From contig JAKORA010000058.1 of assembly GCA_029778075.1 (NCBI GenBank), forward strand, positions 1 to 38,592: a stretch of 38,592 nucleotides of DNA, written 5' to 3'. Made by a program: the position numbers and the translations under genes. Source of the stretch: Bacillota bacterium (lineage in GTDB: Bacteria; Bacillota; Dethiobacteria; DTU022; UBA8154). Positions 1 to 38,592 of this stretch are shown piece after piece. The notes beneath the pieces were generated by a model. The model saw nothing but the letters and a program-made list of their open reading frames with translations, had not been told where the DNA came from and searched no databases. Numbering within the stretch: position 1 is the stretch's first letter; every line of letters starts with the position of its first letter.

Positions 1-28
1 CCCTCCACAAAAGGGGGCTTTTTTTGTT
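1..28 (+). terminator. Tail of an upstream intrinsic terminator (partial)
   Basis: The window opens with CCCTCC, a short A-rich loop and GGGGG, followed directly by a run of seven T. This is the form of a rho-independent terminator whose 5' arm may begin before the window. It would end a transcript entering from the left. The stem is only partly visible, so the call is moderate. Confidence 0.5.
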
Positions 29-76
29 TTGGAAGTTTTAGTATAATTGGCATAAGATTCTGATAGGAGGTTTTTT

Positions 77-121
77 GTGGAAGCTGTTCTTTTTATTTTG
101 GGCACCCGGATTTGGCGATAG
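77..121 (+). CDS. Possible 14-residue peptide ORF with a strong ribosome binding site
   Basis: A GTG start lies six bases after TAGGAGG and opens a 14-codon frame (MEAVLFILGTRIWR) ending in TAG. A TATAAT-like box is present at 42-47, but no clear -35 accompanies it. The frame could be a leader peptide, the remnant of a broken gene or chance. The Shine-Dalgarno spacing is good, which is the only reason to list it. No function can be assigned. Confidence 0.25.
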   Translation: MEAVLFILGTRIWR

Positions 122-163
122 GCCACACGTATTTAATCCGGTATGCCCAGCACAGTACGGTTC

Positions 164-192
164 TTGAATTTGTGGGCGTTTCGTGTTAAAAT
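164..192 (+). promoter_or_regulatory. Promoter of the tRNA-Sec gene
   Basis: TTGAAT (164-169) and TAAAAT (187-192) are separated by 17 bases, with a TG one base before the -10 (extended -10). The expected start of transcription, near 199, lies a few bases before the first base of the mature tRNA at 206. This is a well-formed sigma-A type promoter for a stable RNA gene. Confidence 0.7.
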
Positions 193-205
193 AAGTCGTG
201 CATCT

Positions 206-302
206 GGGAGTAGCTCGGCGCCTGGTGGGCCGCCCGGACTTCAAATCCGTGTGGTGGGCTGACGAGGTCCACGGTGGGTTCGATTCCCATCTACTCCCGC
301 CA
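206..302 (+). tRNA. selC: tRNA-Sec (anticodon TCA)
   Basis: This is the selenocysteine tRNA that reads UGA under SelB. The acceptor arm GGGAGTAG (206-213) pairs over 8 bp with CTACTCCC (291-298), followed by a G discriminator and an encoded CCA. The anticodon loop CTTCAAA places TCA at 241-243. The T loop TTCGATT is present, the D arm is long, and a large extra arm precedes the T arm. The 97-nt length and the 8-bp acceptor are the usual bacterial tRNA-Sec features and differ from canonical 7-bp tRNAs. The partner genes selA and selB lie about 1.8 kb downstream on the same strand, beyond an intervening minus-strand transporter gene, which supports the call. Confidence 0.96.
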
Positions 303-329
303 GATAAAACGTCAAGCGGAGGACTGGAA

Positions 330-485
330 ATGAACGAGGAATTTGAAGCTGAAGTGATAAACAGCCATGTAGTCAAGTGCCCGGTATGTGACGGCAACCA
401 GGGCATAGTGCTGGTTTGGAACGACGGCGATGTTGATCTTATCTGCGTGGGCTGCAAGCACAAGGAGCGGATCAGCATCGACTAA
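330..485 (+). CDS. Small zinc-ribbon-like protein
   Basis: This is a 51-residue protein with two CxxC pairs: KCPVCDG near residues 17-22 and ICVGCKH near residues 39-44. Such a pair of knuckles usually binds one zinc ion. The track ORF begins at 198, inside the tRNA, so that start cannot be right. The ATG at 330 is preceded by AGCGGAGG with good spacing. The gene starts 28 bases after the tRNA CCA end and may be read from the same promoter, which would make it a processed product of the selC transcript. The family is not recognised and no enzymatic residues are visible. A role in selenium metabolism is only a suggestion from position. The residues between the two pairs alternate hydrophobic and acidic, as expected for a beta-rich ribbon. 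Confidence 0.65.
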   Translation: MNEEFEAEVINSHVVKCPVCDGNQGIVLVWNDGDVDLICVGCKHKERISID

Positions 486-581
486 ACAGGCTAAAAATTA
501 TACAGTCCCACCTCAGCGCCAGAGCTGCCTGCGCCTTGCCGGTAAAGCCGGGCTTTTTGTTGTCTGATAAGAAAAATAATT

Positions 582-1883
582 TTACGGTTGCTGGAAGTTA
601 TCCTTTTTAACCAGGTGTTCTTCAGGGACAGGCTGGTTTTTTTGTTTTCCCAGAAAAGTTTCCGGCATTAAAAAAACAAGGAAAAAAGCCACGGCAATAC
701 TTGCCAGGTAAAGGGTAAAAATTGTCTTGAAGGCGGAAAGGGCCGGTCTTGTTTGCAGTAATAGGTCCAAAAGATAACCGGTTACCCCCTGGAATAAAGC
801 TACGCCTACAAACATGGCAGCATTGACAGTGCCCATGGCTGTGCCGGCGACTGTAACCGGAAAGAGCTCTTTGACGCAGCCTTGATTAATCAGGAAGACG
901 ATGCTGAAGATCCCTATGGCAAAGTAAAGCAGCGAGGTACAAAAAGGACCCGGATAAGAAGAAAGGGAAAGCATAATTGCCCATGATATAAGCATTCCCA
1001 GCGTTCCCAGCATAAGTACGGGGCGCCTTGCCCGGAAAAAGCGGTCCGACATCATTCCCCAGAAAAGCCCTCCGATAATCATACCCAGGGAAATAAACAT
1101 TAAGTGGCTTCCTGCCGTTTCCCGGCTGATATTGTAAGAATCTTGCAGGTAGGCCGCTCCCCACAGACCGGAGAAGCTGAAAAGCACACCGTAAACAAGC
1201 AGGGCCCATATGGTAAAGGGCCAAAAAGTGCGGTAGCGCCAGAAAGGCACTGTGCCCGGTTGTAAAGCGGCCGCTGCTTCTTTGCTTTCTTTACCTGTTT
1301 CTCTATCGTCAACAGGAAACTTTTGCGGTTTCATCAGATACAAGGCCAGCAGGACCAGAAAAAACAAGGCGACCGCAGGAATAACAAAAGAATATCGCCA
1401 GCCGATTTTTTCTACCGACAGTGCCATGGGAAGGGTGGAGAGCATCAAGCCCAGTGAGCCGATAGCATTAATTATGCTGGTCCGGGTGGCGAATTCATCG
1501 GGGCGGTAAGATATGGAGAGATATTTAAGGGCTGGAATCCATATTCCTGCCGTTCCTGCACCGGTCAGTAACCTTGCCCAGGTAGCCATATTAATACTCG
1601 TGGAGAAAGCAAAAAGAAGAGCTCCGGCGACACCCAGCGAGCCAAACCCAAATACCGTATAACGCACGCCGATACGATCCGAAAGAAAGCCCACGGGTAT
1701 CTGCACCGCGGCGTATGCCCAAAAAAAAGCCGAGGCCATCAAGGCCAGGGATGTTTCGGGAACAGCAAAATCTTTCATCAAATCTTTCACTATTACGGCT
1801 GGACTTGTACGCATAAAAAGGGCTATGATAAAGAGCACACAAAGAACGATGAATACTGTCTCGCGCCTGGATGCACGAATCAT
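582..1883 (-). CDS. MFS transporter
   Basis: This 433-residue integral membrane protein of the major facilitator superfamily has about 12 hydrophobic helices, arranged as two sets of six around a charged central loop near residues 190-210. The cytoplasmic loop between helices 2 and 3 carries the family signature GFLSDRIGVR, and the second half has the related GMMSDRFFRARRP. An arginine-containing helix 1 and the TRTSIINAIGSLG stretch recall organic-anion or sugar-acid carriers, but the substrate cannot be read from the sequence. The ATG at 1883 follows GGGAGG by ten bases. The gene runs opposite to selC and selA and sits between them, so it is probably an unrelated insertion into the selenocysteine locus. 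It converges on the small zinc-ribbon gene. Confidence 0.85.
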   Translation of the reverse strand: MIRASRRETVFIVLCVLFIIALFMRTSPAVIVKDLMKDFAVPETSLALMASAFFWAYAAVQIPVGFLSDRIGVRYTVFGFGSLGVAGALLFAFSTSINMATWARLLTGAGTAGIWIPALKYLSISYRPDEFATRTSIINAIGSLGLMLSTLPMALSVEKIGWRYSFVIPAVALFFLVLLALYLMKPQKFPVDDRETGKESKEAAAALQPGTVPFWRYRTFWPFTIWALLVYGVLFSFSGLWGAAYLQDSYNISRETAGSHLMFISLGMIIGGLFWGMMSDRFFRARRPVLMLGTLGMLISWAIMLSLSSYPGPFCTSLLYFAIGIFSIVFLINQGCVKELFPVTVAGTAMGTVNAAMFVGVALFQGVTGYLLDLLLQTRPALSAFKTIFTLYLASIAVAFFLVFLMPETFLGKQKNQPVPEEHLVKKDNFQQP

Positions 1884-2092
1884 TTTGTATGAGCCTCCCA
1901 GGATATTTTTTGAGTTGCTTTGCTTAGAAATATTTTTATTACTTTTTGAGATGGAAACAGGGGCTGGTTTTAAGCTTTTAAATAATACAATATATTTTCT
2001 ACTACTGTTAGAAAATTCCTTCTTTTTAAGAAATCCCGCTTAAATTGTTTTTAAGAAGTGCCTTGGTGCTGGCTTACAGTTCTCTTTAGAGA

Positions 2093-2098
2093 TATAAT
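2093..2098 (+). promoter_or_regulatory. Candidate -10 element before selA
   Basis: A perfect TATAAT lies 32 bases before the selA start. No good -35 is seen at 16-18 bases upstream (TGGCTT is the best at 17), so promoter strength is uncertain. The opposite orientation of the upstream transporter requires some promoter in this gap. Confidence 0.4.
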
Positions 2099-2129
2099 AA
2101 TAAATGTAGCAAGGAAGGGGGAGAGCACT

Positions 2130-3581
2130 TTGCCTCGCGAATTTAGACAACGTTATTTACGCCTCCTGCCTGCAGTAGACAGGATACTGCTGGAGAAGAG
2201 CCTGGCAGGGATCGAAGAAGAGGTTCCACGCGCCCTGATAGTGGAAGCAGTCAAAGAAGTTTTGGCGGAAAAAAGGTCCGTTATTTCCAGGGCTGCCGCT
2301 GAAAAGGAACTGGAGCTTTTGGATGTTTCCTCCCCTGCATTGGCTGGAGAGGCCCTGGAAAGAATAAAAGAGAAAATGGAATATAATCTGCGGCCTGTTT
2401 TTAATGCAACCGGTGTACTTCTGCATACAAACCTTGGACGCGCTCCCCTGGCCGCGGCGGCTGTTGAAGCTGTTAAAGGGGTTGGCGCTTCATTCAGCAA
2501 CCTGGAGATTTCGCTGCACAGCGGAAAGAGATCTTCACGCTATGAGCATGTAGAGGAACTTCTCTGCCGGCTGACAGGAGCGGAAGCGGCGCTTGTTGTT
2601 AATAATAACGCCGCGGCGGTTTTTTTGGCGCTCAACTCATTAGCGGCCGGGAAAGAAGTTATTGTTTCCAGGGGAGAGCTGGTGGAAATAGGAGGCTCTT
2701 TTCGCCTGCCGGAGGTCATGGCCTCCAGCGGAGCGTCTCTGGTGGAGGTGGGTACAACGAACAAGACTTACACCGGGGACTATAAGAAGGCCATAGGTGA
2801 AAAAACAGCCTTGCTGCTCAAAGTCCATACCAGCAACTTTAAAGTCCTGGGCTTTGCCTCTGCAGTTTCCGCTTCCGCGCTGGTAAGGTTGGGCAAGGAC
2901 TACGGGCTCCCTGTGATGGAGGATGTGGGAAGCGGTGTCCTGGTGGACCTCTCCAGGTACGGGCTTCCTTATGAGCCAAGGGTTCAGGATTCTGTAGCCG
3001 CCGGAGTCGATGTGATTACCTTTAGCGGGGATAAGCTTCTGGGAGGACCTCAGGCCGGCCTGATTATCGGCAGGAAAAAATATATCGACCGGATCAAGAG
3101 CAACCAGTTAATGAGAGCCCTGCGCGTGGATAAGCTCACGGTGACGGCCCTGGAGGCAACGCTGCGCCTTTACCTCGATGAAAAGAAAGCATTGCGCGAA
3201 ATCCCCGTCTTGCGCATGTTGACCGTACCTGGTGAGGTTTTGCAGCGTCGGGCTGAGGCGCTGGCCGCAGAGCTCAGAAAAAAACTCGCGGGGGAATGGG
3301 AGATCGATATTCTTCATGAGAAATCCAGGGTGGGAGGCGGTTCGCTGCCTTTGGTTTCTCTTCCCAGCAGCCAGATAAGCCTGGGGCTAAAGGGAGTAAA
3401 TGCCGGTGAATTGGCGCAAAGGCTGCGCAAGGCCAAACCGCCTGTCATAGCCCGTGTCAAGAGACAGAGAGTGCTGCTGGATCTACGTTCTCTGAGGGAG
3501 GAAGATGATAAAGAGCTTCTGGAAACAATTGTCCGTACCTTCAGCAGTAGCGGGATGGGAAAAAACGGGGGTGGCAGCTAA
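2130..3581 (+). CDS. selA: L-seryl-tRNA(Sec) selenium transferase
   Basis: SelA converts seryl-tRNA(Sec) to selenocysteinyl-tRNA(Sec) using selenophosphate, as a PLP-dependent cytoplasmic enzyme of fold type I. The protein is 483 residues, against about 460 in E. coli. The N-terminal helical domain that contacts the tRNA spans roughly residues 1-75. A conserved NATGVLLHTNLGRAPL stretch follows, then GAEAALVVNNNAAAV. The PLP lysine lies in FSGDKLLGGPQAG near residue 302. The track start at 2058 has no ribosome binding site. The TTG at 2130 is preceded by AAGGAAGGGGGAGAG, and starting there gives PREFRQRYLRLLP, the normal SelA N-terminus. selB follows after 3 bases, so the two are co-translated. 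Together with selC they form nearly the whole decoding set; selD is not in the window. Confidence 0.96.
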   Translation: MPREFRQRYLRLLPAVDRILLEKSLAGIEEEVPRALIVEAVKEVLAEKRSVISRAAAEKELELLDVSSPALAGEALERIKEKMEYNLRPVFNATGVLLHTNLGRAPLAAAAVEAVKGVGASFSNLEISLHSGKRSSRYEHVEELLCRLTGAEAALVVNNNAAAVFLALNSLAAGKEVIVSRGELVEIGGSFRLPEVMASSGASLVEVGTTNKTYTGDYKKAIGEKTALLLKVHTSNFKVLGFASAVSASALVRLGKDYGLPVMEDVGSGVLVDLSRYGLPYEPRVQDSVAAGVDVITFSGDKLLGGPQAGLIIGRKKYIDRIKSNQLMRALRVDKLTVTALEATLRLYLDEKKALREIPVLRMLTVPGEVLQRRAEALAAELRKKLAGEWEIDILHEKSRVGGGSLPLVSLPSSQISLGLKGVNAGELAQRLRKAKPPVIARVKRQRVLLDLRSLREEDDKELLETIVRTFSSSGMGKNGGGS

Positions 3582-3584
3582 ACA

Positions 3585-5477
3585 ATGATTATCGGGACAG
3601 CAGGGCATGTGGATCATGGGAAGACGGAGCTTATTAAGGCGTTGACAGGGGTTGATACCGATCGTTTAAAAGAGGAAAAAGAAAGAGGCATTTCCATTGA
3701 TATCGGTTTTGCTCCTTTTTACCTCCCCGGCGGAAGACTGGCAGGAGTCGTTGATGTTCCCGGCCATGAAAAGTTTATCCATAATATGCTGGCAGGTATA
3801 GGCGGGATAGATCTGGTTCTGATGGTAGTAGATGCCACGGAGGGGGTTATGCCGCAAACCAGGGAACACCTCGATATCCTGGAGCTGCTCGGCATTTTAA
3901 AGGGATTGGTTGTTATTACCAAGATTGATCTTGTTGACGAGGAATGGCTGGAGATGGTCGTGGAGGAAGTGAAGGAGAGCTTCAAGGGGACGTTCCTGGA
4001 GGGTGCTCCCCTGCACCTTGTTTCTTCTGTTACGAAAGCAGGGATTCCGGAGCTAAAAAAGGAGATTGCCGCTATGGCCGTTTCCCTTGCAGCCAAGGAT
4101 GCTGATGCACCCCTGCGCATTCCCGTAGATCGCGTCTTTACCATTGCGGGGTTTGGGACCGTTGTTACCGGCACGATTATCAGCGGAACAGTAAAAACCG
4201 GAGAGATTGTGGAAGTAGTCCCTCCGGGTAAAGAGTTCAGAGTAAGGGGCCTTCAGGTTCACGGAGAAGCGGTGGGGGAGGCCTCTGCCGGGCAGCGAGT
4301 CGCGGTAAACCTCTCCGGGTTGGAGAAAAGGGAAGTCTTGAGAGGCAGTGTGGTAGCAGCACCGGGCTATTTTCGCCCGACCCGCTTTCTGGATACCAGG
4401 TTAAAACTTCTTTCCTCCGCCCACAAAACTCTGGTAAATTTGTCACCCGTCCATTTTTATCTGGGTACTGCCCGGGTCGTTGCCAAGCTGTTGCTGCTGG
4501 GCTGTGACGAACTTGCTCCCGGAGAAGAGGGCTTTGTTCAATGCCGCCTGGATAGGCCGCTTGTGGCACGTCGGGGCGATCGCTTCATTATCCGTTCGTA
4601 TTCTCCGATGGTTACTATCGGAGGCGGAGTAGTCCTGGATGAACATCCTCCGCGCCATAAGAGGTTTAAGCCGGGAGTTCTGGAAAAACTGGAGGATTTG
4701 CACAAAGATGACCCGCTGCCTTTTGTCATGCAGAAGCTTGAGGAGAGCAGGGGGGCTACCCTGGCGGAGCTGGCGCAACTCCTTAAAATGGGGTTAGCGC
4801 CGCTAAGCGACCTGCTGGAACGGGCACGAAAAGAAAACAAAGTTGTTTTAATCGGTGATTACTATGTTACTGCCGGGAACATTGATGCATGGGGTACGGC
4901 GCTTTTAAAGGAACTTGCCCGTTTTCATAGTGAAAAGCCTCTCTGGCCAGGGATGCATAAAGCGCAACTCAGCGGAATTTTCCCGCGCAAAATTACAGGG
5001 CGTGCCTACGATTCGCTTCTTGATTATTATAAGCAAAAAGGCCTTATTGAGATAAAAGGTGACATAATCTCCAGGAAAGATTTTATCCCCCGACCCACTG
5101 CAATGCAGGAGCAGAAAATAGAAGAAATACTGCGCTTCTTTATACAGGGGGGGATTACTCCCCCGTCGTTGAAGGAGTTATGGAGCTCTCTGAGCTTGAA
5201 GAAAGAGGAAGGGGAAAGCTATCTGGAATACCTGATTAATAAGGGTTCAATTGTTAGGGTTAGCGAAGAAATATTCTTGCACAGCGAACCGTACGCCAAA
5301 TGCCTGGATATATTAAAAGAACATTTCCGGGCCAACAAGAGTATCAGCCTGGCCCAGTACAGGGATCTGCTGGGGAGTTCACGCAAGTATGCTCAGGCAC
5401 TTCTGGAACATTTTGACAGCTGCAAGTTTACCCGGCGCCTGGGTGACGAAAGGGTGCCCTGGAAACTCCCCGTGTAA
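3585..5477 (+). CDS. selB: Selenocysteine-specific elongation factor
   Basis: SelB is a GTPase that delivers Sec-tRNA(Sec) to ribosomes stalled at a UGA next to a SECIS hairpin. The protein is 630 residues, normal for bacteria. The N-terminal third is EF-Tu-like: G1 GTAGHVDHGKTEL at residues 3-15, a switch I region with ERGISIDIGFA, G3 DVPGHEKF and G4 TKID. Domains II and III follow to about residue 340. The last ~250 residues form a chain of winged-helix domains that bind the SECIS RNA; a typical unit is LAELAQLLKMGLAPLSDLLER. The start ATG lies 3 bases after the selA stop and uses the GGGGGTGG at the selA end as ribosome binding site. No transcription terminator is clear after it. The next gene is on the opposite strand. 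Confidence 0.96.
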   Translation: MIIGTAGHVDHGKTELIKALTGVDTDRLKEEKERGISIDIGFAPFYLPGGRLAGVVDVPGHEKFIHNMLAGIGGIDLVLMVVDATEGVMPQTREHLDILELLGILKGLVVITKIDLVDEEWLEMVVEEVKESFKGTFLEGAPLHLVSSVTKAGIPELKKEIAAMAVSLAAKDADAPLRIPVDRVFTIAGFGTVVTGTIISGTVKTGEIVEVVPPGKEFRVRGLQVHGEAVGEASAGQRVAVNLSGLEKREVLRGSVVAAPGYFRPTRFLDTRLKLLSSAHKTLVNLSPVHFYLGTARVVAKLLLLGCDELAPGEEGFVQCRLDRPLVARRGDRFIIRSYSPMVTIGGGVVLDEHPPRHKRFKPGVLEKLEDLHKDDPLPFVMQKLEESRGATLAELAQLLKMGLAPLSDLLERARKENKVVLIGDYYVTAGNIDAWGTALLKELARFHSEKPLWPGMHKAQLSGIFPRKITGRAYDSLLDYYKQKGLIEIKGDIISRKDFIPRPTAMQEQKIEEILRFFIQGGITPPSLKELWSSLSLKKEEGESYLEYLINKGSIVRVSEEIFLHSEPYAKCLDILKEHFRANKSISLAQYRDLLGSSRKYAQALLEHFDSCKFTRRLGDERVPWKLPV

Positions 5478-5544
5478 ATGCTCTGGCAGCTCGCGATTAT
5501 CTACCTATATTATCCTAATCCACGATATACGTACACACCAAGAC

Positions 5545-5739
5545 TTAAAATGTATTGTGGTCTTTTGTCATGTACTGGTAGATTAGCCTGTCCAGCTCTC
5601 TGCTGATTTCATAGGTCTTCGGACAACTGCGGGGTGTATTGCTCTTAATATTAATATTTTTATTTAGCTGCTTCCGTAGATCTTCAATGCGGTCAAGCAG
5701 TTTTTCTTCTTGTTTACAGCAGTTCATTATTCCAGTCAT
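5545..5739 (-). CDS. Spo0E-like sporulation aspartyl phosphatase
   Basis: Spo0E-family proteins dephosphorylate Spo0A~P and delay sporulation. The product is 60-64 residues, the usual size, and is a predicted helical hairpin. The first helix is QEEKLLDRIEDLRKQLN and the second holds the family signature SRELDRLIYQYM (S..LD.LI..Y). The track start is 5739, but AAAGGA sits right against that ATG. The second ATG at 5727 (MNCCKQEE) lies 12 bases from it, so the true start is uncertain. The gene converges on selB and stands alone. An exact TGTCGAA (Spo0A box core) lies about 145-165 bp upstream on the same strand. It is the clearest sign in the window that the organism is a spore-former. Confidence 0.75.
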   Translation of the reverse strand: MTGIMNCCKQEEKLLDRIEDLRKQLNKNINIKSNTPRSCPKTYEISRELDRLIYQYMTKDHNTF

Positions 5740-5883
5740 TCCTTTCTAGAAATAAAATTGTGAAAAGCTGCATAATTTCTATCGTCTATTTAACAAACCA
5801 TTTTAAATCTTTGTTGAAAAAAGTTTACAATTTATTTACAAAATTTTTTAATTCAGGAATTCATTCCTATTTTGTTTGTATTT

Positions 5884-5890
5884 TTCGACA
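5884..5890 (-). promoter_or_regulatory. Candidate Spo0A box (0A box)
   Basis: On the minus strand this reads TGTCGAA followed by three A, an exact match to the 0A-box core TGNCGAA. It lies upstream of the Spo0E-like gene and in the same intergenic region as the Hdr-Etf operon. A single 7-mer is weak evidence; the second copy at 6110 and the neighbouring Spo0E-like gene strengthen it. Confidence 0.35.
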
Positions 5891-6109
5891 TGAAAATAGA
5901 GAAATCCTCTTTTTGTAAGCAAAATTTTGCAATAATTTTTTGCATGATTATGTTTATATGCAACCTTGTCTGTTTTTGCTGTCTAATATTTCAAAATATG
6001 AAACACCCACCCTCTGATTATCAAGAAATAGTTAAAAAAACATCATATTTTCAAACTATTCCTTAATGCTTAAAATTAAATAACGCTAAGCAGGATTTTC
6101 TTTTGCCTG

Positions 6110-6116
6110 TGTCGAA
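6110..6116 (+). promoter_or_regulatory. Candidate Spo0A box (0A box)
   Basis: The plus strand reads TGTCGAA followed by AAC, again matching the 0A-box core exactly. It lies about 370 bp before the first gene of the Hdr-Etf cluster and 220 bp from the opposite-facing copy. Whether it acts on that operon is inference. Confidence 0.35.
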
Positions 6117-6213
6117 AACAAAACTTGCAGTCTTTAATGTCTGGTTGGCGGCCAGGTTCAGACAGCGGTCCAAAATGGCAGTATGCTATTGAGCCTGTTG
6201 TAGGCTGTTGAAG

Positions 6214-6250
6214 CTATTGGTAGTGTTCAAACAAGTGTGGCTACCAATAG
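6214..6250. repeat. Perfect 10-bp inverted repeat in the leader of the Hdr-Etf operon
   Basis: CTATTGGTAG (6214-6223) and CTACCAATAG (6241-6250) are exact reverse complements around a 17-base loop, and two further pairs (G-T, A-T) extend the stem outward. No T-run follows, so it is not an ordinary terminator. It could be a dyad operator or an RNA stem in the long 5' leader. Confidence 0.6.
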
Positions 6251-6484
6251 TTATAGTTGCGGTTTAGTTATCAGTAGTTATTAAATTACAGGGAGGTGTT
6301 TTGGCCAAAAAGATCTGAAAGTTGAACCGGAGGCAACGTTTTGCTTTTTAGATGATTTTCTAACCATTCTTTTTACTTAGTTTTTCCTGAAATGCTGGAT
6401 TTTCATTTCAACTTTATGAACTTTCAAGATGGACAATTTTAGAAGGGATGGCTGGTAAAATTACATCTCTAGCGAGGTATGAAG

Positions 6485-7615
6485 ATGAATACAGAACTGC
6501 AGAGTTTTATCCAGAAATATGATTTACTAGGCTGCGTTCAGTGCGGAAGATGTACCGGTGGCTGCCCGGTTACTGTACGGACCAATTTAAATGTCCGCCG
6601 CTTTGTTTATGATGCAATCGACCAGGATGCGCTCGATGAACTGGCCAAATTGCCGGAAATATGGGACTGCACCGCCTGCAATACCTGCGCCGTCAGATGC
6701 CCCAAAGGTTTGAAACCTGTAGAGGTGCTGATAGGATTGAGGAATATTCTCGTAGAGAGCGGTGCTGTGCAGCCGACGGTCAGGGATGCCCTGGAAAGCG
6801 TCTTTCGTGAAGGCAATCCCTGGGATAAACCCCGGGCTACCCGCTCTGATTGGATGCAGGGGCTGGAGGTAAAAATTGCTGAACCTGGCGAAAGAGTAGA
6901 AAACCTTATTTTCGTTTGCTGCACCATTGCTTACGATCCAAAGGTGCAGGTGACAGCGAAAAACCTGGTTAAGATTTTAAACAAGTCCGGAGTTGATTAC
7001 GGTTTCATCGGGGACAGCGAGACCTGCTGCTCCAGCGAGGTGCACAACCTGGGAGAAGAGGGCCTCTTTGAAATGATGATAGAGGATAACACAGAGCTGC
7101 TGAACAGTTATGATGCAGCCAGGCTTGTCACCATCTCGCCACACTGTTACTCCACTTTTAAGAACCAGTATCCCGGCTTAAAAGCGGAGGTCATTCACTA
7201 TACTCACCTGCTTAAAGAAATCCTGGAAGAAAATAAGCTGGAACTTCAAGGTGAATTTCCTGAAAAGATCGTTTTTCATGATCCCTGTTTCCTGGGTAAA
7301 CAAAACGGCGTCTTCGAAGAGCCGCGCTATATCCTGGGCCGTATTCCGGGAGCGGAGATTGTTGAGTTTGAGCGCTCAAAGGAGCGCAGCCTCTGCTGCG
7401 AAGGAGGCGGCGGCAAGATGTGGGTCGAGTCGGAGTCCCGTTTGGAACGCCTGGCAGAGGTGAGAGCCAAAGATGCCAAAGCGCTGGGGGCAAGTATTCT
7501 GGCGGTAGCCTGTCCTTTCTGTGTTTTGACACTGGACGACGCCGTCAAAGCCAAGGGCTTTGAGGAAGAAATGCGCGTCGCAGAGATCCTTGAAATTATC
7601 GGGGAACTGGTTTAA
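6485..7615 (+). CDS. HdrD-like fused HdrC/HdrB iron-sulfur protein
   Basis: This 376-residue cytoplasmic protein fuses an HdrC-like ferredoxin part with an HdrB-like part carrying two cysteine-rich CCG domains. The ferredoxin part has two 4Fe-4S motifs: C17/C20/C23/C27 in CVQCGRCTGGC and C62/C65/C68/C72 in CTACNTCAVRC. The first CCG unit has FVCCT, ETCCSSE and SPHCYSTF; the usual first Cys of its last CxxC is Ser. The second has HDPCFLGK, SLCCEGGGGKMW and ACPFC, which is complete. There are no membrane helices, unlike the membrane HdrDE and Etf:quinone relatives. ATG 6485 is preferred over 6479 because GCGAGG lies seven bases before it. It heads an operon with etfBA and hdrA, so it probably passes electrons between Etf and HdrA. 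The direction of flow is inferred. Confidence 0.85.
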   Translation: MNTELQSFIQKYDLLGCVQCGRCTGGCPVTVRTNLNVRRFVYDAIDQDALDELAKLPEIWDCTACNTCAVRCPKGLKPVEVLIGLRNILVESGAVQPTVRDALESVFREGNPWDKPRATRSDWMQGLEVKIAEPGERVENLIFVCCTIAYDPKVQVTAKNLVKILNKSGVDYGFIGDSETCCSSEVHNLGEEGLFEMMIEDNTELLNSYDAARLVTISPHCYSTFKNQYPGLKAEVIHYTHLLKEILEENKLELQGEFPEKIVFHDPCFLGKQNGVFEEPRYILGRIPGAEIVEFERSKERSLCCEGGGGKMWVESESRLERLAEVRAKDAKALGASILAVACPFCVLTLDDAVKAKGFEEEMRVAEILEIIGELV

Positions 7616-7750
7616 ATTTGCAGACCTCTTCTTTTACTGGCATTAATGTACCAAGAAGGAGGGGATAGCTTAAAATTAGATGGATAAAGGAAGCTGTCGT
7701 GAAGTGAAATTATCTTTTAAAAAACCTGAGTTGTAGGAGGTGGAAGCCTT

Positions 7751-8539
7751 ATGAAAACTTTTGTTTGTATCAAGAGAGTGCCGGATACTTCGGAAGCAGA
7801 GGTAAAAGTGGACGCTACGGGCAAGGATGTTGACAGCAGCAGGTTTTCTTTTGATATAAATGATGCTGACAACTATGCCGTAGAAGAAGCTGTGCGTATT
7901 AAAGAGGCTAAAGGAGGAACCGTGCAGGTCGTTTGTTTGGGACCCCAGGATGCCGATGTAATGATCCGTATGGCTCTGGCCAAAGGCGGTGACAGTGCTG
8001 TAAGGATCGACGATCCCCGGATTAATGTCCTGGATCCCCTGAAAGTAGCTAAGGTTTTAGCCGCTGTTGTCAAAGGCCAGGAATTTGACCTGGTATTGAC
8101 AGGGTGTATGGCCAACGACGATGGTAATATGGCCGTCGGGGTAGCCGTGGCGGAGGAGCTGGGCGTCCCGCATGCTGCCATGGTGAAAAAACTGGAAATC
8201 GGAGACGGAAAGGTAAAAGCTTACAGGGAGCTGGAGGGCGGTATCTCCGAAGTAGTGGAGATTGACTTGCCGGCGGTTATTACTATCCAGACCGGGATCA
8301 ATGAGCCCCGCTATGCACCGATCAGGGGTATCAGGGAAGCCCAGAAGAAAGAGCTTAAAGTGTTGAAACTGGAGGATCTGGGGCTTGCAGAAAGCGATGT
8401 TAATGCAGACAGCTCCCTGGTCGAACTGCAAAAGCTCTATATTCCTGAGGTAGTCTCCCACGCGGAAATAATCGAGGGCGAACCCGAGGAGAAAGCGGAG
8501 ATTATGGCTACCAAGCTGGTGAAAGGAGGGCTGCTCTAA
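7751..8539 (+). CDS. etfB: Electron transfer flavoprotein beta subunit
   Basis: This 262-residue protein has the usual ETF-beta length and fold. The N-terminus KTFVCIKRVPDTSEAEV is typical. Nucleotide-binding segments include SFDINDADNYAVEEAVR near residues 37-53 and VLTGCMANDDGNMAVGVAVA near residue 115. The VITIQTGINEPRYAPIRGI stretch is the family signature in the last third. EtfAB carries electrons between acyl-CoA dehydrogenases and another acceptor; some forms bifurcate. ATG 7751 follows TAGGAGGTGG. etfA begins one base after its stop. No acyl-CoA dehydrogenase gene is in the window, so the donor enzyme must be encoded elsewhere. Whether this Etf itself binds a second, bifurcating FAD cannot be decided by eye. 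Confidence 0.94.
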   Translation: MKTFVCIKRVPDTSEAEVKVDATGKDVDSSRFSFDINDADNYAVEEAVRIKEAKGGTVQVVCLGPQDADVMIRMALAKGGDSAVRIDDPRINVLDPLKVAKVLAAVVKGQEFDLVLTGCMANDDGNMAVGVAVAEELGVPHAAMVKKLEIGDGKVKAYRELEGGISEVVEIDLPAVITIQTGINEPRYAPIRGIREAQKKELKVLKLEDLGLAESDVNADSSLVELQKLYIPEVVSHAEIIEGEPEEKAEIMATKLVKGGLL

Positions 8540-8540
8540 A

Positions 8541-9515
8541 ATGGGAGATGTATTTGTTTTAATGGAACACCGTCAAGGAACATTGCGTGATGTTTCACTG
8601 GAGATGCTTACCAAAGCTTCTGAAGTAGCAGGACAATTGGGCGGAGAAACGGTTGCGGTCCTCATCGGCAGTGGTGTTGACTCTTTTGCCGAGAAGGTGG
8701 CCGGTTACAGCGATAAGGTTTTGTATGTCGACGATCCACTTTTTGCCGACTATAACTCTGAAAAATACCAGAGGGTCCTGGTGGAGTTGATTAAGCAGTA
8801 CAACCCCGGGCTTGTGATGATCGGTCACACTACCCAGGGTGTTGACCTGGCCCCGGCCCTGGCCGTGGAAATGAACCTGCCCTTTGTCACAGACGTTATT
8901 GACATAGAATTTGTCGACGGTAAGCCACAGCCGGTACGCCAGTATTACCAGGGCAAGGTCAATGCCAACTTTGCCTTCAAAGGAGAGCCTCCTTACCTGA
9001 TTACTTTCAGGGAAGCTACTCTGGAGGCTGGCGAGCCCTCCAAGCAGGGGAAAGTGGAAAAGGTAGAGTCGCCTTTAAAAGAGGATATCGGCTATCGCCG
9101 GTTTATAGAGTATGTGGAAGCTGAAGTCGGAGACGTGGATATTACCCAATCGGAGATCCTGGTTGCTGTCGGCCGGGGAATCAGAGAGGATAAGAACATG
9201 GCCATGATCGAGGACCTGGCCAAAGTACTTAAAGCCGACATCTGCGGCTCCCGTGCGGCGACAGACGCAGGATGGATACCTCATGACCGCCAGGTGGGCA
9301 CCTCCGGTAAAACGGTTAAGCCCAAGCTCTATATTGCTATCGGGATTTCCGGCGCATTCCAGCACCTGGCCGGGATGAAGGGAGCCAAAACCATTGTGGC
9401 TATTAACAAGGACCCCGATGCTCCGATCTTTACAGTGGCTGATTTCGCCATTATTGACGACCTTTTCAAGGTGGTCCCCAAACTGACCGAGAAGCTGAAA
9501 GAGCTGCGGGGTTAA
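8541..9515 (+). CDS. etfA: Electron transfer flavoprotein alpha subunit
   Basis: This 324-residue protein pairs with EtfB. Residues 1-190 form the variable N-terminal domain. The C-terminal FAD domain is clear: [12 protein letters not shown] near residue 210, then [39 protein letters not shown] and [18 protein letters not shown]. These include the Arg and Ser/Thr residues that hold the FAD in all ETF-alpha proteins. The ATG lies one base after the etfB stop (TAA-A-ATG). A ribosome binding site, AAAGGAGGG, sits inside the end of etfB. hdrA starts 49 bases later with its own GGAGG, so all three are likely in one transcript. Confidence 0.94.
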
Positions 9516-9564
9516 TTTAAAAAGACATCAGCAGTTACTTTTTGTTGGAGGATGAAAAAAAGCA

Positions 9565-11565
9565 ATGAACAACAAACCCAAAATTGGTGTGTATGTCTGT
9601 CACTGCGGAATTAACATTGCCAAAACGGTGGATGTTGATGCCGTTACAGAGTTTGCCTCTCACCTGCCCAATGTCAAGGTGGCGCGCAATTACTCCTATA
9701 TGTGCTCTGACCCCGGACAGCTTCTCATCAGGGAAGATATTAAAAATGAAGGATTAAACCGCGTGGTGGTGGCCTCCTGTTCCCCCCGCATGCACGAGTT
9801 GACTTTCCGCAAAACTCTGGCGGAAACAGGACTCAATCCTTATTACCTGGAAATGGCCAATATAAGGGAACAGTGCTCCTGGGTGCATGAAGATCGCGAG
9901 AGGGCAACGAGCAAGGCCAAAAAGCTGGTGGCTTCCGCTGTATCTAAGGTACGGTTGCTGGAGCCCCTGCAGGAAAAAGAGGTGGATGTGGAACCGGCCA
10001 CTCTGATTATCGGTGGAGGTATCGCGGGAATCCAGGCTGCCCTGGATATTGCCGAGGCCGGGTTTAAAGTTTACCTGGTAGAGAAGACTCCATCTATCGG
10101 CGGCAGGATGTCCCAACTGGACAAAACCTTCCCCACCCTGGACTGCTCCGCCTGCATCCTTACACCAAAAATGGTGGATGTGGCTGGTCACCCCAATATC
10201 GAGCTCTTTACCTATTCCCAGGTGGAAGATGTCTCCGGTTACGTGGGCAACTTTGATGTAAAAGTGCGCCGGAAAGCGCGCTATGTCGATATGGACAAGT
10301 GTACCGGCTGTGGCGCCTGTGCACAGGAATGCCGTCTGGCCGGCCGGATCCCCAACGACTTTGATGCGGGGATGGGAAAAAGAGGCGCCATTTATCTTCC
10401 TTTCCCACAGGCTGTCCCGGCCAAATATACTATTGATTCAACGCGCTGTCTCTTCCTGACCAGGGGCAAGTGCGGGAAATCGCCCAAATGTGTGGATGCC
10501 TGTGCCGCCGGTGCCATTAACTTTGAACAAAAGGACGAGATTGTGGAGTTCAAAGTGGGCGCTATTATCGTGGCCACCGGTTTCGATGTTTTTGACGCCT
10601 CCCGGAAGCCCGAGTACGGTTACAACGACTACGAAAACGTTATAACCGCGCTGGAGCTGGAGCGCCTGGTATCAGCCTCCGGCCCCACAGGAGGCAATAT
10701 TGTCATCGGTACGGGAGATAACGCCTTTGTCCCCAAAGAGGTGGCTTTTATCAGCTGTGTCGGTTCCCGTGATAAAAGCGTGGGGAACGAGTACTGCTCC
10801 CGTGTATGCTGCATGTATACGGCGAAGCTGGCCCACCTGGTCAAGGAGAAAATCCCGGAAGCAAATGTCAGGGTTTATTACATGGATGTCAGGGCTTTCG
10901 GTAAGGGTTTTGAGGAGTTTTATGACCGTGTGCGCCGTGAGGGGGTCCGCTATATCCGCGGCAATCCCTCCGAAATATTCAAGCGCGGCGACAAGCTGGT
11001 TATCAAAGCGGAAAACACTCTTACGTCGACCCCCCTGGAAGACGAAGTGGATCTCGTGGTCCTGGCGGTAGGGCTGGAGCCGCGTAAAGATGCCCGGGAG
11101 ATAATCGATCTGCTGCGCCTGTCGCAGTCGGCAGACCGCTTTTACCTGGAGGCGCATCCCAAGCTTGCTCCTGTGAATACGGCAACCGATGGCGTTTTCC
11201 TGGCCGGAGTCGCCCAGGGTCCCAAGGATATCCCCGATACTGTTGCTCAGGCCAAGGGTGCGGCTTCTTCCGCCCTGGTCCTGCTCTCCAGCGGGAAGGT
11301 AAAGATTGGGGCTCAAATTTCCTTCGTCAACGAGGCAACCTGCAGGGGCTGCGGCTTCTGTGTGGAGATCTGCCCGTACGGCGCTATAGAGCTTGTAACG
11401 GTAAACCGCATGGGACATCCGGTTTCCGTGGCCAGGGTAAACGAAGCTCTGTGTAAGGGCTGCGGCGCCTGCGCAGCCGGCTGTCTCTCCGGCTCTATCC
11501 AGCAAAAATCCTTCATGGATAGGCAGATACTGCCGCAAATTGCAGTACTGGGGGGTATGAGATGA
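9565..11565 (+). CDS. hdrA: HdrA, flavin subunit of a heterodisulfide-reductase-like complex
   Basis: HdrA carries the FAD where flavin-based electron bifurcation occurs in Hdr complexes. The protein is 666 residues, the usual size. Residues 1-130 form the N-terminal Cys-rich domain (GVYVCHCGINIA, YMCSDPGQ, VVASCSPRMHE). The FAD fold begins near 148 with IIGGGIAGIQAALDIAEAG, followed by GGRMSQLDKTFPTLDCSACI. An inserted ferredoxin region has CTGCGACAQEC and CLFLTRGKCGKSPKCVDAC. The C-terminus has two more 4Fe-4S motifs, CRGCGFCVEICPYG and CKGCGACAAGC. All positions are Cys; no in-frame TGA (Sec) is used, although Sec forms exist in methanogens. The stop overlaps the start of the MvhD-like gene (ATGA), which points to tight co-translation. 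Confidence 0.95.
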   Translation: MNNKPKIGVYVCHCGINIAKTVDVDAVTEFASHLPNVKVARNYSYMCSDPGQLLIREDIKNEGLNRVVVASCSPRMHELTFRKTLAETGLNPYYLEMANIREQCSWVHEDRERATSKAKKLVASAVSKVRLLEPLQEKEVDVEPATLIIGGGIAGIQAALDIAEAGFKVYLVEKTPSIGGRMSQLDKTFPTLDCSACILTPKMVDVAGHPNIELFTYSQVEDVSGYVGNFDVKVRRKARYVDMDKCTGCGACAQECRLAGRIPNDFDAGMGKRGAIYLPFPQAVPAKYTIDSTRCLFLTRGKCGKSPKCVDACAAGAINFEQKDEIVEFKVGAIIVATGFDVFDASRKPEYGYNDYENVITALELERLVSASGPTGGNIVIGTGDNAFVPKEVAFISCVGSRDKSVGNEYCSRVCCMYTAKLAHLVKEKIPEANVRVYYMDVRAFGKGFEEFYDRVRREGVRYIRGNPSEIFKRGDKLVIKAENTLTSTPLEDEVDLVVLAVGLEPRKDAREIIDLLRLSQSADRFYLEAHPKLAPVNTATDGVFLAGVAQGPKDIPDTVAQAKGAASSALVLLSSGKVKIGAQISFVNEATCRGCGFCVEICPYGAIELVTVNRMGHPVSVARVNEALCKGCGACAAGCLSGSIQQKSFMDRQILPQIAVLGGMR

Positions 11566-11993
11566 ACGAGCAGTTTGAACCCAACGTAGTAGCCTTCTTA
11601 TGTAACTGGTGCTCCTATGCAGGAGCCGACCTTGCAGGGACCAGCAGAATACAGTATCCGACAAATCTCAATGTCATCAGGGTGATGTGTAGCGGAAGGG
11701 CTAACCCGCTTTTTGTGATGAACGCTCTGCAGCAGGGTGCAGACGGGGTTTTGATCTCCGGTTGCCATCCCGGTGACTGTCATTATATGGAAGGCAACTT
11801 TTACGCTCGCCGCCGCTTTACCCTGATGAAAGAACTCCTGGAGTACGTGGGAGTGGAACCCGGCCGCTTCAACATGAGCTGGGTCTCCGCCTCGGAGGGC
11901 AGCAAGTGGAAAGATGTAGTGCAGGAAGTGGTCGAAAAAGCGAAAGAGGCCGGGCCGTTTGAGCAATTCCGGCGGAACAAGATCAACTGGTAG
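11562..11993 (+). CDS. MvhD/FloxD-like 2Fe-2S electron-transfer subunit
   Basis: This 143-residue protein of the methyl-viologen-reducing hydrogenase delta family connects an electron input module to HdrA. The cluster ligands are in FLCNWCSYAGAD near residues 12-23, RVMCSGR near 42-48 and SGCHPGDCHYMEGN near 67-80. The length is normal for a stand-alone MvhD. It overlaps hdrA by 4 bp. Here no NiFe hydrogenase subunits follow; instead the next three genes are Flox-like, so FloxD is the better functional name. It would receive electrons from the FloxB/FloxC iron-sulfur proteins. Confidence 0.92.
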   Translation: MNEQFEPNVVAFLCNWCSYAGADLAGTSRIQYPTNLNVIRVMCSGRANPLFVMNALQQGADGVLISGCHPGDCHYMEGNFYARRRFTLMKELLEYVGVEPGRFNMSWVSASEGSKWKDVVQEVVEKAKEAGPFEQFRRNKINW

Positions 11994-12007
11994 AGGAGGA
12001 GGATCGC

Positions 12008-12991
12008 TTGGTAGACCTGGATAAATTAAGAAATGTAGCCAAAGAGACCGTCTCCCGTGATGATGTCAAGTATCTTATCGGCTGGAGGCAGGGCACTTAT
12101 GGCTTCAGGGTGTCACCGTACTTTATAAAAGAACCGGAGGAAGCAGAAAAGCTAATCTTTTCACCCCTTTGTACCAATAACCTGGCGACCTATCTCGTAC
12201 TCACGGAAAAACTTCCGCTGCCCCGGGGAGTAGAACCCGATAGCCGTAAAATTGCTCTAATGGTTAAGGGCTGTGACAGCCGTGCCGTTGTACAACAGTT
12301 AATCGAACAGGGCATTAAAAGGGAAAGCGTGCTTCTTATTGGCTGTCCCTGTGAAGGGGTAATCGACTTAAAAAAGGTGGAAGAGAAATTTCCCCACCAG
12401 CCGGCGCCCGTAGAGGCCCGGTGGAACAACGGAAAAATTGTTTTTCACCTGCCTGATGGGGATAAGGAGTTTCCCAAAGAGGAAGTCGTGGCTGAAAAAT
12501 GCCTTACCTGCCGCTATCCCAATCCTGTTATGACCGATGTGATGCTCTGGGAAGAGGTTCAGACTTGGGGTAGCGATGAATATGCAGATGTCAAGGAACT
12601 GGAGGCCAAAAGCCCGCAGGAACGTTGGTCCTTCTGGGAGGATAAATTTTCCAGTTGTATAAGGTGCTATTCCTGTCGCAACGTTTGCCCCATGTGCTAC
12701 TGTGAAGACTGTATACTGGATAGGCTGAATCCGCAGTGGATCTTTCGTTCCAACAATATTTCCGAGAACACGGCCTTCCATCTGGCCCGGGCCTTCCATC
12801 TGGCCGGGCGTTGCGTAGAATGCGGGGAATGTCAAAGGGTTTGCCCTGTAGGGATACCTTTAATGAAGTTGAACAGAAAGCTTGCCAAAGAAGTCAAAGA
12901 AAAATATGAGTATATCCCCGGGCTTGATCCTGAGTCGAAACCGCTCCAGGCCAGCTACCGTCCGGATGATAAAGAAGACTTCATTCTCTAG
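12008..12991 (+). CDS. FloxC-like 4Fe-4S protein with FrhB-like N-terminal part
   Basis: This 327-residue protein has N-terminal features (MVKGCDSRAV, LLIGCPCEGVIDL) resembling the beta-subunit family of F420-reducing hydrogenase and formate dehydrogenase. Near residue 168 is KCLTCRYPNP. A C-terminal ferredoxin part follows with CIRCYSCRNVCPMCYC near 218-233 and CVECGECQRVCPVGIP near 268-283. Such proteins sit in the flavin oxidoreductase (Flox) module linked to HdrA. The TTG start is chosen for the AGGAGGAGG nine bases before it, 14 bp after the MvhD-like stop. The gene name is by cluster position and domain content, not by alignment. Confidence 0.82.
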   Translation: MVDLDKLRNVAKETVSRDDVKYLIGWRQGTYGFRVSPYFIKEPEEAEKLIFSPLCTNNLATYLVLTEKLPLPRGVEPDSRKIALMVKGCDSRAVVQQLIEQGIKRESVLLIGCPCEGVIDLKKVEEKFPHQPAPVEARWNNGKIVFHLPDGDKEFPKEEVVAEKCLTCRYPNPVMTDVMLWEEVQTWGSDEYADVKELEAKSPQERWSFWEDKFSSCIRCYSCRNVCPMCYCEDCILDRLNPQWIFRSNNISENTAFHLARAFHLAGRCVECGECQRVCPVGIPLMKLNRKLAKEVKEKYEYIPGLDPESKPLQASYRPDDKEDFIL

Positions 12992-13002
12992 AGGTGGGTG
13001 CT

Positions 13003-14022
13003 ATGGATACTAAAAAGTTGAGTAAAGATAAGTGGGGCGATTTTATCGCCGTGCTTGGTGCACAAAAAAAGCTGTATACCCCTCAAAAAGAGGGGGAAAG
13101 CCTCAGGTTTAAGCCTGTTGCTGCGGGAAACCAGGTTAATCTGGATTTCTCCAATACGACAGTACCGCCTAAAAGCGTTCTCTTTCCCCAGACGGAGACA
13201 CTATACCGGTTTGAGCAGGGTAGTACCGCTATCAGTCTTCCGGAGGAGGCGGGCGAGGCGGTAATTTTGGGTATCAGACCCTGTGATGCCCGGGCCATGG
13301 CCATTGTGGACAGTGTTTTTTCCTGGGATGTAGACGATCCTTACTATCTCCAAAGGCGTGAGAAGACGGCCCTCATAGGACTCTCCTGCCGGGAGCCCGG
13401 CGTTAACTGTTTTTGTACTTCCGTCGGGGGCGGCCCGGCCTCTACAGAAGGATTGGATATCCTTTTGACAGACCTGGGAGAAGCCTATCTAGTGCAGATC
13501 CTTACTGAAAAGGGCGAAAATATTAAACTCTCCACCCAGGAACTGCTGCAAGATGCCGCGGAGGAGGATGTAAAAACGGCAGAGAAGCTCTCCGGGGAGG
13601 CCGCCTCCAGGATCAGCAGGAGTATTGAGCCCGACGGCATCCCGGAAAAGCTGCCGGAACTGTGGGAAAGCCCGCTTTGGAAAGATTTTTCCGATTCCTG
13701 CCTGGGATGCGGAACCTGCACCTTCCTCTGTCCGACCTGTCACTGTTTTGATATTCAGGACGAAATGGAGGGTCTGGAAGGGCGCCGGTGCCGGATGTGG
13801 GACTCCTGCATGTTTGCGGAATATACCCTGCATACCTCCGGGCACAATCCACGTCCTTCACGCCGTGAACGCGTGCGCAACAGGATTAACCACAAGTACT
13901 CCTATTATGTAAACAACTTCGGGAAAATTGCTTGTGTAGGTTGTGGGCGGTGTATAGATCTCTGCCCGGTCAACATCGATATTCTTGACATTTTATCACA
14001 GGTTGTTAAGGAGGCAATATGA
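13003..14022 (+). CDS. FloxB-like 4Fe-4S dicluster protein (sulfhydrogenase beta / AsrA family)
   Basis: This 339-residue cytoplasmic protein resembles the beta subunit of sulfhydrogenase and anaerobic sulfite reductase subunit A. The N-terminal part has GIRPCDARAMAIVD near residue 90 and LSCREPGVNCFCTS near 125. The C-terminal part has CLGCGTCTFLCPTCHCFD near 227-244, RMWDSC and CVGCGRCIDLCPVNIDI near 304-320. The track start is GTG 12994, but AGGTGG at 12992-12997 places the start at ATG 13003. It follows the FloxC-like gene by 11 bp and overlaps the FloxA-like gene by 4 bp. Together these would carry electrons from the FAD/NAD subunit to the MvhD-like protein. Confidence 0.83.
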   Translation: MDTKKLSKDKWGDFIAVLGAQKKLYTPQKEGESLRFKPVAAGNQVNLDFSNTTVPPKSVLFPQTETLYRFEQGSTAISLPEEAGEAVILGIRPCDARAMAIVDSVFSWDVDDPYYLQRREKTALIGLSCREPGVNCFCTSVGGGPASTEGLDILLTDLGEAYLVQILTEKGENIKLSTQELLQDAAEEDVKTAEKLSGEAASRISRSIEPDGIPEKLPELWESPLWKDFSDSCLGCGTCTFLCPTCHCFDIQDEMEGLEGRRCRMWDSCMFAEYTLHTSGHNPRPSRRERVRNRINHKYSYYVNNFGKIACVGCGRCIDLCPVNIDILDILSQVVKEAI

Positions 14023-14867
14023 ACGAGAACGGAAATCCCTATAAACCTGAAATAGCAACTGTCGAGGACACCTGGTACGAAACAGCCGGCGAACGCGCTA
14101 TCAAAACCTTCAAAGTTGTCCTTGACGATGAAAAGGCAAGGGAAAGCTGGAGTCACCGTCCCGGACAATGCGCCATGATCGGTGTGCTCGGAGTAGGGGA
14201 GAGCATGATTTCCATTTCCTGTTCTCCCACAGAGGGTAAATTCCTCCGGTTTTCCGTCATGCGTATGGGTAAAGTTACCCAGGCCCTGCACGAGCTTGAA
14301 CCCGGTGACAAGATGACAGTACGTGGTCCTTACGGGAACAGCTTTCCCGTGGACGATTGGAAAGGGAAGAATATCCTTACAATCGGCGGTGGTATCGGCC
14401 AGGCTCCTTTACGCCCAATTGTCGAGTATGTCCGGGCCAACCGCGGTGACTATAAGGACCTGACCCTTATTTACGGTGCCCGGACTTCCGGAGATCTTTG
14501 CTTCAAAAAGGAATTTGAGGCCATGAGAGAGTCCGGTGATGTAAACTGCCATCTTTCCATTGACGTCCAGGAAGAAGGCTGGCCCCATTATGTAGGATTC
14601 GTCCCATCCTTGCTGATGGATGTTAATCCTTCCCCGGAAAATACCATAGCCATTACTTGCGGGCCGCCGATTATGATCAAGTTTGTGCTGGAGAACCTTA
14701 AAAAGCTGAATTTCGCCGACGAGCAGATTTATACAACCCTGGAGAACAGGATGAAATGCGGATTTGGCAAGTGCGGGCGCTGCAATGTAGGCAACCTTTA
14801 CGTTTGCAAGGACGGGCCTGTATTCAGCTATGCCACCCTTAAAAATGTACCGGAGGCCTTTGCCTGA
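14019..14867 (+). CDS. FloxA-like NAD(P)H:FAD oxidoreductase with 2Fe-2S centre
   Basis: This 282-residue protein of the ferredoxin-NADP reductase type belongs with the sulfhydrogenase gamma / AsrB / PyrK-like group. The FAD segment is HRPGQCAMIGVLG near residues 46-58 with MISISCSP. The NAD(P) segment is ILTIGGGIGQAPLRPIVEY near 117-135. The last 40 residues bind a 2Fe-2S cluster through MKCGFGKCGRCNVG and a later YVCKDGPVF, as in dihydroorotate dehydrogenase subunit PyrK. It is the last gene of the cluster and the only nucleotide-binding entry point. It therefore likely exchanges electrons with NAD(H), or possibly NADP(H). Sulfite reductase is unlikely because no AsrC-like siroheme subunit is present. 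Confidence 0.88.
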   Translation: MNENGNPYKPEIATVEDTWYETAGERAIKTFKVVLDDEKARESWSHRPGQCAMIGVLGVGESMISISCSPTEGKFLRFSVMRMGKVTQALHELEPGDKMTVRGPYGNSFPVDDWKGKNILTIGGGIGQAPLRPIVEYVRANRGDYKDLTLIYGARTSGDLCFKKEFEAMRESGDVNCHLSIDVQEEGWPHYVGFVPSLLMDVNPSPENTIAITCGPPIMIKFVLENLKKLNFADEQIYTTLENRMKCGFGKCGRCNVGNLYVCKDGPVFSYATLKNVPEAFA

Positions 14868-14913
14868 AACCAAAGCGCATTAAAGAAAGATAGAACGGTA
14901 CGGTGTTATGAAT

Positions 14914-14949
14914 GGGGATGCTCCCCGGGGCTTACCGGGGCGTGTCCCC
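14914..14949 (+). terminator. GC-rich hairpin ending the Etf-Hdr-Flox operon (no clear U-run)
   Basis: GGGGATGCTCCCCGG (14914-14928) folds onto CCGGGGCGTGTCCCC (14935-14949) with one mismatch and two wobble pairs around a six-base loop. It lies 46 bases after the FloxA-like stop. Only ATATTGATATT follows, so termination may be weak; it could also protect the 3' end of the mRNA. Confidence 0.5.
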
Positions 14950-15078
14950 ATATTGATATTTCTCAATTAGTCCAAGCAGACGAATAAAATGCGGAATAAT
15001 TATGATACCTTTTTCTTCTGTATTAATACTGCGCAAATGGGAAACATCTATACTATTAACAGGAAAGGGGTATGTGCT

Positions 15079-15567
15079 TTGGAACATTTCGGTCAGGTGA
15101 TCGAGCTAACCGGAAAAGACAAAGCCCTGGTCAAGGTACGGCAGCACCATGCCTGCGGTAATTGCGGGGCTTGCGGGCGTGTTTTCGGCGATCCTGAACA
15201 GCGGGATACTTTCATGGTGGAGGTTAGTAACCCTGTCGGTGCCAAAAAGGGGCAACTCGTTCGTCTGGAAATTGGGGAGCGGGAAATGCTTCTTGCCGCT
15301 GTGCTTCTTTATCTGGTTCCTCTTGTGGGTTTGCTTATCGGCTTGTTTGCCGGCCGGGGGTTGGCTATAAGTTACGGGTTGGGCGGAAATCCCGATTTTT
15401 GGGGTTTGGGCTTAGGGCTTGCGCTGATGGTTTTAGTTTTCATTTTGTTAAGAGCACAGGAGGTAAAACTGGCCAAAGGGAGCCGCTTCAAGGTAGCAAT
15501 AACCGCTGTGGTTGGCGCTGATGAGATCCCACCTGAATTATGTGTAACAAACTCTGCCGGGGAATAA
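15079..15567 (+). CDS. RseC/SoxC-family membrane protein
   Basis: This 162-residue protein of the RseC (SoxR-reducing system) family has an N-terminal cytosolic part with HACGNCGACG near residues 26-35, a cysteine cluster typical of the family, and EVSNPVGAKKGQLVRLEIGE. Two membrane helices follow near residues 77-98 and 112-132. The track start at 14989 adds residues with no ribosome binding site. TTG 15079 is preceded by AGGAAAGGGG at eight bases and gives the standard length. In many anaerobes RseC-like genes accompany electron-transport complexes such as Rnf. Here it follows the Flox module after a hairpin, so a link to redox balance at the membrane is plausible but unproven. Confidence 0.82.
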   Translation: MEHFGQVIELTGKDKALVKVRQHHACGNCGACGRVFGDPEQRDTFMVEVSNPVGAKKGQLVRLEIGEREMLLAAVLLYLVPLVGLLIGLFAGRGLAISYGLGGNPDFWGLGLGLALMVLVFILLRAQEVKLAKGSRFKVAITAVVGADEIPPELCVTNSAGE

Positions 15568-15700
15568 CCCGGAATATATTTCCGGACGACTCTCAGGATC
15601 TCGGTTTTCTTTGCAGCCCAGGGAATCAATGACAAATCAAGGAACGCGCTACCCCGGTTGTCAGAACTCATATGGGTGCAAGTTGAGTGCAATATTATCC

Positions 15701-15729
15701 TTGCACCGGCCGGTTTTATATGTTAAAAT
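15701..15729 (+). promoter_or_regulatory. Promoter of the lysine operon
   Basis: TTGCAC (15701-15706) and TAAAAT (15724-15729) are separated by 17 bases, with TG one base before the -10. Transcription would start near 15736, about 40 bases before the riboswitch. Confidence 0.7.
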
Positions 15730-15773
15730 ATTTACCAAGCTAAAAGTAAATAAATACCTCATCTCTTTACCTG

Positions 15774-15962
15774 AGGTGGGGTAGAGGTGCGGCAGGCAAT
15801 GAGTAGGCACGGTGAAAGCAGGGACTTGATGAATCGTGCGGAAAGGTGCCGCCGCCGAAGTTTTTAGCTTTTCCCGCAAGCTAAAAGCTGGTTCTTCAGT
15901 GAACAACTGATGAACTGTCACCGGGGAGAAGCCCTTTTTCCCGGTGGAGCGCTATCTCACTA
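15774..15962 (+). promoter_or_regulatory. Lysine riboswitch (L box) aptamer
   Basis: The conserved lysine-riboswitch blocks are present in order: AGAGGTGCGGCAGGCAATGAG, GAAAGGTGCCGCCGCCGAAG, GCTGGTTCTTCAGT, ACTGTCACCGGGG and GGTGGAGCGCTATCTCAC. The P1 stem forms between GTGGGGTAG (15776-15784) and CTATCTCAC (15952-15960), nine pairs including two wobbles. It lies directly before lysA, the last enzyme of lysine synthesis, which fits. Lysine binding should stabilise P1 and favour the terminator downstream. Confidence 0.93.
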
Positions 15963-15991
15963 AGGGCACGAGAGGTTTACAGTGCAGTTTC

Positions 15992-16030
15992 AAACGACTG
16001 GCGGTTAAACCTGTTGGTCGTTTTTTAATT
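15992..16030 (+). terminator. Lysine-responsive intrinsic terminator
   Basis: AAACGACTGGCGG pairs with CCTGTTGGTCGTTT around a TTAAA-type loop and is followed by TTTTTTAATTTTTT. The upstream AGGTTTA (15973-15979) can instead pair with TAAACCT (16006-16012), which would break the terminator stem and act as antiterminator. This is the expression platform of the L box. Confidence 0.8.
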
Positions 16031-16049
16031 TTTTCCAGGAGGTTATAAT

Positions 16050-17345
16050 ATGATCCTGTCGGGGACAATGCAGATTAACAGTAAACAGCACCTGGAAATA
16101 GGCGGGTGTGATACCGTTGCTCTCGCTGAGGAGTTTGGCACCCCCCTCTACGTTATGGATGAAGAGCAGGTAAGAGAAAATTGCCGCCGGTATCTGCAGG
16201 CCATGCAGAAAAAATATCCCCGGGGGAAAATTCTTTATGCCGGCAAAGCTTTCCTGGTCCTGGCTATGGCAAAGCTCGTTGCAGAGGAAGGGCTGGGTCT
16301 GGATGTTGTTTCCGGAGGGGAACTGTACACGGCTCTAAAGGCCGGTTTCCCGGCAGAGCATCTTTATTTTCACGGCAACAATAAAAGCAGGCAAGAGTTG
16401 CTGGAGGCCCTGGAGGCGAAAATCGGACGAATTGTCGTCGACAGCTTCTCCGAGCTGCAGGAGCTGCAGGAGCTCTCCGCAAGCAGGCGACAAAAAGTAG
16501 ATGTTCTTTTACGGGTCAAACCGGGTATAGAAGCGCATACCCATGATTATATCCAAACTGGCCGGGAAGATTCCAAGTTTGGGCTCGGTTTTTCCGAGGC
16601 CAGGGAGGCAGTTCGCCAGATCCTGTCTGCAGCCCCCTATCTTGAGCTCAGGGGATTTCACTGTCATATCGGTTCCCAGATTTTCCAATTGGAGCCCTAT
16701 CGCCTGGCAGCAAAGGCTATGCTGGATTTTATGTCGGAGGTAAGGGCAGAAACCGGTTACGTGGCTTCGGAGCTGGACCTGGGCGGCGGGCTGGGTATTC
16801 GTTACACGCAGGGTGACAATCCTCCTTCCATTGAAACTTTTGTGGAGACTGTGGCTGCCGCGGTGCAGGATGAGGCGGAGCAAAGAAAATACCCCCTGCC
16901 TGAGCTTCTTTTGGAGCCGGGGCGTTCGATTACCGGTGAAGCTGGTATTACTCTGTACCGTGTGGGAGTGATTAAGGAGGTGCCCGGGGTCAGGTGCTAT
17001 GTATCCGTCGATGGCGGGATGATGGATAATATTCGGCCGGCCCTGTACCAGGCACGCTATGAAGCAATGATTGCCAATAAAGCCCTGCAGGAACCGGTGA
17101 AGACGGTTACTATAGCAGGGAAAGCATGCGAGTCAGGCGATCTTCTACTAGTGGACACTTGTCTGCCCCCTGTGGAAAAAGGCGATCTTTTGGCTGTTTT
17201 CAGCACCGGAGCTTACTGCTATGCTATGGCCAGCAACTATAACCGCAACCCCCGGCCGCCTGTAGTTTTTGTGCGCAACGGAAAACCCAGGGTTGTTGTT
17301 CGCCGTGAAACTTACGGTGATCTTTTAACCCTGGAGGAACTTTAG
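16050..17345 (+). CDS. lysA: Diaminopimelate decarboxylase
   Basis: LysA removes CO2 from meso-diaminopimelate to give lysine; it is a PLP enzyme with an alanine-racemase-like barrel. The protein is 431 residues. The PLP lysine is in ILYAGKAFLVLA near residue 56. Further marks are GLDVVSGGELYTALKAGF, the phosphate-binding ELDLGGGLGIRYTQ, LLEPGRSITGEAG and the active-site CESGDLL near residue 355. The ATG follows CCAGGAGG by nine bases. It is the first gene after the lysine riboswitch, with dapF 20 bp downstream. Feedback control by lysine at the RNA level is therefore expected for this gene and those after it. Confidence 0.96.
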   Translation: MILSGTMQINSKQHLEIGGCDTVALAEEFGTPLYVMDEEQVRENCRRYLQAMQKKYPRGKILYAGKAFLVLAMAKLVAEEGLGLDVVSGGELYTALKAGFPAEHLYFHGNNKSRQELLEALEAKIGRIVVDSFSELQELQELSASRRQKVDVLLRVKPGIEAHTHDYIQTGREDSKFGLGFSEAREAVRQILSAAPYLELRGFHCHIGSQIFQLEPYRLAAKAMLDFMSEVRAETGYVASELDLGGGLGIRYTQGDNPPSIETFVETVAAAVQDEAEQRKYPLPELLLEPGRSITGEAGITLYRVGVIKEVPGVRCYVSVDGGMMDNIRPALYQARYEAMIANKALQEPVKTVTIAGKACESGDLLLVDTCLPPVEKGDLLAVFSTGAYCYAMASNYNRNPRPPVVFVRNGKPRVVVRRETYGDLLTLEEL

Positions 17346-17365
17346 CCCGGAGGGAGGAGTGTGCG

Positions 17366-18229
17366 GTGATCGAGTTTACTAAAATGCACGGGTTGGGTAA
17401 TGATTTTATTGTTATTGACAATAGGGACGGAGGCCTGGCAGCTGACTACCTCTCCGGTATAGCTCCCGTTCTCTGCCGGAGACATTTCGGTATCGGAGCT
17501 GACGGTCTGGCTGTTTTAAGCAGTTCTTCGCAGGCTCCCTTTCGCATGCAAATTTTTAATGCGGACGGCAGTGAGGCGGAGATGTGCGGCAACGCGATCC
17601 GTTGCCTGGCCAGGTATGTTTGGGACAGGGGCTTCATTAAAGAGCAGACTTTTGCTTTTGAAACTGCCGCCGGGATTAAAGAGATAAATCTGCTCATACG
17701 CGGCCGGGAGGTTGAGGCCGTAAGGGTAGAGATGGGCTCGCCAATTCTGGAAAGCGACAAGATCCCTTTGCGCGGCCCTTCCCGCCGGGCTGTGGATGAA
17801 AAAATTAGGCTGGGGAATGAGGAGCTGCTTTTTACGGCTGTCAGTATGGGAAACCCTCACTGCGTGATTTTTATGCCTGCCCTGGAAGGAGTGCCCTGGC
17901 AGAGTTGGGGAGAGGCGTTGGAGCATAACCCCCTCTTTCCCAATAGGACTAATGTGGAATTTGTGGAAGTATTGAGTAGAGACAGGATAAAAGTAAAAGT
18001 TTGGGAGCGGGGCGCGGGCGCCACGCTGGCCTGCGGCACGGGGGCCTGCGCGGCGGTAGTGGCCGGCGTTTTAACCGGACGCCTGGGAAGCGCTGTCCGG
18101 GTCGATCTTCCTGGCGGCTCCCTGCAGATAAACTGGGAAAAGGACGGTAAAGTGTATATGGAAGGGCCTGCCGAAGAAGTTTTCAGCGGCAGGATCGAGA
18201 CGATTAAACTTCTGGAGGAGGCGAGGTAA
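17366..18229 (+). CDS. dapF: Diaminopimelate epimerase
   Basis: DapF converts LL- to meso-diaminopimelate without a cofactor, using two cysteines. The protein is 287 residues. The N-terminal FTKMHGLGNDFIVID is diagnostic. The first catalytic Cys is in AEMCGNAIRCLARY near residue 73 and the second in LACGTGACAAVVAG near residue 220. The GTG start follows GGAGGGAGGAG. The gene starts 20 bp after lysA and ends one base before the TTG of dapL, so the three form one translational block. Confidence 0.96.
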   Translation: MIEFTKMHGLGNDFIVIDNRDGGLAADYLSGIAPVLCRRHFGIGADGLAVLSSSSQAPFRMQIFNADGSEAEMCGNAIRCLARYVWDRGFIKEQTFAFETAAGIKEINLLIRGREVEAVRVEMGSPILESDKIPLRGPSRRAVDEKIRLGNEELLFTAVSMGNPHCVIFMPALEGVPWQSWGEALEHNPLFPNRTNVEFVEVLSRDRIKVKVWERGAGATLACGTGACAAVVAGVLTGRLGSAVRVDLPGGSLQINWEKDGKVYMEGPAEEVFSGRIETIKLLEEAR

Positions 18230-18230
18230 G

Positions 18231-19406
18231 TTGGAGCGTCTTGCTGAGCGTATCCGTTTGCTGCCCAGGTATCTTTTTGCCGAGATTGACAAGAAAGTAA
18301 AGGCGGCGCAAGAAAAGGGAATTGACGTTATAAAGCTGGGGATCGGTGACCCTGATTCACCCACACCGGATTATATTGTCAAGCGCATGCAGGAGGAGGT
18401 AGCCAAACCCAGAAACCATACGTACCCGCCGGATGAAGGATTGAAGGAATTCAGAGAGGCGGTGGCGGACTATTACCTGCGACGGCATGGCGTGGAGCTG
18501 GACCCCCAGAAAGAAATTGTTCCGCTTATCGGCTCCAAGGAGGGAATTGCGCATATTTCTTTTTGTTTTACTGATCCCGGCGATGTAAACCTGGTTCCGG
18601 ACCCGGGTTATCCCGTTTACGGAATTGGCACGCTTTTTGCCGGAGGAGTTCCTCAGTATATGCCTTTATTAAAAGAGCGGCGCTTTCTGCCTGATTTGCG
18701 GAGTGTGCCGGTGGAAGCCGCCCGCCGGGCCAAGCTGTTATTTCTTAATTATCCCAACAACCCAACCGGCGCTGTGGCAACCAAGGAATTTTTTACCGAA
18801 GTTATAGATTTTGCCAGGGAGTACAATCTCCTTGTCTGTCATGATGCCGCCTATAATGAGATTGCCTTTGACGATTACCGCCCCGTCAGTTTCCTGGAGG
18901 TGCCCGGGGGAAAAGATGTGGCCATTGAATTCGGCTCTCTCTCCAAGACTTTTAATATGACCGGCTGGCGGATCGGCTATGCCGTGGGTAACAGTACGGC
19001 TGTGGAAGCGCTGTACCGCTTCAAAACCAATGTTGATTCGGGCCTTTTTCAGGCTATCCAGTATGCCGGTGTGGAAGCTTTTACCAATCCGCAGATGGGT
19101 CCTTTCCTGGAAAAGTTGCGGGAGCTGTACCGCAGAAGGAGAGATATAGTGGTCAGGGCTCTGCAGGAGGCGGGGTGGGACCTGGAAGCTCCCAAAGCAA
19201 CTTTTTATGTTTGGGCCCCCGTCCCCCCAGGCTACAGCTCGCAGGAATTTGTTACTTATTTGCTGGAAAAGACGGGTGTCGTGGTAACGCCCGGGAGCGG
19301 GTTCGGGAAATTTGGAGAGGGGTATTTCCGTATAGCCCTGACCGTGAACGAAGAGCGATTACAGGAAGCCATGGAACGCATTAAAAATGCCATCAGGTTC
19401 AGCTAG
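18231..19406 (+). CDS. dapL: LL-diaminopimelate aminotransferase
   Basis: DapL makes LL-diaminopimelate from tetrahydrodipicolinate in one step, bypassing the succinylase or acetylase branches. The protein is a 391-residue class I aminotransferase. The N-terminal LGIGDPDSPTP and HTYPPDEGLKEFREA are typical of DapL. FLNYPNNPTGAVA and the PLP lysine in GSLSKTFNMTGWRIGYAVGN near residue 240 are present. The start TTG lies one base after the dapF stop, with GGAGGAGGCGAGG before it. Its place between dapF and asd in a lysine-riboswitch operon favours DapL over alanine or aspartate transaminases of the same family. dapA and dapB are not in the window. Confidence 0.9.
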   Translation: MERLAERIRLLPRYLFAEIDKKVKAAQEKGIDVIKLGIGDPDSPTPDYIVKRMQEEVAKPRNHTYPPDEGLKEFREAVADYYLRRHGVELDPQKEIVPLIGSKEGIAHISFCFTDPGDVNLVPDPGYPVYGIGTLFAGGVPQYMPLLKERRFLPDLRSVPVEAARRAKLLFLNYPNNPTGAVATKEFFTEVIDFAREYNLLVCHDAAYNEIAFDDYRPVSFLEVPGGKDVAIEFGSLSKTFNMTGWRIGYAVGNSTAVEALYRFKTNVDSGLFQAIQYAGVEAFTNPQMGPFLEKLRELYRRRRDIVVRALQEAGWDLEAPKATFYVWAPVPPGYSSQEFVTYLLEKTGVVVTPGSGFGKFGEGYFRIALTVNEERLQEAMERIKNAIRFS

Positions 19407-19419
19407 CGGCTCCAATAAA

Positions 19420-19449
19420 GTGACCTTAATTCCCGGTGTTTAATATTAT
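19420..19449 (+). promoter_or_regulatory. Possible promoter before asd
   Basis: GTGACC (19420-19425) and TATTAT (19444-19449) are 18 bases apart, 39 bp before the asd start. The match is moderate. It would allow asd to be expressed apart from the riboswitch-controlled genes. Confidence 0.35.
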
Positions 19450-19488
19450 ATGATTATAAAACTATTAAACAGATGAGGAGATGGTTGC

Positions 19489-20508
19489 ATGAGCAGATAT
19501 AATGTCGCCATTGTCGGTGTTACAGGCATGGTAGGGCAGGCGTTTATAAAGATTTTGCAGGAGCGGAAATTTCCTGTAAAGGGCTGGAAACTTCTGGCCT
19601 CCTCCCGCTCTGCCGATAAAAAAATACGTATCGCCGGCAGGGATTATACCGTTGAAGAAGCCAGGCCTGATTCTTTTGCCGGGGTCGACTTTGCCTTTTT
19701 CAGTGCCGGTGGTGATATCAGCCTGCAGCTTGCTCCTGAAGCTGTCAAGAGGGGAGCTATTGTGGTGGATAACAGCAGCGCTTTCCGCATGGATCCCGAG
19801 GTACCGCTGGTCGTTCCCGAGGTGAATGCGGAGGCTGTTTCGTCTCATAAAGGGATTATCGCCAATCCCAATTGCTCGACTATCCAGATGGTTGTCGCCC
19901 TGCAGCCCCTGCACCTGGCAGCAGGGTTGAAAAGAGTGGTTGTGGCCACGTATCAATCTGTTTCCGGCGCCGGCAAGGAGGCTGTAGACGAGTTGGCGGC
20001 GCAAAGTTTGGCGGTCTTATCCAAAAAAGAGCTAGTAAAAGAGTATATCCCCTATAAAGCTGCGGGCAGGCACCACCAGATCGCTTTTAATATGGTGCCC
20101 CATATCGATATTTTTGAAGAAGACGATTATACCAAAGAAGAAATGAAGCTGATCAGAGAAACCCGCAAGATCATGGGGCTGCCCGACCTGCCGGTAACGG
20201 CAACCACTGTCAGGGTGCCGGTGTTCAACGGCCACTCGGAAGCTGTGAACGTGGAGCTTAACAACCCCCTTTCACCGCAGGAGGCCCGCGAGGTGCTGGC
20301 CAAGGCTCCCGGGGTAGTTGTCTGGGATAATCCCTCTGATTTATTATACCCTATGCCTGTTGATACCGAAGGCCGGGATGAGGTCTTTGTCGGACGTATA
20401 CGCTACGATCGTAGCGTTCCTCACGGTTTAAACTTATGGATTGTCGCCGATAACATTCGTAAAGGCGCTGCCACGAACTCTATTCAGATCGCGGAGTTGC
20501 TTATCTAG
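19489..20508 (+). CDS. asd: Aspartate-semialdehyde dehydrogenase
   Basis: Asd reduces aspartyl phosphate to aspartate semialdehyde with NADPH, feeding lysine, threonine and methionine synthesis. The protein is 339 residues. The NADP-binding motif VGVTGMVGQAF is at residues 7-17, DNSSAFRMDPEVPLVVPEVN near 95, the catalytic Cys in NPNCSTIQM near 128, and YQSVSGAGKEAVDEL near 155. The ATG is preceded by ATGAGGAGATGG. It lies 82 bp after dapL and 125 bp before the aspartate kinase gene, so the kinase and dehydrogenase steps are encoded side by side. Confidence 0.96.
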   Translation: MSRYNVAIVGVTGMVGQAFIKILQERKFPVKGWKLLASSRSADKKIRIAGRDYTVEEARPDSFAGVDFAFFSAGGDISLQLAPEAVKRGAIVVDNSSAFRMDPEVPLVVPEVNAEAVSSHKGIIANPNCSTIQMVVALQPLHLAAGLKRVVVATYQSVSGAGKEAVDELAAQSLAVLSKKELVKEYIPYKAAGRHHQIAFNMVPHIDIFEEDDYTKEEMKLIRETRKIMGLPDLPVTATTVRVPVFNGHSEAVNVELNNPLSPQEAREVLAKAPGVVVWDNPSDLLYPMPVDTEGRDEVFVGRIRYDRSVPHGLNLWIVADNIRKGAATNSIQIAELLI

Positions 20509-20633
20509 TGCTTGACTCAGCGGCCGGTTAGTGTGAGTCATGGTATGAGGCGAAGCGGCCGCAAAGCCAGACAAACTGGAGGATCATTAAAGCATTATTA
20601 TACTGTTTTTTATTTTACTCGAGGTGAGAAACA

Positions 20634-21866
20634 TTGAAAATTTTAGTGCAAAAATTTGGAGGGACTTCTGTAACCACCCCCAAAAAAAGGGAGCTAATCT
20701 ACCATCGTGTCAAGGACGCCCTAGAGGAAGGTTTCAAGGTGGTGGTGGTTGTTTCGGCCATGGGGAGGAAGGGAGATCCTTATGCCACCGATACGCTCAG
20801 ATCCCTGGCTCTGCAGGAGTACAGCGATGTTTCTTTGAGAGATCTCGACCTAATCATGTCCTGCGGTGAGGTGATATCTGCTGTGGTCGTCGCCGCTGCC
20901 CTGAGCGCCAGGGGAATACCTGCCCGGGCTCTGACGGGTTCCCAGGCGGGTTTTCTAACAGACGGTCACTATAGCGAAGCGGAAGTTGTGGACTGCCAGC
21001 CCGCCAGGATAATAGAGCTTTTACAGCATAATGAAGTCCCCGTGGTAGCGGGTTTCCAGGGTGCCGATCCCATGGGGGAAATCAACACGCTGGGCCGGGG
21101 CGGTAGCGATACTACGGCGGTAATCCTGGGAGCGGCCCTGGAGGCTGATAAGGTGGAGATATATACTGATGTATCCGGTATCATGACCGCGGATCCTCTA
21201 ATTTTGAAGGAGGCCAGGGTTATCCAGCAGATTACATACGGCGAGGTCTTTCAGCTTGCCCATGAGGGGGCAAAGGTTATACATCCTCGGGCCGTTGAAG
21301 TAGCCATGCGCAACAATGTCTGCGTTGTAGTAAGAAATCCGGAAGACCCCGGTACCGGCACTCTGATAACCGCCGAGTCTTCTTTAAGAGGGGGAGGGTA
21401 CAGCACCCGGGGGCGAAGGGCCGTCACCGGAATAGCGCACTATACAAATCTGGTGCAGTTTTTAGTTAAGTTTGAGCAGCCTGCCCCATCCAAGGAGCTG
21501 GAAATGTTTCAGCGTATCGGGGAAGCAGGGGTAAATATTGACTTAATCAGCGTATTCCCGTTGATGAAAGCCTTTATTGTTAAAGATGAGCATTGTTACA
21601 AGGTTGAAAATATCTTGAAAGAGCTGGAGATTCCCTACACGATGGAGAAGGACTGCGCCAAAGTTTCGGTGGTGGGTGTCGGTATGCACAATATACCCGG
21701 GGTAATGGCCAGGGTGGTAAGGGCGCTCAATGAGCAGGAGGTAGAAATTAAACAAACCGGAGATTCCAATATAAGCATTTCCCTGCTGATCAAGCAGCAG
21801 GACCTGCATAAGGCCATAAAAACTCTCCACGATCATTTTTACCTCTCCAATTGCGATTTTTCCTGA
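20634..21866 (+). CDS. lysC: Aspartate kinase (monofunctional)
   Basis: This enzyme phosphorylates aspartate, the first step toward DAP, lysine, threonine and methionine. The protein is 410 residues. The amino-acid kinase domain opens with KILVQKFGGTSV and has VVSAMGRKGDPYATD, GRGGSDTTAVILGAAL near 155-170 and EIYTDVSGIMTADP. Two ACT domains occupy about residues 265-410, with GEAGVNIDLISVFP and VGVGMHNIPGVMARVV; these bind the feedback inhibitor. No homoserine dehydrogenase domain is fused. The TTG start follows CGAGGTGAG. Upstream, TGACTCA and TGAGTCA (20513-20540) can form a short stem, probably the end of the asd transcript. A TATACT box is at 20599-20604, but no good -35 is seen. Confidence 0.95.
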   Translation: MKILVQKFGGTSVTTPKKRELIYHRVKDALEEGFKVVVVVSAMGRKGDPYATDTLRSLALQEYSDVSLRDLDLIMSCGEVISAVVVAAALSARGIPARALTGSQAGFLTDGHYSEAEVVDCQPARIIELLQHNEVPVVAGFQGADPMGEINTLGRGGSDTTAVILGAALEADKVEIYTDVSGIMTADPLILKEARVIQQITYGEVFQLAHEGAKVIHPRAVEVAMRNNVCVVVRNPEDPGTGTLITAESSLRGGGYSTRGRRAVTGIAHYTNLVQFLVKFEQPAPSKELEMFQRIGEAGVNIDLISVFPLMKAFIVKDEHCYKVENILKELEIPYTMEKDCAKVSVVGVGMHNIPGVMARVVRALNEQEVEIKQTGDSNISISLLIKQQDLHKAIKTLHDHFYLSNCDFS

Positions 21867-21868
21867 TA

Positions 21869-21933
21869 CCGGCGACCCTGCCGGCCCAAGCCCTTATTTA
21901 AGTTAATTTTTCTAAAAATGAAGGGTTTTTTTG
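21869..21933 (+). terminator. Terminator after the lysine-pathway genes
   Basis: A small hairpin CCGGC/GCCGG (21869-21884) follows the lysC stop. A second stem, CCCTTATTT with AAATGAAGGG, ends at 21925 and runs into TTTTTTT. The second is imperfect, but the stem plus T-run pattern is that of a rho-independent terminator. Confidence 0.65.
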
Positions 21934-21984
21934 GGGTAAAAAAGAATAATATATTTTATTTACCGAATCTTGGGAGGTAAAATC

Positions 21985-22632
21985 TTGCACCGGCAATCAG
22001 TATACCTGGTTATTTTGTCCTTATTACTGGTCGGTCTGGGTTTCTTCCTGGGCCAGTATTATGCTTTGGCCAAGGGAATGCTGTGGCAAGCAACCAAGAT
22101 TGTGTGGAGCGCAAATGATTCTCCATCGCCTGGTTCTGTAGAAAAAGGGGATAAATTATTTCTTCACATTTCGGGGAATACAACCCAGTTGCAAGAATTG
22201 GAAGAGCATTCAACACAAGAAGCGACGGAGTTGCAATTCCCCTCCAAGGTTGACAACCTTTACATCGAAAAAATTATTTCCGGGAAAGAGGCTCTGGAGC
22301 ATTCGCAAAACATCTTCGGAACGGAAGCACCTGTGAAAAGATTATTTATACCGTATTACAGCAGTAGCGAGAACCAGGTTGTTGTGTGGGTTTTTGAAAT
22401 GAATTCTTCCCTGGAAGCACGCCAGTATACGGAGAAAATAAACCAGTATATTAAGGAAAGCGAGACATGCAGCAACTCCGGCTCTTTCTTTTTGCAAAAT
22501 GTAGAAGTTAATTACGTGGAAGGATTAAATTACGATAATTATTACTATTGTAAAAATAATATTATCTACTGGATCACGCTGGCAGCAAAAGATCCTATGC
22601 CCCTGTTTTTAAGATTTTACGAGCTTTTTTAA
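21985..22632 (+). CDS. Membrane-anchored protein of unknown function
   Basis: This is a 215-residue protein whose family I do not recognise. The N-terminus has one strong hydrophobic helix, about residues 6-28 (VYLVILSLLLVGLGFFLGQ), which could be an uncleaved signal anchor. The rest is hydrophilic and acidic and would lie outside the membrane. It is rich in Ser, Asn and Tyr, especially near the end (NYVEGLNYDNYYYCKNN). Two Cys lie far apart, near residues 162 and 191. The track start TTG at 21970 overlaps the GGGAGG that must be the ribosome binding site, so TTG 21985 is chosen. Base composition is lower in GC than its neighbours. It stands alone between the lysC terminator and the hisA promoter. 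Repeat and catalytic motifs are absent. Confidence 0.75.
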   Translation: MHRQSVYLVILSLLLVGLGFFLGQYYALAKGMLWQATKIVWSANDSPSPGSVEKGDKLFLHISGNTTQLQELEEHSTQEATELQFPSKVDNLYIEKIISGKEALEHSQNIFGTEAPVKRLFIPYYSSSENQVVVWVFEMNSSLEARQYTEKINQYIKESETCSNSGSFFLQNVEVNYVEGLNYDNYYYCKNNIIYWITLAAKDPMPLFLRFYELF

Positions 22633-22659
22633 GCCGCCTGCTTCCCTGCCTTCCTGTTA

Positions 22660-22689
22660 TTGACAACATATTTTTATTCGTGCTAAAAT
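22660..22689 (+). promoter_or_regulatory. Promoter of the hisA-hisF-hisI group
   Basis: A consensus TTGACA (22660-22665) and TAAAAT (22684-22689) are 18 bases apart, with TG one base before the -10. The start of transcription would be near 22696, exactly where a stem-loop begins. Confidence 0.75.
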
Positions 22690-22695
22690 CGTGGG

Positions 22696-22732
22696 GCTGC
22701 AGGAATACCTGAGGGCAGCTATTTTTATTTTG
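22696..22732 (+). promoter_or_regulatory. 5'-terminal stem-loop in the hisA leader
   Basis: GCTGC (22696-22700) pairs with GCAGC (22715-22719); inside it AGG pairs with CCT around AATA. The stem is followed by TATTTTTATTTT. It could be a weak attenuator or a stabilising 5' hairpin. No His-rich leader peptide is seen. Confidence 0.35.
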
Positions 22733-22753
22733 ACTTTGGAAGGATGATCAAAG

Positions 22754-23479
22754 ATGCAGGTTATACCGGCGATTGATCTTCAGGGAGGCAAATGCGTCCG
22801 CCTTTTGAGGGGAGAGAGAAACAAGCAGACTGTTTACAGCCTTAACCCTGTAGAAGTGGCGCTTAGCTGGCAGTCACAGGGAGCGAGGTTGCTGCATGTG
22901 GTAGATCTTGACGGGGCCTTTGAAGGGATACCGTTAAATTCGTCTGTTATCGCGCAGATAGCCTCGGCGGTGGATATACCTGTGCAACTGGGGGGCGGTA
23001 TAAGAGATAAGTTTACAGTTGAGAACGCCTTTAAACTTGGCGTTGAAAAGGTTATACTGGGTACAGTTGCGGCAGAAAAACCGGAGCTAGTAAAAGAGCT
23101 GACCGCCCTTTACGGAGAGAAGATTGTCGTGGGTATTGATGCCCGTGAAGGTATTGTCGCCGTCAGGGGCTGGGTGAAGGGAACCGGAAAGAGGGCTGTA
23201 GAGCTGGCCCTGGAGATGCAGCAGTACGGTGTGAAAGAAATCATTTATACCGATATTTTCCGGGATGGAACCCTGGAGGGGCCCAACATTGAGGCCCTGA
23301 GTTTTATGGCAAGGTCCCTGGAGATACCTCTTATTGCCGCCGGTGGAATTTCTTCTCTCCGGGATTTACATGACGTAAAGGAGTTGGAGCCGCTGGGCGT
23401 AACCGGTGTAATTGTCGGACAGGCTCTTTACAGCGGCAGGTTTACCCTCAGGGATGCCATCACGGAATGCGGGGAATAA
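22754..23479 (+). CDS. hisA: ProFAR isomerase (HisA)
   Basis: HisA performs the Amadori isomerisation of ProFAR to PRFAR in histidine synthesis, as a (beta-alpha)8 barrel. The protein is 241 residues. The catalytic Asp is in IPAIDLQGGKCVRL near residue 8 and the second in GIDAREG near residue 130. The two phosphate sites are VQLGGGIRD and AAGGISSLRD. The ATG follows GGAAGGATG. hisF begins 42 bp downstream. Confidence 0.96.
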   Translation: MQVIPAIDLQGGKCVRLLRGERNKQTVYSLNPVEVALSWQSQGARLLHVVDLDGAFEGIPLNSSVIAQIASAVDIPVQLGGGIRDKFTVENAFKLGVEKVILGTVAAEKPELVKELTALYGEKIVVGIDAREGIVAVRGWVKGTGKRAVELALEMQQYGVKEIIYTDIFRDGTLEGPNIEALSFMARSLEIPLIAAGGISSLRDLHDVKELEPLGVTGVIVGQALYSGRFTLRDAITECGE

Positions 23480-23521
23480 AAATTACCTTATAAAGAATGT
23501 CTCCTTGGGGAGGGAGGTTAA

Positions 23522-24286
23522 ATGTTGGCCAAGCGAATAATTCCCTGCCTGGATGTGAAAGAAGGAAGGGTGGTTAAAGGTATAAAATTTGTTGATTTGA
23601 AAGATGCCGGCGATCCGGTAGAGTTAGCCGGTTTTTATGATAAATCCGGCGCCGATGAGCTGGTATTTCTCGATATCACGGCTTCTCACGAGGGAAGGGA
23701 AACCATGGTGGACGTGGTTAAGAGAACGGCCCGGGAAGTGTCTATTCCTTTTACTGTAGGCGGAGGCATCGGCTCTATTGAGCAGATGCGGACTATTCTT
23801 GAGGCTGGCGCAGATAAGATCTCTTTAAATACGGCCGCGGTAGAAAACCCCGGACTGGTCAGGGAGGCCGCCCGGATCTTTGGCAGCCAGTGTGTTACCG
23901 TGGCCATTGATGCCCGCTGGAATGAAAGGATGCAGGACTGGGAAGTTTATACACATGGCGGCAGGAAAGCGACGGGGATGTCCGCGGTTGACTGGGCCGC
24001 CAGGGTGGAGGCTCTGGGTGCAGGAGAAATATTGCTGACCAGTATGGATGCGGACGGCGGACAGAGCGGCTTTGATATCCCCCTTAACAGGGCAGTCTGT
24101 GAAAAAGTCACTATTCCGGTTATTGCTTCCGGTGGAGCGGGAAAGATGGAAGATTTCGCCCGGGTCCTGAAAGAGGGTAAAGCTGATGCGGCCCTTGCTG
24201 CCTCAGTATTTCATTACCGCCGTTTTTCCATTAGAGAGCTAAAAAAATATCTGGCAGAACAGGGGTTGGAGGTGCGTTTGACATGA
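23522..24286 (+). CDS. hisF: Imidazole glycerol phosphate synthase cyclase subunit
   Basis: HisF cyclises PRFAR with ammonia supplied by HisH to give imidazole glycerol phosphate and AICAR. The protein is 254 residues, a barrel related to HisA. The catalytic Asp residues are in [15 protein letters not shown] near residue 11 and [13 protein letters not shown] near residue 175. Phosphate-binding VGGGIGS and [11 protein letters not shown] are present. The ATG follows GGGAGGTTAA. It overlaps hisI by 4 bp. The partner hisH is not in the window. Confidence 0.96.
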
Positions 24287-24642
24287 TCTCTTTTGACGCT
24301 GAACTTAATAAGCTTGCTTTTGACAAATATGAGCTTTTACCGGCTGTTGTGCAAGATTACTTAAACGGCGATGTTCTCATGGTTGCCTATATGAATAGAG
24401 AATCACTCGCTAAAACACTTGAAACGGGTTACACTTGTTTTTGGAGCCGCAGCAGGCAGACCCTCTGGCAGAAGGGGGAAACCTCGGGAAATACCCAGGC
24501 TGTGAAAGAAATACTGTACGATTGTGATGCCGATACTCTCCTGATTAAAGTTCTGCAAAAAGGGCCGGCCTGCCATACAGGAGAGAGGAGTTGCTTTTAC
24601 CGTCATCTTCAACTGCCGGATGTTTCCGGGAACCGGGGGTGA
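24283..24642 (+). CDS. hisI: Phosphoribosyl-AMP cyclohydrolase
   Basis: HisI opens the adenine ring of PR-AMP and is a zinc enzyme. The protein is 119 residues, so it is the single-function form without the HisE domain. The signatures are [37 protein letters not shown] and the metal site DCDADTLL. Zinc ligands are in [14 protein letters not shown] near residues 91-105. It overlaps hisF by 4 bp. hisE must be encoded elsewhere. Confidence 0.96.
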
Positions 24643-24677
24643 CCATATCCGCGAACTTATTGCGGGGAGGCGACGCT

Positions 24678-25169
24678 ATGGAGTTGCCGGGATGGAAACA
24701 GTATCTTATTGAGGTTTCTTCAGGTTTTGTGCTCCTTTCTTTTAGTAATGAGGGTATATACAGCCTTTCTTTAATGCGGGGAAGGCCGCTTATGGCCGGG
24801 TCTGCTGCTGAAAAAGCGGAGCTGTACTGGCCTGAGCTTGAGCGGGAAATCAGGGGTTATTTTAACGGCTTCCCGATAAGAGGTGACTATCCTTTGATTA
24901 TGAGCGGTTATTCCCCATGGACCCAAAAAATTTTGCAGCTTACGAAGGAGATTCCCCACGGCGAAACGATTACTTATAAACAGTTGGCGGAAAGGGCCGG
25001 TGTTCCGGCTGGGGCCAGGGCCGCGGGCCAGGCACTGGCGCGCAACCGCACGCCTCTCCTTATCCCCTGCCACAGGGTTGTGGCGCAGGGGGGCAAGCTG
25101 GGAGGCTTTACGGGTGGTATTGACTGGAAAAAAGAGCTTTTGGCGCTGGAAGGAATTACTGGATTATAA
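24678..25169 (+). CDS. ogt: Methylated-DNA--protein-cysteine methyltransferase
   Basis: This suicide repair enzyme transfers alkyl groups from O6-alkylguanine in DNA to its own cysteine. The protein is 163 residues. The DNA-binding part has IPHGETITYKQLAERAG and GARAAGQALARN; the acceptor Cys lies in LIPCHRVVAQGG near residue 134, followed by LGGFTGG. The track start at 24591 lies inside hisI. ATG 24678 with GGGGAGGCGACGCT before it gives the normal length. It follows hisI by 35 bp and is probably read from the same transcript, although its function is unrelated. Confidence 0.94.
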   Translation: MELPGWKQYLIEVSSGFVLLSFSNEGIYSLSLMRGRPLMAGSAAEKAELYWPELEREIRGYFNGFPIRGDYPLIMSGYSPWTQKILQLTKEIPHGETITYKQLAERAGVPAGARAAGQALARNRTPLLIPCHRVVAQGGKLGGFTGGIDWKKELLALEGITGL

Positions 25170-25225
25170 TTAATTATCTAGAGAGGACAGGATAATAAAC
25201 CGGAAAAAAGCATTACTGCAAATAT

Positions 25226-25233
25226 GTTAAAAT
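25226..25233 (+). promoter_or_regulatory. Extended -10 element before the HD-domain gene
   Basis: TGTTAAAAT starts here, matching the TGnTAAAAT extended -10 seen at selC and lysA, 17 bp before the start codon. The -35 region is not recognisable. The closeness to the start codon leaves a very short leader. Confidence 0.3.
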
Positions 25234-25249
25234 TGTGCAGGTGTAACAA

Positions 25250-25930
25250 ATGGAAGGAAAAAGCCCGAGGCTGTTAACCTTTAATGAAATTCGCAATAAT
25301 CCTGCCATCATAACCTATATTCGCAAGGCCAATGAATACCTGGGTGTGCTGGGCTATACAGAACACGGTTTCCGTCATACTGAATTGGTTGCCGTTACAG
25401 CGCGCCGGATACTGATGGAGCTGGGTTATAGTGCCAGGGAAGCCGAGCTGGCAGCAATCGCCGGCTACCTGCATGATATTGGCAATATCGTGGAGCGCAC
25501 TCATCATTATTTTATCGGTGCCCTGATGGCCATGAATATCTTAAAGGAACTGGGCATGGAGGAGAAAGAGATTGCGGAGGTGGCGGCCGCTATCGGCAAC
25601 CATGACGAACGCTATGGACATCCTGTGAACAATATTTCAGCGGCGGTAATACTGGCCGATAAAGCCGATGTCCACAGGTCGAGGGTCCGCAACAGGGATT
25701 TTGCCACCTTTGACATTCATGACCGTGTTAACTATGCCGCGGAAGAATCGGAGCTGGAGCTGGACCCTGTTAACAGGGTTATTACATTGAAACTCAAGAT
25801 TGATACGCGGATCAGCAGGGTCATGGAGTACTTTGAAATTTTTTTAAGCCGGATGATGCTGTGCCGCCGTGCTGCAGATTTTCTTAGAGCGCGTTTTGCT
25901 CTTGTTATTAACGAGACCCAACTCCTGTAA
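25250..25930 (+). CDS. HD-domain metal-dependent phosphohydrolase
   Basis: This 226-residue cytoplasmic protein has the HD superfamily metal site. The first His is in EHGFRHTELV near residues 38-47, the HD pair in AGYLHDIGNIVERTHH near 72-87, and a later GNHDERYGHPV near 118-128. VILADKADVHRSRVRNRD supplies the final Asp. This resembles nucleotide or phosphomonoester phosphohydrolases of the YqeK/RelA-hydrolase fold. The exact substrate is unknown; it is not a c-di-GMP HD-GYP enzyme because the GYP signature is absent. The ATG is preceded by AGGTG at six bases. It sits alone before secD. Confidence 0.85.
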   Translation: MEGKSPRLLTFNEIRNNPAIITYIRKANEYLGVLGYTEHGFRHTELVAVTARRILMELGYSAREAELAAIAGYLHDIGNIVERTHHYFIGALMAMNILKELGMEEKEIAEVAAAIGNHDERYGHPVNNISAAVILADKADVHRSRVRNRDFATFDIHDRVNYAAEESELELDPVNRVITLKLKIDTRISRVMEYFEIFLSRMMLCRRAADFLRARFALVINETQLL

Positions 25931-25959
25931 TGTTTCTGTTTCCCGTTTTATTAAGGCTA

Positions 25960-25965
25960 TATAAT
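25960..25965 (+). promoter_or_regulatory. Candidate -10 box before secD
   Basis: A perfect TATAAT lies 129 bp before the chosen secD start. The -35 at 17 bases (TGTTTC) is poor, so the call is tentative. Confidence 0.3.
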
Positions 25966-26093
25966 ATGTGCTAAAGAGTGGTCCAATGCTTCTAATATTT
26001 TTATAAACCCATTTTCATCCATTGTGTGTCCATAAAAAAGATGATATTATGAAGTTTAGTTTATCAACCGTCTCAGGCAGGAGGAGGATTGAC

Positions 26094-27323
26094 GTGAAAA
26101 GACGAACCAGGACGAGCCCCGTGTTTTTTATTGTTCTCTCTCTGGTGCTGGTAGCAGCATCAGCCTTATTTTTAGCCAACTGGGAAAGGTATATAAAAAA
26201 AGGCCTTGACCTGGAAGGTGGGGTTTATATTCTTTATGAGGCCAAATCTATTGGAGATACGGAAGTGGATTATGACGCTATCCAGAGGGCGATGACGATT
26301 ATTCGCAACAGGATTGACGAGCTGGGTTTGAAGGAACCCGTATTGCAGCCTGAAGGAGAAAGGCGTATCAGAATAGAGCTGCCGGGAGTAGAAGATCAGG
26401 CTCAGGCCAGGGAGATAATCGGGAAAACGGCCCAGTTGACTTTTATCAGCCCCGAGGGTGATGTTTTGCTCACTGGCGGAGATTTAAAAACAGCTTACTT
26501 TACCCGCAGCCAACGCAATGAACCGCTGGTCGCGCTGGAGTTTAGCGATGAAGGAAAGGAAAAATTTGCCGAGGCCACGGAGAAATACCTGGGCAAGCAA
26601 ATTGCCATTGCACTCGATAACGAGTTGATCTCCGCTCCCACGGTACAGGCTGTTATAAAGGATGGAAACGCGGTTATTACGAATATTCCCACGGCGGAAG
26701 AGGCAAGCGCTCTTGCCCTGCTGCTGCGCTCCGGCGCCCTTCCCGTTGAACTGGTGGAGCTGGAGACACGTTCCGTGGGACCGGTGCTGGGCGAAAATGC
26801 CCTTAAGCTGAGCCTGTCTGCCGGCCTAATCGGATTGGGGGTAGTAATGCTCTTCATGCTTTTTTATTACAAATTTGCCGGGTTAATTGCGGATATCAGT
26901 CTGGTAGTGTATATGGCGATAGTATTTTTGGCCCTGATGCTTTTTAACGCTACTTTAACGCTTCCCGGAATTGCCGGCTTGATCCTTTCTATCGGTATGG
27001 CGGTGGATGCCAATATTCTCATCTTTGAACGTATCAAGGAAGAACTGCAGAGCGGGAAGACTACTTTTACAGCCATAAATGCCGGTTTTAGCCGGGCTCT
27101 GAGTGCCATTATCGATTCCAATATTACCACCATTATTGCCGCTGTGGTGCTCTTGATTATTGCCAGCGGGACGATACGGGGTTTTGCTATGACGCTGCTG
27201 ATCGGTATTTCCGCAAGTTTCCTATCAGCAATCTATTTAACGCGGTTTCTACTTCGCCTGGCGGTGCGTTCCCGGTTGATTAAAAGCGCCGCCTATCTGG
27301 GTGTTAGGGGGGGTGTCCAATGA
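26094..27323 (+). CDS. secD: Protein translocase subunit SecD
   Basis: SecD works with SecF and SecYEG at the membrane to drive late steps of protein export with the proton or sodium gradient. The protein is 409 residues. One N-terminal helix (about residues 9-28) precedes the D1 motif KGLDLEGGVYILYEA. A large extracytoplasmic domain runs to about residue 240. Five helices follow, with ALMLFNATLTLPGIAGLILSIGMAVDANILIFERI, the D5 and D6 type motifs. The track ORF starts at 26022, but GTG 26094 has AGGAGG at six bases; ATG 26049 is a weaker alternative. It overlaps secF by 4 bp. SecD and SecF are separate here rather than fused. Confidence 0.95.
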   Translation: MKRRTRTSPVFFIVLSLVLVAASALFLANWERYIKKGLDLEGGVYILYEAKSIGDTEVDYDAIQRAMTIIRNRIDELGLKEPVLQPEGERRIRIELPGVEDQAQAREIIGKTAQLTFISPEGDVLLTGGDLKTAYFTRSQRNEPLVALEFSDEGKEKFAEATEKYLGKQIAIALDNELISAPTVQAVIKDGNAVITNIPTAEEASALALLLRSGALPVELVELETRSVGPVLGENALKLSLSAGLIGLGVVMLFMLFYYKFAGLIADISLVVYMAIVFLALMLFNATLTLPGIAGLILSIGMAVDANILIFERIKEELQSGKTTFTAINAGFSRALSAIIDSNITTIIAAVVLLIIASGTIRGFAMTLLIGISASFLSAIYLTRFLLRLAVRSRLIKSAAYLGVRGGVQ

Positions 27324-28240
27324 AAAAACTTAATTTTCCCTTTATGAACTATAGCCGCAGCGCTTTTATCCTAACAGGGCTGATTATCTTGATTGGTATA
27401 GTATCATTATTAGTAAACGGCATGAACTGGGGCATTGACTTTACCGGAGGTACAATTTTGCACCTGCGTTTGGCCGAAGGATTCCAGATGGATGAAGTAA
27501 GAGAGGTTCTTGCTCCTTTTGAACTGCAGGGGGCCCCCTTACAGAGGGTGGGAGGCAGCGCTTCGTCAGGAAGCGAAGTCATTATCAGAACCCCGGAACT
27601 GGATGAGTCTGCCAGGCGGGAGATCATCTCCGCTTTCCAGGAACGCTGGCCGGAGATGACCCCTGAAGATGTCCTGCGGGTCGATAACGTGGGGGGAGTT
27701 ATCGGCAAGGAGTTGACGAGAGAAATGTTCCTGGCACTGCTTATCGCTGCAGCCGGGATGATTCTCTATATTACCCTGCGCTTTGAATTCAAGTTTGCCC
27801 TGGCGGCCATCCTGGCTTTGCTGCATGATGCTTTTATCGTGCTGACCGTATTTTCTCTTTTTAAGATTGAGATTAACAGCCCCTTTATCGCCGCTGTTTT
27901 AACGATTATCGGTTATTCGATCAACGACACCATTGTCATCTTTGACCGTATCAGGGAAAATCTTAAGTACCGCCAGAAAAGAACTGTTAAAGAGGTCATC
28001 AATGACAGTATCAATGAGAGCCTGGTTCGTTGTATAAACACCTCTCTTACTACCCTGGTGGTCGTTGTTTCACTTTTTATCGCTTTTAACTACTTTGTTG
28101 GAGGCATGGACCTGAAGACCTTTGCCCTGGCCCTGATAGTGGGAATCATAGCCGGGACATATTCTTCCATCTTTATTGCCAGCCCCCTCTGGTATTTATG
28201 GAGAACAGGGGACGATAAAAAACAAAAAGTGCCTGCTTAA
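27320..28240 (+). CDS. secF: Protein translocase subunit SecF
   Basis: This 306-residue partner of SecD has six predicted membrane helices. The N-terminal helix is followed by GIDFTGGTILHLRL near residue 38, the SecF form of the D1 motif. The C-terminal half contains ALLHDAFIVLTVFSLF, AAVLTIIGYSINDTIVIFDRIREN and INTSLTTLVVVVSLFI, which are highly conserved in SecF. The ATG overlaps the secD stop (ATGA). The last residues are basic (DDKKQK) and cytoplasmic. A strong terminator follows about 80 bp later. Confidence 0.96.
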   Translation: MKKLNFPFMNYSRSAFILTGLIILIGIVSLLVNGMNWGIDFTGGTILHLRLAEGFQMDEVREVLAPFELQGAPLQRVGGSASSGSEVIIRTPELDESARREIISAFQERWPEMTPEDVLRVDNVGGVIGKELTREMFLALLIAAAGMILYITLRFEFKFALAAILALLHDAFIVLTVFSLFKIEINSPFIAAVLTIIGYSINDTIVIFDRIRENLKYRQKRTVKEVINDSINESLVRCINTSLTTLVVVVSLFIAFNYFVGGMDLKTFALALIVGIIAGTYSSIFIASPLWYLWRTGDDKKQKVPA

Positions 28241-28319
28241 AAGTAAAACCCTAAAAATAAAATCTGAAGGGACACCGGATGTTTATTTAAGGCCGGTCAC
28301 TCAACTTCGGATAGTTTTT

Positions 28320-28370
28320 CCACCTGACTGACTATAATGGTAATGGTAGTCTGCCAGGTGGTCTTTTTTT
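28320..28370 (+). terminator. Intrinsic terminator after secDF
   Basis: CCACCTG (28320-28326) pairs exactly with CAGGTGG (28355-28361), with a further inner pairing of GACTA and TAGTC-type segments. TCTTTTTTT follows at once. This separates secDF from recJ. Confidence 0.85.
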
Positions 28371-28403
28371 AGCATGGTCAATTTGCCGGAGAAAGCGATT
28401 CCC

Positions 28404-28432
28404 CATAAAAGAAGGAATTTATTTCTTTTATG
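28404..28432. repeat. Perfect 10-bp inverted repeat in the recJ leader
   Basis: CATAAAAGAA (28404-28413) and TTCTTTTATG (28423-28432) are exact reverse complements around nine bases. No T-run follows. It lies between the secDF terminator and recJ and could be an operator or an mRNA stem. Closer to recJ, AACGATAA occurs twice, 16 bp apart (28488 and 28504). Confidence 0.55.
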
Positions 28433-28532
28433 AAGAAATACTGGGGGGTACTGGGCGGATGGGGTCCTGGAAAAGGTCTAAATCCGTAACGATAATATAG
28501 AAAAACGATAACATATAAAAGGGAAAAATATT

Positions 28533-30995
28533 ATGGATAAAGAACACGCGAAGAAGAGCTGGCAGCTGTACCCTCAGGACCCGGAAAAACGGGCTTTACT
28601 GGCCAGAGAGTTACACGTACCTTTAGCTGTAGCGCAAATTTTGCTCAACAGGGGAATAAAGAGCGTTGAAGAAGGAGAAGCATTTCTGAAGCCAAGCCTT
28701 TCCCAACTGCATTCCCCTTTTTGTATGAAGGATATGGGACGTGCCGTAGAGGTAATATGGCGCGCCATAAATACCGGACGGCGTATCGCTGTGTATGGCG
28801 ACTATGATGTTGATGGGATTACGGCGACAGCCCTTTTATGCTCTCTGCTGCAGCAGTTAGGAGCGGATGTGACCTTTTATCTTCCTGACCGCCTTCAGGA
28901 GGGATACGGTTTAAACAAAGGGGCGCTTGAGCATTTAAAAGCGCAGGGTGTCGATACTGTCGTGACGGTTGATTGCGGTATCAGTAATATGGCGGAAGCG
29001 GTTTATGCCGGCGAGCTGGGGATGGAGATTATTATTACGGATCATCATCAGCCTCACGGGATTCTGCCTGATGCTGCTGCGGTAATTAACCCCCGGAGGA
29101 CCGACTGTTCCTATCCCTTTAAAGATCTGTGCGGGGCGGGAATCGCTTTCAAGCTGGGACAAGCCCTTTTGATGAAGAAAGGCTCACCAGATATGATCTG
29201 GAGCTACCTGGATCTTGTTGCCCTGGGCACCGTGGCCGATGTGGTGCCTTTGCTCGGGGAGAACCGGGTTTTGGTGGCGGAAGGGCTCAGGCAGATCAGA
29301 GAAACGCCGCGCCCGGGAATAAAGGCTTTATGTACAGTCTCAGGTCTGAACAAAAAAAGCCTCTCCGCAGAGGATATTGCTTTTATCATTGCACCGCGCC
29401 TTAATGCGGCCGGACGCCTGGGGGATCCATCCCGCTCCTTTTACCTGCTTTTAGCAGAAGAGGAGGAAAGGGCATCCAGTTTGGCACTGGAGCTGCAGCA
29501 AGAAAATAACCGCCGCCAGTCTCTTGATCTTAAGATATTTACGGAGGCCTGTGCTCTGGCGGAAGAAATATTGGAAAAAGAAAAAACAACCTTCCTACTC
29601 CTGGCCCGGGAAGGCTGGCACCCCGGAGTCTTGGGTATCGCAGCCGGCCGTATGGCGGAACGGTATAACCGGCCGGTTATTTTAATTGCCCTGGAAGACG
29701 GGACCGGGAAGGGTTCCGGAAGAAGTGCCGGCGGTTTTGATCTGATATCCGCTTTAAAGCAGTGCAGTCCGCTTCTTTTGGGATACGGAGGACACAGCCA
29801 GGCTGCGGGTTTAACGGTAGCCGAAGAATGCATTCCTCCCCTCCGGGCGAAACTTGATCATCTGGCGGGTGAATTTTTCGGCGGGGAAGAGCCTTCGGCG
29901 GTCTGCTATGCGGATTTACAGCTTGAGCCTGAAGAGATAACCCCCGAACTGGTCAGAGCCCTGGAAGCTCTGGAACCGTTTGGTTCGGGAAATCCTCGCC
30001 CGTTTTTTTATGGACGGGAATGGTTTCCTGCCAAAATTAGAGAGGTAGGGAATCAGCAGCAGCACCTGCAGCTCGGCCTGCGAAAAAACAAGCATTATTT
30101 TCCAGGGATCAGTTTCTATGCTAAGAAAAGGCTGCCTCCGCTAACTCTTTTTCAGGCCGTAGATATAGTGTTTAGCCTCTCTCTGGAGCAGTGGAAAGGC
30201 AAGGAGAATTTACAGCTGGAGGTATATGACTGTCTGCATTGTGACGGCGAGCACAGTGGAAAAAAAATTACCGTTATCGACGCCAGAGGCTCGGAGCAAA
30301 AAGTGCTTTATCTTAAAAATCTCTTGTCTCTGGGAGAGAGAATTATTATCTTTGTGAATACCGTGGCACGCAGGCAGTATCTGCAAAAAATTTTTGCCGG
30401 CAGGCCGGAAATATTCTTCAGCCACCAGGGCAGCTTTCCTACGGGAATGAATTGCATCCCGAAACATCTAATTTTCTATGACCTGCCGCTGGGCGGGTCA
30501 AGGCTTAAGGAACTCTTTACCCGGCTTTCCCGTCTCATGGGGGATAAAGAAGGATATCATGTACATTTATTATATAACAGTTGTGATTTCCTGGAAAATT
30601 TGAAGCTGCTGCGGGCAACGGTGCCAGCTTTTTGTTCTCTGGAACAGATTTATTTTTTCCTGCAGGAACTGGCAGTAAATGGAAATATTTCTCTTGATGC
30701 CGTTTATAGCAAGCTGGTGCGGATGCTCCCTTTTGCCGCAACTAAATACCTTTTGCAGAAAAGCATTGAGTTGCTACAGGAGGCTGCATACCTGGAATTA
30801 CGCGGTCAGGAAATTCTTTTAACCCAGAGGAGCAGCGATTATTGTTCCTTTTTAAAGAATATCGCCGGTAGCAAGAGCTTTAGGAAAGAAAGGGAAAGAT
30901 GGGAACAGGCGCTCTCCTACCAGCACTTTTTACTGGCGGCGTCCCGGAAAGAAATACTTAGCTCATTAAACGACTTTACTACCAGGATTACATAA
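28533..30995 (+). CDS. recJ: Single-stranded-DNA-specific exonuclease RecJ
   Basis: RecJ degrades single-stranded DNA 5' to 3' in recombination and repair. The protein is 820 residues, longer than E. coli RecJ (577) but like the long Firmicute forms. The DHH domain has VYGDYDVDGITATALL near residue 90, VTVDCGISN near 145 and the defining ITDHHQPHG near 170. Further marks are DLVALGTVADVVPL, APRLNAAGRLGDP near 290 and the DHHA1 motif GGHSQAAGLTV near 425. An OB-fold part follows to about 560. The C-terminal ~250 residues have no clear catalytic motif. The ATG has AAAGGGA before it. relA follows after 128 bp, a common order in Firmicutes. Confidence 0.95.
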   Translation: MDKEHAKKSWQLYPQDPEKRALLARELHVPLAVAQILLNRGIKSVEEGEAFLKPSLSQLHSPFCMKDMGRAVEVIWRAINTGRRIAVYGDYDVDGITATALLCSLLQQLGADVTFYLPDRLQEGYGLNKGALEHLKAQGVDTVVTVDCGISNMAEAVYAGELGMEIIITDHHQPHGILPDAAAVINPRRTDCSYPFKDLCGAGIAFKLGQALLMKKGSPDMIWSYLDLVALGTVADVVPLLGENRVLVAEGLRQIRETPRPGIKALCTVSGLNKKSLSAEDIAFIIAPRLNAAGRLGDPSRSFYLLLAEEEERASSLALELQQENNRRQSLDLKIFTEACALAEEILEKEKTTFLLLAREGWHPGVLGIAAGRMAERYNRPVILIALEDGTGKGSGRSAGGFDLISALKQCSPLLLGYGGHSQAAGLTVAEECIPPLRAKLDHLAGEFFGGEEPSAVCYADLQLEPEEITPELVRALEALEPFGSGNPRPFFYGREWFPAKIREVGNQQQHLQLGLRKNKHYFPGISFYAKKRLPPLTLFQAVDIVFSLSLEQWKGKENLQLEVYDCLHCDGEHSGKKITVIDARGSEQKVLYLKNLLSLGERIIIFVNTVARRQYLQKIFAGRPEIFFSHQGSFPTGMNCIPKHLIFYDLPLGGSRLKELFTRLSRLMGDKEGYHVHLLYNSCDFLENLKLLRATVPAFCSLEQIYFFLQELAVNGNISLDAVYSKLVRMLPFAATKYLLQKSIELLQEAAYLELRGQEILLTQRSSDYCSFLKNIAGSKSFRKERERWEQALSYQHFLLAASRKEILSSLNDFTTRIT

Positions 30996-31123
30996 TTTAT
31001 ACTATAATAAACAGGGTATATGGAATCCTGCCCTTAAATGATAAGATAATTGCATTTACTCCATATTCAAACCTGACTGCAGTCATAGTCACCTCCGACT
31101 TCCTAGCCAGCAGGGGTGTAAAA

Positions 31124-33334
31124 ATGAGTCTCCAAATCTTAAAGAGGCGTTTCAGCAAATACAACGATAAAAAAGAAGACTGGGCGCTTATCCGCAAGGC
31201 CTACCAGTTTGCCCTTAAAGCACATGCCGGTCAGAAAAGGGTTTCCGGGGAATCCTATATTACCCACCCACTGGGTGTAGCTTATATCCTCGCTGATCTG
31301 GAGTTGGACCTGGTTACCATTGTGACCGGATTGCTTCACGATGTGCTCGAAGACACACCTGTAACCTACGAGGAGCTGGAGAACGAGTTCGGTGAAGAGG
31401 TGGCTTCCCTGGTAGATGGGGTAACGAAGTTGAGCCGGATGGAGTTTCGCTCCAAGGAAGAGCACCAGGCGGAAACATGGCGCAAAATGTTTGTAGCCAT
31501 GGCCCGGGACATCAGGGTAATCCTTATCAAATTGGCCGACAGAACCCACAATATGCGCACGCTTCGCTATCTCAACAGCGATAAGCAGAGGGAAATTTCC
31601 CAGGAAACGCTGGAGATTTATGCTCCCCTTGCTCACCGGTTGGGAATTCACAAGATTAAATGGGAGCTGGAAGATCTGGCTTTCCGTTACTTGAACAAGC
31701 ATGAATATTACTATCTAGTCGATAAGCTTTCCAAAAAACGCAAGGAAAGGGAAGAATTTATCAGCAGAATGAGCGAAATACTCCGGGAAAAAATAAGGGA
31801 AGCCGGGATTGAGGCCGAAATAAGCGGACGTCCCAAGCATATTTACAGTATTTACAACAAGATGAAACACCAGGGCAAAGAGTTTAATGAAATATATGAC
31901 CTGACTGCCCTGCGCATTATCGTAGACAGCGTAAGGGACTGTTACGCAGCACTCGGTATTGTTCATACCCTCTGGCGCCCTATTCCCGGCCATTTTAATG
32001 ATTACATTGCCGTGCCCAAGCCAAATATGTATCAATCACTTCATACCACGGTAGTCTGTGCCGAGAATGAACTGCTGGAGGTGCAGATCCGTACCAAGGA
32101 GATGCATCGTACGGCAGAATACGGTATTGCTGCACACTGGAAATACAAGGAAGGAGTTAAGGATGACAAGGAATTTGAGGAAAAACTTTCCTGGTTAAGG
32201 CAGTTGCTGGAGTGGCAGCAGGATTTAAAAGATGCACATGAATTCATGGAGCATTTGAAAATAGATCTTTTTTCGGATGAGGTTTTTGTTTTTACGCCAC
32301 GCGGTGACGTTATTGATCTTCCTGCCGGTTCCATCTCCCTGGATTTTGCCTACAGGATCCACACGGATATTGGCAATCACTGCGTAGGTGCCAAGGTAAA
32401 CGGGCGCATTGTTCCGCTGGAGTATAAATTGCAAACAGGGGATATTGTAGAAATTATTACCAGCAAGCAAGGAACCCCCAGTCGGGACTGGTTAAAATTT
32501 GTTAAAAGTTCGCAGGCCAAAAGTAAAATAAGGGCCTGGTTCAAGAAAGAAAGGCGCGAGGAAAATATCGCCAAAGGGAAGGAGACTCTGGAAAGGGAAA
32601 TTCGCAGACTGCGCCTGGAACCTCATCTGCTGCTGAAAGAGCAACTCCTGGAGGAGGTGGGGGCAAGATTTAACCTCCTTTCAGCGGATGATGTCTATGC
32701 CGCCGTAGGTTACGGAGGCGTTTCCCCACAACAGATTATTACCAAACTGCAGGATGAATACCGGAAAAAATATGGGGAAGAAAAAAAACCGCCTCCACCG
32801 GTGGAGCTGAAACCCTGGAAAGGCGCGGCTATGGCCGCAAAGGGTGTTAAGGTCCAGGGCATCGACAACCTGCTGGTTCGTTTTTCCAAGTGTTGTAATC
32901 CATTGCCAGGAGACGATATTATCGGCTTTACAACAAGGGGAAGAGGATTATCCATACATCGCGTTGACTGTCCCAATATTATAAGGTCCTCGGCTGAAAA
33001 AGAGCGCTACCTGCAGGTTTTTTGGGAAGCGGACGGCGATGCATCCTATCCGGTGGAAATTGAAGTTACGGGAATGGATCGCCCCAATTTCCTTGCGGAT
33101 GTCATGTATGCCGTAAGCGAGAGCAAAATAAATATTACTGCCGTAAATGGGCGCACGAGCAAAAACAAGATTGCGGTTGTGCATCTTACTTTTGTGGTAA
33201 AAGACCTGGAGCACCTGGAATATATCATGAACAAGATCAAAAAAGTAAAAGATGTCTTTTCAGTAAAACGTTATGTTGGGGGACACTCAGTCCAGGAGAA
33301 GAAAGTGCGACAAGTATCACATAAGGGCGGGTGA
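31124..33334 (+). CDS. relA: Bifunctional (p)ppGpp synthetase/hydrolase
   Basis: This enzyme makes and degrades the stringent-response alarmone. The protein is 736 residues with the full Rel layout. The HD hydrolase domain has [16 protein letters not shown] near residue 45, [16 protein letters not shown] near 70-85 and [15 protein letters not shown] near 140. The synthetase domain has [14 protein letters not shown] near 235, [17 protein letters not shown] and [14 protein letters not shown]. The TGS domain is [17 protein letters not shown] near 388-404. A zinc-finger-type part with [15 protein letters not shown] near 588 and a C-terminal ACT domain follow. Because the hydrolase HDxxED is intact, it should be bifunctional. 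The ATG follows AGGGGTG. A perfect 12-bp palindrome TGACTGCAGTCA lies 39 bp upstream. Confidence 0.96.
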
Positions 33335-33338
33335 GAAG

Positions 33339-33788
33339 TTGCGAGCAGTTGTCCAGAGAGCGGGAAAGTCACTGGTGGAAGTGGATGGAGCAGTGGTCGG
33401 CGAAATTAACAGGGGACTGGTTGTTTTTGCCGGCATAGGCGAGGATGATGGAGAGGAGGATTGCCGGTATCTTGCCGATAAAATCGCCGGCCTGCGTATT
33501 TTTGAAGATGAAACGGGCAAAATGAACCTTTCCCTGGAAGAAGCCGGAGGAGAGGTTTTATGTATCTCTCAGTTCACTCTTTACGGAGATTGCCGCAAGG
33601 GACGGCGTCCTAGCTTTATTAACGCCGCTTCTCCGGAAAAGGCGGTTTATCTTTATGAAAAACTGTGCAGCCTGCTGGCAGACAAAGGCCTGAAGGTAGC
33701 GAGAGGTAAATTTCAGGCTAAAATGAGAGTAAAGGTCGATAATGACGGGCCGGTAACCATTCTTCTGGACAGCAGGAAGCTCTTTTAA
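33339..33788 (+). CDS. dtd: D-aminoacyl-tRNA deacylase
   Basis: Dtd removes D-amino acids, and glycine mischarged on tRNA-Ala, from tRNAs. The protein is 149 residues, the standard size. It starts [16 protein letters not shown], has the active-site [17 protein letters not shown] near 77-93 and the cross-subunit motif [10 protein letters not shown] near the end. The track start at 33273 overlaps relA by 62 bases. TTG 33339, with AAGGGCGGGTGAG before it and four bases after the relA stop, gives the expected N-terminus. relA and dtd are neighbours in many Firmicutes. Confidence 0.95.
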
Positions 33789-33797
33789 ATATGAAAA

Positions 33798-33918
33798 TAG
33801 GGGTGGCGAAGTTTGGTGCTCGCTTCAAGGTTCGCTTGAGGCAGGTTTTGCAGCTCAGCTCGGGCTCTCGATTGGCCTTCCCGGCAGAGCTCACTTCCAT
33901 GTTCGCGCTGCCGGCGGC
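33798..33918. repeat. Direct repeat, copy 1 (121 bp)
   Basis: This segment, from TAGGGGTGGCG to GCTGCCGGCGGC, recurs at 34036-34157 with about six differences including a one-base indel. It starts ten bases after the dtd stop. Two possible RNA stems are seen: CTTCAAG/CTTGAGG around GTTCG, and CCGGCAG/CTGCCGG around about 20 bases. No coding frame is supported. Confidence 0.85.
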
Positions 33919-34035
33919 AGACGTCCTATGAAAATGGAGCAGCGCTTTGCTGTAGGCGGAGCTCCGGGTTCCGCTCGTAAAGTTCTACGGCTTGCTCAGG
34001 CCTCCGACGACCTACCCGGCCAATTCGCATTAAAG

Positions 34036-34157
34036 TAGGGGTGGCGTAAGGTTGGTGCTCGCTTCAGGGTTCGCTTGAGGCAGGTTTTGCAGCTCAGCTC
34101 AGGCTTTCGATTGGCCTTCCCGGCAGAGCTCACTTCCATGTTCGCGCTGCCGGCGGC
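34036..34157. repeat. Direct repeat, copy 2 (122 bp)
   Basis: This is the second copy of the repeat, in the same orientation, separated from copy 1 by 117 bp of unrelated sequence that contains no gene. It ends nine bases before the stop codon of the minus-strand amidase gene. In the first stem an A-to-G change turns an A-U pair into G-U, so pairing is kept. No transposase or terminal repeats are seen. Confidence 0.85.
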
Positions 34158-34165
34158 GGTGGAGC

Positions 34166-35917
34166 TTATTGGTTGAGGTTGTAGTAGCGGAGTACGGCGC
34201 GATAAAGGGCTTCAGCTGCCAGTTTAAGGCAGTGATCGGAGGCCAGGATCGTCTCATCCACGGCATTGCTGAGAAAGGCCAGCTCTACCAGGGCAGCAGG
34301 CATACTTGTTTCTCTGAGAACATGAAAGGGTGCCTTTTTTACTCCCAGGTTGGGTAGTTTAAGCACGGCAGAGACCTCTTGCTGGATGAGAGAAGCAAGA
34401 TAAAGACTCTGCGGGGATGTTTTTTTGTTTTGATAATAATAAGTTTCCGTCCCTGAAGCATACTTGTTGTTCAGGCTGGCATTGGCATGGATGCTGATGA
34501 ACAGGTCGGCCTTGGCTTTTTCTGCGAGGGCTGCTCTTTCTGCCAGGGTCAGATAGGTGTCATTTTTACGCGTCATTACCACGTTAAAACCCCTGGCACG
34601 CAGCAATTCTTCCAGGTATAAAGAAACTGTCAGATTGACATTTTTTTCTTTTAAACCGCTGACGCCGGTTGCTCCTTTATCTTCCCCACCGTGCCCGGGA
34701 TCGATGACAACAGTGATATTTTGGGATTGGGTTACATCGTAAGCTTTAGCGCTGGAGTTTCCTCTTGATACTATATTAATCGGGGTGGTATACTCACTGC
34801 TGACCCATCCGTACTGTCCTGTTGGGGTGCGGACATAATACCAGCCGTTCTGTTCCTGCTGAATGAGAAGATGGTTTCCGCAAAAAACCCGGCCCGTTTG
34901 AGTATAGTCCAGCCCCGGGCCGGAGCGTACCCTTAAAACATCCGCGGTTACGGCGGCAAGGCGAATAAAAGGATCAGTCCCCTTATTTTCGCTATTCTTA
35001 TCCTCCTCCAGCTTTTGGGTACACCATCCGGCTACCCACCCCTGCCTACCGTCCGGAAGCTCCACCTGCAGCCAATCCTCATTTGTTTTATCCAGGACAG
35101 TAAGAACCATATCTTTGGTAAGTTCCTCAAGAGGTGTGCTGTTTAGCTGCGGCTGTTCCCTCAGGGGTAGATGTGTTGAGGTGACAATCACATTGTAGGG
35201 GAACTGCTCCTCTTCTTCCGCGGATGTTAGCTGCTGATGCGTGGCGGAAGGTGGGGTTTCACTGGCCGCATTAATATCCGGTATTTGCGGTTCAGTACCG
35301 GCTGCTTGAGGTGCAAAAGAGGTGTACTCGTGGTAAATCCAACCGCTTGTTTCATCGGCCAGCCTTACTAAAACCCAGTCGCCTTCATGAAAATATACAG
35401 TAACGGTGTCGTGTAGGTGGAGCTGGTTGATCCGCTGGTAATTTAAACCGGCTCCCAGCCTGACATTAAGCAGGTTGACTGTTACAGTAGCTTTTTCTCC
35501 GATAACAGGAGGTAGCTTGTCCGCCAGGCTGGAGGTAAAACCCGTGTATTTACCGTCCACCCAACCTGTAGTGCCGTCTTTGAGCCTCACCAGAAGCCAT
35601 TCTTTTTCCTGGAACAGCACTTCCAGCGGAGTGCCGGAGGGAAGTCCCTGTATCCGGGTGTAAGAGGTTGAAGGGCCGGTACGGAGATTGAGCAAATTTA
35701 CTTGCACCTCCGTATGAACAGGGCTGCTTACAACTCCGGCTACTGATGAAGTCGCCGGGATCAATAATAATATAAAGATTACTGTCCATATTAAGCTGAG
35801 GAGAAAAAGTTTCCTGTAAGGGGTGCGAACTTTTTTAGGGAAGGTCATACCCTTTAACCGTGTTCCAGGTAAGGAAATACTTAATGAACTGTCATCTGAT
35901 TTAATCGCGTTGGTCAC
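34166..35917 (-). CDS. N-acetylmuramoyl-L-alanine amidase with four SH3b domains
   Basis: This secreted or surface enzyme cuts the bond between MurNAc and L-Ala in peptidoglycan. The protein is 583 residues. A cytoplasmic start is followed by a hydrophobic segment, about residues 34-58 (LFLLSLIWTVIFILLLIPA), acting as signal or anchor. Four bacterial SH3 repeats follow, with NLLNLRTGPSTSY, NLLNVRLGAGLNY, HLPLREQPQLNST and DVLRVRSGPGLDY. The Amidase_3 domain fills about residues 400-583: VIDPGHGGEDKGA, EKNVNLTVSL, SIHANAS and ALVELAFLSN give the zinc ligands and catalytic Glu. The GTG start at 35917 is chosen because GGGAGGG lies six bases before it. It is oriented against its neighbours. A role in spore germination, cell separation or wall turnover is possible. 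Confidence 0.93.
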   Translation of the reverse strand: MTNAIKSDDSSLSISLPGTRLKGMTFPKKVRTPYRKLFLLSLIWTVIFILLLIPATSSVAGVVSSPVHTEVQVNLLNLRTGPSTSYTRIQGLPSGTPLEVLFQEKEWLLVRLKDGTTGWVDGKYTGFTSSLADKLPPVIGEKATVTVNLLNVRLGAGLNYQRINQLHLHDTVTVYFHEGDWVLVRLADETSGWIYHEYTSFAPQAAGTEPQIPDINAASETPPSATHQQLTSAEEEEQFPYNVIVTSTHLPLREQPQLNSTPLEELTKDMVLTVLDKTNEDWLQVELPDGRQGWVAGWCTQKLEEDKNSENKGTDPFIRLAAVTADVLRVRSGPGLDYTQTGRVFCGNHLLIQQEQNGWYYVRTPTGQYGWVSSEYTTPINIVSRGNSSAKAYDVTQSQNITVVIDPGHGGEDKGATGVSGLKEKNVNLTVSLYLEELLRARGFNVVMTRKNDTYLTLAERAALAEKAKADLFISIHANASLNNKYASGTETYYYQNKKTSPQSLYLASLIQQEVSAVLKLPNLGVKKAPFHVLRETSMPAALVELAFLSNAVDETILASDHCLKLAAEALYRAVLRYYNLNQ

Positions 35918-36079
35918 TACATGCCCTCCCAGAAAAACCGCCGGGTTTTAACTTTTTTAACCTCGGCTGCTAATTTAGACAAGTTTTGCTAAAATTTTAC
36001 CATATAATTGTTTTTTTGTATAGGAGGTAATTAATACCAGTTTAAAAATAGGCATTACTTTTATACACGGAAAGTTAAG

Positions 36080-36109
36080 TTGACAAGGGAGTTCCCGTTA
36101 GGCTAAAAT
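36080..36109 (+). promoter_or_regulatory. Promoter of hisS-aspS
   Basis: TTGACA (36080-36085) and TAAAAT (36104-36109) are 18 bases apart. The leader to hisS is only about 60 bases, too short for a T-box. Confidence 0.7.
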
Positions 36110-36174
36110 CATTACGTGGTTAATTTATTTTCTTTTCCAGCTATTGAGCAGCGATAGGAAAGGGGTGTGATTAA

Positions 36175-37437
36175 ATGAGCATTAAAGCGCCTCGTGGGAC
36201 AAGGGATATACTTCCTTTGGAAGTCCAGAAATGGTATATTCTGGAAGATGCCTTTAAGAAGATGTGTAGCATTTACAACATGCACGAAATCCGCACCCCG
36301 CTCTTTGAAGAAACGGAGCTTTTTGTGCGCAGCGTGGGAGAGGAAAGCGACGTTGTGAACAAGGAGATGTATAACTTTAAGGACAGGGGAGGCAGGGAAC
36401 TGGCTTTAAGACCTGAGGGAACTGCCGGAGTCGTGCGGGCTTATATTGAACACGGCCTGTATAATATGCCGCAGCCAGTAAAGCTTTTTTATTATGGGCC
36501 CATGTTTCGTTATGACAGGCCCCAGGCAGGCAGGCAAAGGCAGTTCTACCAGATGGGAATAGAGATTTTCGGTACAAGGGAGCCAATCGCCGATGTAGAA
36601 GTAGTTAAATTTACCGCAGATTTTTTTTCCAGCCTTGGCTTTAGAAATTTAAAATTGCATATTAACAGCGTTGGGTGCCCCCAGTGCAGGTTTCCTTACC
36701 AGGATGCCCTGAAGGAGTTTGCCCGGGGAAAGCTTTCTATGCTGTGTGCAGACTGTCAGAGAAGAGCGCTGCTTAATCCCTTGCGTCTTTTGGATTGCAA
36801 GGAGGAGGGCTGCAGGGAGCTGATGAAAGATGCCCCACAATTGGAGAGCTATCTCTGTCAAGACTGCCGTGATCATTTTAAAGGAGTATTGGAGTTGTTA
36901 AATGTCTTAAATGTGCCTTACTATGTAGATCCTTACATGGTCAGAGGGCTGGATTATTATACCAATACTACTTTTGAATTTATCTCCGAGGATATTGGTG
37001 CCCAGGGCTCACTGGGCGGAGGAGGGCGTTATGACAATCTGGTGGAGATATGCGGCGGTCCCGCTGTTCCCGGTGTAGGGCTGGCAATGGGTGTGGAAAG
37101 GATAGCCCTGGCGATGGAAAAAGAGCAATTATGGCCGGAGGAGAGCGAGCCGGAGGGCGTTTTTATGGCCGTACAGGGTTCCGGATTAAAGGAAGAAGCG
37201 CTTTCTATGCTTTACTCGCTCCGTAACAAAGGTTTAAGGGCGGATACCGATTTCTTAAACCGCAGCTTGAAAGCGCAGATGAAATTTGCCAACCGGAACG
37301 GCTTCCGTTATGTAATTATTTTTGGAGAGGAAGAGAAGCTAAAAAAGCAAATTAAACTCAGGGATATGCTTAAAGGAGAACAGTTGGAGCTTTCTTTTGC
37401 CGAAGCCCTGGATATTCTAGTAAAGGAAAGGAGTTAA
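36175..37437 (+). CDS. hisS: Histidyl-tRNA synthetase
   Basis: This class II synthetase charges tRNA-His. The protein is 420 residues. It opens with KAPRGTRDILP; motif 2 is in LRPEGTAGVVRAYIEHGL and FYYGPMFRYDRPQAGRQRQF near residues 80-125. The histidine-specific motif is RGLDYYTNTTFEF near 258-270, and motif 3 is GVGLAMGVERIALAM near 301-315. The C-terminal anticodon domain follows. Two CxxC pairs (CPQCRFPY, MLCADCQRR) near 163 and 191 suggest a small inserted metal or fold element, common in Firmicutes. The ATG follows AAAGGGGTG. aspS begins 26 bp after the stop. Confidence 0.96.
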   Translation: MSIKAPRGTRDILPLEVQKWYILEDAFKKMCSIYNMHEIRTPLFEETELFVRSVGEESDVVNKEMYNFKDRGGRELALRPEGTAGVVRAYIEHGLYNMPQPVKLFYYGPMFRYDRPQAGRQRQFYQMGIEIFGTREPIADVEVVKFTADFFSSLGFRNLKLHINSVGCPQCRFPYQDALKEFARGKLSMLCADCQRRALLNPLRLLDCKEEGCRELMKDAPQLESYLCQDCRDHFKGVLELLNVLNVPYYVDPYMVRGLDYYTNTTFEFISEDIGAQGSLGGGGRYDNLVEICGGPAVPGVGLAMGVERIALAMEKEQLWPEESEPEGVFMAVQGSGLKEEALSMLYSLRNKGLRADTDFLNRSLKAQMKFANRNGFRYVIIFGEEEKLKKQIKLRDMLKGEQLELSFAEALDILVKERS

Positions 37438-37463
37438 AGCCCTCTTGGGGCTGGAAATCATTT

Positions 37464-38592
37464 ATGCACCTAAACAGAACTCACTACTGCGGTTTATTAA
37501 CTAAAGAGGATGTAAATAAAAAGGTGGTCCTGGCGGGTTGGGTACAGGGTAAAAGAGACCATGGCGGGCTTATATTTCTTGATTTACGGGACCGTTCTGG
37601 GATCGTTCAGGTGGTATTTGACAGCCAGAGACATGCATCTTTTTTTAGTGAGGCGGAGAGGCTGCGTGCCGAATATGTTATAGCCGTAAAGGGTGAAGTT
37701 AAACACCGTTCGCCTGATACGGTCAACCTCAAACTGGCTACAGGAGAAATTGAGATATATGCTGAAGAACTGGAAGTGATCAACCCTTCCCAGACACCGC
37801 CTTTTTACATTGAGGACGGTATTGATACTGATGAAAACCTGCGCTTAAAATACCGTTATCTGGATTTGCGGCGTTTTGAAATGCAGCGCGCACTGGAAAT
37901 ACGGCACAAAGTCATGATGTCCGCCAGGCAATACCTTGATGAACGTGGTTTCTGGGAAATTGAAACGCCTATGTTGACTCGCAGTACACCGGAAGGTGCC
38001 CGAGACTTTTTGGTGCCCAGCCGGACTTCCCCGGGTAATTTTTTCGCCCTGCCCCAATCCCCGCAGCTGTTTAAGCAACTCTTGATGGTTTCTGGAATAG
38101 ACAGGTATTTTCAGATCGCACGTTGTTTCCGTGATGAAGACCTTCGGGCTGATCGTCAACCCGAATTTACCCAGATAGACATCGAGATGTCCTTCTGCAG
38201 CAGCCGCGATATCATGAGAGAAATTGAAGGGCTGGTCGCTTATCTTTTTAAACGGGTGCTGCACAAGGAGTTAAAGACCCCCTTCGCTGTTCTTACCTAT
38301 AAGGAGGCCATGGAGAGGTTTGGTTCTGATAAACCCGATACCCGCTTTGCCATGGAGATAGTGGATATTTCCGAAATCGCCGGGCAATCCGCTTTCCAAG
38401 TGTTCAAAGGGATTGTGGAAAAAGGCGGGGTGGTAAAAGGGCTGAATGCACGCGGGTGCGGGCACTTCAGCCGTAAAGAGCTGGATGACCTAACCCGACT
38501 GGTACAGTCATGGGGAACAGGGGGTATGGCCTGGATAGTGTTAACAGAAGACGGTTTTAAGACGCCTTTGACTAAATTTTTTACTTCCTCCC
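37464..38592 (+). CDS. aspS: Aspartyl-tRNA synthetase (cut by the window end)
   Basis: This class II synthetase charges tRNA-Asp. The frame from ATG 37464 stays open for 376 codons to the window end; the full bacterial protein is about 590 residues. The N-terminal OB-fold reads LAGWVQGKRDHGGLIFLDLR and RSGIVQVVFD. Class II motif 2 is in DRYFQIARCFRDEDLRADRQ, preceded by TPEGARDFLVPSR and FFALPQSPQLFKQLLM. The inserted GAD domain starts near residue 280 (MERFGSDKPDTRF). It lies 26 bp after hisS, the usual Firmicute hisS-aspS pair. The track missed it because no stop is in the window. Whether it is discriminating or also charges tRNA-Asn cannot be told here. Confidence 0.95.
   Translation, partial: MHLNRTHYCGLLTKEDVNKKVVLAGWVQGKRDHGGLIFLDLRDRSGIVQVVFDSQRHASFFSEAERLRAEYVIAVKGEVKHRSPDTVNLKLATGEIEIYAEELEVINPSQTPPFYIEDGIDTDENLRLKYRYLDLRRFEMQRALEIRHKVMMSARQYLDERGFWEIETPMLTRSTPEGARDFLVPSRTSPGNFFALPQSPQLFKQLLMVSGIDRYFQIARCFRDEDLRADRQPEFTQIDIEMSFCSSRDIMREIEGLVAYLFKRVLHKELKTPFAVLTYKEAMERFGSDKPDTRFAMEIVDISEIAGQSAFQVFKGIVEKGGVVKGLNARGCGHFSRKELDDLTRLVQSWGTGGMAWIVLTEDGFKTPLTKFFTSS

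Follow-up and report, generated by a model that had tools for sequence, protein, structure and literature searches.

The window, the whole 38,592-bp stretch of DNA that was analysed, carries a block of eight consecutive genes on the + strand, and all of them were found at the positions and in the order of the original prediction, with agreeing families. The first gene (hdrD, 6485..7615) encodes a 378-aa HdrD-like protein, a putative soluble EtfD-like subunit, with Pfam CCG and Fer4_8 matches, two cubane [4Fe-4S] motifs and two CCG domains, of which CCG1 is degenerate and CCG2 canonical. It is followed by etfB (7751..8539, PF01012), by etfA for the alpha-FAD subunit (8541..9515, PF01012 and PF00766, with EtfA relatives in the PDB) and by hdrA (9565..11565), which matched the HdrA2 family NF040770 with an E value of 1e-269 and 5odc_A with 2e-247. 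The FlxABCD subunits adjoin hdrA: an MvhD/FlxD protein of the FlpD/MvhD family (11562..11993, PF02662, E 4e-53), which would form the [2Fe-2S] link between Flx and HdrA, a FlxC-like FeS subunit with Fer4 motifs and a TTG start (12008..12991), a FlxB-like FeS subunit (12994..14022, PF17179, sulfhydrogenase beta 9nez_B at E 1e-54) and a FlxA-like FAD/NAD(P)H subunit (14019..14867, NAD_binding_1 and DHODB_Fe-S, sulfhydrogenase gamma 9nez_C at E 3e-66). From hdrD to flxA the intergenic spacing is 135, 1, 49, -4, 14, 2 and -4 bp, and the predicted pattern of 4-bp overlaps and gaps of 1-50 bp holds except between hdrD and etfB, which lie 135 bp apart. Among relatives the hdrD-etfB gap varies from 0 to 150 bp and the etfA-hdrA gap from 40 to 134 bp, and no terminator-like site was found in either of these larger gaps of the window. 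For hdrD, a start at 6485 seems better than one at 6479, because it has a properly spaced RBS-like GAGG and several orthologs start at the same MN.

The order HdrD-EtfB-EtfA-HdrA-MvhD-FlxC-FlxB-FlxA was complete in all 49 named loci with enough flank, for which at least 8.6 kb of DNA downstream of hdrD was required. These loci comprised 36 from Bacillota (Dethiobacteria/DTU022) and 13 from Actinomycetota (Geothermincola/Solincola and kin). The original prediction held that regular separation of etfBA from hdrA-flox in relatives would speak against a single unit, and such separation was seen in 0 of the 49. In a first set of relatives the order was intact in 37 of 40 loci, and contig ends truncated the other 3. 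The shared order is not a local accident and lies far beyond chance. Splits of the module in four genomes were only apparent and were attributed to contig breaks: hdrA lies 340 bp from the contig end in G012, etfB about 770 bp from it in G040, the contig breaks within flxC in G046, and the split in G067 is read in the same way. Two further genomes (G077 and G078) were judged module-free by HdrD, yet carry a module-type HdrA. A check of the order across Clostridia and Desulfobacterota had been suggested. The eight-gene order indeed proved conserved and reaches the Actinomycetota, but in the Bacillota sample (about 385 genomes) there was no match outside Dethiobacteria at E <= 1e-110. For Desulfobacterota, which were covered only by the best 80 matches of a whole-collection scan, the sole matches were two MAG records under the name 'Desulfovibrio sp.'; their loci (L149 and L164) share 69-89% identity with the Dethiobacteria type, and the labels look mistaken.

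The nearest solved relative of the HdrD-like protein by sequence is EtfD (9ojn, E 1e-48), and a fold search also placed EtfD at rank 1 (E 1e-18), ahead of HdrB. Only the soluble part of 9ojn was matched (chain 409-738); the transmembrane heme b domain is absent, and none of 45 relatives has a homolog of EtfD length. The N-terminus is similar to HdrC (5odc_C, E 4e-15). In 83 distinct sequences His222, C270, C306, C307, C345 and C348 are invariant. His222 aligns with His583 of EtfD, and the protein matches the Cys and His set of CCG2 in EtfD/FadF (C637, 672, 673, 709, 712 and H583 in M. smegmatis; the alignment was checked to C709). In CCG1, Ser220 stands for the first Cys of the CxxC, and Ser220 and C184 occupy the positions of C581 and T539 in EtfD. 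His ligation of the EtfD type renders the non-cubane cluster non-catalytic, and ETF-oxidising FadF/DgcB proteins are without the D1-cluster cysteines (PMC13083937). By these residues and matches, the HdrD-like protein resembles mycobacterial EtfD, an ETF oxidase, more than HdrB. Because its AlphaFold model had a mean pLDDT of only 70.6 and a poor N-terminal FeS part, only the CCG part of the model carries weight.

HdrA itself is complete, with the flavin lysine and the HdrA cysteine set kept: in 98 sequences Lys421 (K409 of 5odc HdrA) and all cysteines but C104 are invariant, and five Cys of MvhD/FlxD are invariant too. Some relatives also carry paralogous clusters of the order HdrB-HdrC-HdrA-MvhD-FlxC-FlxB-FlxA, in which the FlxC-like protein has a collinear homolog. 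Because these clusters share the rest of the order, HdrD-EtfB-EtfA sits exactly where HdrB-HdrC would, and neither an HdrB with two catalytic non-cubane CCG motifs nor a separate HdrC is found in the module. Judged by sequence, the module is thus an HdrBCA-Flx complex in which the EtfD-like protein and EtfBA are apparently substituted for HdrBC. The EtfD-likeness of the HdrD-like gene and its standing for HdrBC had been overlooked in the original prediction. HdrA identity is at least 72% among modules vs 51-56% to the paralogous HdrA. A FlxB search of the window genome gave one match and hence no second Flx set, so the HdrA there has HdrD alone as its HdrBC equivalent, but the genome is a MAG of 87% completeness, spread over 409 contigs, and the finding of only one Etf/Flx set may be partly due to missing sequence.

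The motifs DGDTAQVG (DGDTAQVGP) and R-x-F-x-G, known from bifurcating EtfBs (PMC9232219, PMC12630350), were absent from all 116 module EtfB copies (87 distinct), and the SPT motif was absent from 21 of 21 aligned copies. Other EtfBs of the same class, in which these motifs are present, provided positive controls. At the position of Gly123 each of the 116 sequences has Asp, Tyr, Asn or Phe, a bulky residue as expected for canonical ETFs. The best PDB match of the module EtfB is the M. methylotrophus ETF (1o94_C), and it groups with the human and M. methylotrophus EtfBs in a clade apart from the bifurcating ones, so by motif it would be a canonical, AMP-type EtfB.

Within the class, the module was present in 70 of 80 genomes with an acyl-CoA dehydrogenase and in 0 of 18 without (Fisher 6e-13, not corrected for phylogeny); by the same uncorrected counts a GlcD-type family was also enriched, more weakly. 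Across the order (71 genomes), acyl-CoA dehydrogenases number from one to many in nearly every genome, and 56 of the 71 encode only one EtfB, as a rule that of the module. All 23 Actinomycetota genomes with the module hold 4-44 acyl-CoA dehydrogenases. Clear adjacency to beta-oxidation genes was seen in only one of the genomes examined (G086), where the module lies 58 bp behind thl-hbd-acd. The prediction that Etf and HdrA belong with an NAD(H) module in one conserved unit tied to acyl-CoA metabolism is borne out by both order conservation and dehydrogenase co-occurrence.

We propose, with a probability of roughly two in three, that the products of the eight genes form a single soluble complex, a reversible bifurcase/confurcase that is built on HdrA, links Etf, NAD(P) and ferredoxin, and works for acyl-CoA dehydrogenases. 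In the physical complex and electron path that we infer, an electron-transfer flavoprotein would take the place of the disulfide as the high-potential arm of an HdrA-type complex. The canonical, non-bifurcating EtfAB would swap electrons with the acyl-CoA dehydrogenases of the cell and dock on the EtfD-like HdrD, which would lead electrons to HdrA by way of a non-cubane [4Fe-4S] cluster and a pair of cubanes. The FAD of HdrA would be the single bifurcating site, joining this high-potential path to low-potential ferredoxin, the presumed third partner, for which HdrA would be the port, and MvhD-FlxCBA would connect the same FAD to a pyridine nucleotide, given here as NAD(P)H. The net reaction would be enoyl-CoA + 2 NAD(P)H + Fd(ox) <-> acyl-CoA + 2 NAD(P)+ + Fd(red). 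The oxidative direction costs +25 to +40 kJ/mol at standard potentials, which we counted against the proposal and which is why it fixes no direction. Gene order alone is no proof of a physical complex, and this was counted against it as well.

The operon might instead hold two separate machines, with EtfBA-HdrD as a soluble Etf oxidase alongside an HdrA-Flx NADH:ferredoxin module of the ordinary kind, its HdrBC borrowed from elsewhere. The 40-134 bp before hdrA would permit separate regulation, and Hdr-Flx without Etf exists in relatives, but the parts are never apart in the informative loci, the module lacks HdrB and HdrC and has its own HdrA type, HdrD bears an HdrC-like N-terminus, and the window genome showed no second Flx set; we consider this reading unlikely. 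It is very unlikely that the Etf serves a dehydrogenase of another kind, such as an amine dehydrogenase or one of the GlcD type for lactate/glycolate. The closest match of EtfB is the ETF that works with trimethylamine dehydrogenase, and GlcD families are widespread in the class, but their co-occurrence is the weaker one, 14 module genomes (that of the window and 13 more) gave no GlcD family match whereas no module genome lacks an acyl-CoA dehydrogenase, and thl-hbd-acd adjoins the module in one genome.

Ser220 in the CxxC of CCG1 and the invariant His222 also disfavour a reading in which HdrD is a catalytic thiol/disulfide reductase of the kind that FlxABCD-HdrABC uses on DsrC, and Etf an accessory partner. 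HdrD retains the HdrB-like C184 and the canonical second CCG motif, and in several syntrophs the disulfide partner of Hdr-Flx is not known (PMC6687939), but the ligation is of the EtfD type described as non-catalytic (PMC13083937) and EtfBA is present at every informative locus, which makes this role very unlikely indeed. The original prediction had allowed for two bifurcating flavin sites, in HdrA and perhaps in Etf; for the latter this would mean bifurcation at a beta-FAD with NADH. The nearest PDB relatives of the module EtfA are in fact bifurcating EtfAs (CarE, 5ol2), but because the Etf is without all three tested motifs (beta-FAD, NAD and SPT), which bifurcating EtfBs of the same class keep, and groups with canonical ETFs, a second bifurcating flavin is unsupported and hardly credible.

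Several known systems stand close to the proposed HdrA-based bifurcase/confurcase. The module shares HdrA, MvhD/FlxD, Flx and the order hdrA-mvhD-flxC-B-A with FlxABCD-HdrABC (Hdr-Flox, NADH:ferredoxin:disulfide) of the same order of bacteria, but has the EtfD-like HdrD and EtfBA for HdrB and HdrC, and its HdrAs form a distinct group. CCG domains, the His-ligated non-cubane cluster motif and the etfBA neighbour are shared with the membrane ETF:menaquinone oxidoreductases EtfD/FadF/DUF224, whereas HdrD is without a membrane domain and its electrons would reach HdrA, not menaquinone. The overall reaction class (acyl-CoA/enoyl-CoA, NAD(H), Fd) would be that of the bifurcating Etf complexes Bcd-EtfAB, CarCDE and LctBCD, but with the bifurcating flavin in HdrA rather than EtfB, and a canonical Etf can serve many dehydrogenases. 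In BamBC-DEFGHI an HdrA-MvhD core carries a tungsten benzoyl-CoA reductase head, and in MetVF-HdrABC-MvhD the head is MetVF (PMC5861303, PMC7325909). Like both, the module would combine the HdrA-MvhD core with an exchanged head, here an Etf/EtfD-like one. No description of such an Etf-Hdr module was found in the open literature searched, where Flox-Hdr and Etf systems are described separately.

How the high-potential electrons of acyl-CoA dehydrogenases are reoxidised is an old question of anaerobic syntrophic and subsurface metabolism, to which the known answers are reverse electron transport by membrane ETF oxidases and bifurcation by an Etf that has its own dedicated dehydrogenase. The cluster proposes a third, soluble answer, an Etf coupled to HdrA, and predicts that three substrates are coupled, that the bifurcating flavin sits in HdrA and that the Etf does not bifurcate. 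An Etf head would join the interchangeable HdrA heads already known (HdrBC, MetVF and Bam). More tentatively, and at somewhat less than even odds, the complex would run as a wholly cytoplasmic confurcase in which a canonical Etf pool shared by many acyl-CoA dehydrogenases reduces NAD(P) with the help of reduced ferredoxin, in place of the EtfD/ETF-QO route at the membrane as well as the dedicated Bcd-EtfAB complexes, in Dethiobacteria that oxidise fatty acids and in anaerobic Actinomycetota such as Geothermincola. The module may account for the way in which many uncultured anaerobes keep their acyl-CoA dehydrogenases running.

The module occupies 6485-14867 on the forward strand of the window, with eight genes on one strand (HdrD-like, EtfB, EtfA, HdrA, MvhD, FlxC, FlxB and FlxA) at intergenic distances of 135, 1, 49, -4, 14, 2 and -4 bp in gene order, and scanning of the 135-bp and 49-bp gaps revealed no terminator-like site in either. 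The hdrD-like start at 6485 in the original prediction was favoured over the longest-ORF start at 6479. The source genome is metagenome-assembled (2.39 Mb, 409 contigs, 87% complete), and the window is its contig 259. Relatives were found by a FlxB search and their loci were fetched (n = 40). The complete collinear set was present in 37/40, the remaining 3 ended at a contig edge, and the HdrA-MvhD (-4) and FlxB-FlxA (-4) overlaps were kept. The eight genes were in order at 49/49 loci with enough DNA 3' of hdrD (36 Bacillota and 13 Actinomycetota). A scan of named genomes showed that the Bacillota carriers, which come from digesters, soda lakes and subsurface settings, were of the Dethiobacteria/DTU022 type, and that Candidatus Geothermincola, Solincola and Geohydrothermomicrobium (Actinomycetota) had the same cluster. 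The module was confined to Dethiobacteria among 399 Bacillota genomes and occurred in 25 of 297 Actinomycetota genomes. Two MAG records titled Desulfovibrio sp. (loci L149 and L164) bear Dethiobacteria-type module sequences and are probably mislabelled bins.

The module's individual parts are already known. We found no description of the Etf-HdrA-Flx combination as one unit in the open literature; it may have been mentioned in reviews of HdrA modules. A paralogous cluster (HdrB-HdrC-HdrA-MvhD-FlxC-FlxB-FlxA) is additionally present in some relatives. The window's module has the same series of tail genes, with HdrD-EtfB-EtfA in place of HdrB-HdrC. HdrA of other modules was at least 72% identical to that of the window, but the paralogs only 51-56%. 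The paralogous HdrA genes of four genomes (G003, G004, G009 and G011) each have a single in-frame TGA and possibly encode selenocysteine HdrAs.

Bifurcating EtfBs carry three motifs, DGDTAQVGP for the beta-FAD, RXFXG for NAD and SPT (PMC9232219), and their Gly123 is invariant (PMC12630350). None of the three motifs was found in the module EtfBs, and the Gly123 position was Asp, Tyr, Asn or Phe in 116/116. Non-module EtfBs of the same class do have the motifs, so the motif test works. In the tree, the module EtfBs formed one clade (95/94) separate from the motif-bearing EtfBs, with the M. methylotrophus ETF nearest, on long reference branches. The module Etf is thus predicted from sequence to be non-bifurcating, which would leave the HdrA FAD as the sole candidate bifurcating flavin, and the suggestion of two such sites, HdrA and perhaps Etf, was not upheld. 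HdrA Lys421 (K409 in HdrA of the solved complex 5odc) is invariant, as are all HdrA cysteines but C104.

The nearest solved structure to the HdrD-like protein by sequence was mycobacterial EtfD (9ojn, E 1e-48), which also ranked first in fold comparison (E 1e-18; HdrB, E 3e-7), and the N-terminus also matches HdrC. His222 aligned to EtfD His583, and C270, C306, C307 and C345 aligned to other ligands of EtfD cluster D2 within the aligned stretch; C348, beyond the alignment, is the counterpart of EtfD C712 by motif. All six residues were invariant in 83 distinct sequences, and Ser220 stands where EtfD has Cys581. EtfD His583 is reported to render the non-cubane cluster non-catalytic, and the ETF-oxidising FadF and DgcB to be without D1 cysteines (PMC13083937). 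This ligation, together with the D1 cysteines missing in FadF and DgcB, argues that the redox partner of HdrD would be Etf, not a disulfide.

Class-wide, the module was present in 70/80 genomes with an acyl-CoA dehydrogenase family match and in 0/18 without (raw counts that ignore relatedness). The lactate/glycolate dehydrogenase family was more weakly associated, and 14 module genomes, the window genome among them, were without it. A single EtfB, normally the module's, was found in 56/71 genomes of the order. G024, a 97% complete genome of the same order, has neither acyl-CoA dehydrogenase nor module and retains the paralogous HdrA. In one relative (G086) the module lies 58 bp downstream of genes for thiolase, 3-hydroxybutyryl-CoA dehydrogenase and acyl-CoA dehydrogenase. 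The window genome also contains a thiolase-HBD-ACAD-crotonase cluster, which includes no Etf of its own. The 23/23 module-bearing Actinomycetota had 4 to 44 acyl-CoA dehydrogenases per genome, again ignoring relatedness.

Upstream of the module are tRNA-Sec, selA and selB (206-298 and 2058-5477), so the organism should make selenoproteins. Another locus of the window genome (L198, G000:C121, 899-9606) holds an AOR-family gene, a CCG HdrD-like gene, fdhD, a gene for an HdrA-like protein of 912 aa and an FlpD gene interrupted by an in-frame TGA that likely encodes selenocysteine; this is an AOR-Hdr type cluster. Downstream of the module is an RseC/MucC-family gene (14989-15567), with a homolog downstream of the module in 33/40 relatives, and then an ordinary lysine operon (15774-21866) with a lysine riboswitch (Rfam) followed by lysA, dapF, LL-DAP aminotransferase, asd and aspartate kinase genes.

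In the proposed mechanism, electrons would pass between acyl-CoA dehydrogenase and the EtfAB alpha-FAD, between this FAD and the non-cubane and cubane clusters of HdrD, and between these clusters and the HdrA FAD, which would also be tied to ferredoxin and, via MvhD-FlxCBA, to NAD(P)H. With potentials of -10 mV for butyryl-CoA, -320 mV for NAD and -420 to -500 mV for ferredoxin, confurcation was calculated to cost +40 to +25 kJ/mol under standard conditions, but about zero at, for example, butyryl-CoA:crotonyl-CoA of 100:1, NAD:NADH of 10:1 and ferredoxin at -500 mV. These values favour viewing the machine as reversible, and the many acyl-CoA dehydrogenases per genome lead us to lean towards the oxidation direction.

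Follow-up and report, generated by a model that had tools for sequence, protein, structure and literature searches.

The gap that separates dtd from a convergent gene for an N-acetylmuramoyl-L-alanine amidase-like protein in a Bacillota genome raises the question of what kind of element occupies it. From the letters of the window (the whole stretch analyzed, 38,592 nucleotides of contig JAKORA010000058.1), it had been predicted that two direct repeats, about 95% alike, fill most of this gap, that their edges lie within ten bases of both flanking stop codons, and that the block has no transposase. All of this was confirmed (Table 1). The copies have the same orientation, are 122 bp long and about 96% identical (four substitutions and a one-base indel), and are separated by 116-117 bp. 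The spacer of 117 bp (B) is, however, also a repeat unit and belongs to the same family as the two flanking copies (A), and the predicted unit makes up just one half of a palindrome; neither feature was visible to the original prediction. No match to the repeat pair was found in Rfam at the gathering cut-off, and no plasmid matches to the block were found. The pair is probably what remains of an array in which non-autonomous palindromic DNA elements of the TwoAYGGAY superfamily were nested.

Table 1. Positions of the repeat modules, their neighbors and two RNA genes or elements in the window.
Feature	Position	Strand	Remarks
Selenocysteine tRNA gene	206-298	+	69.3 bits in Rfam
Lysine riboswitch	15774-15962	+	117.8 bits in Rfam
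Stop codon of dtd	33786-33788		TAA
A module, copy 1	33790-33921	+	A-a palindrome, left arm; its left end, TATGAAAATAGGGG (33790-33803), is shared with the relative G003
Predicted repeat, copy 1	33798-33919
Hairpin 1 of A copy 1	33881-33914		CCGGCAG/CTGCCGG; loop is AUGGA on the minus strand
B module (spacer)	33919-34035	+	B-b palindrome, left arm; interrupted at the apex of its own hairpin 1
A module, copy 2	34036-34160	+	Not followed by a right arm
Predicted repeat, copy 2	34036-34157
Hairpin 1 of A copy 2	34120-34153
Stop codon of amidase-like gene	34166-34168		TAA, convergent with dtd

A genome-wide interspersed repeat had been one of two suggestions for the pair, and a search of the genome for further copies supported it. 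In the window's own genome (G000, a 2.39-Mb draft of 409 contigs, 87% complete) the segment 33790-34160 had at least 81 matches (E 10 or better), and the companion right-hand modules had at least 103. Among the fetched loci at least 60 arrays of A/B units were found, which puts the likeness of the two copies in the window far above chance; 54 of 60 consisted of two or more modules, and copies were also present in relatives. All sites that could be scored (52 of 52) were intergenic, with none inside genes. With regard to a possible role as transcription terminators, convergent gene pairs flanked 8 of 35 sites, compared with 18 of 170 background pairs, as counted with a simple gene caller that overlooked dtd in the window itself. 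No account of the A/B repeat was found in the literature on Dethiobacter-like genomes. The draft assemblies of the studied genomes often break at element arrays. Two arrays of G000 (L066, 2951-3513, and L047, 3615-4311) were located at rearrangement breakpoints: in relatives, the genes that flank them are separated by 11-15 kb or more.

A and B are the left arms of two related imperfect palindromes of about 300 bp, A-a and B-b, which are nested in one another. In G003, a relative from the window's genus, the A unit is found mostly as a complete palindrome of about 300 bp, which begins with TATGAAAATGGGGTGGCG directly after TTAR and ends with CATTTTCATCCATTGTTGTGACCCGCAGGGTCGTGGCGGTTA. This right end was detected 61 times in G003, whereas its reversed control was detected 0 times. 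Compared with shuffled sequences, complete A-a and complete B-b folded with z-scores of -2.7 and -4.9, respectively, and the A-B-A of the window with +0.1. Single 122-bp units showed no RNA folding signal (z about 0 versus shuffles) because each is half a palindrome. Elements of G003 (L234, L096) also have another small palindromic repeat, GGGGACACACCTCTT...AATGTCCCC, inserted into or next to them. The G003 genome, DeMMO6_36 (L198 and other JAGVAS records), is titled 'Desulfovibrio sp.' but groups with Dethiobacter-like Bacillota, within the genus of the window, and its name looks wrong.

The order of modules in the arrays followed a simple grammar. Neighboring left arms alternated (AB 19, BA 22, AA 0, BB 1), the centers were almost always cognate (Aa 20, Bb 24, Ab 1, Ba 0), and right arms alternated again (ab 23, ba 26, aa 0, bb 2), with three steps from a right arm to a left arm. 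Nearly all arrays therefore consist of alternating left arms, a cognate center and alternating right arms, a layout that is explained by the nesting of A-a and B-b. At some sites B-b is uninterrupted (CCCGGCCAATTCCCATCCATGGTC); elsewhere A-a splits it at the apex of hairpin 1. The insertion of B-b into A-a is less clean, since the A center is partly missing at the B junction, and both nesting junctions and right-end junctions vary among copies. The two paralogous types probably spread into intergenic sites and into each other's centers, which gives arrays such as A-B-b-a or B-A-a-b.

The A-B-A array of the window is the sole multi-arm array that lacks a right arm inside a contig; six similar arrays reach a contig end. 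This could indicate an assembly error, in which a nested palindrome was collapsed and its right arms were lost, and the presence of one complete A-a in the dtd/amidase gap of G003 is in line with such an error. We consider it unlikely: five differences distinguish the A copies, and both flanks continue into the expected neighbor genes. If the array is a genuine remnant, the A-a in this gap probably predates the split of the window's species from G003; B and the second A would then have been added in the window's species, and the right half would have been lost. This history is based on the single comparison with G003, and the assembly of the window's array could be wrong. No element was visible in the dtd/amidase gap of G016, which represents another genus.

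Comparison of further orthologous gaps argues for mobility. The gap between a deaminase-like gene and its neighbor holds A-a in G003 and a copy in the opposite orientation in G004, and is empty in G000 and G001; the gap upstream of a maf-like gene is filled in G000 and G003 and empty in G004 and G002. Because occupancy of these two orthologous gaps differs among relatives, the element is, or formerly was, mobile. TTA(R) adjoins many left ends and the right end; the empty sites are too diverged to reveal a target-site duplication, and no firm duplication was found.

The elements could be ordinary miniature inverted-repeat transposable elements (MITEs) that share their ends with the DDE-type insertion sequence that moves them. 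They are gene-free, dispersed and strongly foldable, single elements are about 300 bp long (MITEs are gene-free and under about 600 bp), they carry inverted terminal stretches (TATGAAAATG / CATTTTCATC), and TTA adjoins both ends in many copies. However, the right end has an extra hairpin (GACCCGCAGGGTC) that is absent from the left end, the elements are rich in G+C relative to the window (0.56-0.59 versus 0.49), and neither a partner insertion sequence nor a firm target duplication was found, making an origin as ordinary MITEs rather unlikely. Another likeness is to REPINs, or REP sequences with their RAYT transposases, which are also high-copy intergenic palindromes with long hairpins, compensatory changes and tandem clusters (PMC3116915; PMC3733652). 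REP units, however, are 20-40 bp long with GTAG or CGTC tags (PMC3733652), whereas the units described here are palindromes of about 300 bp with other ends, of two mutually nested types, and no linked RAYT gene was found. Y1 transposases (RAYT) as linked mobilizers were not supported: none was found in the draft of G000, and although one fragment is present in G003 and six in G004, none of the fetched flanks of the Y1 transposases of G002-G004 contained an element. The pneumococcal BOX elements (PMC3049150) are likewise modular, foldable, intergenic and variable in module number, but boxA-(boxB)n-boxC modules stand in a row, whereas here alternating left and then right arms surround a cognate center; this comparison concerns architecture only. 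No obvious gene-bearing (autonomous) element was seen at the 30 of 61 G003 right ends inspected, and neither a transposase nor an autonomous partner was found. A likely mobilizer of the palindromic elements would be a transposase acting in trans that recognizes folded single-stranded DNA, for example during replication, and the elements may accordingly transpose as single strands.

An alignment of 25 sequences across genera of the family revealed a core in which a long stem is capped by two side-by-side hairpins; the complete element would carry this structure on its imperfect palindrome of about 300 bp. In this alignment 95.4% of cells were paired, a value favored by the derivation of the structure from the same alignment, and changes on both sides were present in 23 of 27 pairs, which that derivation does not account for. 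The covariation score was 0.463, whereas shuffles scored 0.165 and slid versions no more than 0.084. Hairpin 1 of this structure corresponds to the second of two stems originally predicted (CCGGCAG/CTGCCGG), which is indeed identical in both copies and was formed by 97% Watson-Crick cells among the G003 copies. The first predicted stem (CTTCAAG/CTTGAGG) was rejected as a conserved feature, with 33% Watson-Crick cells in the same copies; the change to CTTCAGG in copy 2 is real, but in a local stem that is not conserved it provides no evidence for RNA.

It has been documented that template switching is a source of compensatory changes (PMC8794818). Switching between the arms during replication could keep palindromes complementary, so that the covariation would arise in the absence of any selection, and nearly all changes seen here are Watson-Crick on both sides. 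The long stem nevertheless remains imperfect while the cap hairpins and loops are conserved across genera, which suggests some constraint, and a purely mutational origin of the covariation seems to us the less plausible choice.

The core resembles, on the opposite strand, the TwoAYGGAY RNA of Rfam (RF01731; Weinberg et al., 2010, PMC2864571), which Rfam and its discoverers list as a probable RNA with no assigned function (PMC2864571). At E 1e-4 or better, a model of the core, R1, matched 27 of the 98 genomes of the class; G000 and G003 each have at least 33 copies, and the named records that contain the core are Dethiobacter-like Bacillota genomes. The matches are reciprocal: with E below 2e-5, R1 detected 10 of 30 RF01731 loci, at the same place and on the opposite strand, and one R1 match from the same order (L187) scored 47.0 bits against the RF01731 cut-off of 43. 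Copies from G000 stay below this gathering cut-off (L053, 30.1 versus 43 bits) and are therefore assigned to the TwoAYGGAY superfamily but not to the family as a member. Hairpins with AYGGAY loops were frequent on the minus strand of the core (155 in 122 sequences, versus 2 on the plus strand and 7 among shuffled sequences), although A elements frequently have a purine as the final base of the loop and match the motif only loosely. Both kinds of sequence have two adjacent hairpins with AYGGAY-like loops on a longer stem, which in the A/B elements is read from the minus strand, and both are multicopy in Bacillota. RF01731 itself had matches in 50 of 399 Bacillota genomes, many with at least six places, and by eye the palindromic flanks of its copies extend past the Rfam model. 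Unlike TwoAYGGAY as filed, the copies of G000 are organized in nested alternating DNA arrays, and their pairing pattern is not RNA-like.

Folded RNAs tolerate G-U pairs, but not A-C mismatches, on the transcribed strand. Counts of G-U versus A-C were 7 versus 14 in family alignment A1, 40 versus 50 in A2 (103 good rows), 6 versus 6 in the element's own hairpins, and 3 versus 2 in TwoAYGGAY (38 hairpins only). The window also contains a lysine riboswitch, and copies of it in relatives served as the RNA control: in 30 lysine riboswitches of the same class the count was 219 versus 13, or about 17:1, a ratio that is inflated because the control structure came from an RNA folding program that admits G-U but not A-C. 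A1 was treated in the same way as the control, yet had no G-U excess. Since G-U is about as common as A-C, the covariation is strand-symmetric, which fits either selection for a DNA hairpin or correction of one arm by the other through template switching. Judged by these sequence counts, the parity favors a hairpin element of DNA over an RNA, and the other original suggestion, a non-coding RNA element, was not supported. The same test suggests that TwoAYGGAY may really be a DNA element.

A more specific RNA-based proposal is that the copies are transcribed as a structured RNA family whose two ANGGA loops bind CsrA, with many copies acting as a sponge. Binding of CsrA by TwoAYGGAY has been proposed from motif matching (PMC4333381), the minus-strand loops found here are AUGGA, the family is listed as a probable RNA, and the covariation of the core is strong. 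Against it stand the lack of any G-U excess over A-C in the element's own or the TwoAYGGAY hairpins, when the riboswitches show a large one, and the fact that the elements are multicopy, nested and gained or lost at gaps; we regard the sponge as improbable.

With the pair taken as a remnant of palindromic DNA elements, a wider reading has, in our estimate, an even chance of being correct: TwoAYGGAY would be a superfamily, spread across the phylum, of mobile DNA palindromes whose single strands fold, and two subfamilies in the window's genus would target each other's hairpin apex, building nested palindromes of alternating arms. A candidate RNA family with no assigned function would then become mobile DNA, and among orphan 'structured RNA' families a simple comparison of G-U with A-C could tell RNAs and DNA hairpin elements apart. 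The rule of mutual nesting would offer a natural system for the study of target choice by palindromes and of the upkeep of complementarity between arms, and the nested arrays may explain the breaks of these genome drafts.

Apart from the repeats, the window encodes a selenocysteine tRNA (Table 1); the organism therefore probably makes selenoproteins.
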